DNA from: Fennellomyces sp. T-0311
Lineage: Eukaryota > Mucoromycota > Mucoromycetes > Mucorales > Lichtheimiaceae
Length of the DNA: 64,000 bases
Direction: 5' to 3'
Assembly (NCBI GenBank): GCA_025266875.1
Contig: JALLLT010000059.1
Location: 144,099-208,098, forward strand
This document shows positions 1-64,000 of this stretch, one piece after another. Every line of letters starts with the position of its first letter. The stretch's first letter is position 1. The position numbers and the translations under genes were made by a program. Below the pieces are notes generated by a model, which was not told the DNA's origin, did no database searches, and saw nothing but the letters and a program-made list of their open reading frames with translations.

Positions 1-67
1 TCGTACCCGACTCGTCATGCCGAGTATCGAGTCGGATACGAGTATTCGGGTATATTGGAGAAGCCTA
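1..67 (+). repeat. right end of a non-autonomous hAT-type element
   Basis: These 67 bases match the last 67 bases of the complete element at 39,877-40,626 with only a few differences, including the terminal GGAGAAGCCTA. The element starts outside the window. It abuts a pogo-type transposase remnant at 68, so it probably inserted into that older element; the other junction is not visible. Confidence 0.7.
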
Positions 68-504
68 AATTCAGTTTCTGGAACGTCAAGCTGCCGAGCA
101 AAATCTCTGCCAGCAGACTTGATAACATGCCAGTTAATTGGTGTTCTGTCAAAGAATCTTTGTTCTATCCACATTGCAAGGGCACTCTCTACCAGCTATA
201 TATGCAGCATTGTAAGTAATAAAGCTAAGTATTTCTTTTTTATTAGGGCGCGTACTGGAAATTTTGCTCGCGATTTCTGCCAAGTATTGCTGGTTACTCC
301 CGCTTGGTCGTCAATCCTTCTTCTTTTAATCCAACGGCCAACAGCAGTTCTATCAGGAACGTTCTGGATCTTCTTCTCGTTCTGGGCCCAATTGATAAGA
401 TCATGGATCTTAATCGGTCTGTTGGCTCGTTCTCTTTCAAAAAAGTATGAAATGATGGCTTCTTTATGATTTTCCTCGATTCTAGGCTTTTCTTTTGGTG
501 GCAT
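68..504 (-). pseudogene. pogo/Tigger-type transposase, N-terminal fragment
   Basis: The minus strand from an ATG at 504 encodes a basic helix-turn-helix region of CENP-B/pogo type (start MPPKEKPRIEENHKEAI). A 60 nt intron fits at 196-255 (GT-AG, phase 0), after which the frame continues through LVESALAMWIEQRFF to SAGRDFARQLDVPETE. The same DFARQLDVPETE block occurs in the fragment at 17,588-17,940, which carries the next part of the protein. The coding frame is cut at 67/68 by a hAT-type element, so the DDE domain is missing. Such proteins bind transposon ends and catalyse cut-and-paste transposition; this copy cannot. Confidence 0.6.
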
Positions 505-756
505 ATTTAATAAAAAGAATAAGAGAAAGAGCAACGCTTGCTAAGATATTTGAGCTTATATAATATCATCTATTTTGCGCTATACTACATACTATTGGCT
601 GACACTAACTAATGGATATTATATTTTCCTTCGTGTAACAACCTCACTTTTTGCACACCCCCACTTTTTGCACATAATTTGGATGTAAACCCGCATGTGC
701 AAAAAGCGGGGTTCCACTGTAACTATAACTTTTTTTCGCGATAGATGGCGTGCTAC

Positions 757-2120
757 TTACTGATAATCCTCGGCAATATCAAGATTCAGCAAATCGGCTG
801 GCGGCTGAGGATCATGATGTACGATCGCTCTTGCCAATTGGGCGCTTGCTCGTTTAGCTTCCATGCGATTGAGGCGGGGCTCCAATGCCGCTTGCCATAG
901 AATGGCAATGTGTTGTTGTAATCCTCTCAGGTGCTCCTTGAAATCTATCATTGAGTTAGTAACGTGTTCATTAATGATATAATAGAACCTACTTTGAATG
1001 GCTTGCCTGGCAAAATTGCCCGCCATTGTTGCTTCCAATGTCCCATCGTTAACTGTGTCAGGCACATAGTAAGCTGTAAAAGTTGGAATTTAGCTAATAT
1101 ATCCTCCCACTCGCACTCACATCTCACCTTCGTTAGCTTCCTGATCAATTCTGCAAGTTTGGAAAACAGCGAATGTTCCCATCAAATCATTATCCTATAT
1201 CACTAAAAAGATCAGTACCCCTATAATTCCAGGTGATCAACAGGACTTACCGTAGCAAGGAATGCCGGGATATTTTCCGCTTGGGGGTGCAATCCAACAA
1301 GCTTGTACACCCATGTCCACCACGTTTGGTTGAAGATAGGCGGTATTACCGCGAAATTACCCTCGAGGTACCGCCGCATATGGAGATTGACCAAGTTAAA
1401 GGCATCTTGGCGCCTGGTCGCGTTAACTTCCGCTATTAACCTGATCTCTGTCTATTTTGCTTTATCAGAGTAAGCTTTCGATTGTCTTTACCAACCCACC
1501 TGCATGAATCCGTATTCCGGTTGTGTCAGTGCCTTCAACGAGCAATTCCGAGTAACATTGCGAGTTTGGTCAGGAAAGCCATTAAAGATGGGCTGTGGGA
1601 TGTTGGCCATTGGGTTTTTTGAGAAAAGAGGATCAACCAACAGAACCTTCACTTATGCATGGGTTTTTTACTTCTGAGTTTTCCGAGCTGATCCTGCAGC
1701 CTTTACTGGCACTGATGAATCGGAACATCAATCTCTGGCGACGTATCGTACGTCATCCTACCTGCTGTAGAATCCAGCTTCCAGCCAAAGAAGCGGCTCC
1801 TCTCGTTGACTGTTTCGGGTGCTTTTGTTTTTAATTTGACGTACCCGCCATGAACTACACAATTGTCGAGGCACAACTCTTCATCTCTTTCATGCACCGG
1901 ATACCAGAGACGCATGTATGGCCGTGCTTGTACGAGCTCTACTTCCTGGCATCCTGACCCTTTCTTTGGGCATATCATCTACACCTATTTTATGCCCACT
2001 TTCGCATCAATGGGTTGGACCGCTACAGACCTCGTGCTTATCGTTACATCACATCTTACCTGACCGGTTCGACGCACCACTTTGTGCTCTTGACGACCTT
2101 GGACGAGATACAGCTGCCCA
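757..2120 (-). CDS. unidentified intron-rich gene, 5' end unresolved
   Basis: Eight exon blocks on the minus strand join in one open frame through seven GT-AG introns: exons about 2060-2120, 1762-1978, 1500-1651, 1251-1445, 1128-1194, 993-1073 and 757-944 are clear in phase, with introns of 48-110 nt (the block at 1500-1651 has the longest upstream intron). All internal phases agree, which is hard to get by chance. The product has about 280 visible residues, with motifs such as PPIFNQTWWTWVYKLVG and YYVPDTVNDGTLEATMAGNF and a charged C-terminus ending AEDYQ. I recognise no family. The first exon boundary near 2,120 is a guess. The last codons (CAG then TAAGT) also look like a donor site, so the 3' end could extend. 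It may be a host gene or a lineage-specific transposon gene. Confidence 0.45.
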
Positions 2121-3660
2121 CTTCATCTTCACCTGCCATCCTGGAACCTAAGACGTTTATTATTGTCACCACAGATACAACTTATTGCTGGCAGTATGGC
2201 GTGCGCATTTTATTTGTATTTCTTCTACTTATTCCGTTTTGTACGACTAGAGGTAACGAAAAAACCTCTTTCAACATCAGCCACATTGATCCGCCTCCTT
2301 CCATCATAACAAAAAAAAGAACAATCAGAAGCAAAAAAGATCGTACTGACAAAGTAGTATTTTTTCCTCTCTCTTCTTGTATGTAATAGCTTTGCTTCGC
2401 CTGTTTATCTTTCGTTCAGTCGTCCCAACTCACAGTTAATTAATTTTTCAGAGGCCATCAATAAATCCAGCTGGTTTGTCAGCGAATATTTAAACAAAAG
2501 AGATCACAAAGAGATCACCGAGGTACAATTGACTGCGACCACCAACTAGTACTGCATGCTGATACCGCGTGTAAGCTTATCAACGCGAACTACTTTCCAG
2601 TACCCTTGGCTAAAGTATCAATATGATTACAAGCAGGCCGGGGAGAGTTCCGCATAGGACTGAAAGTAGGTATGTTTCGCATCACATTATTTTCAATGGG
2701 TTTTTGAACAACTAACCATGGTCAAATAGCATTGATATGCTTATGTAGAAGACAAGGGTGGCAACAACGCTGGGGCATATCGATCTGAATATGACGAGCA
2801 TGAAGATACAAATGTTAATTCAGACAACACAAGTGATGTGACAGCTATGGAGGTAGTGTATGATACGTACATTGAGGGTAATGGAACAGGAATGGGTATG
2901 GTTTGAGAGCAAACGGCACAACGTTACTGGAGAGAACATAGGCAAATTACGCAAGTAGTGTCAGTGAAAGCGAAACAATGGCCGTGGTCACAGAAGAGAT
3001 GATCGGTATCGACAAGTTGGTTTTGCAAGCGCATTGAGTGAGACTATTACGGTAAGGATGACTTGTATATAGCCTCGAGTCTGCAAGTTCTGTCTTTATA
3101 TGCTGATCAGCAGGTAAGTCTCACTTCACTTGACATTGACATTCTTAAGCTATTAGTCTTTTAGTATCATGTTGGTATATGCTCTAATAAAAGTCAGCGT
3201 TATGCTTTTTGATATGCAAAACGATATCATAATATTATTAGTAAAGTACACATTACATATACATGAAAACTTGTTCAAACTTCATTGAAACTAGTCTAAA
3301 CTTTTTCAATCTAGCCCTTGTTATTCACTTAATAAAAAACCAGATTCAACAAGATCGGTTTTCCCACAGTGTAATAAATTCAGACATACCTATCAATGTC
3401 TAAATTCTTCGTGCGTAGGGATTTTTGTTGTATCCCTTTAATCCCATTTCTGTATTGCAGATAGGACAACGCAGCCTTTTCCCCTCGTCTAACAATAACC
3501 TTGGATTCTATAGGAAAACTCGAGGATATTAGAGTAGAGTAGGGTCTATGTCTTCCTGGTTTCGAAGGGCAAAGAAAGGTGCAGGCGGTTCAACCCAGAA
3601 GGATCCACGGCAATATTCGCCCGGCATTCCGTATTTGCTCGTGCCATCTTTAAACCGTTC
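2121..3660. other. stretch with no supported gene
   Basis: AT-rich sequence. Open frames here are short and show no recognisable motif or convincing splice chain. Upstream exons of the 757-2,120 gene may lie in the first few hundred bases, but I could not find a start. Confidence 0.4.
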
Positions 3661-4103
3661 TTACAAGTCAGAAAAGTACTCTTTCAGAGCCGCACTTTCT
3701 GCCTCGACCAAATCTCCATCAGATCCAGTTGGTTCGTCAACATGAAACGTAGGATCATCATCAACTGTTGTTGTTTCATCTGCGTTCGATCGTGTATCCC
3801 CTTCTACCTCACGCATAAGAACTTCCAAAGTGATACGGTCATTCTCAGGTGAAGCGTCCGCAGAAGTACAATGTCTCTGTAATGCTATGCGTCAAAAATA
3901 AAACTTTTAATTGCGATTTCGGCTGTATACCTCGCCACTAATCTTATCGGATATGCTTCTACTGGCGGAGTTTTGCCTGTTGGAAGGATGAGTGGCTTCG
4001 GTGCTGTTAATGATTGACTCTCCTTTCTTCAACTGGCACTGCTGATGGTAATTGTCCAGTAGTACAACGGCGAATGGTTGCTTGGTTTTTTGTAATTTTT
4101 GGG
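3661..4103 (-). CDS. 3' exons of an unidentified acidic protein
   Basis: Two exons on the minus strand fit together: about 3931-4103 and 3661-3876, joined by a 54 nt GT-AG intron (3877-3930) in phase 0. The upstream block reads KQPFAVVLLDNYHQQCQLKK; the last exon is acidic and ends SAALKEYFSDL before TAA. No family is recognised. The 5' exons, if any, must lie before the RPS14 3' end at 4,575, and none was convincing. The splice fit and the long open last exon are the only support. Confidence 0.35.
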
Positions 4104-4574
4104 CTTATTAATGCTTCCTTTAGTTCTTCTCATGATGAGGATAAAGTTTAGATAATATCACAAACATCCTGAAAAGATTTTCGGTTACACTAATATGCGT
4201 TAACTATGGAATTCATTGGGCAGATCTCACCGTTTCCTTTGATCTTATAGGATCTTCTTCTCCGCGTTAAGTCTTAAGGTCATTGGCGTGGCGTCTCTAC
4301 TGCCCCCCAGGAGCTTCAACCCAGCCATTAATTGTGCTAAATTATTTGATAATAAGATCGCTCATATTATATTTGGCCAAAGGGCATCCATGCTGTGGAG
4401 AGAGATTGAAAAGAAAATATTGTCATAGGTGCGACTTAATCGAGAGTGAAACAGGTCGATTGATTCGATGCAAGAACTAACGGCGGTGCCGACAGTTCCA
4501 AAATGGTCGAAGTATTACGCTCCCAATATGATAATGAATACATTTATTGAAAGTAGACAGTGATAACCAACCGT

Positions 4575-5379
<805 letters not shown>

Positions 5380-5608
5380 ATTAGCGGATGAGAAAGAGGA
5401 GGAGCAGTGAGACGAATTTCCACGACAAGTAAATGCCTTCTATAAGCCACACAACCTACATTACCTAGCGGTGTTCAAAAATCAAATAAGACCGGAGGTT
5501 GATTCCGTGCTTCCGATACTGATGGAGGTTGTCACGTAGTTACAGAGTATCTTTATTTACTTTTCATTATTTGAATGTCTCGTATAATACAAATTCTAAT
5601 ATCTATTT

Positions 5609-8608
5609 CTAAGCCTTCTTATCCAAAAAATCATAAAACGCCTTTTGTGGAATTTCCACATTTCCTATAGAAGGACATTTAGTTCAACGGCTCTGCCAAC
5701 GTCATTTATGGTTGCCTGGTTACCTATCATTTTCATTCTCTTCTTGCCCTCCTTCTGCTTCTGCAGAAGTTTCATCTTTCGAGACACATCACCACCATAC
5801 TATAGAAAAGATTTAGTATCAACAAAGGACTGTCCTGCCATATCTCGCTTGGTGAACTCACGCATTTCGCTGTGACATTTTTTCGGAGCGCAGGTATTCT
5901 ACAAAAAGAATTGGGTTGAGAATAAGTTCGGTTGTTGATTTTCTTTTGCTCCTTACGTTTCACGGGCGACAATTTTACCACCGAGAGCTGTCTGGATAAC
6001 AATCTCAAACAGTTGCTTTTGAATTACATCCTTGAGTCGTTTAACCCAATCTCGCCCGACCATCTCGACCTGCGACCGATGAAGAATCACAGATAATGCG
6101 TCCACTGGCTTGTGATTGAGAAGGACGGACATCTATTCAAAATAAAATAGGTGAGTTGCGCACTGTAGATGATTACCATACAACTTTACTTTGACAAGGT
6201 CGCTTTCTTCATATCCTGCTTCTTCATAGTCAAACGTCGCGTATCCCGATGATCTGCTTTTGAGTTCATCGTAAAAGTCCGTGACAACTTCGGCTAGCGG
6301 CAAAATGTATTTCATCATGACTCTGTTTTCGTCAACAAAAACGTAATCCCGTTGCTCTCCACGTCGGCTCTAATGTATTACTTGGTTAGTGAATAGATTG
6401 CGACTCTCAAAATAATCGATGCGTACACCGCAGAGCTCAATCATCTTCCCCATATATTCCTAACGATGAAGAAATCAATCAAGGTGAACCAAGGAGCAGT
6501 ACTTTCGCATAGTATTACCTCCGGGAAAATCATCGTTGCTAATACCATGGGCTCTTCCAACCGGGCGACTTTTAAAGCACGTTCGTCCGAATCTGGGAAA
6601 TCAGAAGGATTACGGACTATCTTGGTACTTTTATCTTTATAGACGACTGGGTAGGTCATAGTTAGTTGTGTGGTCTGTATGCATCAATCGCCTCAACGCA
6701 CCTCGATATGGTACTGTCGGTTGAGTGACGATAATATTTGCCTCATATTCCTGTCCCAGTAAACAGTGAGAAAAGCTATGCTTCGTAGTCATTCTCTACA
6801 GACGCTCACATTTTCCAATCGTTGTCGAAATACATCCATGTGCAATGTTCCCAAAAAGCCAAGACGCCATCCTTGACCTAGAGCATGACTGTACACTATA
6901 ATTTAAATGACTGTCATCACAACACTTGTTGTCATACAAACCTTGTTTCTTTGTGAACAGAAACACTTGCATCATTCAGCGTAAGCTTGGTAATAGATTC
7001 ATCCAGTCGGCGAAAGTCGTTTGTGTCGACTGGGAATATACCAGCAAAAACCATGGATTGCGCAGGTTGAAAACCAGGAAGTTCCTCAACTTTTTGTCCA
7101 ACGTGATAAAAGGTATCACCGACACTAGCCTCAGAAGCGGTCTTCATTCCGCATACAATATATCCTACTTGGCCAGCATGCCTAAAATTCACATATGTTA
7201 GTTTATTGGTATTGTTGACCTTGTTGGAAGGGGGTGTGCTTACAGATAACCAGTTGAAACTTGCTCTGGATGCATAATGCCAACCTAGCATTCCGTTAGT
7301 GATTATAATTTTTTTGTTTGTCTCCACAAAAAGAAAACTTACTTCGGATACCTCGTATTTGCTTAACGAATGTGCGGACGTAATCTTATCCCCTTTTGGA
7401 AATGAAATAATTAGGGCCATGGAAAAACAGAGCTTTGTAAACCGTACCTTTTTTTATTTTCCCATCAACTACACCCAGCATACACACGACACCTACGTAC
7501 TGATCATACCACGAGTCGAACAAAAGAGCTCGGAAGGGTTTGTCTTTGGATCCAGTAGGTCTAACAACCATCTGTATTAGTAAAACATTTCGTGTAAAAC
7601 GGATTAGCTTACGCAGGTATATTTTCGATGACGTTGGGTAGGACCGAGTCAATGTTTACCCCAGTTTTGGCCGAAATCTGTGCTACCATTAAGTTGCGTC
7701 GTACTAATTGGATCTAAAACTTACCTTGAGAATTGAAGAGGTATCAAGTTCGAATGCACTTTGGATTTGCTTGATTGTTTTTTCACAATCTGCCCCAGGC
7801 AAATCCACCTTGTTCAGCACAGGGATAATATGGAGACCTTCCCCAAACGCGAGGTAAAAATTTGCCACCGTTTGGGCTTGAATTCCTTGAGCAGCATCGA
7901 CCAGTAGTAGCGTGCCTTGACACGCTGCCAGGGAACGAGATACTTCATAGCTGAAATCCACGTGCCCCTGTTTGGATGTAGAGCTCCAATATCAGCACAC
8001 ATAGCATGTATCATGTTGTACTCACCATACCGGTGTGTCAATAAGATTGAGCAAATACTCCTTTCCATTGAACTTGTAAAACATGGATACAGTCTAACAA
8101 ATACAAGGATAAGCTCAAGCGAGATCGAGTTTTGCGGTTGAAAAATACCTGTGCTTTCACAGTAATGCCGCGTTCGCGTTCAACTTTCAGTTTGTCGAGA
8201 ACTTGCTTATTTGATCCAGTGGATGAAATCGTATTTGTTAGTTCGAGCAACCTAACCAAATCGAAACGTTTATTTACTACACTCGTAGTGAATCTAACGT
8301 TACCTATCAGCCAGCGTGCTCTTGCCGTGATCTTCATTGTTGACAATTATTATTATTATTATTACAAGATTATCTGTGCTATACAGCGATCTGGTACCAA
8401 CCAATGTGTGCTATAATGCTAAAGTTGCGAATATTCTCGGCTGGAAAAGCTTCCATATCAATATTTCTCGAAGGATCGGCCGCTTTCAGTTTCTGTGAAA
8501 ATCATTTTATTGACACATTGACCATGGTAGCTGGCATAAATTGTATACCTCGGTTGTCGTTCGTTTCGAGTACCATCGGCTTATGCCAGTAGTTACTGGT
8601 AGCCTCAT
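5609..8608 (-). CDS. GUF1: mitochondrial translation factor GUF1 (EF4/LepA)
   Basis: GTPase of the LepA/EF4 family, associated with mitochondrial ribosomes and fidelity or stress recovery of translation. Twenty exons with 19 introns of 47-70 nt give 636 residues, a normal length. G motifs are present: AHIDHGKST (P-loop), [10 protein letters not shown] (switch I), DTPGHVDF, NKVDLP and SAKTG. The LepA-specific part follows ([55 protein letters not shown]). The last intron (5665-5723) must be removed to give the typical end [16 protein letters not shown]. The chosen start at 8608 gives an N-terminus with Arg, Ser and Thr ([16 protein letters not shown]), suited to mitochondrial import. It is divergent from HSP78 with 158 bp between the start codons. 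Confidence 0.95.
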
Positions 8609-8766
8609 GGGAGCATGACAGCATCGAGCTGAGACAGCGATGCGTGTCAAAAATACCATGGCAGCTGGCAACAATTAAGACAGGACCGTGACGGCGGACG
8701 TCACTTTCATAATGCTCACCTTTCACTGTCAGCTCGTTTTTTCTCGTAGTTTCTTCCGCTTTCATA
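8609..8766. promoter_or_regulatory. shared divergent promoter gap between GUF1 and HSP78
   Basis: The two start codons are 158 bp apart and point away from each other, so both promoters and both 5' UTRs must lie here or reach into the neighbouring gene. A GC-rich patch holding a CRE-like GGACGTCAC occurs near 8,694-8,703. A pyrimidine tract with spaced TTC units (TTCTCGTAGTTTCTTCC) lies just upstream of HSP78 and could be a weak gap-type heat-shock element. Both sites are motif readings only. Confidence 0.55.
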
Positions 8767-11700
8767 ATGTTGCGATTCCACCGAACCATTCCAGTGAGTG
8801 CACCAAGCTACAGAGGAGTAGCTAGATATAGCACGAGCCTTGTTCGTAGACATGGAACGAAGAGCGGTTCTTTGCCTTCCCCAAACATGCGTGCAGCGGC
8901 AGTTCTAGCAATAGCTAGCCGCGCAACCATACTTCGCGCAGTCTCTGTGTACACAGTGAAGCGTTTTTATAATGGTACGCACTGAGGCTTATTGAGTATG
9001 AAAAATTTGTATCAAGGATCTGATGGAACTCATATTTCGTTTTAAGGCGGTGGAGGAATGCCAGGCGGAGGATTTCGTTTAAATCCGAACCAGCAAGAAG
9101 AAGAGCAGAAAGCGTTGGAGCAATATGTACTGCACGGATATTAAGCCGCCTTCTCTAACTAACCAAGCGGTTTATGTTAGGGTATCGATCTTACAGAAAT
9201 GGCGGAGAAGGGGAAGCTCGGTATGTTAATGCAAGGTTATTGTCGGACTTGTTTGACTCATCCAACCACTCTCGTAGATCCCGTTATCGGCAGAGACGAA
9301 GAGATCCGACGAACAATTGAAGGTAAATTCTATCGAATGGTTCACTCTTAGTAACTTGAAGCTAATATACGTCACACTTAGTGTAAGTATTTGGCAAAGC
9401 ATTATGCTAGCTAGGACTGAACACCTATCTCACAGGTTGGCTCGTCGTACGAAAAACAACCCTGTTCTAATCGGTGAAGCTGGGTAAATAGTCGATGAAT
9501 TTGAATTGTTATGCAAAGGCACTAAACAGATTTTGGTAGTGTTGGAAAGACTGCTATTGCTGAAGTAATTACAGAAGCCATGGTTCCCTAGAATTCTGGG
9601 TATCATTAACTGATCGTATTGCACAACAACAGGGACTTGCGCAGCGAATTGTGGCGAACGAAGTACCGGAGTCAATACAAGGAAGGCGCGTTGTCGCTCT
9701 GGACCTGGGTGTAAGTAGTGCTGTATCTATGATAGGTCATTTCAATACTTAGGAATGATTGCGACTGTAGAGTTTGATAGCAGGCGCGAAATTCCGGTAA
9801 GCTAATCCCTTAAAAAGGCTACTTTTGCTAATATGTTGACAATAATAGTGGCGAGTTTGAAGACCGTCTGAAGGGTGTTTTGAAAGAAGTCACTGAAGCC
9901 GAAGGCAAGATCATTCTTTTCATCGATGAAATACACAACCTTCTTGGACTTGGCAAGTCAGAAGGCGCAATGGATGCTGGTAATCTCCTAAAGGTATACA
10001 TAGGTAGCCTTTCCTTTCAGAACTTCACTGACTATCTAATGATTCAATGCAGCCTGCTCTTGCTCGAGGTCAGCTTCGTTGTGTTGGCGCGACGACTATT
10101 GATGAGTATCGCAAGGTAAATATATCTCGATGAGTTTTATCCGATAAGGTTTTAACTTGACATGGGTTGAAGTACATCATGGCAGACCCCGCTTTGGCAC
10201 GACGTTTCCAATCAGTTATGGTAAGTTCTAATAGGCGGTACTATTTTAAAACAGTGGCTGACCCGTAAATTCAGGTTGAAGAACCATCAGTAAGTCAATG
10301 GTTATTAGTGTTTGATGATACATTAATACCTTTTTCATCTCAAAGGTTCAAGATACGATTTCAATTCTGGTATGTGAATATGCCATAAATGATATTAACG
10401 TATTTGCTCATAAAACCAATAGCGAGGTTTAAGGGAACGATATGAAGTGCATCACGGTGTGCGCATTGCGGTAAGTTCCTGTTTGGAGGAGGCGTTACAA
10501 ATGATCTAATACATTACATCCAGGATTCTGCACTTGTTTCTGCTGCTATTCACGCGCATCGATATATCTCGGATAGGTATGTCTGGCTGCAACGATCTCG
10601 GTCCTGATTTGGCTCCATTAATAAACTGTGATAGATTCCTCCCGGATAAAGCAATCGATCTTGTCGATGAGGCTTGCTCAAAGTTGAGATTACAGCAAGA
10701 GAGCAAACCTGAAGCTCTTGAAAAGCTCGATCGTCAGATTATGACTATGCAGATTGAGCTCGAATCTCTGCGGAAAGAATCAGATACGCTTTCTGTGGAG
10801 AGACGGGAAAAGCTGCAATCGGAATTGGACGAAAAGCAGAAAGAGAGTGAACGGCTTTCAGGTGTCTGGAACGAAGAAAGGTTAGCCCAATATATGCTTT
10901 GATATACAGCTCTATTTTATATATTACATCCACTAGACATAAACTGGATGAAATTAAACGAACAAAGGAGGAGCTGGAGCAAGCTCGTGTTGACTTGGAA
11001 TCAGGTAAGTGCTTCGCATAATAATAGACACTGAGCTCCATTATATAACACGATGTTTCTTATAGCCCAAAGAAGTGGTAACTTCCAACGAGCATCCGAG
11101 CTGCAGTATGGATTGATTCCCAACCTCCAGAAGAAGCTTCCAAAGGATACTACAGAAGAAGAAAATCCAGACTCTTTGATTCATGAGCGTGTTACATCTG
11201 ATGATATTGCACGCGTTGTAGCTCGCATGACCGGTATCCCAGTTCGCGTAAGTTTATAAGTCATGTTGTTATCCTCAGTGCCCTAACCTTCGCTTCAGAA
11301 TTTGATGCGCGGGGAACGTGAGAAGTTGCTCCACATGGAAGACGTCCTGCGTGAACGTGTTGTTGGTCAGGATGAAGCTATAACAGTAAGCAAGTCATGT
11401 GCTATGACACTTCTAGAAGCAGCTGATTTACGAAACTATCTTTCCTAAAGGCTGTATCGGAGGCGGTCAGGTAAGCGCTGGCTTGAAAAGTGTAAGTTTC
11501 ATTACTGAAGCCGCCCTCTTAAGATTGAGTCGTGCAGGTCTCCAGAATCCTTCCAGACCCATCGCGTCATTCATGTTCCTGGGTCCTACTGGTGTAGGAA
11601 AGGTACTTTATGTCTGGTATTTTGCTACAATTCGGATATTCACTCTCGGCGTGGTTAGACCGAACTTTGCAAGACAATTGCCCAATTTTTGTTTGACACT

Positions 11701-12778
11701 GAAAATGCCATTGTCCGTGTCGACATGAGCGAATATATGTAAACTTACGAGCACCATGTCTATTGCTGTTGGCATGTAACTAACTACCTATTTTAGGGAG
11801 AAGTTTGCTGTGAGTCGCTTGATTGGCTCTCCCCCCGGCTATGTTGGTCACGAAGAAGATGGTGAATTAACCGAGGCAATTCGACGAAAACCGTATGCAG
11901 TAGTTTTGCTTGATGAAATGGAAAAGGCCCATCGTGACGGTGCGTTTTTCAATAGTAATCCGAATAGCAAAGTACTAATGTTGCACCTATATTAGTTTCC
12001 AATCTCCTTCTTCAAGTATTGGATGATGGTGTGCTCACTGATAGTAAGTTATTTCTACTAAGGGTAGCTGATACGGTTGCTAAAGTAGGCGTCTTTTAGG
12101 CAAGGGGAGGAAAATTGATTTCAAGAATACTATCATTATCATGACTTCCAATCTCGGTGCTGAAGCTCTCGTTTCTGATACACGTGAAGAAGGTGTTGTC
12201 AGTGCTCGAGCTAAGCAGAGCGTTATGGATGCCCTTCGACACGCTTTTGCACCTGAATTCCTCAATCGTGTTGATGAAATGGTAACTAATTTCCATAATC
12301 CACATATACCATTTTACTTCATACTTATTATTTACCACAGGTCGTCTTCAACCGTCTATCTCGAACAGCTCTTCGCGACATAGTTGATGTGCGCTTGCAT
12401 GAAGTGGAAGAGCGTGTACGTGACCGACGGATCACAATCGATGTCGATATGAAAGCACGGGATTGGCTTGGTGAACGGGGATATGATCCATCGTATGGTG
12501 CGCGACCACTTAATCGCCTTATCATGAAACAAATCTTGAATCCGTTGGCGCGTTTGTTGATTGACGGGGGTGTAAGAACTGGAGAGTCGGCCAAGATTAG
12601 AGTCGCAACGCTGCCATCTGGTGAAACTACTCTCGAAGTACAACGAAACCATGTTCCTGGTGAACCTGCTAATGAGCAACAAGAAGAGCAAATGGCGCCA
12701 GTTGGCGACGAAGAAGAAGTACAGCGAGATGAATATGAGCAGAAAAAGGAAGATGGCAAGGATAAAAAGCCAGAGTAG
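8767..12778 (+). CDS. HSP78: mitochondrial ClpB-type disaggregase HSP78
   Basis: AAA+ hexameric unfoldase of the mitochondrial matrix that works with Hsp70 to rescue aggregated proteins. Twenty-seven exons (26 introns, 51-72 nt) sum to exactly 2,520 coding nt, 839 residues. The N-terminus ([10 protein letters not shown]...) looks like a presequence and leads through a Gly-rich linker straight into NBD1, so the ClpB N-domain is absent, as in fungal Hsp78. Visible motifs: [15 protein letters not shown], Walker A1 GEAGVGKT, Walker B1 ILFIDEIH, a coiled-coil M-domain in the exon at 10635-10880 and after it, GIPVR, Walker A2 [24 protein letters not shown], Walker B2 [22 protein letters not shown] and GARPLNRLI. 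The tail is rich in Glu and Lys. The frame requires a 1-nt exon at 9382. Very small exons also occur at 10275-10289 (15 nt) and 10346-10369 (24 nt). Confidence 0.94.
9382..9382 (+). other. candidate 1-nt microexon of HSP78
   Basis: Exon 4 ends at 9322 in phase 1 (GAA G). The next recognisable exon starts at 9436 and needs two more bases to keep [16 protein letters not shown] in frame, but only one (G at 9436) is available after the CAG acceptor. Between them lies CACTTAG, then T at 9382, then GTAAGTAT, a strong acceptor and donor flanking one base. Splicing it in makes codon GTG (Val). The two introns would be 59 and 53 nt, normal for this gene. Every alternative I tried meets a stop at once. 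Confidence 0.72.
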
Positions 12779-13364
12779 CCTAAATAGTTTGTCTTGAACG
12801 GAGCGTGATATCTATACACTACTGCCACCCCTGTGTAGATCACTGAAAGAAAAGCAATAGTAAAAAGCTGTTTATGAATGCAAAAGTTTTAATGTAGCTG
12901 CCAAATACAGTGCTCCACCGGTTTTTTCCTAGGAGGAAGAAACGCCAAAAACCGAGGTAAAATATATGTTAAAGTCGAATGGATAGCATGGTCAGACCGA
13001 TGGAGGACGCGAGGGCGAGGAAAAAAAAACGGAGGAAAACGCAGGGGTTCAGTGTAAATGCCTTCATTACTGCGTATGCTAATGTTCATACTATGAGTTG
13101 AAAGTTATATTTAAAGCATGTTTAAATATGTACGTATATGCACGTATAGTTCAAACGTTATAATTTATTGCTAGGAGGTATTGGACCTGTTCCTGTAGAT
13201 ATTAGGTCGCCCCCTTGCGGGTATGTATGTTTGTTTGAATATTACAAAGGGGGTAGGATTCCATGCTTGAAGAAACCGTAAAGGTGAAAAAAAAGCAAGT
13301 CGGTGTAGAGGGAAGGTGATAGACAACGGGGCGTTACTATTTTATACTAAATTTAAGACTTTCG
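12779..13364. other. HSP78 3' flank, no supported gene
   Basis: AT-rich sequence after the HSP78 stop, presumably 3' UTR and intergenic DNA. No protein motif, RNA gene or element boundary was recognised. Confidence 0.45.
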
Positions 13365-13391
13365 GAAATCACACATCTCATGTGTGATTTC
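13365..13391. other. 12-bp stem-loop at the 3' end of a LINE remnant
   Basis: GAAATCACACAT (13365-13376) and ATGTGTGATTTC (13380-13391) are perfectly complementary around the 3-nt loop CTC. On the minus strand the LINE frame runs into the stem, and its stop TGA (13378-13380) lies in the hairpin. A 3' stem-loop is the sort of structure some LINE reverse transcriptases recognise; that role is inference. Confidence 0.6.
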
Positions 13392-13750
13392 GGTATATCA
13401 GTTCAGCCAGTTCTTGGGTGTTGCTTCCAGTACTTGTCTCACTATCTTGATCGTCGGCATTCGGATGAACCAGTTTGCCGGTCTGATGTAGAGTTCGGAA
13501 CAGTGCTGGCCAAATTTTCTACCATTTACCACTGGTAAGACCGACATCAGAACGCGGGAGGCAGTTCATAATGTAGTCAATTGGGTGTGTCACGGCGGCC
13601 GACTCGGGTATGTTGCCGTACGCTACTAGCAGTTCTTGCATTTGTGGTTTCGCGTGCGGGCAGGTGACAAAGTGACTTCGCTTGGCTTTGGCTTGTCCAC
13701 AAGGGCAGTCTGGCAGCTTGTATGTCGGTGGGAGCCAGTGGAGTCTCCAA
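13378..13750 (-). pseudogene. C-terminal remnant of a non-LTR retrotransposon (LINE)
   Basis: Minus-strand frame reading LPDCPCGQAKAKRSHFVTCP, a Cys/His cluster (CxC...HxxxC) of the kind found after the reverse transcriptase in fungal LINE proteins, followed by PIDYIMNCLPRSDVGL and ending IYRNHT at a TGA inside a hairpin. An in-frame TAG interrupts it after LTSGKW. No reverse transcriptase core is visible upstream, so this is a 5'-truncated, dead copy. Confidence 0.5.
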
Positions 13751-14670
13751 TTGATGAGACTATGTCAATCGTTTGCTGTGTTTCCAAATACAAAATCGGA
13801 TCGATCATTCGCGTCGGCCTTAGACAACGTACGGTGATGGATTATTTAGCTCTTACTGCGAACTCTTCATCTCGGTTGCTGTCTATGGCTTCTTGTACCG
13901 GGTACCTTGGTGGAGTTGGCCCTCTCAGCAACTTATTGAGCTGCTGGCTGATAGAATTGGACGATGTCAACCGCTGTCATTGTTGATCGCAGGATTTCCT
14001 CTTTCCACTGGATATAATTGAGAGCTCTACCGCACGAACCATAGTTAACAATGGTAGCGATTGCAGACATGTGTCGAACTTGAACAGGAAGGCATATATG
14101 CACGTATAGAGCGAAAAAATTTGAAGTGCTGGCGTGCGTTATGTCATATACATTAATGCAAATGCAGAACTTATGCCACATAAAATAAGCAAGAAAGGAT
14201 GGTGAGAAATGTTTTCATGCTACCTATATTACAGTTTCATTTTTACTTACTCGTATCGAGGGTTCTATAACATAACGCTTCCGTCTACTTGAGCCGATGG
14301 CAATAACATATTCGTAAGAATATGTCGGCTATGCACGACTGGAGTAATTGCCATAGTAATAAAACTTATTGTTGCCACTTACAATATTCGTATGTACATA
14401 GTAATTGGCAAATACAGCAGTCCTTGACTTCATTTCATCTGCCGGTGGGACATGAAAAAGCAAGGAGCAAACATTGGAGAAGGAAGCTGGTGCTTACTAT
14501 ATAGCGTGTACCGAATAGATGGGTAATGATTTCAGAGAATGTATGAATATATATCTGTTGTTGTTCGGTTATTATGCTCTGCTACTAAAGATATTCACTT
14601 TACTTGTAAAAGTCTAATATCATTCATTTTATTTTTTATTCTACGAGGTAATAAGAGGATAATGATGCTA
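13751..14670. other. no supported gene
   Basis: Open frames here are short and lack motifs. The part next to 13,750 may be further decayed LINE sequence. The part next to 14,670 is presumably the SCAMP 3' UTR. Confidence 0.4.
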
Positions 14671-15782
14671 CTAGTTACGACTATTCCATGCCATATTAAT
14701 AGCCGCATCCCGTGCAACATTGGATCGACCGATTCGCCCATATGCATCGTCCTTTGCTTCCTTGAATGTATGACCAGCTTCCTTGTAATGGTCAAAAGTT
14801 TTCTTGTAGAGATATATTGCCAGGAGGCCCATACCGATCCAGCAGATGGCCGCCAATAGTGCAATGATGCCTGTGATGACGAACCCATCCGTGAAGAGGG
14901 TCACCACAAGAATCAACCCGGCGCCGCCTCTGCAATCAACTGTTAGTTAATAATAGTCACGCTACCTAGCCCCAGAGTAAGGATACATACGTGTTTGGGA
15001 TGCCTATAGCCTTGTAGACGGTGTAAAGGATATGGAAGCCATTGAAGACGAAATAGAAGTCTAACATTGGAGCTGTTAACGCACGATTCCAACCCAATAT
15101 CCAAAAACATACTGTAATACAGGGAGACTTCCTTCATATATGCGTTATAGACAGGTCGATACCACAGGAAGAAGCTCGCAAGTGTGTGCGTGAACATTTC
15201 GGTCAGGGCAATACCCAGGTCCGTCGGAGCACTGGTTATCGACTCCGGGTGTGAAAAGAGCAGGCACAGACATGCCACAAAGTTCCACACTAATGTGATC
15301 TCGAACCACAGCCATTCGCGATAAAGCCACCATACCGTCGACTGGTGATTCAAGGGGATTTCAGTAGCAATGTTGAGATACATAATAGGGAAGCAGGGAG
15401 GGAAGTTGTTGGCATGAGGCCGGCGCTGTTCCTCAAGCTGTGCTTCACGCTCTGCGAGTTCGCGTTCTTTTTGTCGTAATGCTTCCTCCCTTGCATTGAA
15501 GTCATCATTCAACGGTGCCCCTTTGCTGCTGCTGCCGGCTCCTTGCTGCTGCTCATCAATGAACACTTTTTGATCGTGAACATTGGCGAAAGGATCGTGC
15601 TGGTCATCTGGGAATTGTCGAAAGCTAGTGAATTCATCGCTGTTTCGATGTCTGTTGCCAAGATGATCCTGCTCAAGCTCGTATGAGGTATCTTGATTGT
15701 TGGAGTTCAATGCCGAAGTGATTGTTGGATCCTGGAAAGGGTTGGAAGGATCATCGAATGGGCTAGCTTGATGATGAGCCAT
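14671..15782 (-). CDS. secretory carrier-associated membrane protein (SCAMP)
   Basis: Tetraspan protein of post-Golgi and endosomal vesicles involved in membrane trafficking. Three exons (15113-15782, 14991-15060, 14671-14929; introns 52 and 61 nt) give 332 residues. The cytosolic N-terminus carries DPF/NPF-type endocytic motifs (SPFDDPSNPFQDP, HDPFANV). A charged coiled coil follows (REEALRQKERELAEREAQLE), then the SCAMP signature around NFPPCFPIMYLNIATEIP and four hydrophobic segments, with FFLWYRPVYNAYMKE after the second. The start at 15782 is the ATG directly before the NPF region; the frame is open further upstream, but that sequence looks unlike SCAMP. No breaks. Confidence 0.93.
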
Positions 15783-16398
15783 TTTTTGGTAGTTCTTTTC
15801 GATTAAGAAGAGGCACGTCGGGTCAGGCTTGAAGCGCACATAAGTAGCATGAAGCAACCTGATTGGGCGAGCATTTATGCCTTCATTATTCATCCCTCGT
15901 CTGTTATGGGCTCATTTGAATCCAAGCCAAGCCAGTCTAAGGAGCATCTGTATATTATAGAAGCTATCCATAGAGTTGAATTTGGTTGCAATGTTCTATC
16001 CCGTAGTACCACATATAGGTATTCACCTGTTATTCGTTTTTTGTAAATACGTCCCATTCGTTCATATTACAGCTATTTTGAGCGTAATCCCTTTTGAAGG
16101 GCTTTGCTACGGGCACTCCTAATAGCACTCTATTTTATTAAATAAAGTAACTATTTGTTACGCAGCATGTAGAAGACTATACCTTATTTATAAGATATAG
16201 CATGGAGTATTATAAAACGGAGTGCCATATCAAAATGAAGTATGAAGTGTAATCGGTAAAAATTCAGTTTAGGCGTCACTCCCTATTTGATTATTTTGGG
16301 CTCTCCCACTGGTAACCACAAACTTATATTTAACCCACCTAACCTGGCCCGATAAGCATGTCTGGGCTGACTCGAATTAATTTTTCAATTTTAGAAGG
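15783..16398. other. SCAMP upstream region
   Basis: No gene recognised. It should hold the SCAMP promoter. A short imperfect inverted repeat (GGCACTCC near 16,113, GGAGTGCC near 16,220) may be a tiny foldback element. Confidence 0.4.
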
Positions 16399-17218
16399 TG
16401 TCGTATCCTGATATACCAGCCATCCATTGTCTACATGCCTTTCCATCTTAGCCTTTGTTACATCCGGTCCTCTATTTCGACATCAACAACAGCGCAGTTA
16501 TCTATTGGGCCGTTCACTGGCTTGTGCGTCAGTGAGACTTTGATCTGGGTTCAGACTTCAAGAAGGACCATTCATGTTAACTCAGTCTCTGCATTGAAGT
16601 ATCAAGAGAGAGAATATGTGTAAAAGACAAATATGTCAACGAGACTCAAAAAGGTAACTGATTTATTTCATATGGTTTGCTCTCTCTATTTATAATAAAT
16701 GCTTATCCATGATTGGATTTCCTTAAGCTGGTGTTTCCGTGAGTGATGTGTAATGTCAACCTTATTATCATTGAGCAGTTACGGATCGTGATGGTCGATA
16801 GGATGAATGCTGACAGAGCATATCCGTGAAGAGACGCGTTGACCGGAAGGACGTGTCTATGAGTAACCTGATTGGCTGAGTATTTGGTAAGCATGAAGCT
16901 CAACGTTCCGATGTCGGAAGTGGGAAGCGGCGGTAAGGATGGAAAGCTCTGATTCGCTGACGGACAGCGTAGATGACAAAGAAGCTTGTTAGGGTGTGTT
17001 CATGTTGGATACAACATGCATGATTATCCGCTCCTTCGTAATAAGGGAGTATATTCATTAGGGAATACGACGATAACACGGATTCCGCTCTGATAGAAAA
17101 GTATTCACCTTCTCAGTCCCGATTCATCATCATTATAAATAGAGAATAGTTTTTCTCAATAAAATATTATCTTATTTTCAGTCTCGTCATTGAAGCTTTC
17201 CAATTAAGCAATACCACA
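16399..17218 (+). repeat. solo LTR of the chromovirus family, split by another LTR
   Basis: 16399-16594 and 17017-17218 together match the 394 bp LTR of the chromovirus at 49,006, from TGTCGTATCC to ATACCACA, with more differences than the young copies show. A second LTR is inserted at 16595-17016. No matching 5 bp target duplication flanks the outer LTR (GAAGG left, TCGGT right), in keeping with age or rearrangement. Confidence 0.85.
16595..17016 (-). mobile_element. solo LTR (422 bp) nested in an older LTR
   Basis: The insert is flanked by the direct repeat TGCAT (16590-16594 and 17017-17021) and has TG...CA ends (TGAAGTATC...GGATACAACA). Read on the minus strand it starts TGTTGTATCC, like the 317 bp LTRs at 18,297 and 37,314, so the families are related. 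The internal region was lost by LTR-LTR recombination. Confidence 0.85.
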
Positions 17219-17587
17219 TCGGTCCATGCCTTTTCAAGTGCCCCGATTTTCAGGCACGGTCTAGCAGCCTTGCCCGTCTAAAGATGACCGACGGTCGTCG
17301 GTCCTTGGGTATGGACCAACCGATATGCCCAAAAATCGTCGGTCCACGTCCATTGCAAGCCTTATCCATTGGATTAGTTTCTACCAACATCTGTCGGAAA
17401 CTATTTCCATCTAGATTAGGACATCAAAGAACTTCTCGAGTTTACCCGAGACATGTATAAGTTACTTAACAGGACACTCGTCCTATATCATTGCCAAAAC
17501 ATGGACCAGGAACATCACCAAGAAGCGTTCATCCCGACTGCTTCAACAATATAAATATCTGAGTAGTTGTCATCAATAAAAACATCT
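17219..17587. other. no supported gene between LTR and pogo fragment
   Basis: No motif or repeat boundary recognised. The right part may be non-coding pogo element sequence. Confidence 0.35.
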
Positions 17588-17940
17588 TTAATTCAGTCTC
17601 GCACTTTGACCGCCTGATCTTATTTGAAGAATACCACAGTCCTGCTTGACGCCTTTGAAGCTAGTGGTAGCAATTGTAGTTGTAGAAACACTGGCGTAGA
17701 AGTACGACGTTTCATCCATGTTGTAGAAGTCCCCGTGTTCATAACCTCTCGTTTTGGCTTGAACCTCGGGCAACATAGTAGCTGCTAGCTCGATATCAGC
17801 TGAGCTAGCTTCTCCGTGAAGCTTGACCATCTTTAGCCCGTGGCGTCTACGAAATCGATCTTGCCAACCATTCGAGAAAAGCAATTCGGTTTCTGGAACA
17901 TCAAGCTGCCGAGCAAAATCGCTGCCAGCAGACTTGAAAA
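17588..17940 (-). pseudogene. pogo/Tigger-type transposase, central fragment
   Basis: The minus strand reads DFARQLDVPETELLFSNGW then QDRFRRRHGLKMVKLHGEAS, the second half of a CENP-B DNA-binding region, and GDFYNMDETSYFY, the first catalytic Asp block of the DDE domain (NMDET). It ends at a stop at 17588. The N-terminal side is cut at 17,941 by a hAT-type element. It is homologous to the fragment at 68-504. Confidence 0.75.
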
Positions 17941-17941
17941 C

Positions 17942-18947
17942 TAGGGCTCTAAACGGGCCATGCCTTTTGCCCGAACCCGAAATTGCAAGAGCCCGAATTA
18001 AGGTGGCCCGCCCGACAAAATCTACAATGTGAACTACCTTAATGACGCAATGACTAATGTAGAAGTGAAATGGGGTTCCGCGTTGTGTTATGGTATATAA
18101 TGTTTGGGCAAAAGTCGTCTTTATTATATTAAGTCACGAAATCGCTATCATACACACTTTTTTTTGGAACAGCGGAACTTTTTTCTAATAAGAGGTTATT
18201 ACCTCATTTGTTTGTAATTTCGCGTACCAAAGGCAGAGGCGGATTGCTGCAAGCAACAAAGAAAGACCAAGAAGTACAAAATGTCAAAGTGACACCTGTT
18301 GTATCCACAACATGATTATGGCTTATGTATCATTTACCCTTGTTTGCTTATTGACAACGGGTTACTTTAATTTTCCGATCTACAGCCAAATCCCTGTCTT
18401 GACATGCGTTCATCGTAATAACCTTGCCTATCTTAGTGAAACCCACATAACCCTGGTTACCACAGCGGTTCATGTGCCTTACAACCATGTCAATGATCCA
18501 ACCCCTCGAGAATAAGCTTTTATTATTTAAAGTGATGATTCAACATACGAAATAAATCAGTCTTTACTTGAGTCTCGTCACTTACCTGCCTTTTACTATT
18601 GTTAAATATCACAACACCCTAAAACAAACCAGCAATTCGACATTGCAATTGGAGCAGGAATGCCTTAGGCTTTGCATTTCTTTAGCGACGTTTTTCACTC
18701 GATATCCGTTAAATGGAATTCAGGCTCAATGTTCGAGAATATCAAAAACAGGTCGACTATATTGCCTCAGAACGAATTTTTAATCACCACATACATACAG
18801 TACTGCTCGGCCACATATATTTTCCGTACAACTCAATTTTACCACACGACTTACTGTTGTTTTACCGGCACTTCATTCCATTTCGACATTGTGCATCCTA
18901 ATCAAAAAACGAGTGGCTGCGTACATACTGTTGTCATGACCGATTAG
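17942..18947 (+). mobile_element. hAT-like element copy A (contains a solo LTR)
   Basis: It begins TAGGGCTCTAAACGGGC. The inverse of this terminus ends the related copy at 58,742, and the two copies stay alignable for several hundred bases on either side of the LTR inserted at 18297-18613. Similarity fades near 18,940, so that end is approximate. Both copies keep a similar translated stretch (RSTILPQNEFLITTY and PFHxDIVHPNQK), but no catalytic motif is seen. A TAGGGC terminus suggests the hAT superfamily; the target duplication could not be confirmed. Confidence 0.55.
18297..18613 (+). mobile_element. solo LTR, 317 bp, TSD ACACC
   Basis: Starts TGTTGTATCC and ends ATATCACA, bounded by ACACC at 18292-18296 and 18614-18618. 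A second copy of the same length lies inverted at 37,314-37,630. It interrupts the hAT-like element, in which copy B shows the uninterrupted sequence. Confidence 0.9.
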
Positions 18948-19403
18948 GACATAGTAACAGTATGTATCGTTGTCACCCCCTTCCCCTTCCTTCATTAATA
19001 TTACCCCGCATTATTGCTCATCTTACCGATATTGTATTTCATTGTCATTAATTCCATCGTTGTATTTATTATTTCTTGCGAGCATTGGGTATATATATCG
19101 GATAAGAATAAGAGCAATAAAGGCATCAGTTTATCTCGTCACATTATTCTATCTACCTTATTCTTGTCTTGACCAACCTCTAGGGTCCATCTCTATCCTA
19201 GTTCTTGTCCTTGTCCGGTCTTGCCATCGGTAACCATCCATGTGGTCAATGCGTAGTGGAAAGCACCTAACACCCACCTTCTAGTCTAGTCTTGTTCTTG
19301 TCTTGTTCTGTCTTGCAGCTTGATCCATTCTCATGGGTTCTTGCATTCTTGTTGATTGGTTAGTAGTTGTATTATCCTTTAGTAGAGTAGTATTCTTATC
19401 TCC
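18948..19403. other. no supported gene
   Basis: Pyrimidine-rich sequence with repeated CTTGTCTTG-like words around 19,200-19,330. No coding or element signal. Confidence 0.35.
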
Positions 19404-19818
19404 TGAGATAAGAGCGAAGTAGCGAGTATCGAAAAGGGACAATAGAAGTCAACGAGACTCAGAAAACTGTAGTTTATTGATGAAGAGTTCGCTCTATTTA
19501 TATTAAATGCTTATCATGGATGGGACTTCCTATTACCGATGTTATCCAAGGTTATATCATGATTATACCTGTATATCCGTTACGTATGTCATGTTGGGGT
19601 GTTATTGAGAAACGAGTGATGTCTATCATTATGGAGCCGGTCCATAACGGATAATGATAAGCTAAGTGATAGCTGTTGACACGCGTTCATGATAACGTCT
19701 ATGACAATATGCCGGATATGGAAGATATGTCTGCATGAGTGAGTTTTACCAAAAAGGAAAGTGAGAGATAACCGTTCCGAGATACTGATCAGTGATTGTG
19801 TTCATGTTGGATACAACA
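19404..19818 (-). repeat. LTR related to the 422 bp family
   Basis: It shares with 16595-17016 the blocks TCAACGAGACTCA, CTCTATTTATA, AAATGCTTATC and the end GTTCATGTTGGATACAACA. The left limit is placed at a TGAGATAAG by length. No target duplication was found, so the boundary is approximate. Confidence 0.65.
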
Positions 19819-20655
19819 CTTGGGTCTATTTTGACCAAAAAATGGCCAAAAGGCAAGGCTATACACTGGCGATTTTGTTGATTTTCGACCGTTTTTGACC
19901 TTTTTACACAACCTCTTTCAGCTCGATGAAAAAAAATCGTACAACATATCGGCTGGTATCTATCTACTGTGGGAGGGCCCCTTGACAACATACTGAACGC
20001 TCATAGCCCGCAAAATTTTTTTGGCGCACCATCTCTGGAGTTCGAGTTTGTATGCGCATGTCTTAATTATATTGTATGTACTGTCCGCTCATTATCTGAA
20101 GCCCTTTTTCATTTTTTCAACAGTAAAACCATGTTAAAAAATACATTTATATTGATGTAATCGATATTACTATAGTTTTTCGTACGTTGCAACGTACTTA
20201 AGTTGAAATATTTTCGATTAACAGATCAGTCAACAAACTTCTGTGTTTAGAGATCTTTCGTATTACTTAAAACAGTAGCCTCGCACACCAGGTGCTCTGA
20301 AGCATTAAAAATAGTAATTTAGAACTTGTCATGCTTTGATATACAATAGATAGTCGCGTAGAGCTTGCAATATGATTGTCTCAAGTTCATATACCTTCCA
20401 AAAAACCTACCATGTGGATTTGAGAACTTGATAGTCATCTTAACTATAAGTATGCAATTGTTACATTCCTACGACGTAAATCAGTGCGTTAGTAGTACCT
20501 CCCCCCTCCCTTATAACTTGCAATTTTAAAAGCATTCGGGTTATATCTTACTTCTACAGCCACAAGAGCCCCACTGGAGTTCACTCCTATCTTAATAACC
20601 ATATTTAGCAGCGGTAAAATATCCCATTCAAAGAAAAGAAAAAAGAGATGAGAGT
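19819..20655. other. no supported gene
   Basis: AT-rich sequence with only short open frames and no recognised repeat. Confidence 0.35.
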
Positions 20656-20908
20656 TTACTCGGCATCTTCTTGGAAGAGCCTTTCGAAATGTTTGTCGTC
20701 GGCTTCCAGTTCTTCGTCCGATTTAGCTACTAGAGCCTCTTCGTCTTCATCATCTTCATCTTCATTACTATTCTCGCCATCTTCGTCCTTCTCCTTCTCC
20801 TTCGCCTTCTCGTTGCCGTCGTCATCGTCGTCGCTGTTGCCATCAACGGCATCTTCGGGCTCGTCAATGGCGGGCGAGTTAACCACACCAGGGATCTGGA
20901 GTAGCCTC
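20656..20908 (-). pseudogene. acidic C-terminal exon, truncated by an LTR
   Basis: The minus-strand frame is open from the LTR edge (20908) to a TAA. It reads IPGVVNSPAIDEPEDAVDGN, a long Asp/Glu/Lys run, then KSDEELEADDKHFERLFQED. Low complexity hides its family. The coding sequence that should lie upstream is replaced by the LTR at 20,909, so this looks like the tail of a gene whose front was removed. Confidence 0.4.
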
Positions 20909-21302
20909 TGTCGTATCCTGACATACTAGTCATCCATTGTCTACAGACCTTTCCATCTCAGCCTTTGTTACATCCGTTCCTTTATTTCGACATCAACAAC
21001 CGCACAGTTATCTATTGGCCTGTTCACTGGCTTGTGTGTCAGTGAGACCTTGATCTGGGTTCAGACTTCAAGAAGGACCATTCACGTTAACTCAGTCTCT
21101 GCATGATTATCCGCTCCTTCGTAATAAGGCAGTATGGTCATTAGGGATTACGGCGATAACACGGATTCGGCTCTGATAGAAAAGCATTCACCTTCTCCGT
21201 CCCGACTCATCATCATTATAAATAGAGAGTAGTTCTCTTCAATAAAACATCATCTTATTTTTGGTCTCGTCATTTGAAGCTTTCCAATTGAGCGATACCA
21301 CA
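20909..21302 (+). mobile_element. solo LTR of the chromovirus family (394 bp)
   Basis: Same length and ends (TGTCGTATCC...ATACCACA) as the LTRs at 49,006 and 54,365 and closely similar to them. Left flank GCCTC and right flank GACAC do not match. The right flank is the interior of a Harbinger gene and the left flank is an unrelated acidic exon. Confidence 0.92.
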
Positions 21303-21515
21303 GACACACTTATAAGCACGATCGAAACGCGAGCCAAGGGAGCCATCTGGGACCAGATCGAACAGGTGTATACCCAAACCGATCCTGGGGGCCGCTCAAA
21401 GGAAGCCTTGCAAAAGAAGTGGGGTGACTTGGTAGACATCTACCGCGATGTCCGGACCGTGGTGCAAGACCAATCTGGCGAGAATGGCCCTCCTGGTCAA
21501 GAACGATGGGAATAT
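21303..21515 (+). pseudogene. Harbinger copy 1: 5' part of the Myb/SANT-like gene
   Basis: This stretch encodes TLISTIETRAKGAIWDQIEQ and the conserved KKWGDLVDIYRDVRTVVQD, nearly identical to the intact gene at 63,206 and its relative at 55,350-56,180. It is cut at 21,515/21,516 by an LTR. The remainder of the same gene resumes at 32,871. The first ~70 codons are gone on the left, beyond the solo LTR. Confidence 0.85.
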
Positions 21516-22017
21516 TGTGGTGAGAGAGAATGGATCGAGAAAAACAGTAAGTTCTGTGAGAATCGAATATGCCTTTATTATGTTAACGGTTCTCTCTATT
21601 TATATTGCTCGAGATAAAACTCATAATCAAATAGCCGTGGTCGGGAGGATGCCATATCATATAGCCGACACGGCAATGTTTCTAGACTTCTTGGAAGATC
21701 TAGTCAAGCCGGAAGGCTGTCAATGTATTATTCAGGTACCGTCATACGTTTACCCGGTAGTGCCGACTAGCTAGTACCTTGGATACCACATTACCCCCTT
21801 CCAGGCTTGAAGCTGATTTTGAGTATTTATGCTTGTCGGCGTTTTTTCCGACTTTCAGCATTATTTCGAGGGCTAATGCGTTTTGCACGTTCAGCAGGCA
21901 TACGCTTATTATTTGTTTGTGGTAGACTGGTTCCTAACCGTTCCCAGTACTTGGTAATAGTACGAGGGTCGGTGAATTGTTCATATGGCTCCCATGTATC
22001 GTCCTCAGTGTCGTGGC
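21516..22017 (-). mobile_element. 3' end of a minus-oriented chromovirus
   Basis: On the minus strand, in order: a chromodomain (TEDDTWEPYEQF, then TITKYWERLG) with its stop at 21,827, a purine-rich tract (GGAAGGGGG) next to the LTR as expected for plus-strand priming, and a 276 bp LTR (21516-21791; TGTGGTATCC...CACCACA). The rest of the element upstream is replaced by the plus-oriented LTR that starts near 22,018. Confidence 0.65.
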
Positions 22018-22314
22018 TGACATGATAATTCACATAAAGATGAATTCGGATAAACATAAGTTCGGATAAAAGAAGAATCGGATAAAATATGAAAGTGAAA
22101 CAATCAGAGTGAAGAGCGACACTCAGTGAAACATCACTAGATGACAAATGTACCTTCAATAACTAGAAGATGCTAGAAGGACAGTCAAAGATGTGCCATA
22201 GTCAACAGTATAAATAAGGCACTAGTTTAGCATATGAAAACACAATCAGAACAGAGATTTATTTTACGGTCTCAGCGACTCTTTATTGTTACCAATTGAT
22301 CCTTCTACATCACA
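22018..22314 (+). repeat. 5' LTR of a second Ty3-type element (approximate start)
   Basis: Ends ...CTACATCACA, followed by a run of eight T and then the gag ATG at 22337, the same layout as after the LTR ending at 49,399. The start was placed where the chromodomain frame is interrupted (near TGACATGATAATTC). Its 3' partner is not in the window. Confidence 0.5.
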
Positions 22315-22336
22315 TTTTTTTTCGCTGAATTCCACT

Positions 22337-23193
22337 ATGTCTACCCCTGCCGACAAGCAACCTACCAAGGAACAACCTACCCCTCAAACCATGGACAAGG
22401 AACCTGTAACCACTGGACTCGAGAAACTTGCCATCATCGACGATCCAATGGAAGAAGTCCAACAGGACAAGGACCCCAAGCCAACCGACCTCGCCAATCC
22501 CAAGGAAGAAGAGCGACTGGCATTGGAAACAATCCAGAAGCTTCAGTCACAAGTCACCGATAAGGAAAAGGCCTACCGGGAAATCATCAACAATGGCGGC
22601 ACTATGGGAGAGCAAGAAAAGGCTCTACGGGAATTCGTTGCCCAGCAAGACCACCTCGAAATTTACCATACCATGTGCAAGCAGCGCCATCCAAACCGTC
22701 TAGAATTCTATACCTACGAGGAGATCCAGGCTAAAAATGCCAAACTTGAACGCCAGTACCGGTCAGTGGACAATCGTGCAAACGATCATTATGTCCCTAA
22801 AGACCTACCAGTCTTACAGATTGTTGGCTCAGACAAGTGGCACCCAAATAAGGTCGTGCATCTGTCCGCAGAAATGTTTCTAAGGGCATTTGAAAAGGAA
22901 TTGCGAGCATGCAACTTACCTATTAGCGATCACTGGGAAAGATTGTTGCCTAAGTGCTTCAATGACGGAGACTCTATATGGTTGGATGATGAAATGAAAA
23001 CTTCATCCCTCACCTGGGCTCAAATCCGTTGCAAAATCGTAAATAAGTTCGACACGCCAGAACAAAGGCTCAAGGGCATGGAAGTAGTCTTCCACATGCG
23101 CCAGAAAAAAGGCGAAAAAGTTCGTTCGTACGTCCGTCGATTTCACCAACGTTGCATTGAATCTGGATTAGACCAGTATCACGTCCCCATGAT
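22337..23193 (+). pseudogene. Ty3-type Gag, truncated by CACTA-like element
   Basis: Open from MSTPADKQP to HVPMIT. The N-terminus is polar and charged; the middle and end match the retrotransposon capsid pattern (FEKELRACNLPISDHWERLL, WLDDEMKTSSLTWAQIR, MRQKKGEKVRSYVRRFHQR). No zinc knuckle or pol follows, because the frame runs into the CACTA-like terminus at 23,194. Pol and the 3' LTR are absent from the whole window. Confidence 0.8.
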
Positions 23194-23589
23194 CACTGCG
23201 CAGTGGGTGAGGAATCCCCTATCTGAAAAGTGGGGGATTCTCTAAGGTATTCTCAAGAATCCCCTAGCGAATCACCTAGTAGGGGATTCCTCAGTTGAAA
23301 AAAGGTTCCGTAAGAATCCACTAGGGGATTCCTCAACACTAACCAAAAGCAGAATGCATGCAAAGATACAAAAAGAGACGCAGACTGCATAACACTTATA
23401 TGCACATAGCCTGCCGGTGCATACATAAGAGTAACAGAATATGTGCTTTCGATCGATCGATTTTTAGCAGCGATGCTGTGCATACATAATTATAGTGCAT
23501 TATTTGGTAGCAGTGGTTTATGAACGACCAAAAAATTAAATGGTAGCAATTTGGATGGAATACGATTGCATGGTTCAAATATATTTTTT

Positions 23590-24010
23590 ATTATTATGGC
23601 AGTAATGCTACAATGTCTAAACAGCTATAGGTAACGCCTAGGATGGTAGCCGGAGCAATGCGATGGTGAATACAAAACGGTTGATACTTGCCGCAACTTG
23701 GATTCCGTGAGATGTCTGTGAGAAACAAAGAATCGTTAGCGTTAATCCTTCAGCGATTGCAATCTCAACACCACTAACCTGTAGTCATGGCAATGTGAAC
23801 GAAGGTGAACTGGTATTGAAACGCGTTAGTAAGAAAGAAGACGCTGCTGCCGCATTGGAAACTAACCTTTTGTTTTAACGGAGCATGATGAACTAGCTAT
23901 TGGGACGGTGTTAGTATAACAGAGAGAATAGAAATCTTACCGGATATTATGAGAGCCTGTGTAGACGGAAAGCAGAAAAGATCAGGAAAAGAAAGAGAAG
24001 GTTACGAAAG
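23590..24010 (-). CDS. possible small spliced gene inside CACTA-like element 1
   Basis: Four short exon-like blocks on the minus strand are separated by three introns with good sites (GTAAGA...AATAG, GTTAGT...CCAG, GTTAGT...CACAG). One frame of the last exons reads ISRNPSCGKYQPFCIHHRI and ends ALLP. No start or domain was identified. It could be an untranslated or accessory transcript of the element. Confidence 0.25.
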
Positions 24011-24225
24011 AAAAGCGGCAATTGCGCCCTTTATATACCGTTGTAGAAAAAACCCGGTCCTGCTGTACTTGGCAAACGTGAAGTCATGCGTGATGTCTAT
24101 CTGCAATAAAAGCAGCATAAAATGAGTTCCTTGTCATTTACTTTCTTTAATCCACTTACTTCGATCGCACCTATAAAGTAAGATAGAGCACCCACCAGAG
24201 ATCAATATCCTTAGATAGCCTTTAG

Positions 24226-25463
24226 ATGTCTTCCAACAACAACAACAACAGCAACGAGCGCCAACAGCACGCAGAATCGCTGGAGCTTTCCGGATTGCGT
24301 GCGGCCGTTCAAGACCTGCAAGGGCAATGCGATACCTTGCGGGGCGAAAACTATGCGTTGCGGCAGCAGCTCGAGGGCCTAGCGTCGCACATTGCTTCTC
24401 AGCAACAGCAACAGCAACAGCAGCAGCAGGATGCGGTGGGTGCCGTGCGTGGATTGGATGATGTGGTCCGCGCAGAAGCTGTTGTAAGAACACTTGAAAA
24501 ATGCATTCAATACTTTCAATATCATCGACTTACAAAACGTTGCCAGAGTAACATCACCCGCATCCACGATTCTCTTCCCAGTGGCCAAGGGTATGATTAC
24601 AACCTGACCTTCCGTGCAGAGCACAACGAGTCGGTAACTGCAGCCATAGCTGCGTGCTGCCATACCGCTGTGGTCGGTGATAGACGAAGTGCATTGGAAG
24701 GTGGATTCTTGCGTAAAAAGATCCACCAATACTTTACCGGCCAACAAAAGGAGCTGAGGAAGCAAGATCGGGTGAATGCGGGTCTTCAGGTTGCTGGTGA
24801 GGATGAGAAGCGCAAGACGCGCAACAAGAGGGTGTGGAGCGTGAGTACTTTTGGGTAGCTTTTTTTAAGGCTTGTACAGATTACTTACGCTGAAAAACAG
24901 AAGATGAAGGCGCGCAAGGATGCTCGCGCACGAAACGCAGCATCCTTGGAGGAAAGGTTCCCGAATGGAGAAGACCTCCTTCGGAGGGAGTGCATGTCTC
25001 CGGAGATCTCGGATCCGGAGTCAGACGCGATCCTTTGGGTTCGGAAACCTGGATTCCGCAGTGCGAAGGTAAAAGCTTTTTTGTTTCGTGAAAACGGTAG
25101 CATCATGCTGACTTGAACGCCGTAATGCCACAGGCTGTGGAGTACATCAACGAGCTGGATAGGCTTGTTGAGGCGAGCAAAAAAGTGCCTGGACGGCAAC
25201 AGCGAGAAAGAAAGCCAGTTGTGGACGAAGACGCTGTGCTTTCTCAAAAAGTACGAGATGCATTGCCGACTGGGCATAATAAAGCCCGCTTGCTTCCCTC
25301 CTTTACTTTTATTTTTTTTTTCACTACGCAACGCTTCTACGCACCAACGGAATCACAACCATCGTTGCGCTGTCACGATTTGTCTGGGCACCATAAGCAA
25401 CAACGGCGACTTGGCTCAAGATTCTGTGTACTGGCAAGATGCACCGGAAGTCATCCGTCATAA
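24226..25463 (+). CDS. CACTA-like element 1 accessory protein
   Basis: From ATG at 24226: Asn/Gln-rich start, a coiled coil (LRAAVQDLQGQCDTLRGENY and on), a Gln run, then NITRIHDSLPSGQGYDYNLT, a basic region and EYINELDRLVEASKKVPGRQ. Introns fit at 24483-24545 (63 nt, optional for the frame), after GTGTGGAGC (about 24841-24900) and before GCTGTGGAG (ending 25134). The end is uncertain because it overlaps the tail-to-tail transposase gene from 25324. Position and coiled coil suggest a TnpA-like DNA-binding partner; this is inference. Confidence 0.5.
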
Positions 25464-26945
25464 AACTGTTACGCCATTCCTCCAGGCCTTCTCTTTCAAA
25501 GCGCTGTGGTGAGGCCTGGGTGCGGTACCAGCGGACATACGCGAAGTAGTGCTTGACGATGCTGTGATTGTGGACAATTTCACTGCTGAAGTAGTACTGC
25601 ACTTGGCCAGTCCAGGCAACAACACGGTTACCCTGCTCAAACAAGGCCTGTATGTGTGATCCTCGAATCGATCGGGCTGTTGCTGACCTGTACGTCTGTC
25701 CGTAGATCTCTATCGTTTGGAACTTCTCGATGCTGTTGGGGCAATGGAATGCTTCCCCTTCGTAGTGGCGGCGGTAATGCTGCAGCAGGAATCCGTACAG
25801 CAGGGTGCTTGCGATCACTTTCCGACCATGACGCATAGACTCAAAGGTGTCCGGTGGTAAGGCCTCACTGCCACAGGCCTCGGCACTGACATCGAAAGAA
25901 TGGGAACCAAAGCGAACTGGGTCGAAAGCTGCAGCGTTTGTTTCGGTGGGTCGACGATGCAACTGGCCGGCAATCTGGAGTAGAATGCGGCCATAGACGG
26001 GATGCTGAGCAACGCTTTCGCGAATATTGTAGCGGACAAAGTCAACAGCACCAGTTTTTTCGATGAACCGCTTCATGAACGTCAGTTCAAAGGCATCCTT
26101 CTGGTTCGTTTCAGCATTCTTCATGTAGCCGTTATATCGCTCAAAACTGAAAACCCAAAATGCATAGATTGGTCCAAAGTCTTGGATGGTGCGGCTCAAG
26201 TGCAAGTGCAAGTGCATATTTGGGGTGATCGATTCAGCACCGTACAACCGCGCGCAGCCACGTACGAATCGTATCAGCAAGTCTTGAGCTTCGTCAATTT
26301 CGGCATATGTGATGACAGTCTTGGCGAGGAGGCGGCAGGCAGACACAAAGAGCATCCAATGCCGATAATAGTTACCAGCAAGGACCCCTTTCAAAACAAA
26401 TGCAGAATACACCAGACACCACGCCTTCCAGTCTGCAGCGTTCATGAAGCCGAACTTACGCTCGATCTTTCGCTGCAAGGTAGGAATACCAGGAGGCAAG
26501 ACAACTCCATCAGCCAGCTTCTGCATCGTCACGCCATCAGCGTCAGTCAGTAGGCCGCGGCTTCTCCATATGCAGACCATTCGCTCAGCCGTACCGAGGA
26601 AGAGATTGTGCATAGGATCGATAACTGTATCCCGCACTGGATCAAAGTATGTAAGCCGGTGGATTTGAGAATACCGCGTTCCTGTTTCACGCTCGACTCT
26701 ATAGCGCCCAGCTGATGAGGTTTCCTGTGCCCAGCGCTCGGCATCATGTGCGTTGCGCTCCTTCGTTCTCAATTCACCAAGAGTATGGCCGGAATAGTCA
26801 AGTTTCGTGGTACCAGGGAAGACAACAAATTCTCGCGTACATTTATTGCATGCGCGCGTGCTGCAATGACTGGTGACGGTTTTACTTCGGACAGAAAGGA
26901 ACGAGTCACCCTCGGACAGAATAGTTTCAGTGAGTTTAGCAATTT

Positions 26946-26989
26946 CAGTCTACAATCAGTCTACAATCAGTCTACAATCAGTCTACAAT
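26946..26989. repeat. four tandem copies of an 11-mer
   Basis: CAGTCTACAAT occurs four times head to tail directly inside the left MULE terminal repeat. It is not seen inside the right terminal repeat. It may be a subterminal binding array or simple slippage. Confidence 0.9.
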
Positions 26990-27178
26990 CATCTAGTATA
27001 ACGTGCCAAAAAAATTCTTGTCAGCCAGCCAATTGAACAAAACTTTATCATGTGATAAAAAAGGTTAGCAAGCTATACATGTGGTCTATGTCTATGATCT
27101 ATATGTCTAAAGCAAAAAAAAGTAGAAGTGGAAGTGAAATTGATGGAAACAAAAAAAATAATGATAATTCTACGTATT

Positions 27179-30100
27179 TCAAGAGTTAAACTGTGTTGCC
27201 CAATGGTCATCATGCTCGAGAACAGTACATGCAATCTTATGTGCGGCGTTAAGTGGTGGCAGGATGAAATCAGATAAGTTGTCGTGCAGTTGAATAAGTA
27301 CAAAATGGTTGCGGCGGACGAGTTGCATGATGATGGGCTTTGGAAGTATATCCGGAACATTGAATCCAATAGGCAAAAATAGTTGAGCAAAGCGACCTGT
27401 ACCAGTATAAATTGCAATAGGCGTGAGGAAGGCATCAGCAGCAATTTGGGCGCAGTCAGGAGTAGTTGTGGTGAGAGAGTTATTAGAGATAGAATAGGTA
27501 ACAAGAATAGAATTCGTTGAGAATCTGAATAATTGTATGTCCTTTATTATGGATGAACTCTCTCTCTTTTACATCTTTTACTGGAGATTCTAATATCCGT
27601 TCCTGGATAAATGATACTTGGTCGAGGACGTATCGGGTTGCGTTTTCATCTTACGTTTTACCGACGACGGCAGCTATCGACTCCGTGTACTCTGTGATAG
27701 GTGCATGTCCTGTAGAACATCATTCAGCTTCCTTGAAACCGGTGTAAGGTAATACCGTTCATATCTTAGTCATCAATACTCTTCCAGAGTGTTCGTCTGA
27801 TGGAATGTGCTAGAATGGATGTTTGACCGATCTCCATTGTGTGCATACATGTAGTGGTTCACCACAGTAGTAAACCAATATTCGGCTGGGCAAAAGTCTT
27901 CCATATACGTCAGTGTCTCGAGTAATCCTTTGGTTTTGTAATAAAAAGGTCGTTCTGAGTACAATCGATGCCGAGCAAGTAGTGTTGATCGCATGGAGAG
28001 TCTGATGGCTGGCCATTCTTCTTGATCTCCAAAAATATGTTGCGCGATACATCTGAACCCACAATGACCATCGCCTTTGACGTCCCAAACAGTGTTGACA
28101 AATTTTTTATCCAAGAGACCGTCCACAGAGATACCATTGATGACAACCGATGGCGGTAGATCCGCAGGTATACTCGAAGCCCTATCGAATATAGATTATG
28201 AGTAAAGCAATACAAACACATAATACAATACCAACCTTTCGTCAAATATGACGCTTTCTTGATCATCCTCCTCATCGCACTTGTTGATGTTACTCTGCCC
28301 GACACCGTTGTTTACAGTTAATTTTATCTTTTTGACGCGATTTTCCTCGATAGTCTTCTTCTTTCTTTTCTTCTCGGCTTTCTCGTGTGCAGCAATCGTT
28401 TTTTCTTTTAGTTCAATGGCAAGTGGGAGGCGTTTGGTTCCTTTTGGGCGGCCTTTGCTTGACTTCAAAGGAGCTGGTTCATTTAGTTCTTTCAATGCAG
28501 GAATAGATGTAACATTATTCACAAGCTTCGTCAACTGGTCTAGGATTGTTACACGTTGTTGGTCGTCATGTAGTTTCAAAAGTGCTTGCTCAAAGGAATA
28601 AACAGTTCTTTTGATCGTAAGGTCCGTTTTGGATACATTGATTTTTTTTTTCTTGATTGCTGTAAGTTACATCTACTATGCTTACATCAACAGAAAGCCA
28701 CAAAATATATATTATCCACTTTACCTTGGGTAGGTTCAGATTGCTTTTCATTCAGGTGCCAGCGGGCAGGTACAGATGAAAGTGATATGACCGATTGGTT
28801 GACTAATAGGTGCTTGCAAGGTATGTTGAAGTTTATACGGACAGGACAGGTGCAGTTGATATTTGGTTTTGTGCTTTTTGTACGCTTTGCGCATTCCATT
28901 TTGATTTTATCGATCGCATAACGCGAAACTTTGCCCAGTAACTCTACCAGCACTGCTTTGTCATTTGCAGCCATGTACGGATCATCTCCAAACTTTTGAA
29001 TTTCGGTACTGTACAGGATGGCCTCCCTCTATTAATAACATAAGTACACTGTTATAAATTACAAAACGAAATGCTTATACCTGGTTACGTATGAAATTGT
29101 CGATTGTCAACATTGCACTGCTAAGACTCTTGGCGGAACAAAGTTCCTTCTTGATGACAGCGTGGGCACCTTCAACTCGTTGGGTCGTTGTATTACCAAA
29201 GTGCAGATAGTGACAAGTATACGCTCCAACCCATGCTTTTTTCTTTTTCAACGTGCTTTTCGGACGTTAGCACTATACATATTGGCGTACAAAACACACT
29301 TACAATTCAAGGTAGCTAATGATATGATCGGCTTTTGTACTAAACATCGCGATGCTGACATATTCTTCTTTGGCTTTATCGACGTCCTCCAAGGTACGGC
29401 TATATATCAATTTTTTCACGGTCTTGATCAACTTGTCTTGCTGGTCTTGAGTATCGAATCCTTTTAAACAATGCTTTTTAAAATTGTTGATGATGTGAAA
29501 AGTGCAAAGAAGTTGAACGCTGGATGGGAAAACATTGCTGACCGCACATAGTTCGGCTGCTGAGTTGTCCATTACAATCGAAATAGGTTGAAGTTTGGCT
29601 GGTGCATATACAACATCAAAAAGCTGAGTTGTTGTCCACTCATACGATGCTGTCGATTCATCCGAAATCCATGCTCCAGCAATTGCAAACGTCATCAGTG
29701 CCTTGGCACCCACATTCCCCATCCCAACCATATCCACATATGGCATTTTATATCTGTTGGTTTTGTAAGTGGCGTCAAGAATCAAGACCTCGTAAAACCG
29801 GCGTGCTTTGTTGATGCTTGATGGATGACAGAAAAAGATGCTTCGAAGACAGTTTGTAGAATCATACCGGTACCGAACGTGGTATCCCTTACAGTCCAAG
29901 TCGTCAGCCAGTTTTTTCAACTGTCCTGGTTTTCCATCTTCTACACGGCGCATTTGATATCGAATGTTGCTGATGTCTTTGGGGCTTGCAGTGGCATTTC
30001 CTTCGTCATCACGAAGTGCATTGGCAATCGTTTTGGGGGTAGCATCGGTGGCAACCATCTTGACCACATGATTATAGTTTTCTTGGGAGAGTTGGCGGTG

Positions 30101-30421
30101 CTGGTGGAAAATCGTTGGGTCCTTTGACATTTCGTGGTTATGTGTATATACAATGCTTGTTACAATCCAATGATCCTTGACCGCTACAGCCTTGATCTTG
30201 AATGGGCAATTGATACGGAAAGACGGACGTTTGACTTTTACTGTGGTACTATCGAGATCCCAGTTGTTTCGAAAGTTGCCTCCCATGGTACATTGCCACC
30301 AAGTATGGTTGGAGGAGCTAGTGCAGATGCTGACCGCAAACCCATTCTCTTTGGCATATTCGCGGCATGCCGCCTTCAATTCGTCGCGAGAGATAAAAAC
30401 AGAGTTGAGCAATTGTGACAT
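27179..30421 (-). pseudogene. MULE transposase fused to an OTU cysteine protease, split by an LTR
   Basis: Order along the protein: FAR1/WRKY-GCM1-like N-terminus (CREYAKENGF, CPFKIKA, HNHEM); MULE DDE core with LILDATYKTN, PISIVMDNSAAE and TTTQRVEGAHAVIKK; SWIM zinc finger CTCPVRINFNIPCKHLL; an AT-hook-like GRPKGTKR and a Lys-rich stretch; then an OTU domain with GDGHCGFRCIAQHIFGD (catalytic Asp and Cys) and, far downstream, RRNHFVLIQL (catalytic His). Introns fall after FFSTKADHIISYLE, after NFIRNQ, after EPTQ and after IFDER. The LTR at 27467-27866 splits the OTU domain between EYWFTT and PDCAQIAADAF; otherwise the frame is open to TGA at 27179. Before that insertion it was probably functional. 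Confidence 0.9.
27467..27866 (+). mobile_element. solo LTR (400 bp), TSD GTAGT, inside the OTU domain
   Basis: Ends TGTGGTGAGAG...TTCACCACA, flanked by GTAGT at 27462-27466 and 27867-27871. It adds an in-frame tail and stop (…TNTLEEY) to the upstream half of the MULE protein. It is the innermost insertion of complex 1. Confidence 0.93.
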
Positions 30422-32870
30422 TTTAGCCAGTTACAAAAAGTTACCAAAGTACTTTATTTCGCAATGAATAATCAAAGAGTGCTGAGAAGAACGGAGATGG
30501 GCGGAGATGGCTGATCTGTGGAAGTTCTTCGACTTGCTAAACTCACTGAAACTATTCTGTCCAAGGGTGACTCGTTCCTTTCTGTCCGAAGTAAAACCGA
30601 CTGGTGAAGCCAGCGACTTTGCGACTGGCGGGAATGTCGCAGGCAATGTTGAATAATGCTGCTCGAACCATCACACGATCACGACTTTGGTGTGTTGACA
30701 TCAGAATTCCATCACGAAGCCACTGGAAATCGTCGACAAGTGGCTCCAAGTAATGGTTCATTTCATAGGTATGTGGTTCCTTTGGTCCAGGTATGACACC
30801 GACAAGGATCACGTTCTCGATTTTATAGCGTTCGGCTCGAGGCAAATTGTTGACAATGAGATATATGGCGCCGATGGAGTAAGTACCGTTAAAAGGAGAG
30901 AACCAGTCAATGTTGAGCGTAAGCATTAACGAGCGTGGGTGCTCAACAAAAGGAAGACCATCGTTATCCTGGAGCGACCGCCAGCGCATACCGTCGTATA
31001 CATCTGTGAAAACACCCGGTCGATACTGGTATCGTCTCCATTCATTGATGCTGTCTTCGAAGCCTTCACGACTGAAAAGCCGCTCCAAACTTTTCCCCAA
31101 TGGATAGTAAGCATACTGCTTAATGGGTGTCTGCGAGATTCGGTTGCTTAATGTTTGCTTCAGAAGCCGTGTGCCGCAAATAGACAAGTCGACATTCGTG
31201 CACGTAGCTGGGCCAGGCAGAGGGGAAATGGCATGGCACGTGGGGCAAGCACTGTACATGCGGAGATCTTCGGTAAGACGGGTGAAGCCGATCCATCTTC
31301 GCAGACTGGTGATCGTTTCTGGCACGGATGGCAACAAATCTCTCGATTGGGAATGGATCAAGGATACGCAGAAGCCGATGAGGATGACGGCAGCTCTCTC
31401 GGATATGTGATACAATTGGAACAATACAAGGAAAGCGAAGACGAACAACAGCGAATCAGGGATATGATCCTGAAGGCTGGTACCGTCTACAATTTCTTGA
31501 TCTAAACGTTTTGCGGTCAACACTACTTTGCTTCCTCTACAGATCCGTTAATTTCACAAACCTTCATCATCCTCAACTGCGTGCCCGAACTCGACATCGA
31601 CGGCTTCGTTCATTTCATTTTGATCCCTGATCCCAGGATCGCGAATGTCAAATGTTTGGACCGGTGGTTCTTCTATAAATTGGTATGAATGTTTTGCTTC
31701 GGTATTTAGCTTACATGAACCTACCATTGACAACCATCGGTGCAGGCTCACCAAAATCATCGTCGTCAGGCTCACTATGCATCATGGTAGTATCACCATC
31801 TGAAGGAATACAGGTAAGTTAGATTGCCATCAACACTCGCATGAATTCAGGCATACCATTATCAACGCGAGTCGATACAATGGCGGCAATGGCATTGGTG
31901 GCGCTGGCACGCTGGTGTTCATTATATGTTCGCTGGTTGACAATAGCCCCATTGGGGTTTCTGCCTCGGCAAAGTTCACAGTAACACATATAGGATCTTG
32001 TTGACATTTTAGAAACGGTAGATACGATTTGATACCATACCTACTGCTCGAACATTCTTCTTATATAGTCTTTCGTCAATGCACGAATAATAAAAAAATA
32101 TCCCATTATGCTTCGCCACATTGGTCATTCGTCTTGGCAGCATCATTGGCACTGTTCCTACATCACCATGGCCGTTTACCTTGGCAAGTTCATATCGATC
32201 TGTCTTGGCACCGTCATAGCGACTAAGTCTCAACACAGCAGTGTTTGCCTTGGCAGCATTGCATTACAATTGGTTACTAATTTGTTATGGACCGTCATGT
32301 GCAACGTGAACCGTGCATTTTGCTGTCTTGGCTTTATTAGGCTCTTCTATATATGTAAAGTGTACAGGAACACGGATCACTATTTCAATAGCACAATACC
32401 AATATGTGCTAGAGTCGTGTATACTTCTTTTCGTACAATGCATGACGCTATACTACAACGCATCCAACTTCCTTTTTTCTTGCTGATGCACCATGTGCGT
32501 CGGATTGCCGATATAAGGCACCAGTTTTAAAGTTTCTCATGGTACTGAAATATTGACTACCCTTTGTAAACTCAACACCGCTTGTTAAAGACTTCTCCTC
32601 CATTCCATTTCAACATTGCTGCATCAGCACCATTTCTGAAAATAAAATTGGTCGTTCACAAAAATTACAAATTGCTTATACAGCACTCTGCATGCTGGTG
32701 CAGAAACATGCAGAAAGTCACCGCATCCATCTTTTTCAAGCAATTATGCAGTTCTCCATGCAGCTTTCACTCTGGAAACCGGGGGTACGAGCTGCGTCTT
32801 ATCCCCCAACAAAAGATTCTTAAGAATCCCCTACCTTCCTAGTAGGGGATTCCTCACCTGGTGCGCAGTG

Positions 32871-33219
32871 GGACTCCATCAGTGGCCTTGTTCGAAACAG
32901 ACAACGCAACAACGAGGATGGAGTTAATGAGCGGCCAGCACAAAGACGCCGAACCACCGCGTTCCAAGAGCAGGTCCTCGAAAATGCTAACCAGCAGATG
33001 GATCGCCTGATAGCCAGTATTGGCGAGTCTTTCCGTCGGTTTGAGGAGGCCGAGGATCGTCGTGCACGAGATTTTGAGGCAGCGGAAAACCGACGCCATT
33101 CGGAGTACCTTCAGACACTGAGGGAACTTTTTGGTCGCCCTGGCAACAGTGGTGGCCCAAACAATGGAAGCACAAGCGGTACTGAAGCAGAGCAAGCTGA
33201 TAATCATGATGATCAATAA
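32871..33219 (+). pseudogene. Harbinger copy 1: 3' part of the Myb/SANT-like gene
   Basis: Encodes DSISGLVRNRQRN through RRTTAFQEQVLENANQQMDR and ends EQADNHDDQ at a TAA, nearly identical to the copy at 63,697 onward. About 59 bp that the intact copy has between the two halves of this gene (21,515 and 32,871) are missing here. Confidence 0.88.
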
Positions 33220-33270
33220 ATGACTTTGTTTAACTTCTACTTAACTTTTTATAATGTTTGTTTTATTTTA

Positions 33271-34723
33271 CTACAATCTATGACTGGCTTCATACAATTC
33301 ATCTCTTAATCTATCGCGTACTGTGACACCTTGCTGACGCAGCGACGCAGTGTCTCCAGTACCGCGCTGGTGTCCTGAACTCATTACAGAAATGCGTCCT
33401 GTGCCTTCATCTTCTTCCATATTCAATGGAAAAAGTTCATTGGAATGAGGATCATGCCGTTCGATGCAGATATTGTGCAATATACAGCATGCGTATATTG
33501 CCAATGTCAATCGCTCATGATTCTTAAGATAAAGGTAATGGCGCAGGAATCTCCAACGAGAAACAAGGCAACCGAAGGCTCGTTCAATAGCCATACGCAT
33601 GGAAGAGTGGACGAAGTTGAACTTCTTCTCGGCAAGATCTGTTGCTGTCCGTGAATAGGGCACCATTATCGTGGGTCGTAGTGGATACGCAGAGTCTTTC
33701 AAGTACAAACAGCTTCATGTCAGTAATATTCATTAAAGCACAGAATGCTGGAAATGCTAACCGGCAAGGATATATGCTCCATTTAGGCACCATTGTTCAG
33801 TTTCGTTTATTAGCTTCGTATTGAGGGAGCTATTGGCAAGCGTACGTGCATCACGGGTTCGACCTTATAGATTGATTTGAAAATACATTAGACTGAGTAA
33901 TATATCGATATTATAATACGTAATTGACAATACCTGATTGACCGGCTTCTATGTATGAGAATCTCTCATCAGCAGTACAAACAGCAAGTAAGTTGATGGA
34001 ATGGGGCAATTTACAATCCCAGAAGCGCTGTTCATTGCTAGCAGGCTTGTGGATTACAATGAGTTTGCCATCCATCGCTCCGATGCCTCCTTGTAATCTT
34101 CTGTCTGCATCGTTGGTGCTCGCCAGCCCAGTAGGTGCCGAAAACGCTTGGGCAGCTTGCTGTGCTTCTTCTGGTGTGCTTGGCCATCTGATCTGTTGCC
34201 GGTGAACGTCCCAGATGGCATTTAGGAATCGCATCGTGAAGTTGTGATACGATCCTTGGCTCAAGCCAAATTGCGTTTCGAACATGCGGTATCCAACATG
34301 AGTGTTTGCGAAACGCCACACCGCACAGCAGACTTGAATGTACACTGGGGTCATTCGAGGAGAGTCCGAGGCAAATGCTTCGTGCGTCGACAAGGTGCTG
34401 ATAAGCTATTCCAAAGTTGACTTCTTCATGCGATAATGCCATCTGTAACTGTCATAGCCATCGTCGTCATTCAGGTTTGGATGCGTCAATGTCCAGAATT
34501 GCGCACCATGCGTTCGGCTAACTTTTGCTGCACGAAAGTGGTGAGGTGAGCTTGCAAAAGCTGCAACAATGCTCGCATCAATAAAGTGGGTAGCCTGTAC
34601 TGATGGCGCAATAAGTTCTGTTAGCCGTTGCATAAATGCTGCTCGACGGCGTCTTCTTTCTGCAGCATTATTATGTCTGTGACGTTGGATCAGAATTGGC
34701 GGTGGGATGCTGTTGTTGTTCAT
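33271..34723 (-). pseudogene. Harbinger copy 1 transposase
   Basis: PIF/Harbinger DDE transposase, three coding blocks: MNNNSIPPPILIQR to IEAGQSG, a middle exon with the HDARTF block, and DSAYPLRPTIMV to YEASHRL. Catalytic regions: GAMDGKLIVIHKP, the HDARTF region and MRMAIERAFGCL. One in-frame TAG (34406-34408) replaces the Trp seen in copy 2 (STLEW). It is convergent with the Myb-like gene, the usual Harbinger arrangement. The element ends at 35014 with the inverted terminus of GGGTGCTCTCATTATGCTCC, followed by TTA. Confidence 0.88.
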
Positions 34724-34985
34724 AGTAAAGAAATGTTGGTATTAAAAAAAATAGTAGAAGAAGATAGAGAGACAATGAGAAACAAGAGGCATATATTTTG
34801 TAATACTCTGATCGCATTTTAAAGCACAGAAGAAGTGACAGTTTCCTTTTATATCGATCCGAGCGAGTCTTCGCAGTGGTATTTCCACCGAGGAGCAGCT
34901 ACCAAAGTAGGAGACATCCGCGAACCCTAATTTTAGAAGGTGGAATGGAAAAATTATTTCCCATCATCAATTTTGGAAATGAGGT

Positions 34986-35014
34986 TCTCTGTTCGGAGCA
35001 TAATGAGAGCACCC
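34986..35014. repeat. Harbinger terminal inverted repeat (copy 1, right end)
   Basis: TCTCTGTTCGGAGCATAATG followed by AGAGCACCC matches the inverse of the ends at 47,792 and 62,938. TTA follows, fitting the 3 bp target preference. The left end of this copy is lost. Confidence 0.88.
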
Positions 35015-35656
35015 TTACTCCGTTTCCTTTTTCGATACTCCTTCCATCATTTGTTGTGCAGCAGCCGTTGCCAAGACTTGTATGCTAGCTTAGTTTTTAT
35101 ACTCAACATCATGTGCAACATGAGTCATTCTATAATACATACATTACCAAAGTAACCTATTTGGTGCAAACTATTCCACCATTGTATTTTTATTTTTTTA
35201 AAGTACGATCTATTGGCCAAGGACAATGGCAATCATGGTAGAATCTATAGTAAAGATGCATCATTTGTACTAGTACGCAGATTATATACACAATAATATA
35301 CTATAATTGGAAGTTATTGCGTTCTTTTGCTATTCTCGCTACTTGTTCTGTCCATGTTCTGTCCGAAGATGATCCCCAGATTAATGCTGCTGCCGAATAT
35401 ATATTGAGTTTGTAATCGATAATACTTCATAACAACAATATTTGGGGAATATCATTGAGGCTGCTGTGTGGGTTATAACCCAGGTCACCCGCCTGGCAGT
35501 GACCCAATTCCAATATTCTGAAACAAGATTCAACGACTGTCTGTGAGTTTATTTGTGCGTGTGGCTCTGCAAGCCTATTTGTTTCTTGTTCCTTGTTCCT
35601 GTCAAACTTTGTCAACCTTTTTTTTCACTCTCTTACTGTCACTCATTGATATCAAA
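35015..35656. other. no supported gene; flank of Crypton
   Basis: Separates the Harbinger end from the tyrosine-recombinase gene. Crypton termini carry no strong repeats, so the element edge cannot be placed. Confidence 0.35.
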
Positions 35657-38600
35657 ATGGCACGAGGAAATGGTCATGGTCGCAACCCTGCCGCTGTCCC
35701 CTAGGGAAGTGGCATGGGCAGTAGCAGTGGCGGCGTACCATTGCCTGGCCTTTCTCTTCCTCCCCCTCTCCAACAAAATGGAATGTATTTCCAACCACAG
35801 TTCTTCAATCAACAAGCAAGCTATGCTTACGATGCTGTTAGGGCTGGACAGCAAACCTTTGAAGAGGCCAAGGCGACAAGAGCCGCAAACACAAACAAGT
35901 CATATACGCCGAAGCAAGAAGAATTCCTGCGTTGGTGTGCCTGCCGCTGTCCGCCAGACCATACAAACCAAATTGTCGATGATGCAAAAGTTCATCTTTT
36001 TCTGGTCGAAGAGGTACAGTTTCTGTTTATCATCTTTGTGTAGAATAGAGCCACTTACATGTTCTATAGGTTGTTTTGCGTGAAAAGCAGAAGCCGGGAA
36101 GAAAGAAGGTTTTGCCTGCCATCACCAATTCAGAATCATCTGCTGCTGCTGCTGCCCAAGAAACACATTTCACTGAACTTGCTGCTGAAGCTGCCGCTGC
36201 TGCCGTTACCATGTCGTCTGACTCTCCTCCTCAGAGCGCCACTGTGATTTCGTCGCCCCCCTCTGCCACATAATCATCATCCTCTACTGCTCCCCCGGCC
36301 AATACTACCATTACCATGTTTGCTGCTGCCGGCGTGGATGCTGCCGCCGATGCCGTCTTATCTCGTATGCCTGCCAATGAAGAAAAAAGAGTTGGTCTTG
36401 CCACCGTTCTCGCGTACATCAACTCTCTCGTCGATCTTTATACAATGCAGATCGAGAAAGACGGCTGCTTTTCCCGACCTCATCCCCGTAGGCCCTATGT
36501 TCAAGCTTTGGTGAGGAAGCTAAAATACCAAGAAAGCACTTTGAAGCGTGAGCGATATGATGATAGAGGTGCGGGCACGATTGCAGATGGATACACAACA
36601 ACCGAGGAGATGAAGGTTATGGTCGACTACTTTTTTGGCAAAAACACGGCGGAACGATTGCGAAACTGCACCTCGTTTTTGCTTGCTCATTACGGTTTGC
36701 TACGTGGCGAAAGCATTCGAAAAATGGAGTTTGCCGATTTACAGACCATGTTGCTGGAGAACGAAGGTGTCACTGAGTGCCATGCATTAATTATGGTTTT
36801 GTTGCAAGGAAAAACCAACCAGAAGGGCCGTGTCGAATTTGCTGCTTGTCTCAGGAATGCCAAGGTTCAGATTTGTCCACAGATGATCCTTTCAACATAC
36901 CTCTTTTGTCGGTGGCATGTACGTGGCGAGCAGTTTCCAAATTTAAACACAAACAAGGATTGGTACCGGCTCAAACTTATCAAATCCTCGGGCAATGACA
37001 ACACTGCAGAGTTATCGTATCCAGCACACTTAGCAGCAATTAGTGCAGCATTCAAGGAGGTCGGCTTGCACTCGAAGGCAAAAACACACGCAATGCGTGG
37101 GTCGGGAGCACAGATGGCAGAAGTTTTGGGCACTAGCGAAGCAGCAATCCAACGTTTGGGCAGGTGGAATAGCAATGCATTGTCAAAGAAGTACGTGACC
37201 AATATCCCAAGAGAAGCATTACGAACGCTCGCAGGTTTTACTCGCCAAGTGGGCCAATATTACCTACCACGTGCGACTGTCACTCCTCCTCTTGAACTTT
37301 GTCGGAAGGTGTATGTGATATTCAACAATAGTAAAAGGCAGGTAAGTGACGAGACTCAAGTGATGACTGATTTATTTCGTATGTTGAATCATCACTTTAA
37401 ATAATAAAAGCTTATTCTCGAGGGGTTGGATCATTGACATGGTTGTAAGGCACATGAACCGCTGTGGTAACCAGAGTTATGTGGGTTTCACTAAGATAGG
37501 CAAGGTTATTACGATGAACGCATGTCAAGACAGAGATCTGGCTGTAGATCGGAAAATTAAAGTAACCCGTTGTCAATAAGCAAACAAGGGTAAATGATGC
37601 ATAAGCCATAATCATGTTGTGGATACAACAGTGTACCCGTGGGTCGATACTTGGCGCCAGCGCTTAGACAGTGGAAATATGGAACAATCGTCGCTTGCAG
37701 CGGATGGGTTTTTAAAGTTGCTAGAGCAACTTCGGATTGTGTTTCTACAGGATTCTGTCCTTTTGAAGAAGCAGTACCCGCACCATTTTGTTTGGAAAGA
37801 TCCTCTTTTCCAAGACGACCTGTACCTGCAGTTCGAAAGGTGCGTGATGAATAGCTTTAATTACTATGGTTAACTTACTGTATCAACTATTGCTAGTGAT
37901 GTGAATGATGCTTTGGACGTGGAAGTTGAACCAAGTGAATTGCTGCTACAGAGGGCTGTACCGATCATCGAGAGCAGACTTGGAGTTCTACAACAGCAAA
38001 TCGCTCTACAATTTCAAAAGCAAAACGAGTTCATCAACTCTCTCGCTGGTCTTCTTACTTCTCTCCAACCTCTTGCTCAACTCGGTCAACAATCGCACGA
38101 CATCCAAAATGCTATCCAACAATGGCAAGATCTTGTGTGCGGTCGTACATCGTTGAGCTTTTCGCTCAACATCAATCAACAGCAACAACAACAGCACCAG
38201 GCGCAGCAGCAACACCAGCATACAAATCCCTCTGTAGGAGCAACAGTAACAGCAACACCATTGTTCTCTACAACAACAACATCATCATCACCGTTCCCTG
38301 CAGCAACAGCAACAACGTCATCGCCCTCGGCAGCAGCAGCATCGTCTCCAACAACAGCAACTGCAACATTCACAACAGCAACAGGAGCAAACCCTGTGCT
38401 GCTCCCACCGCCATCAACAGAAGAATCGCCACAACCGATTCCAAAGTACAAAATGTGTCGAGGGGTGGAAACGTTCAAGACCTTGTGGTGCGAGTTCTTT
38501 GAGGGGTTAGTGGTTGATCTGCCAAACGGCGGAAAAACACGCCTGCCCAAAGTTGACGATCTCGAAAAAAAGTACAAAAAAAGGTGGCGCGAAGAATCTG

Positions 38601-38773
38601 GCGAAAATCAGTTCTTCTGCAGAAGAAACCGCATCATCAAACGAATCAAAGCCGAAGTATCTGAAACCAATCCTGTTCAAGACGTTTTGCAACGGTATCA
38701 CTTGAGAAAGTTAACGAAAGATGTTTCGTTCGACTGGATTTCGAAGAATATGTCTTCATTTTTTGAAGATTGA
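35657..38773 (+). pseudogene. Crypton-type tyrosine recombinase with GCR1_C domain
   Basis: One frame runs from ATG 35657 with introns 36014-36069 (56 nt) and 37840-37896 (57 nt). The recombinase core shows HYGLLRGESIRKMEF (Arg), KTHAMRGSGAQMAEV (His-x-x-Arg) and RLGRWNSNALSKKYVTNIP (catalytic Tyr). After a Gln- and Ser/Thr-rich linker, YKMCRGVETFKTLWCEFF and QFFCRRNRIIKRI form a GCR1_C-like DNA-binding domain, the usual Crypton partner. It is dead: TAG at 35702-35704, TAA at 36271-36273 and a solo LTR at 37314-37630. Excising the LTR plus one TSD copy restores KVYPWVDTWRQRL in frame. Confidence 0.9.
37314..37630 (-). mobile_element. solo LTR, 317 bp, TSD GTGTA, inside the Crypton
   Basis: Inverted copy of the LTR at 18,297-18,613 with the same length. 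GTGTA flanks it at 37309-37313 and 37631-37635. Confidence 0.95.
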
Positions 38774-39876
38774 TCTTACTGTCGCCGTCTTGTTTCGTTC
38801 TCATGTTGCCTCCTCAACCACCCACCTTACTTTTCTTTTGGTTCGTCCCATTCACTTGTCCTGCCTCCCATTTGACTTGCTGCCTGGTGATCGTTGCCTA
38901 GTTGTCTCTCTGCTCGCTGCGGCCTTTGCCGTTACTTTTGCCGTGCTCGCTTGTCTTGCCCTGCTTGACGTACCTCTTTGCCATCTCTTTTTTGCTGTGC
39001 CCTGCCGACCACCTCATTCTTCTCTCAATATTAGACATAGATTTTTTTTTTAAAATTTTTTCTTGAATACACTTTAATAATGCTGCTTTATGCACATATA
39101 GCTGTATATTACATTGCTGCTATTGTGCATGAAGTAAGCTGCTGCACCATGCAGTTTGTGTCATCAACTCATACAGGCAGCATTAACATAGCACTGTCAG
39201 GAATTTGAATTGCTGCTTAACTACTATAAGAAAGCAAACTAGCCGTGCTTCCACAAAGCTTTGTAGCCATTAACGCTTACAATGATTAAGATTCAATTGT
39301 AGTAAAGATCATCCCATCACAGTAACTACAATCGCAATGCTCGCCCATGACCATTGACATGAAACCGAGAACTGAGCACTTTATGCAATAACCGTTTATG
39401 CCGCTCGTCAGGCAGTATGCCTTTTGCGCTGGTGACCTCGGCAATAAATATCTAGAGATATCAATTGTTTAAACCAATGATATCGTAGAATATCTATATA
39501 CTGGGTCTCAAAAAGTCATAACCTGGAAAAAATTTTGTGACCTCAGGATTTGATAATTGTATCCAGAAACGACTTCTTTTACTACTTTTCTCTCAAGTTC
39601 ATCTATGTATGCATTCCGTCGATTCATTCGCTAGCAATGATGTGACCTTTTACACTCTCAGTCTCTCAGCTGCTAACCTTCTACAGCACTCGGAATTTAG
39701 TTTATTATTGCTATTCGAAATTCTTAGTAATATCGCAGTTCATTATGGCGTCTACTATGTTAGATACAACAGCTTCTCTAGGTTCCATACAACATTATGT
39801 TATATAGCAAAGGTATTAAAAGTTTTTTCTTTTACTCTTTTATACTATATATTCTATAGCATAACATAGTGTAGTG
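38774..39876. other. no supported gene
   Basis: 3' flank of the Crypton gene, with T/C-rich and AT-rich parts. Nothing recognised. Confidence 0.4.
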
Positions 39877-40626
39877 TAAGGTTCTCCATTCGGGTTTTCG
39901 AGTCGGGTACCTACTGACTCGTACCCGACCCAAAAAAAGTCAACTCGTACTCGTCAAATACCCGAAAAACTCGAAACCTCGTACTCGAAGCCCGACTCGA
40001 AAATGATACAATGACTTAGGTGCAATCAGCATTAAAGTAGCAAAGATTCCGGAATCGAGCTCAATGCGACAATGTCAAGCATAAAAATGATTATACTGGT
40101 GTAAAATGGATCTACATTGGCTTGAAACAGATATTAATAAGAGGCAAACACTGAATTTGAGGCATGTGAAAAAGACACATTCTTCAAAATTGTTTTATTA
40201 TTGTTGTTGTTGTAAGTGACACATATTGTGACGATAACAGTTTCAAACGGGAAATGAATGGAGGTAGCAGGCAATAGAAGTATGGTTTGGTAAAAAAAAA
40301 TTCACTTTCTAGCTCATCTTATGACCACCTTGCATTTGCACATGATTAAGCCTATTTATGAATGACATTGACGCACGCCTTTAGTAGCCACTCTGTAAAT
40401 AAAGCTTAATTATCAAGTGCAACTATACATTACTTTCCATTTGCTATATATCCCAGATGCATCCACCTGTATATATTATCTTGTACATATAACTGACCGA
40501 GTCGAGTCGGGTATTTCAAAAAAAAACTTGAAAACATAACGAGTCGAGTATCTATTGACTTGTACCCGACTCGTCATGCTGAGTATCGAGTCGGGTACGA
40601 GTATTCAGGTATATTGGAGAAGCCTA
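39877..40626. mobile_element. 750 bp non-autonomous hAT-type element
   Basis: Ends TAAGGTTCTCC and GGAGAAGCCTA are imperfect inverted repeats, and the 8 bp direct repeat GTGTAGTG flanks it (39869-39876, 40627-40634), the hAT duplication length. Subterminal regions carry many CGAGTCGGGTAC-like words in both orientations. No open frame of note. The right end is shared with bases 1-67. Confidence 0.9.
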
Positions 40627-40849
40627 GTGTAGTGTATTCAATGAAAAAAAATAAAACCATAAGCTTAAGTATACATATGAAGAACATTTAATCATCTGAA
40701 GGCACCAGAAACATAATACTGCCATAGTTGTGGCTAGTTTTTATAACTGCTCGGGCATGCTGGTACAGTTTAGCTGGTCTCATTTTGTCAACCGTACAGA
40801 GCTCATCATATTCGTTTAGTTGCCGATTCTATATACGCTCAGTCAGGTC

Positions 40850-41021
40850 TAGGGCTCTAAATACAGGCGGGCAGACCTGTGGACTGCCTGTTTTGGCCTG
40901 GAATTTTCGGGCATCGGGCCAGGAAAGCTGTATGTAGGTAGGTGCCTGAACAGGCACAGTATTATATAGAGGCCCGGCCGTCAGGCCACTGGCCCGACCG
41001 AGTGCCCGAATGTGAAGCATA
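40850..41021 (+). repeat. terminus of a TAGGGCTCTAAA (hAT-like) element
   Basis: Starts TAGGGCTCTAAATACAGGCG, like the ends at 17,942 and 58,742, but the following GC-rich sequence (many CCCG/CGGG words) differs. It is interrupted by the Tc1 element at 41,024, and the other end was not found. Confidence 0.45.
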
Positions 41022-41023
41022 TA

Positions 41024-42374
41024 CAGTCATACACAAAAAGTATTCAGACGATTTTCAAAAATTTAAATTTTTGAAAAGGACCTGATAACTTTAACCATGT
41101 AAAACCAACCTTCCCAACCATACTACAAGATTCAAAAAACAAAGAATAAAAGATGATGTTATATAGATGCATAATCAAAGAAAAAAATAAGATTGTCTAA
41201 TAATGGGTGTGGCCACCTTGGGCATTAATCACAGCTTGACAGCGAGATGGCATACTAGCAACGAGGCTTTCTGCAAGCTCAAGGCTTAGATTTCGCCATT
41301 CATCCTGGAGACAGACCTTTAACTGTTCCTTATTTTTGATGTGGTGTCTTCGGCTCTAAATCCGCCTTTCAAGAGCTCACCAAACATGTTCGATCGGGTT
41401 CAGATCAGGACTTTGTGCGAGCCATGTGTCAAACCCTCTAATCTGCCATCTAGTCTTATACCAGGTTGTGTATGACCCTGTATGGCAGCTGGCACCATCC
41501 TCTTGAAAGATGAATTCACGTTCTGGATGATCATCAGACAGAGCGCGAAGAAACAGAAGGAAATTGTCTGACAAACAGTTGACATATGCATCCTGGTCTA
41601 CGGTGCCATCCAAAATTACAAGAGGTCCAAAGCCTCCTGCCCAGAAGCAGCTCCAGATCATAACCGAACCTTTGCCAAACTTTACTGTTGGTACAATATG
41701 GTTCCGGTCATACCGTTCGCCTTCGCGCCGAAGTACACGGGCCCCTTCATCATTGCCCCACACGGTAAATCGCGATTCATCAGACCAAATGACATTGCGC
41801 CATTGATCCACTGTCCAGTTGGCATGTTCACGAGCCCAGTCCAGCCTCTTTTGCATGTGCGCCGTCGTAAGTGCAGGCTTACGTGCAGGAGAGTACGAAC
41901 CAAACCCCAGCCTCCCCAAATAGTTGATAATTGTGTTGCGGTGGACGTTGATACCAACTTGCTCTAAAGTGACCTGGTGCGCGGCATATGGCTTGAATGG
42001 ATCAGCGCGTACAGACTTTACAAGCGCTCTTTGGCCTCTTTCAGTTATGGTACATGGTCTTCCACTTCTCTTCTTGGGCAACGTTGTCCCTGTTTTCTCC
42101 CAACGATGGAAAATACTTGACACAGTTCCCTTGGGAATGCCAAGTTTGGTTGCTATGCCACCAAATGATAGACCTTGCTCGTGTAAGCCGACGATGCGAC
42201 CACAAGTGAACTGGTCGTACTCTTGACTTTTTTCACGCTGTGTATTAGTTGTGTCGCTAAGTGGCATGGTAGTTTTATTGAGAAAGTTTAGGAAAAGAAA
42301 GGGTTTGAAAAAGATGTTGTGTCAAAATTTACGCCAAATATGCAGGTCGTCTGAATACTTTTTGTGTGTGACTG
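41024..42374 (-). mobile_element. Tc1/mariner element, 1,351 bp
   Basis: Terminal inverted repeats start CAGTCATACACAAAAAGTAT at both ends (one difference: CACACACAAA on the right), flanked by TA (41022-41023, 42375-42376). The transposase reads in minus orientation. Confidence 0.95.
41197..42267 (-). pseudogene. Tc1-type transposase with two in-frame stops
   Basis: From ATG 42267: paired helix-turn-helix region (RIVGLHEQGLSFGGIATKLG, GTVSSIFHRWEKTG, KRSGRPCTIT), then catalytic blocks VIWSDESRF, IFQEDGASCHTG and SPDLNPIEHVW, giving a DD35E-like spacing by my count. After HVW a TGA (codon 297) and a TAG (codon 304) interrupt; the frame then runs on to MPSRCQAVINAQGGHTHY, a normal Tc1 C-terminus. 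All catalytic residues precede the first stop, but a full-length product of 356 residues is not made. Confidence 0.93.
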
Positions 42375-42603
42375 TATATATAACGTTCTGCCAGGAAACA
42401 TGTATCCAAACTTTAAACGCCGATAACTTTGTGAATTCATGTCTGTTTCGTATTGAACAAAATGCTGTTGATAGCTGAAGGAGCTTTTCCGTGTAATATA
42501 TAGTTGGGTTTTTAATTTATTGATTTAAAGCTGTACAATGTTGTAAAACGTAATTTCAGGCATTTTTTTCCATGAAATTTTGGAAGAATGAAACACAAAC
42601 CTT

Positions 42604-42981
42604 TTAATTTTTCCCCAACTGAATCTTCTTCATTATACTGTTGAAATTGCTCCACCACTTTTCAAAGGAAATGAGGTCGCTTTTACCCACATCAGAGAAG
42701 TAAGTATACAATTGTCGAGTAATTTGTACTTTAGTGCAGTTGAGGATCTGATTATATGCGACTTCCTGCTTAATGGTGGCCTGAAGTTCCCTATTGGTCG
42801 CAGTCTTGCAAAATATTTTGGGGATGTCACGTAATCCAGCCTCCTTCATATCCTCTTTGAGAACCGTGAAGCAGAGCGTCCTAATTCTTTCATCCTTAAG
42901 GTGATCCTGAAGTAGCTGTGCAGTAACAGGCTTACCAACTTTGACACGGTCGACAGCGAACACCATGGTGGAATATTTCAT
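42604..42981 (-). CDS. small protein of CACTA element 2
   Basis: Single open frame of 125 codons (MKYSTMVFAVDRVKVGK..., ending KKIQLGKN). Mixed alpha-helical-looking sequence, no known motif. It lies between the left terminus and the transposase, in the same orientation. The ATG at MVFAVDR is an alternative start. Could be an accessory transposition protein or a captured fragment. Confidence 0.5.
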   Translation of the reverse strand: MKYSTMVFAVDRVKVGKPVTAQLLQDHLKDERIRTLCFTVLKEDMKEAGLRDIPKIFCKTATNRELQATIKQEVAYNQILNCTKVQITRQLYTYFSDVGKSDLISFEKWWSNFNSIMKKIQLGKN

Positions 42982-43245
42982 TAATTACAGTGTAAACAGG
43001 TCAACTTTCTTAAATTTCGATAGGATTGGATAGATTTGGGTGATAAATTTGTGACAACAGGGTTTCACAGGAAATTTCAGTGGATTATGATAAATTTGGG
43101 TGAATGAGTAAAGGTAGTTCTGGGTGAATACAGATGAAATGCTGTTAGCTTTATATATATAATTAGAGAATATACAGTATACAGGAGTGTTGATTTAACA
43201 CAGTAGTTATGTATCAACAGCAAGTTATTATTATGTAAAACCATT

Positions 43246-46200
43246 TTAAATTCTTCTGTCTATACCCAGATTTGTACCATGTGGTCTGAGTCCTGGATAC
43301 ACATAATAGCATCTGTTTTCCTTTTTTGATCTCAGAGTTCCAATAAAGCAATCAATGCGTCTTGAGTCTGTAATGTATAGCTTTGACTTGCTAGCATCTT
43401 CAGGATTCGGTCCAATTGGCATCTCATTCGCAGTCGCGCTTACTCCTTTGAATATCCGTACCAGAGCTAATATTTTTCTTCTTCCTACGATTATATTAGA
43501 ATCACCACAAGTCCAATAATATGTACAGGTATTTGTTACACCTACCATTAAATGCATGACTGAAAAATAGCATACATTCACCAAAAAATTCTTTATATTC
43601 CATTTTTTCTGTACGACGGGTAGAGCAGGCATTCGCATTCACAGGTAAAGTTAACTTGACTAACGTTGAAGGTCGTTTCACATGTTTGTCGCGGTAAAAT
43701 TGTGAATCATAGATGTTGCCATAGGTGAACATGCGCTTCGCGACAATAACATCATCTTCAATGTTTGGCGCAGATTTCAATTTCTTTGTTCGTTGCCAGT
43801 ACTTTTTCAGCAAAGTCTCGATGTGAATGTCATGCTTTTCATATATCCAAGAGAGCGACGCGTGATCATTAACAATATCCCGAAGCTCTAGATAATTGAC
43901 CTCGTTGTTAATCGCATAGACATCTCTGCTCACCACATGCTCGACTGAATTCATTATCGTGCTTCCCATTGGGTCAATTGCCATGCTTTCCACTGAGTCA
44001 GTTGCCATGTGCTTTGAGCTTTCTCGATGAGAATAATCACGACAGGCCGAAAATCGCACCATAATGTTGCTAGCATTCTTTGCAGGTGCCACCTTAGATC
44101 GAATTCTTTTACTATATGAGCCAATAATGCGCTTAGTAGGTCGAGTGCTGTATCCGCGTGCTGGCCCAAGTTTCATCAGTGCGCCAGGTATGTGCCGTAA
44201 ATAGTGCATGCATGCTGAATAGAAGTTATGCGGTAAGAAATCCATGGCAAACGTATGCCATTGGTCAAGACACCTTTACAAATATACATAACAGTCAGCA
44301 TTTGATACAACACATATAGAAATCCTTAACCTTACATTTTTGCACGTTCAATATCAGCTTTAGATATACACCAGGAAAGTGTGATAGCACAAGCCTCCAC
44401 AAGAGAAACTAGCGCTGAAATGGCGTGGTTGTCGCAACCAGATTCCTCAAGTGACTCCACTATCAATGTCGGGACAATGTACAATACGATGTCGATCCAG
44501 TCGACTGCACGTGCGTGCTTCGGGCGCTTGAAAACATCTAAAAGTGATAGTAAGTAAGGATGCCAGAATAATATGTTGATACATGAAGTATTTAATACCT
44601 ATAGGTCTGCCAGTAAAGCTTGTCGGTAATGTTGATATCGCACTTTCAAGTCTGACGCCTAGTGCTTTTTTATCCTGTGTCGAAAGATTGAACACGGTGT
44701 CGCCATATAACATTTTCCACAGATGGGGGCCGAGATTTGAGCCAATCAAATGCATTTCGTCTAACCCAAAGTAAAAAGGACCGTGAAACGCCTTTAGTTC
44801 TGAGAAAGGAGTCACGAATATCCCACGGATCTATTTCCAAAAATGTGTAAGATCACTCATTCATATTTAGCATATATAAACTGACCATATCTCCATCTTT
44901 GAAATGCTTGGCTGCACGATTCTCTAGAAGCTCCATCGGCCCAGGAAAGTATCGGCCATGCCCGTTTCCTTTGTTGCTCAGCAACCGCGTAGTAAGAGTG
45001 GGGCATATTCTGCAGCCGTATTTTGATTGATGTCCCAAATGTCCACAAAGACCAGCAGCTGCCGGTATGTCTTCTGATGCGGGTAGCAAATGCGCCTTTG
45101 CGTCTAACTTAAACCCATCGGAACCGATAACATGTATTCCAACGCTTTCTAGTATCTTGAGTTCGTCGATCAGTGGTTGAAGATAGGAGTACAGGCTCTC
45201 TTTTTCTTTTGGGCTAACCGGAAGGATTGCAACTTGGATCATATTCTTCTCCAAATATCTAATAATCACAGCGTAAAAAGATAACAGTGAGTAATTGAAG
45301 CGTAATGTGGTTATCATATACTGCTTTCTTTACCTTTCTTCCTTTGGAAAGTTTAAAACGATGAGATGAACGATTGTAAGGGAGATTTTGATACGAGCGA
45401 AAGGCGTAAATCCATCTATATACAGCGCTAGCGCGATATCATATTCGGAATTGAATAAATGTGCTTGATGTCCAAGAAATGCATTGCCGTCGAAAATATC
45501 GCGTAACTTCTGTTCCTGAACTATGTTGTTTTTGGGCTCTGTTTCAGCTTGATTCTCTTCGCTGTGACCGCTACTGCAGGTGCTAATGCTGCTAATGCTG
45601 ATTTTTTCGTCGTCGTACTGATACTCAAGCAACTCGCGGGTGCTAAGACGACCAAGTAGTGCTGCTAGTTGACCAGCTAATGGTAAATAAGTCATTGTCG
45701 AAACTGGTTTTGTTTTTTCTGCATCTGCATAGCGATTACTTCCACATTCATCACACAAATCTTCTCCTTCCGCAAGTAATCGACATCTCTTAGGGCATAT
45801 GTGTAGTTCCTGAGGTGTCACCAGAAGCATTCTCACTAAGAGAGTTTCTGATTCATCTGGAGAGAGGAGCGGTAATCGAACTAAAAAGCCGGTATTAGTA
45901 GCGAATAGTTGCACTATCCAGTTTTCATTATTACAAAAACATACCGAAGTCTTCGTCTAATATCCAATCATTGATAAAGTTCGAAAAGGCACGAAACACC
46001 TCGCGTGTGACATTCTTATCCATTACCATCTCATACAACTCGAGACTTTTCTGCTGGATTATTGAGAGATTTCTTGTTGGTGGGATAGTAAACGTTTCTG
46101 GCGACTCTGTATTTTTTGGACGTGGCTGTTCATGAGCAATTGTATTTGGAAGGAAGTAGCTTTCATCTTCCATCGTTTCATTGACTGAATGGCTATCATC

Positions 46201-46629
46201 ATCCATCATATAGTTGAATGAAAAGCTGTCGTCGCTACCAGAATAATCATCATCCTCTTCGGAACTGTGAGAGTCGTCGCTTGCGCTCTCAGAATCACGT
46301 GTGTATGCATTTTCGCCATGGTCATGTGCACTGGGAGTGTTGTAGCTCGTAATCTGCTGTTGGGTTACAGTTTCTGAATCAGGGAAGCTCAGAATCGAAG
46401 TATGGAGAGGTCGGTTATAAGTCTCAACGTGTTCTCTAACATGCTCACTTTCGTTTGAGGGTTGCAACGTCGTTGGATTGTTGACGTAATGCATGGTAAT
46501 AGGACGCTGCTGTATGGCTAGTCGTTTCTTCTCTTCCAGCTGCCTACAAAACTTTTCATAGCAGTAGTTGACATGGTTTTCATAATTTGCATCCATAATG
46601 TATCCATTGCAAATCTGGCACTCTTTCAT
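43246..46629 (-). CDS. tnp2-type transposase of CACTA element 2
   Basis: Multi-exon minus-strand gene. The N-terminus has a C2HC-like finger (ECQICNGYIMDANYENHVNY), then a long acidic, Ser-rich stretch. The next exon holds CPKRCRLLAEGEDLCDECGS and ALYIDGFTPFARIKISLTIV. Then come GLCGHLGHQSKYGCRICPT, FHGPFYFGLDEMHLIGSNLG and a C-terminal part with CRDYSHRESS and DRRI at the end. Phases join exons starting at 46629, 45913, about 45280, 44830 and beyond. The first intron would be only 31 nt (45914-45944), with good GT-AG edges but unusually short; a small deletion is the alternative. No premature stop was noticed. Confidence 0.75.
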
Positions 46630-46742
46630 TGGGGCGAGTCAGTAAGGAAGGCACTTACGTTTTGACTTGCATAATTTTAATTTTTTTAAAGTTAGATCGC
46701 GTGCTCCTTCCGCCGCTCCTCTTTTTTTTTTCGTCGTTCTCA

Positions 46743-49700
46743 ATGTCAGAACAAAATCCTATCCCAGATCTGCACTTGTTGCTCCGCACATTTTATAACA
46801 ACGATCCCCAGCAGGACACTCAACTAGAGGCTGTTCAATCGGCGAATCAGCTGGAGCAATGCACGCCAAGTCAACCCGTTGATCATCCGCAGCGCCAAGA
46901 AGCCGTTGATCGTCCACATCAGCAAGCAGCAGCGGTCAATCTTCGTAGATCAGTGCATAGTGCTATGATTTTTCACCCACGACGCATCGGTCCCAATAAC
47001 AAGCGTTATCTCATCATACCGAATAAGAGTCATTTGAGACGTGTCATCGCGTCTTCACGTCTCATGGATGAAATGGAGGTTGAGGCGATCGAAGAAACCA
47101 TCAAAAGGCTTGCCAACATTGCGGTAAAGCAGCTGGCTACGAAACTTGGAGACGGTCGTGCAATTTATGCCACTTCTTGGACAGACATTGATGACAGTCC
47201 GAAGGACGCGGCCGTAGATGACTTTGCTCAGCTTGTCTAGCTCAAGACAGGCGTCGCCTTTTCTGACTGTGAAAACGAATGGTGTGCGAGACATGTTCTT
47301 TCTGAACATTGGGATAACAAACACTTTTATCGCCATGGAGGCAGGTAAGTGGGATGAAGTAGTATAGATCAGGTATGAACGAGTGCATCAGGGCCACTCG
47401 TCATCGTAGAGCTCCTCAACAAAACGGCGAGCCTGGTGATGAGAGGGCTTCTGACGGAACATCATTGGACCAAGACGATGGTACTTCTGGTCTCATCATT
47501 GCCAATAGAGCAGCTGACACGGCGCGAGAGTAAGTTCTGTAGCAGTTTTGACATATAGGAATTAATCTTCTTTCAGTATTCCATCCAGTGAGATGCCAGA
47601 CCAAAGTTTAAGTGCGATTCCTGAAGCAGCTACCATACAAGAGTAAGAGTTATATCTTATGATGGCTGGTGCATAGTTCGTTGACGTCCGATATTATATT
47701 TAGGGAAATGCCGGAGCAACAAGCAAGTGCCAGTTCGCATGTCTCAACCCACCAGCCAGTTTGTAGCCTTGTCAGCACACCTGCACAGTAAGGGTGCTCT
47801 CATTATGCTCCGAACAGAGAACTCCATTTCCAAAATTGATGATAGGAAATATTTTTTCCATTCCACCTTCCAAAATTAGGCTTCGCGGATGTCTCCTATT
47901 TTGATAACTGCTTCTCGGTGGAAATACCACCGCGAAGACTCGCTCGGATCGATATAAAAGGAAACTGTCACTTCTTCTGTGCTTTAAAAACGCAATCAGA
48001 GTATTACAAAATATATGCCTCTTGTTTCTCATTGTCTCTCTATCTTCTTCTACTATTTTTTTTATTATCAACATTTCTTTACCATGAACAACAACAGCAT
48101 TCCACCGCCAATTCTCACCCAACGTCCCAGACGTAATAATGCTGCAGAAAGAAGACGCCGTCGAGCAGCATTTATGCAACGGCTGACAGAACTTATTGCG
48201 CCTTCAGTACAGGCTATCTGCTTTATTGATGCGAGCATTGTCGCAGCTTTTGCAAGCTCGCCTCACTATTTTCGTGGAGCAAAAGTTAGCCGAACGCATG
48301 GTGCGCAATTCTGGACGTTGACGCATCCAAACCTGAACGACGACGATGGCTATGACAGTTACAGATGGCATTACTGCATGAAGAAATCAACTTTGGAATG
48401 GCTTATCAGTACTTTGTCAACACATGACGCATTTGCCTCAGACTCTCCTAGAATGACACCAGTATACATTCAAGTCTGCTGTGCGGTGTGGCGTTTTGCA
48501 AACACACATGCTGGATACCACATGTTTGAAACGCAATTTGGTTTAAGCCAAGGGTCGTATCATAACTTCACGATGCGATTCCTAAATGCCATCTGCGACG
48601 TTCACCGGCGACAGATCAGATGGCCAAGCACACCACAAGAAGTACAGCAAGCAGCACAAGCCTTTTCGGCACCTACTGGACTGCCGAGCACCCACGATGC
48701 AGGCAGAAGGCTACAGGGAGCGATCGGGGCTATGGATGGCAAAGTCATCGTCATCCACAAGCCTACTAGTAACGGACAGCGCTTTTGGGATCGTAAATTA
48801 CACCATTCGATCAATTTACTTACTGTTTGTACTGCTGATGGAAGATTCTCGTATATAGAAGCTGGTCAATCAGGTATTGTCAACTACGTATTGAAATATC
48901 GATATATTACTCAGTCTAATGTATTTTCAAATCAATCTATAAGGTCGAACCCATGATGCACGTACGTTTGCCAATAGCTCTCTTAATACGAAGCTATTGA
49001 ATGAATGTCGTATCCTGACATACCAGTCATCCATTGTCTACAGACCTTTCCATCTCAGCCTTTGTTACATCCGTTCCTTTATTTCGACATCAACAACCGC
49101 ACAGTTATCTATTGGCCTGTTCACTGGCTCGTGTGTCAGGGAGACCTTGATCTGGGTTCAGACTTCAAGAAGGACCATTCACGTTAACTCAGTCTCTGCA
49201 TGATTATCCGCTCCTTCGTAATAAGGCAGTATGGTCATTAGGGATTACGGCGATAACACGGATTCGGCTCTGATAGAAAAGCATTCACCTTCTCCGTCCC
49301 GACTCATCATCATTATAAATAGAGAGTAGTTCTCTTCAATAAAACATTATCTTATTTTTGGTCTCGTCATTTGAAGCTTTCCAATTGAGCGATACCACAT
49401 TTTTTTTGACGAATTCTTTCGAACTCTACTCTAAACCTTTTTACATACATTACCTTACCTTTTCGTCCACCTCGTTACCATGTCTGAACATTCCACGAAC
49501 TCCATTTCGGTTCAAGAAGATGCTGGTCAAGGCATTGCCGATCTGAGAGCGGAGTTGGCTCGTGTAACCCGCGAATTTACCAATGCCGTTGCTTCCGGGA
49601 ATGGTAATGCTCAAGAACTCCAGGCCCACATGGTTCGGTTGCAAGAAGCCATCTCCTTTGCCGCTGCTGCCCAAGCTGTTTTCGCTCCTGCTGTAGCCGC

Positions 49701-52700
49701 AGCTTCCGTTCCTGATCGTTTGGGTCGTGCACCGTCTAACCTGCCATGCCTGCAATGGTCTGGTTATGTGTGGAAACCGTCGGCGTCCACTTTCCCCACT
49801 TTAGACGATTGTCTTACCAAGTTTGAAGATGTCGTTTATGGTGATGGCTGGGATATTGACAAGTCTTGGCCACGATTCCTTCCTATGTTGCTCTCCCCTG
49901 AGCATCGTTCTTGGTTTGCGGTTAACCTTGAACCGTACACCGATAGGCCCTGGTCCTTTGCTCGCTCCCGTCTGGTCGAAGATCTGGATGTTAATGAAGC
50001 TGATCGTGTAGCGGATTTGACAGATCAGTTGATGAGTGTACAAATGCGTTCGTCGGAGACTGTTGCGCTTTTCACCGCCCGCTTTGAGAAGCTCCGCCGC
50101 GATGCCAAAGCCGATGACAACTTCGTTATGGTGAACAAGTATATCGATGCCCTCTTACCTGACCTTCAAGACCGGGTGTATACTGCTCGTGCTGGTTTGC
50201 CGTCGCACCAGAAGAACACTTTGGCTGGTATTTCGTCTCTCGCTCTCGCTCTGGAGAAGGGCGTCAACAAGGCTCGCTCCCGCAAGGCCAATCGGACTCG
50301 GGACTCCGCTCCTTCCTCTTTGGGGGATGATTCCTCCTCTACTGCCGCTTCTTCCGGTGGTTCGTCGTCTCGTAGAGATGGCAAACGCCGCCGTGTGGAG
50401 AGACCCTCGCAATTCTGTGAGCTTCACGGGAATGGTAGTCATGACACCAAGGACTGCAAGGTACGAGCTAAGGTACTAGCTCAAAGTTCTTCGGTTGGTT
50501 CGAGTGCAAGCATGCACAACCCCTTCCGGGCCTCGTCTTCTGCTGGCTCATCTTCGGGCTCATCTTCGGGCTCTTCTTCGGGTTCGTCAGGACCCTCATC
50601 TGCATCCTCATCTTCCTCTTCTTCTGCTGGTGCCTCGAGACGTGGCAATACCTGTCACAAGTGTGGTGCTCCTTGGCGACATGGGCACAAGTGCCAAACA
50701 TTGGCGATCCGTTCGTCTGATGTTGTGGAGTCCGAGCCTCCTGCTCCTCCTAAGAAGAAGGATGATGATGACGACGATTTGGACATCGTCATGGGTGATC
50801 TGGACCTCGCGGTTGGTCCCTGTACAGATTGTAAGTCTACACAGTCTTCACATGAGTTTTCTTTCGAGAATACACGCTCATATTACATTCCTGTTTATCT
50901 AGAAAAACACAAGTTCCTTGCGCTCCTTGATCCTGGCGCGACACATAGCACTGTTTCCTCGTCGCTGTGTAAGCAAATGGGTTGGCAAGTGGAGCCTCGG
51001 CCTGGTCATGTGCATACTGCACACAAAGGGACTCTTGTACCTAGATTAGGAATTACAAAGAATAAATTACTTATTTCTTGCAATGACAAAGCTATCTACC
51101 ATCACTTTGAAGTGTTCGACTTACATGGTAATGCCGATATTGCCATTGGCAATGACATCAAACATCACTTTGGTATATACATTGGCAATCTTCCTTATTG
51201 TTGGCACAGACTAGGAGTTCCCAGAGATCCTCCTACGATGCCAGATGAGTATATCCCAAATGCCAGTCCAGCGGGTAGCAAGGAACAGCAGCAATCGTTT
51301 CTCGATGCTCTTGCCCCATACCTGGATGCTAACGCGGCTATACCAAAGGATGCCTATTGTACGATGCCAGAAGCAGTGGTACGTTTACCCACTCCTGCAG
51401 GGAAAGTTGCATACCGCTCGCCATACCGAGTTGCAGATGCACTGAAACCAGTTCTTCGGAAACAGCTGGACGAATGGTTAGAAGCTGGGGTGATCGCAGT
51501 ATCTCCTACTTACACACCATTCAACAGTGGCTTGACTTGTGTCCCCAAACGCGATCCAGTCTCTGGTGAACCCATTGCGTATCGTTGGTGCATGGACGTA
51601 CGACACATCAATGTCATGCTCGATGACTACAACTTCCCTATGCGCGATATACCTTCCATCTTTTCCTCGTTATCTGGTAATACGGTATACAGTGTCTGTG
51701 ATGTGACCGCAGCTTTCAATACCATGCCAATAGCAGAAGAGGATCAATTCAAGCTCGGCATGATTGTCGATAAGACTTGCTATATCTGGAAGCGTGCTTG
51801 TTTTGGATTGAAGATCCTTCCTCAACAATGGAGTGCTTTGCTGACTAAGTTGACGCACGATCTCCCATTTGTGCAAACCTATCTCGATGATTGCATTGTG
51901 GCGTCGCCAGATCTGGAGACACATAAGTTGCACGTCATTGAATTGGTGAAAAGATTGACATCCGTGAACCTTACCTTGAACAGGAAGAAGTGTCACTTTG
52001 CACAAAAGTGTGTGTACTTGTTGGGATTCCAGATCTCGTCTCTTGGTGTCGCACTTGACCCTCGAAAGGTGTCCAACGTGCTTGATTGGCCTAGACCTCA
52101 GACAGGTCGCGATGTACAGAGCTTTCTTGGCCTGTGCAATTTCTTCCGCTCGTTCCTACCACGTGCTGCAGAATTGATGCGTCCACTTGATCAGTTACGA
52201 AACGCTCGCTCTCTGGATGGTCTCTGGACTATCAAACACACCGAGGCATTCGAACGATTGAAGGAAGCACTTTCACGCGCACCCGTTTTGAGCAACGTGG
52301 ATATGAAGCATGAGCTTCGTCTTGCTACAGACGCTAGTTCAACTTCCATTGGAGGAATGCTGTTCCAAGTCATTAACAATCAATATCGTTACATTGGTTT
52401 CGTGGCTCGAGCACTCACCTCTAGTGAATCCCGATATGGAACTACAAAGCGTGAATTGTTGTCAATCGTCTACTGTCTACAGAAATGGCGTCAGTGGTTG
52501 TGGGGTACACGTAAACCTTTCACGGTTTACACCGACCATCGCGCGCTTACGTTTCTTCATACCCAACCGGTTGCAAACCAGATGATTATCAATTGGTACG
52601 ATGTCATTGGCGATTATTCATTTCGAGTAGCGCACATTCCTGGCATTATGAATCTGCTGCCTGATTACTTGAGTCGTCTGTTCTCGCGTCCGTTGGAAGA

Positions 52701-55700
52701 AAAAGACAAAGACCCTGCCACGAGTGGCGATGCGCCTTCTTCAACAGACGCGCAGTCACCTGCGTTACGTATGAGTCAAGTGACCAATACTGTTGATATG
52801 ATCACACCTCCGAATGAGGCACGATCCGGACTTCTCGAAGAAGCTCACCTTCTTGGACATTTCGGTGCCGATGCTATTGTCAACGCACTTCACGATGACG
52901 GTCTTCACTGGACTAACATTCGCAAGGATGCACTGAACACAGTGGCCAGATGCCCCGATTGCCAACGCTTCAACATCGGGAAACATGGTTACCATCCTTT
53001 GAAACACGTGAAAGCTGACAGACCTGGAGATCATTGGGCAATCGACCTTGGCGACTTCAATGTTGTCAGTGACCGTGGTAATGCTTATTTACTTGTCATG
53101 CTGGATATATTCACACGTTTCGTGGTGTTACGAGCTATACCTGACAAATCAGCTTCCACCATCGCGTATACTTTAGTTGACGTGTTCTCTTTGCTGGGCT
53201 ATCCTATGGTCCTTACGCATGACTGGGGTACAGAGTTTCACAACTCTTTATGCAAACTTCTTGCTAAAGCCTCTGGTTACGAGCTACGCTTATCTTCAAA
53301 GTATCATCCGCGCGGGAATGGTGCCGCCGAGAATGCTGTAGGAATTGCAAAGCGCACTATCATCAAGCGATTACAAGGAAAGAACACTGAATGGGATCTT
53401 TTTGTGTCCAGTACACAAATGGCGATGAATTGTCGTCCATACCAGATTGCATGGTTCTCGTCCTTTCAGCGTGATGCTTGGTCGTAAGCCTAATGGTTTC
53501 CAAGACTATACCGGTGTTCAGCTCGGATCAGCCTCTTCATCCTCTAAGGATGCTAAGGCCCTGATGCAACACATCGAGGATTGGGAAAAGGTTGTCATTC
53601 CTGCTATCAGCGCTCGCATGGATGCTGTACGAGCTATTGAGAAAAGTAAGTTCGACAGTCAGAACCGCATTATTGATGGTTTCCCTATCGGCAGTAAGGT
53701 CATGATCAAGAACATTGCAAGAGCGGCTAAGACCGATCCTCTTTATGTTGGCCCTTACACTGTCTATGGTATTACCAAAGGGGGTAGTTATGTTCTTTCT
53801 GACACTACTGGGGAATTGCTGTCAAGAAACGTTCCACCTTCGCACATCAAGCAAATCTCACCGGATTCCACCGTACAATCCGACGACACATACGAGATTC
53901 TTGCAGTCGTGGATCACAAACTTGACAGTAACAACCAATACCTATACCGGGTACGTTGGAAGGGATATGATGATCCTAATGAAGATACTTGGGAACCTAC
54001 CGATCACTTCAATAGCTTGGATCTCATCCAACAATATTGGAGTCGACGTGCGACCGCTCCTACTGCCAATAACAAACGTAGACGTGCTGATGGGACCAGT
54101 ACAAATCGCGAGCTAACAGCTTCTCCATGACTTCTGCTCACAGTCATATAGAAACACGCTCGTCAAAGCGCAGACGTGTTGCCGCAGCCAACACTGCCTC
54201 CAGTATAAAATCAAAACGCGCTTAGACATGACTTTTTTGCCCATCATTTTTCCCACTGGGTTTTTTTTCCGGGTTTTTCTAGTCATTGGTATGCTGTTTA
54301 TCCACAAGCGTAGGGACCTACAACAATCCTTTTTCATACGGTTGTTTCGTCTGGAGGGGGGCAATGTCGTATCCTGACATACCAGTCATCCATTGTCTAC
54401 AGACCTTTCCATCTCAGCCTTTGTTACATCCGTTCCTTTATTTCGACATCAACAACCGCACAGTTATCTATTGGCCTGTTCACTGGCTTGTGTGTCAGTG
54501 AGACCTTGATCTGGGTTCAGACTTCAAGAAGGACCATTCACGTTAACTCAGTCTCTGCATGATTATCCGCTCCTTCGTAATAAGGCAGTATGGTCATTAG
54601 GGATTACGGCGATAACACGGATTCGGCTCTGATAGAAAAGCATTCACCTTCTCCGTCCCGACTCATCATCATTATAAATAGAGAGTAGTTCTCTTCAATA
54701 AAACATTATCTTATTTTTGGTCTCGTCATTTGAAGCTTTCCAATTGAGCGATACCACAATGAAACTGAACAATGGTGCCCAGACGGAAGTTATATCCTTG
54801 CCGGTTAGTACTTCGACCATTCTATATCTTGATGAATATTACTAACATGAAGTTCTCCAAACTTGAAAGACTCTGCATATCCACTACGACCAACGATAAT
54901 GGTGCCTTATTCACGAACAACAATAAGCCTTGCCGAGAAAAAATTCAACTTCGTTCACTCTTCGATGCGTATGGCCATTGAATGAGCCTTTGGTTGCCTT
55001 GTGTCCCGTTGGAGATTCCTACGCCATTACCTTTATCTTAAGGATCATGAGCGATTGATATTGGCGATATACGCATGTTGTATATTGCACAACATCTGCA
55101 TCGAACAGCACGACCTTTATTCAAACGAACTTTTTCCATTGAATACAGAAGAAGACGAAGGTACGACCGGCCGCATTGCTCTAATCGGTTCAGGACACCA
55201 ACGTGGCATCGGAGACACTGCATCACTGCGTCAACAAGGTGTTGTAGTACGCGACAGATTAAGAGATGAGTTGTATGAAGCCAGTCGTAGATTGTAGTAA
55301 AATAAAACGAACATTACAAAAAAATTAAGTGGAAGTTAAGCAAAATCATTTATTGATCTTCATTATTGTCGACCTGCTCTTCTTCAGTACTGCTTGTGCT
55401 TGTATTGTTTTGCCCGCCACTGTTGCCAGGGCGATCAAAAAGTTCCCTCAATGTCTGAAGGTATTTGGAATGGCGTCGGTTTTCTGCTGCCTCAAAATCG
55501 CGCGCACGGCGGTCCTCTGCCTCCTCAAACCATTCGAAAGCCTCGCCAATACTAGCAATTAGGCGGTCCATCTGCTTGTTTGCATTCGCGAGGACCTGCT
55601 CTTGGAATGCAGTGGTTCGGCGTTGTTGCGCTGGCCGCTCGTTGCCATCATCTTCGTCATTGCGTTGTCGGTTTTGAACAAGGCCATTGATAGAGTCCAT

Positions 55701-56851
55701 GGTGGTTGGTGGAACAACAGCTGGATCGCTGCCAACGATACTATCCATGACGTTATAATACTCCCATCGCTCTTGACCAGGAGGGCCATTCGTGCCAGTC
55801 TGGTCTTGCACCACGGTCCGGACATCACGGTAGATGTCTACCAAGTCACCCCACTTTTTTTGCAAGGCTTCCTTTGAGCGGCCCACAGGATCAGTCTGTG
55901 CATACACCTGCTCGATCTGGTCCCAGATGGCTCCCTTGGCTCGCGTTTCGATCGTGGTTATAAGTGCGTCATATCTAGCACTGACAGCATCTATCAATGC
56001 TTCGATATAGCCATCTTCCCATCTGCGATTGGGTGCTCTCGCAGCAGAAGCAGAAATGCTTGATGATGGTAATGCTTCTGCAGGCTGTTGTTGCTGCTGC
56101 TCTTGCTGCTCCTGACGAGGATTCCACATCACAATGTTGAAGGTGGGATTGCTGCTGTTGTTACGCATGTTAAAGATCACAAAAAAGTTTAAAGAGATGG
56201 ATTAAAATAACTTTATTCGACATTATCATAGCTCTACACCTTTTATATGCAATCGGGCACGTTAATGCTTAAGGAAAAGAGAAAAAAACGCATATTCATT
56301 CATCGATTTGGTTGACGTACAGAAAAGGAAAGTCCCTCTGTTCGGTGCGCCTTTTTGGATGATCTGACCGGAGAGGACTTTAAAATAGTTTGAATCCATT
56401 TTCGTCTCTCTGTTCGGAGCAAAATGAGAGCACCCTGAGTCGACACTTTACTTTCGCAGCGTTAGTTCATTAATTCTGTGCATAGTACAATGTTAAGCGC
56501 ATTGCCAGAACAAGTACCAAGTGCATCTAACTCTCAGGCCACAAATATGCAAAACCAAGCTGCCGTCACCGGTCGCGTGACACGATCAACCACCAAAAAG
56601 TAGTTTAGGAATTATGGTAGATCTGTATGCTAATACTCTAATATAGGGTCATGGATGGATCGAGTGCTGGATCAAGTCCTGATTCAAGATCTGAAGGAAG
56701 TGCACGCCGACGGGAACAGCAGGAAGGCAGTGACAATTGTGGTAGAGCCAACACGCAGGGTCGTGGTGGCAGTCGGGGACGTGGTGGCAGTCGGGGACGC
56801 GGTGGCAGTCGAGGACGTGGTGTTTCACGACAGCAAGGTAACAATACGTGA
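46743..56851 (+). CDS. RGG-repeat protein of CACTA element 2 (Harbinger in an intron)
   Basis: Starts MSEQNPIPDLHLLLR, divergent from the transposase. Later exons are clear: 47410-47529, 47577-47642, 47704-47787, 56486-56599 and 56647-56851. All junctions are phase 2, and the four internal exons are multiples of three. They share motifs (EMPDQSLSA, EMPEQQASA, ALPEQVPSA). The last exon has GRGGSR repeated three times and ends RQQGNNT. The 8.7 kb intron 47788-56485 contains a Harbinger element. How exon 1 joins the exon ending at 47344 is unresolved. RGG boxes bind nucleic acid, so a TnpA-like role is plausible. Confidence 0.6.
49006..49399 (+). repeat. 5' LTR of the chromovirus
   Basis: TGTCGTATCC...ATACCACA. 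ATTATAAATAGAGAG near its 3' part is a TATA-like promoter element, followed by CAATAAAACA, a possible polyadenylation signal. Confidence 0.95.
49480..54130 (+). pseudogene. chromovirus Gag-Pol polyprotein with one frameshift
   Basis: The first frame (49480-53487) holds Gag, a CCHC knuckle CHKCGAPWRHGHKC (about residue 392), a Ser-rich linker, an aspartic protease with DPGATHS (about 482; most relatives have D-S/T-G), reverse transcriptase with YLDDC (about 800), RNase H (TDASSTSIGGML) and integrase with an HHCC finger (HLLGHFGADAIVNALH, CPDCQRF), AIDLGDFN, THDWGTEFHN and GAAENAVG. A one-base shift near 53,440 moves the frame; the second part (to 54130) carries HGSRPFSVMLGRKPNGF and a C-terminal chromodomain (YRVRWKGYDDPNEDTWEPTD). 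The chromodomain classes it as a chromovirus. Apart from the shift it looks intact. Confidence 0.93.
54365..54758 (+). repeat. 3' LTR of the chromovirus
   Basis: Same as the 5' LTR except for two visible substitutions in the part matching 49,128-49,141. Confidence 0.95.
55350..56180 (-). CDS. Harbinger copy 2 Myb/SANT-like protein
   Basis: Intact frame of 276 residues on the minus strand, start MRNNSSNPTFNIVMWNP. A Gln-rich stretch is followed by RRWEDGYIEALIDAVSARYD, IWDQIEQVYAQTD and ALQKKWGDLVDIYRDV, a trihelix/Myb-like DNA-binding fold, then a helical region rich in Arg and Glu (EEAEDRRARDFEAAENRRH) and an acidic tail. In Harbinger elements the Myb-like partner helps bring the transposase into the nucleus and onto the ends. 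It is convergent with the transposase. Confidence 0.9.
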   Translation of the reverse strand: MIFNMRNNSSNPTFNIVMWNPRQEQQEQQQQQPAEALPSSSISASAARAPNRRWEDGYIEALIDAVSARYDALITTIETRAKGAIWDQIEQVYAQTDPVGRSKEALQKKWGDLVDIYRDVRTVVQDQTGTNGPPGQERWEYYNVMDSIVGSDPAVVPPTTMDSINGLVQNRQRNDEDDGNERPAQQRRTTAFQEQVLANANKQMDRLIASIGEAFEWFEEAEDRRARDFEAAENRRHSKYLQTLRELFDRPGNSGGQNNTSTSSTEEEQVDNNEDQ

Positions 56852-57010
56852 CAACAAGAACGCAATGAAAAGAGTACACAATAGCACAATGTAAATTACT
56901 AGGTAGCAAATAGGATAGTAAATAGCGAAAGAAGCATATCAAACATCAATAAAATGGCTGGTACATAACCATACCGAACTGGATTGAATTGGATTATACT
57001 CTGTTGATAT

Positions 57011-57087
57011 AGGTGAATTATCATTAAACTTGAATTTGGGTGAAATCGCCTTTTTCACCCAAATTCAAATTTAATGATAATTCACCT
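57011..57087. other. 35 bp inverted repeat (hairpin) near the CACTA 2 right end
   Basis: Arms 57011-57045 and 57053-57087 pair along 35 bp with one mismatch around a 7 nt spacer. Each arm ends inward with TTTGGGTGAAA, related to repeated ATTTGGGTGA words near 43,035-43,115. Confidence 0.92.
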
Positions 57088-57171
57088 AATTTTACGCAAA
57101 ATTCTGCCATGGTGGAATTTATGCACTGCCTAAATGTATTCTTCCATAAGAATATTCTTTAGCCGACTAGT

Positions 57172-57378
57172 CTACTTTGGTTCTTTAGGCATCTTATTTT
57201 CTTTAGACAAGGCAATGATCTCTTTTGCTGTTGGTTCTCCAATACTAAGGGCCTCCTCTAACAGCTTCCGCCAGGGCTTGTTATTAACAAAGTTTTCCAG
57301 GTTGTTCTGCTCGATCAAAAACTTGTATATACGAATAAATGTGATCCACTCATTTTTTTGTAATGGCAGATTGAGCAT
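57172..57378 (-). CDS. small protein of CACTA element 2, right side
   Basis: Open frame of 68 codons, start MLNLPLQKNEWITFIRIYKF, ending ALSKENKMPKEPK. No motif recognised. It mirrors the small gene at 42604 near the opposite end. It may be an exon of a longer gene or a decayed fragment. Confidence 0.35.
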   Translation of the reverse strand: MLNLPLQKNEWITFIRIYKFLIEQNNLENFVNNKPWRKLLEEALSIGEPTAKEIIALSKENKMPKEPK

Positions 57379-57547
57379 GTTCTAATGGGAATGAGACCAT
57401 GGTGGAAAGTAAAATATATATCAAACGAAAGCGCTTCATGTCAGCAACATGAAAATTTTGGTCTCAGGAGTATACGACGTCACTCAAAGGACTTAGCACT
57501 AATGATCACTTTTCTCACCACCAATTTTGGATACATGTTTCCTAGTG

Positions 57548-58166
57548 GGACTTTATTCTTTATGAAACGTCCATCTAAATGAGGCCCTTGTTATATATGT
57601 AATTTGATTCTATCAAAGCCGAGTATTGCAGATAAAGATTAATCAACTAAGTATACATCTTTAATATGGAAAGATTTGTCAAAGTGTTGAGCAGTTTCTA
57701 CAATGATCCGGTTACACAATGATTGGTGTTGATGAGCCAAGTTGCGACAATGAAAGGATGCTACGTCAATTAGCACTATTCAAACTGCCTGCAGCATGCT
57801 AATCCGCAAATGTCTTAGAACTTGGATAGGACCGGCATTAGTGTAAAAGCGCTATGTGTTCAAGCAAAGATAATTTCCAGCTGGCATTGTGTAAGCAGAA
57901 GTAAAACGCGAAGATAAAGTGGGTCAGTATAATAATAGCTTTATTGCACGAAAAAAAAATAATACCAATAGTGATTGAAAAGTGCCTCGACTGGACGGAC
58001 ACTTTATTACTGAAAAAAACCAACCTTTGGCTTACTAAATGTGGTGCTTCACGGAAAACCATCAGATAAAGAAAAAAGAGCTACGACAAGCATCCTCCAT
58101 CTTGGGTAGTGTGCTTGAAAAAGTGTACCTATTTGAAAAACGATAAGAGTGGATGTGTATGCACCA
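57548..58166. other. no supported gene
   Basis: Sequence between the CACTA 2 end and the hAT-like copy B. Nothing recognised. Confidence 0.4.
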
Positions 58167-58742
58167 TTACAGTATGTATGCAGCGACCCTTTTTTGATTG
58201 GGATGCACAATGTCCAAATGGAATGGAGTGCCGGTAAAACAAAGCTGAGTCATATTGTAAAATTGAGCTGTATAGAAAATAAATATGGTCGAGTAGTACA
58301 TACTGTATGTGGTGATTAAAAATTCGTTCTGAAGCAATATGGTCGATCTGAATTCCATTTGATGGGCATCAAGAGAAAAAACGTTGCTGAAAAAATGCAA
58401 AGCAGGATGCATTCCTACGCCATTTGCGATGTCGAATTGCTGGTTTGTCTCACTGTGTCGCTTTGGCTTCTTGTACTTCTTGGTCTTCCTTTGTTGCTTG
58501 CAGAAGTTCTGCTGTTTCAAAAAAGTGTGTGAAAGATAGCGATTACATGATTCAATATAATAAAGATGACTTTTGCCCAAACATTATATATGATAACACA
58601 AGGCAGAACCGCATTTCACTTCTACATTAGTCATTGCTGCATTAAGATCGTTTACATTGTAGATTTCATCAGGCAGGCCACTTTAATTTAGGCTCTTGTA
58701 ATTTCAGGTTCGGGCAAAAGACATGGCCCGTTTAGAGCCCTA
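58167..58742 (-). mobile_element. hAT-like element copy B
   Basis: Reads as the inverse of 17942-18940 without the LTR. Its terminus is at 58742 (inverse of TAGGGCTCTAAACGGGC). The minus strand is open for about 137 codons and shares RSTILLQNEFLITTY and HLDIVHPNQK with copy A. No transposase motif was seen. The left limit is where similarity ends. Confidence 0.55.
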
Positions 58743-58769
58743 ATAGCATTGCTTGTAATTGAAAACTTA

Positions 58770-61240
58770 GAGAATGGCTCAAATGGAGGAATTCTATACT
58801 GAAATGCAGAGCCGTCCAGTCATCGTTGTATCCACTGATGAGCATTACTTTGCTAACATCTTTGGAAAGATCTCACATTTTCCGTTGTATGTGTTAAGGG
58901 ATGAATATTTATGACGTAAAGTTGAAGGCACTTCAGACTGGATTGTGAATGGTGAATGTCAGTGCATTTCAAGCATCAACTTCTCGTTTCCATGTCAGCA
59001 CACGCTTCCAAAAGATCCTATAACTATTCAAGAGATCGATGCTATTTGGCATTTAGAAAGAGAAGGTCAGGATCATTTATAGAAGCGGCTAGATTATGTA
59101 GATGGCTAATTCGTTTCCATCATTATACCTAAATAGCCCCGAACACATATCCAGTTATTTAGAATGAGTTGTGTATGTGGTCGACAAATGTACTCTACTC
59201 ACTGCAGACCAAACTCGCAGAGATGAAGGATAATCAAGCACGCAATGCATTGTTGGATAAAGTGGAATCAATTATCCGGGACTCACACTATCTGGAACTT
59301 GGTACTATAAAGATTCCGCAGAAAGTTGCTGTGAAAGGTCGAAGAAAAAAGCATGTCATTAAGCCTAGAACGACGCTTGTCCAAAGAATCAACGAATCTG
59401 CCAACAAACAGTCCAGAAAGCGAAAATGTCGGGCTAACAACAACAATGGTGCCAAAAAAAGGCTAAAACGTATGAGGTATATGATATGCTGAAGTTTATT
59501 TATCTGCACTAACGATGTAAATACTGTTTAACGACTATGTAGCGCTATTGAATCTGATACAATTGTCTCCAGTTACGTTAATATGACTATCCCCGGCTTC
59601 AACACCAGCGACCCAACCATCTCTGACCCCACCGACCTTGACTCGATGAACCGTGAATCCATCAACACTGGTCCAATCATCCCTGAATCTATAAACATTG
59701 CCCCTGCAGTCCTGAATTTCACCAACACTGATCCAGCCATCTCTGACTCCAGCAAGACCAACTCTGGCCTTTTTATTCATATACCACCTATCTATTCACA
59801 TAAAAAGAAGTAGCAGAGAAAGATCATCGAAGGTATATAGAATGAAAAGCGTCTCATACTTGATATTAACCAGAGAATAATTTAGATACATTGGAGTTAA
59901 AAATCGCACCAAACAGCGATAACTCGTGCTTTATCGACTATATAATGGAGACACTATGGTTTTCGGTCTTTCCTTTTGTGGACCTTGATGAAATTGCAGA
60001 TCTCGGTCCTCCTAGGCCATATAATCTGACGGATATTATGCTGGTATTAAGCACTGTCAGCCACTCTCAAAACACATATCAAGGCCGCAAAGAAGCAAGC
60101 AAAATTGCAAGACACTTTGCTTGGTGCGATCCGACCTATGCTGGCAAACAAATGAGCAGCCCAGTTCATTTTCAACGACTTCATATTTTCAAAGGCATCA
60201 CCATTGATACAGCAACTTTTTTTTTCGTTCGGTAACATGCACATACATATATAAAGTCTGCGGCAATACTTTCAGCGAAGACGCCATTGCTTCATCCATT
60301 GAGCACTGTGATGAGATGTTAATGACAGACCACCCATCAGCTTTCACCACACAGTTTGCATACTTTACCCTATCCTCACCCAGACATGTGAACTGCCGTT
60401 CAAAAACTTGAAGTAACACGCAGGCGACATTGTATGAAACTGTTACGCGCTACTCTCCTTTCCTCATTGTGGAACCTCATAGCTGGACCAACGACCAAAC
60501 GAAACGTATAGAGAGTTCACATTTTCCGTACAAGCTGCGATTTGAAAATGCTCTGTACACCAAGTGTGCGCAGATATATGGCACAAGCCATCGCGGTGAC
60601 TATTTCTATACAGTAGCGACGATACTTTATGAAGGAAAGCAAGTCCTTGGGAAAGTCGACAATTTGGCCAAGTCGAAGGAGATAGAAGTGCTTAGCGCTG
60701 ATCCTAAGGAATTCGATAAGCTGCTTACAACGACCAATTTGACTGTGCTGGTCTGGTATAAACTAGACAGCATAGAACTAGTCCAAAAGCCCAAACGTAT
60801 CGTCCATGAAAATGGTATCGAATTGAGTGAAATACTCCAACCCACTGGCGAATTTACTCAAGGAACAAGTATGTTTACCTAGCTTATTAGCTTTTTTTAG
60901 CTATTCAATTACTATACGTAAGTAGCTATAACTTGCCCTTTTTGCCATTAAGTTTTTGAAAAGCCTCATTCAACCGAGGTGCTAGAAGGCCTGTTTGCTA
61001 CAGTAGATCAAGATCCAGAAAAGGCTAGACGCATGTTCACTTATGCCCAAAAGGAACAATTCTGTTGACGCCATCGCATTAAAACGATATGCAAGCCTCT
61101 TGCGGAAGAGCGATCATACCCACTTGTACTTGATCTTCAAGTTCTTAGAAGGATCCAGAAACTGAGGCCGGATCTTGATGATATCATTCAAAAGGGATAT
61201 AGTCCTTTCCGTGAAGAAGTGATCGAAAAGTATCAAAAAC
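58770..61240 (+). pseudogene. decayed MULE-type protein with SWIM finger and a cysteine-protease-like domain
   Basis: Plus-strand blocks in order: MAQMEEFYTEMQSRPVIVVS with FANIFGKISHFPLY (stop TGA follows), a SWIM finger CQCISSINFSFPCQHTLP, LQTKLAEMKDNQARNALLDK with KVAVKGRRKKHVIKPRTTL (typical tail after SWIM), a Ser/Asp repeat region (SDPTISDPTDL), then APNSDNSCFIDYIMETLWFS, RLHIFKGITIDTATF and IYGTSHRGDYFYTVATILYE. The Cys block and later His block resemble USP/CYLD-like peptidases, but this is a weak call. Stops and frame breaks occur throughout, so the gene is dead; intron positions were not resolved. Confidence 0.45.
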
Positions 61241-61695
61241 TCGGTAAGCGTTGTGCAAAAAGTCCTATGACATTATATATGGAAATTGGCAATTATATGG
61301 TAATGTGTGATTTGTATGGTGCATTCCTTTTATAACCGACACAAATTTAAGCTTACTTTGAAGTCCCATAACTTTTTTAAAATACATTTTTTTGCAAATG
61401 TATTTGGTAATAGTGATAAAGAAGGCCTTTTAAAATGTTTATTACCGTGTACTTTTCACCTTTTTCATTTACAAAAAATGTTATGGGATTTTAAAAAGCA
61501 TCAGTCAGGACAAAAGTTTATAAGTAAACGAAAAAATTGAGACATATAGCATTACCTAATTAGGTATCGTGCAGCTGAGAGATCGCTTTTCATTGGCTGG
61601 GGATGCATTTTGTGCTTCCAGTCCCGACTGCATGCTGATACATAATGCACAACATACAGCACTTTTTACACTTTTTTTTTATAACCTACTTTTAC
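61241..61695. other. no supported gene
   Basis: AT-rich. Contains an imperfect inverted repeat (TCCCATAAC near 61,363 and GTTATGGGA near 61,480) that might mark a small foldback element. Confidence 0.35.
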
Positions 61696-61932
61696 ATGAT
61701 GGCTCCAAAATCGAAACGTCAAAAGGCTGCAGCTTACGCAAAGCGTAACAGTGGACGTTTTAAAACACACCGCAAAGATATTGAGGTCTCTTTGAAAATG
61801 CCGATCGGGCTTATCAACGAGCCAGAAGACTGGGAACTACTTGGAATGTCAACAAGCGAGATGGTTGATATTTCCAGACAACGCCCGACTAGAGTTGATG
61901 AGCTCCTTTGGAAAGAAGGATCAGATGACACG
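61696..61932 (+). pseudogene. start of an unidentified basic protein, cut by an LTR
   Basis: Frame MMAPKSKRQKAAAYAKRNSG followed by RFKTHRKDIEVSLKMPIGL and ELLWKEGSDDT. The lysine-rich start resembles N-termini of several fungal transposon proteins. The frame runs into TGTGGTGC at 61933 and stops after three more codons, so it is likely truncated by the retroelement. Confidence 0.45.
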
Positions 61933-62669
61933 TGTGGTGCTTAGAGATGGACGAAAAATGGATGGGAACAAAACCCGAAATAAGAAATAGGTAAAAAGAA
62001 GAGGGTAGAAGAAGAACGATAGTGGTAGGGTTACTGGTAAGTACCGAACGAATATCGACAATAACGGGTTCGAGAAGTTACGGGTCGAATGCAGTGTCAA
62101 CAGTCAATGAGAAAAATGATACGTCGAATTAGTAAGACTATCACCAAAGTCTATCCACACTAAACGACCGTATTCCACAAAAATCAGAGTAAGAGACAAA
62201 AAAAAACCCCCAGATTTATTATTGGCCAACTGGCCTTTTTATACCTATTCTCAAATAGGCATTACAACGATCTACACTATGGCTAACTGAATGACAAACG
62301 AGAGTGAACGTGAGAGAATGACAGGGAAGGAATTACCGACAGAATTGAGAAGTTATAGTTAAGTAGGACATAAGACAAGAAGTACATATATAGGAATCAT
62401 GACATAATGAAGGAAGATAAAAGAATGACCGGAGGAGCGTGAATACGTGAGAAACCAAGACATAAGCATAAAGAAGTACCAAAAAGGAAGTAACGTGGAA
62501 GGGACAGTACGTGGGTTGAAAGGTCAGCATAATTAATGAGGGAACGTGCGTAGAAGAAAATGGTAACATAAGGTTAAAGCGCGGGAAAGAAGTAAAAGGG
62601 ACGGCAAAAAGAAAAAGATACTGTGGGAAAAGAGTGACCAAAAGGCAAAGGCGGGGAAGAGCGGTTACA
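61933..62669 (+). repeat. putative LTR of a further retroelement
   Basis: Begins TGTGGTGCTTAGAG at the break in the preceding gene and ends near GGTTACA, six bases before an ATG. Internal promoter-like ATTTATTATTGG and TTTTTATACC. Only one copy is in the window, so the limits are guesses. Confidence 0.35.
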
Positions 62670-62675
62670 CCAACG

Positions 62676-62937
62676 ATGAGCAACCCTGCCTTTCCAGCTC
62701 ACGTGACGGTGGATGAGGCCGGCAAATTCACCACACGTCGTGTCAATACCCCCCACCAGGCCGAATCCACCCCTGCTTCAGTTATCGTGCCTGCGATCAA
62801 CCCACACCTGGTATCGTTGTCTCGTTCGTCGGACTTGCGTATCTGGTATCATCATTCGATGTTCAAAGAAAGCCTTGAGATTGTCACTATTGACAGCGCC
62901 ATTCAAACGCCGCGAATTGGGCCCCTCCAAGTAGTAA
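62676..62937 (+). pseudogene. 5' part of a retroelement gag-like frame
   Basis: MSNPAFPAHVTVDEAGKFTT and onward to TPRIGPLQV, open until the Harbinger terminus at 62938. No classifiable motif; it is called gag-like only from its place after the putative LTR. Confidence 0.35.
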
Positions 62938-64000
62938 GGGTGCTCTCATTTTGCTCCGAACAGAGAGACGAAAATGGATTCAAACTATTTCAAAGTCCTC
63001 TCCAGTCAGATCATCCAAAAAGGTGCACCGAACAGAGAGATTTTCCTTTTCTGTACATCAACCAAATCGATGAACGAATATGCGATTTTTTTCTCTTTTC
63101 CTTAAGCATTGACGCGCCCGATTGCATATAAAAGGTGCAGAGCGACGATAATGTTGATTAAAAGTTATTTTTATCTATCTCTTTGAACTTTTTGTGATCT
63201 TTAACATGCGTAACAACAACACCAATGCCACCTTCAACATTGTGATGTGGAATCCCCGTCAGGAACAGCAAGAGCAGCAGCAACAACCTCAACCTCAGCA
63301 GCAGCAACAGCCTGCAGAGGCATTACCATCGACAAGCACTTCTGCTTCCGCTGCGAGAGCACCCAATCGCAGATGGGAAGATGGTCATGTCGAAGCATTG
63401 ATAGATGCTGTCAGTGCTAGGTATGACACACTTATAAGCACGATCGAAACGCGAGCCAAGGGAGCCATCTGGGACCAGATCGAACAGGTGTATACCCAAA
63501 CCGATTCTGTGGGCCGCTCAAAGGAAGCCTTGCAAAAGAAGTGGGGTGACTTGGTAGACATCTACCGCGATGTCCGGACCGTGGTGCAAGACCAATCTGG
63601 CGAGAATGGCCCTCCTGGCCAAGAACGATGGGAATATTATGATGCCATGGATAGCATTGTCGGCAGCGATCCAGCAATTGTTCCACCGGCCACCATGGAC
63701 TCCATCAGTGGCCTTGTTCGAAACAGACAACGCAATGACGAGGATGGAGTTAATGAGCGGCCAGCACAAAGACGCCGAACCACCGCGTTCCAAGAGCAGG
63801 TCCTCGAAAATGCTAACCAGCAGATGGATCGCCTGATAGCCAGTATTGGCGAGTCTTTCCGTCGGTTTGAGGAGGCCGAGGATCGTCGTGCACGAGATTT
63901 TGAGGCAGCGGAAAACCGACGCCATTCGGAGTACCTTCAGACACTGAGGGAACTTTTTGGTCGCCCTGGCAACAGTGGTGGCCCAAACAATGGAAGCACA
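62938..64000 (+). mobile_element. PIF/Harbinger element, copy 3 (runs off the window)
   Basis: Left end GGGTGCTCTCATTTTGCTCC after TAA (62935-62937). Oriented with its Myb-like gene first, so the transposase should lie beyond 64,000. Confidence 0.9.
63206..64000 (+). CDS. Harbinger copy 3 Myb/SANT-like protein (partial)
   Basis: Starts MRNNNTNATFNIVMWNP, longer Gln run than copy 2, then RRWEDGHVEALIDAVSARYD and IWDQIEQVYTQTD. Open to the window edge at residue 265. Nearly identical to both halves of the broken copy 1 gene (21303 and 32871), more distant from copy 2, so copies 1 and 3 are closer relatives. Confidence 0.93.
   Translation, partial: MRNNNTNATFNIVMWNPRQEQQEQQQQPQPQQQQQPAEALPSTSTSASAARAPNRRWEDGHVEALIDAVSARYDTLISTIETRAKGAIWDQIEQVYTQTDSVGRSKEALQKKWGDLVDIYRDVRTVVQDQSGENGPPGQERWEYYDAMDSIVGSDPAIVPPATMDSISGLVRNRQRNDEDGVNERPAQRRRTTAFQEQVLENANQQMDRLIASIGESFRRFEEAEDRRARDFEAAENRRHSEYLQTLRELFGRPGNSGGPNNGST

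Follow-up and report, generated by a model that had tools for sequence, protein, structure and literature searches.

A probable one-nucleotide exon in the mitochondrial chaperone gene HSP78 of Fennellomyces, with signs of the same arrangement in related fungi

In the HSP78 gene of Fennellomyces sp. T-0311 (Mucorales, Lichtheimiaceae), the reading frame appears to depend on an exon of a single base. From the sequence, we consider it very probable that T9382 is a constitutive one-nucleotide exon of this gene. This reading is supported: no other model found left the frame open, the introns at their usual size and the ClpB motif without a gap while using splice sites of acceptable quality. Exons of this kind are already known. 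Within the open-licence literature searched, the novelty lies in the gene, its lineage and the apparent age.

The gene lies in a 64,000-nucleotide stretch of DNA (the window) at 144099–208098 on contig C138 of a 45.6 Mb assembly (182 contigs). Its model was assembled manually from splice sites and conserved protein sequence, and the features of the locus and of the remaining window are presented in Table 1. When T9382 was counted as an exon, the frame was intact and the sole stop was terminal, and the 27 exons summed to the 2,520 coding nt originally predicted. All 26 introns measured 51–72 nt. Excluding the two that flank T9382, the mean length was 57.5 nt (n = 24, SD 5.0, range 51–72), and the flanking introns are thus of normal size, as had been claimed. 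Several exons were also small (15, 20, 24, 25 and 26 nt). Exon 13 (10275–10289, 15 nt) encodes VEEPS, and the public Lichtheimia hyalospora model P0020 has a deletion at the end of this exon; this model seems to have skipped small exons.

The predicted protein is a ClpB-type double ATPase (Walker A motifs GEAGVGKTA and GPTGVGKTE) without the N domain, which is absent in HSP78 generally. It matched the NCBIfam model TIGR03346 (chaperone_ClpB) over positions 143–845 of 853 with 1133 bits, under the cut-off of 1232. Identity was 87% and 85% to proteins named heat shock protein 78 in Phascolomyces and Dichotomocladium, respectively, and 89% to a Zychaea P-loop NTPase. A protein search of the Fennellomyces genome returned HSP78 once, as well as two ClpB/HSP104-like genes that matched strongly, on contigs C90 and C117, and weak hits on C35. 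In the C90 paralogue the motif corresponding to the T9382 region was intact, with no intron there. The public annotation of HSP78 (P0001) starts at Met 41 of the manual model and shows the residues ARTEHLSHR where the micro-exon lies; a correction is probably needed.

Elsewhere in the window, two exon-like GTP_EFTU pieces lie beside HSP78 and perhaps belong to a GUF1/LepA-like gene. Further features were a SCAMP family piece, three transposase genes, a long ORF resembling a retroelement polyprotein, and an ORF with an NDC10_II domain, a fold that also occurs in Crypton-type mobile elements.

Table 1 Features of the HSP78 micro-exon site and of the surrounding window (positions within the window).
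Feature	Position	Strand	Description
HSP78, mitochondrial ClpB-type disaggregase	8767-12778	+	27 exons, 2,520 coding nt, 839 aa (manual model)
Exon 4	9278-9322	+	45 nt, phase-1 end GAA G
Intron 4	9323-9381	+	59 nt, GTAAAT...ACACTTAG (acceptor end CACTTAG); donor score 6.8, acceptor score 3.7
Exon 5 (predicted)	9382	+	single T, middle base of Val codon GTG
Intron 5	9383-9435	+	53 nt, GTAAGT...TCTCACAG; donor score 9.3, acceptor score 6.3
Exon 6	9436-9483	+	48 nt, phase-2 start G TTG GCT CGT CGT ACG AAA AAC AAC CCT
Rival acceptor AG of P0001	9409-9410	+	88-nt intron 9323-9410; 9411-9435 then coding
GTP_EFTU pieces	7707-8346	-	two exon-like pieces; 64 bits, second 22 bits (below Pfam cut-off)
SCAMP family protein piece	14946-15893	-	PF04144, 105 bits
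MULE/FAR1 transposase	29303-30421	-	mobile-element gene
ORF with NDC10_II domain	36316-37401	+	147 bits
Tc3/Sleeping Beauty-type transposase	41380-42267	-	mobile-element gene
DDE_Tnp_4 transposase	48015-48953	+	mobile-element gene
ORF resembling Ty3-type retroelement polyprotein	49480-53487	+	long ORF, judged by eye from the ORF listing

Re-reading of the DNA returned the same end of exon 4, the same limits of introns 4 and 5, the same single T and the same start of exon 6 as the original prediction. Exons 4 and 6 are phase-incompatible by exactly one base (phase 1 versus phase 2), and the base proposed to join them stands in the context AG/T/GTAAGT (9380–9388; CACTTAG/T/GTAAGT). The intron that follows runs GTAAGTAT...CTCACAG. 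The stops described for the three ways of leaving the base out, or of keeping an intron in, were all recovered. Retention of intron 4 gave TAG nine codons after GAA, retention of intron 5 gave TAA immediately, and skipping of the T as one 113-nt intron gave 11 shifted codons and then TAA. When every micro-exon inside the 113 nt was enumerated (AG..GT or AG..GC, length 1 mod 3), only T9382 was stop-free; each of the alternative micro-exons, with GT or GC donors, contained stops. The Val restored by T9382 lies shortly upstream of the Walker A motif of the first ATPase domain, and exon 6 matched the ClpB chain 4d2q_A without a gap through IQVLQRRTKNNP.

The splice sites on either side of the T were scored against those of the other 24 introns, for which leave-one-out scores ranged from -1.3 to 9.2 (donors) and from -2.2 to 6.9 (acceptors). 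The donor of intron 5 is the consensus hexamer GTAAGT and its score of 9.3 stands at the top of the donor range. Both sites of intron 4 fall within these ranges, its acceptor being average, with 15/24 of the others equal or higher. In length, 59 and 53 nt fit the other introns, in comparison to z = 11.1 for a single intron of 113 nt and z = 6.1 for one of 88 nt. The probability of such a site arising by chance was estimated from 1,000,000 simulated 113-nt introns, generated by a first-order Markov model trained on the other 24 introns. Some AG/N/GT was contained in 13% of them, and in 2.2% it left two introns of 51–72 nt. The fraction with such spacing and both sites of at least the observed strength was 3e-5, falling to 9e-6 when a Val codon was also included.

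A canonical in-frame model with one intron does exist, and it had been overlooked in the original prediction. This is the published P0001 annotation, in which an 88-nt intron (9323–9410) is removed and ARTEHLSHR replaces Val, making the protein 8 residues longer. Of the one-intron models (GT or GC with AG, AT with AC, at least 39 nt), 26 were in frame and free of stops. The published model scored highest of these, and its acceptor is a good one, outscoring the acceptor of intron 4 (4.9 vs 3.7). However, its intron is well beyond the 51–72 nt of the gene, and its insert interrupts the stretch EIRRTI(E/Q)VLxRRTKNNP, which was gap-free in the four solved-structure alignments listed (two Hsp104 and two ClpB chains) out of 59 sequences matched. 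Furthermore, inserts at the same site in the models of relatives (Mucorales, Umbelopsis and Glomeromycota) vary in length (2–19 residues) and in letters, as artefacts would. We therefore consider it highly unlikely that the published model is correct. The best 15 of the 26 one-intron models included three with GT-AG ends, and none of those 15 kept the motif. AT-AC models among these 15 had scores far below those of real sites, which argues against a U12-type or otherwise unusual single intron. Minor introns exist in some early-diverging fungi, but U12-like 5' site and branch patterns tried in 9270–9450 gave no match, and this is the most improbable of the explanations considered.

The identity of the residue encoded at the codon also favoured inclusion of the T. 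In a search with residues 98–178, which returned mostly bacterial ClpB, Val was found in 90 of the 97 first-listed proteins, Ile in six, and one was not parsed; the query contained Val, and the set is thus tilted towards Val. The original expectation of a Val as in ClpB is borne out within that limit. Among 138 proteins retrieved with HSP78 and the Rhizophagus protein P0049 as queries, the residue was Val in 72, Ile in seven and Gly in ten, and 49 were not parsed, mostly because the stretch was broken or absent. Two proteins, P0006 (801 aa in 3,315 nt, with 94–96% identity to proteins of Lichtheimia) and P0021 (828 aa in 2,627 nt), were taken as transcript products because a long frame occupies most of a short contig, and both read EVLARRT. 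The search with P0049 gave further Glomeromycota models and no Glomeromycota transcript.

The Gly residues point to another possible explanation, namely a single intron of 112 nt that is non-canonical at one end, either GT..CA before G9435 or TA..AG after G9323; the codon would then be GGG (Gly). EGL or QGL, which requires exactly one extra base, occurred in 10/69 named models, is derivable from the Fennellomyces genome too, and could in principle be a real residue left by such an intron end. That a non-canonical end should adjoin an AG/T/GTAAGT pair of such quality would nevertheless be a coincidence. Gly was also found in 0/96 parsed proteins of the residues 98–178 search (the set tilted towards Val), both transcript-like proteins read V rather than Gly, and the three models of Phycomyces blakesleeanus disagree at the site (G, V and GNKLYIYVNIR, an 11-residue insert). 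The Gly models may instead stem from a cDNA aligner fitting the extra T as a mismatch onto a G at the intron edge. We give the 112-nt intron as little weight as the published 88-nt one.

To determine whether the junction is also troublesome in relatives, we compared public models across all HSP78 junctions. This control comprised 68 named annotated proteins of Mucorales, Umbelopsidales, Endogonales and Glomeromycota, including P0001; at the codon itself 69 models were counted, P0142 being present in this set and absent from the control. Both sets exclude metagenome or assembly proteins without a name (including P0006, P0021, P0050, P0056, P0114 and P0115), as well as Mortierellomycota, chytrids and others. 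Relatives were assigned to clades by genus names, with Rhizophagus irregularis and Fennellomyces looked up. Indels occurred at the junction of the two introns in 18 of the 44 assessable models, compared to 16/1,358 for the other 24 junctions summed (P0001 included). Without P0001 the counts were 17/43 and 16/1,334 (Fisher test, P = 6e-19, a value that ignores relatedness, with several entries per species or genus). Since the junction is also broken in the annotations of many other genomes, an assembly or sequencing error in Fennellomyces, in which a base beside the junction was lost and the 113 nt are a single intron, is very unlikely. One added base would indeed restore the frame, but such an error would account neither for the 113-nt length (z = 11) nor for the site pair expected at 3e-5, and HSP78 shows no frame error over the rest of its 2,520 nt. 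We rate it below either of the longer-intron models.

At the codon, 16 of the 69 models had a clean V, 10 had G, and 43 were broken or truncated by an insert, a missing exon, a shift or a downstream start. All 16 clean-V models belonged to Mucorales (seven to Rhizopus), and a clean V was found in 0/18 Glomeromycota entries. In the clean-V relatives, either the arrangement is absent or the annotation is good. Models from one species or genus also differed: the three Rhizopus stolonifer entries read V, V and GR, and the public Lichtheimia corymbifera model (P0030) is truncated at the junction, with L. ramosa and L. hyalospora reading V. Outside Mucorales and Glomeromycota, long inserts at the same codon were also seen in Calcarisporiella thermophila (P0063, VSHMIICLLCIR) and Spizellomyces (P0109, VSVLVKCNN...).

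The form of the errors carried information on the phases of the flanking exons. Among models with an insertion, the first incorrect residue had a G-first codon (A, D, E, G or V) in 16/16 models, as well as in P0004, and this pattern occurred in Mucorales, Umbelopsis and Glomeromycota. This is expected if the upstream exon ends in phase 1 with a G; the test is unambiguous only for the models with an insertion, as 15 of the 31 counted, with exon 6 skipped or shifted, may be naturally G-first. Relatedness among the entries also makes the P values computed for these counts too small. The residue preceding Leu was Arg or Ser in 17/25 models, the 17 belonging to Mucorales and Glomeromycota, as expected where an acceptor AG is read with the third codon base, i.e. 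where the downstream exon is in phase 2, with the caveat that Ser before Leu may derive from TCN codons instead. Phase 1 upstream against phase 2 downstream means that exactly one base is missing. P0008 and P0028, broken models in which V precedes Leu, were rejected as proof of an AG/T/donor arrangement, as a plain phase-1 intron fits them equally. A degenerate exon-4-plus-donor pattern sought in relatives' DNA had 0 matches in viral contigs and 0 in genome contigs.

Together, the relatives' pattern suggests that the one-base exon is common to Mucorales and Glomeromycota, and we infer that it was inherited rather than new in Fennellomyces. Judging from protein models, it is reasonably likely that the common ancestor of Mucoromycotina and Glomeromycotina already carried the HSP78 one-nucleotide exon, that the same codon has kept it for hundreds of millions of years, and that it is misread in most of the public models examined. 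Loss of one or both introns would perhaps have simplified it in some Mucorales.

Regarding the splicing of the site, the major spliceosome would remove introns 4 and 5 sequentially and by intron definition. Sequential removal is proposed because a single base separates the intron 4 acceptor from the intron 5 donor and the two could hardly be occupied together, and intron definition is favoured because HSP78 introns are short. At the intron 5 donor, the complete intronic half of the site would probably compensate for the absent exon side. Intron 5 would be expected to leave first and intron 4 second, since the donor is a full GTAAGT and the intron 4 acceptor is weaker. If the T were skipped or either intron retained, a stop would follow within 11 codons and the mRNA would therefore probably be degraded. 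The process would be akin to recursive splicing, but with one base left behind. Recursive splice sites are zero-nucleotide exons (AG/GT), in which an acceptor abuts a donor and the two are used in sequence. The abutting sites are alike, whereas HSP78 is predicted to keep one necessary base in the mRNA.

The original prediction described one-nucleotide exons as extremely rare; this is fair, but published cases exist (APC11, VPS55, CYP621A and Candida snoRNA host genes). Outside nuclear genes, a one-base exon reportedly occurs in placozoan mitochondrial cox1. A mitochondrial single-base exon is also described for a fungal group II intron pair (PMC12308204). The closest likeness is with CYP621A, a P450 gene of the single genus Fusarium (2026), where the one-nucleotide exon is a G (AGGGT) covered by 18 SRA reads, and which is presented as the first such case for a fungal gene (PMC12940212). 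Both are fungal nuclear protein-coding genes in which a phase-1 exon, one base and a phase-2 exon follow each other. In both the base takes the second position of a conserved codon (the Gly of PKG in CYP621A, Val in HSP78), the intron pair resembles one intron of about twice the usual length, and public models are wrong. Unlike CYP621A, the HSP78 site has a T, lies in a housekeeping chaperone, appears to be spread over two phyla and is known from sequence.

In Candida, snoRNA host genes with single-base exons (2016) are documented by RNA-seq, and both orders of removal and splice-site regeneration have been discussed for them (PMC5033589). They share with HSP78 a fungal nuclear origin, spliceosomal removal and one base between two introns; the Candida host RNAs bear intronic snoRNAs, whereas the HSP78 base completes a codon and the frame depends on it. 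The notion that no nuclear case exists beyond plants and Fusarium is contradicted by these genes (PMC5033589). Among plants, the single-nucleotide exon of Arabidopsis APC11 (2015) lies in an apparent intron of 422 nt and was proved with reporter constructs (PMC4674806). As proposed for HSP78, it is a constitutive one-base exon required for the frame, the annotation wrongly includes intron sequence, and intron definition with recursive removal has been put forward, APC11 differing in being a plant gene (PMC4674806). The 1-nt microexon of VPS55 (2022) is described as conserved between flowering plants and mosses or spikemoss (PMC8831610). It is likewise missing from reference annotations, and the donor GTRAGT after the base is conserved; in some plants it alternates with intron retention, whereas the HSP78 frame needs inclusion. 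In the open-licence literature, with subscription papers mostly outside the search, we found neither an HSP78 micro-exon nor a 1-nt exon in Mucoromycota.

If true, HSP78 would be, within the open-licence literature, only the second nuclear protein-coding gene of a fungus with a one-nucleotide exon, CYP621A being the first. It would also be the first such case among early-diverging fungi, and its exon may be the oldest fungal one. Many public HSP78 models of Mucorales and arbuscular mycorrhizal fungi would then be wrong in the ATPase core (53/69 without V), and the pattern suggests that this oddity is old and has been overlooked by automatic annotation. Annotation failure specific to one junction across relatives could reveal more one-base exons without RNA. 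The HSP78 site would also be a natural system in which to test which intron is removed first, and suggests that the spliceosome of fungi with short introns handles a one-base exon routinely.
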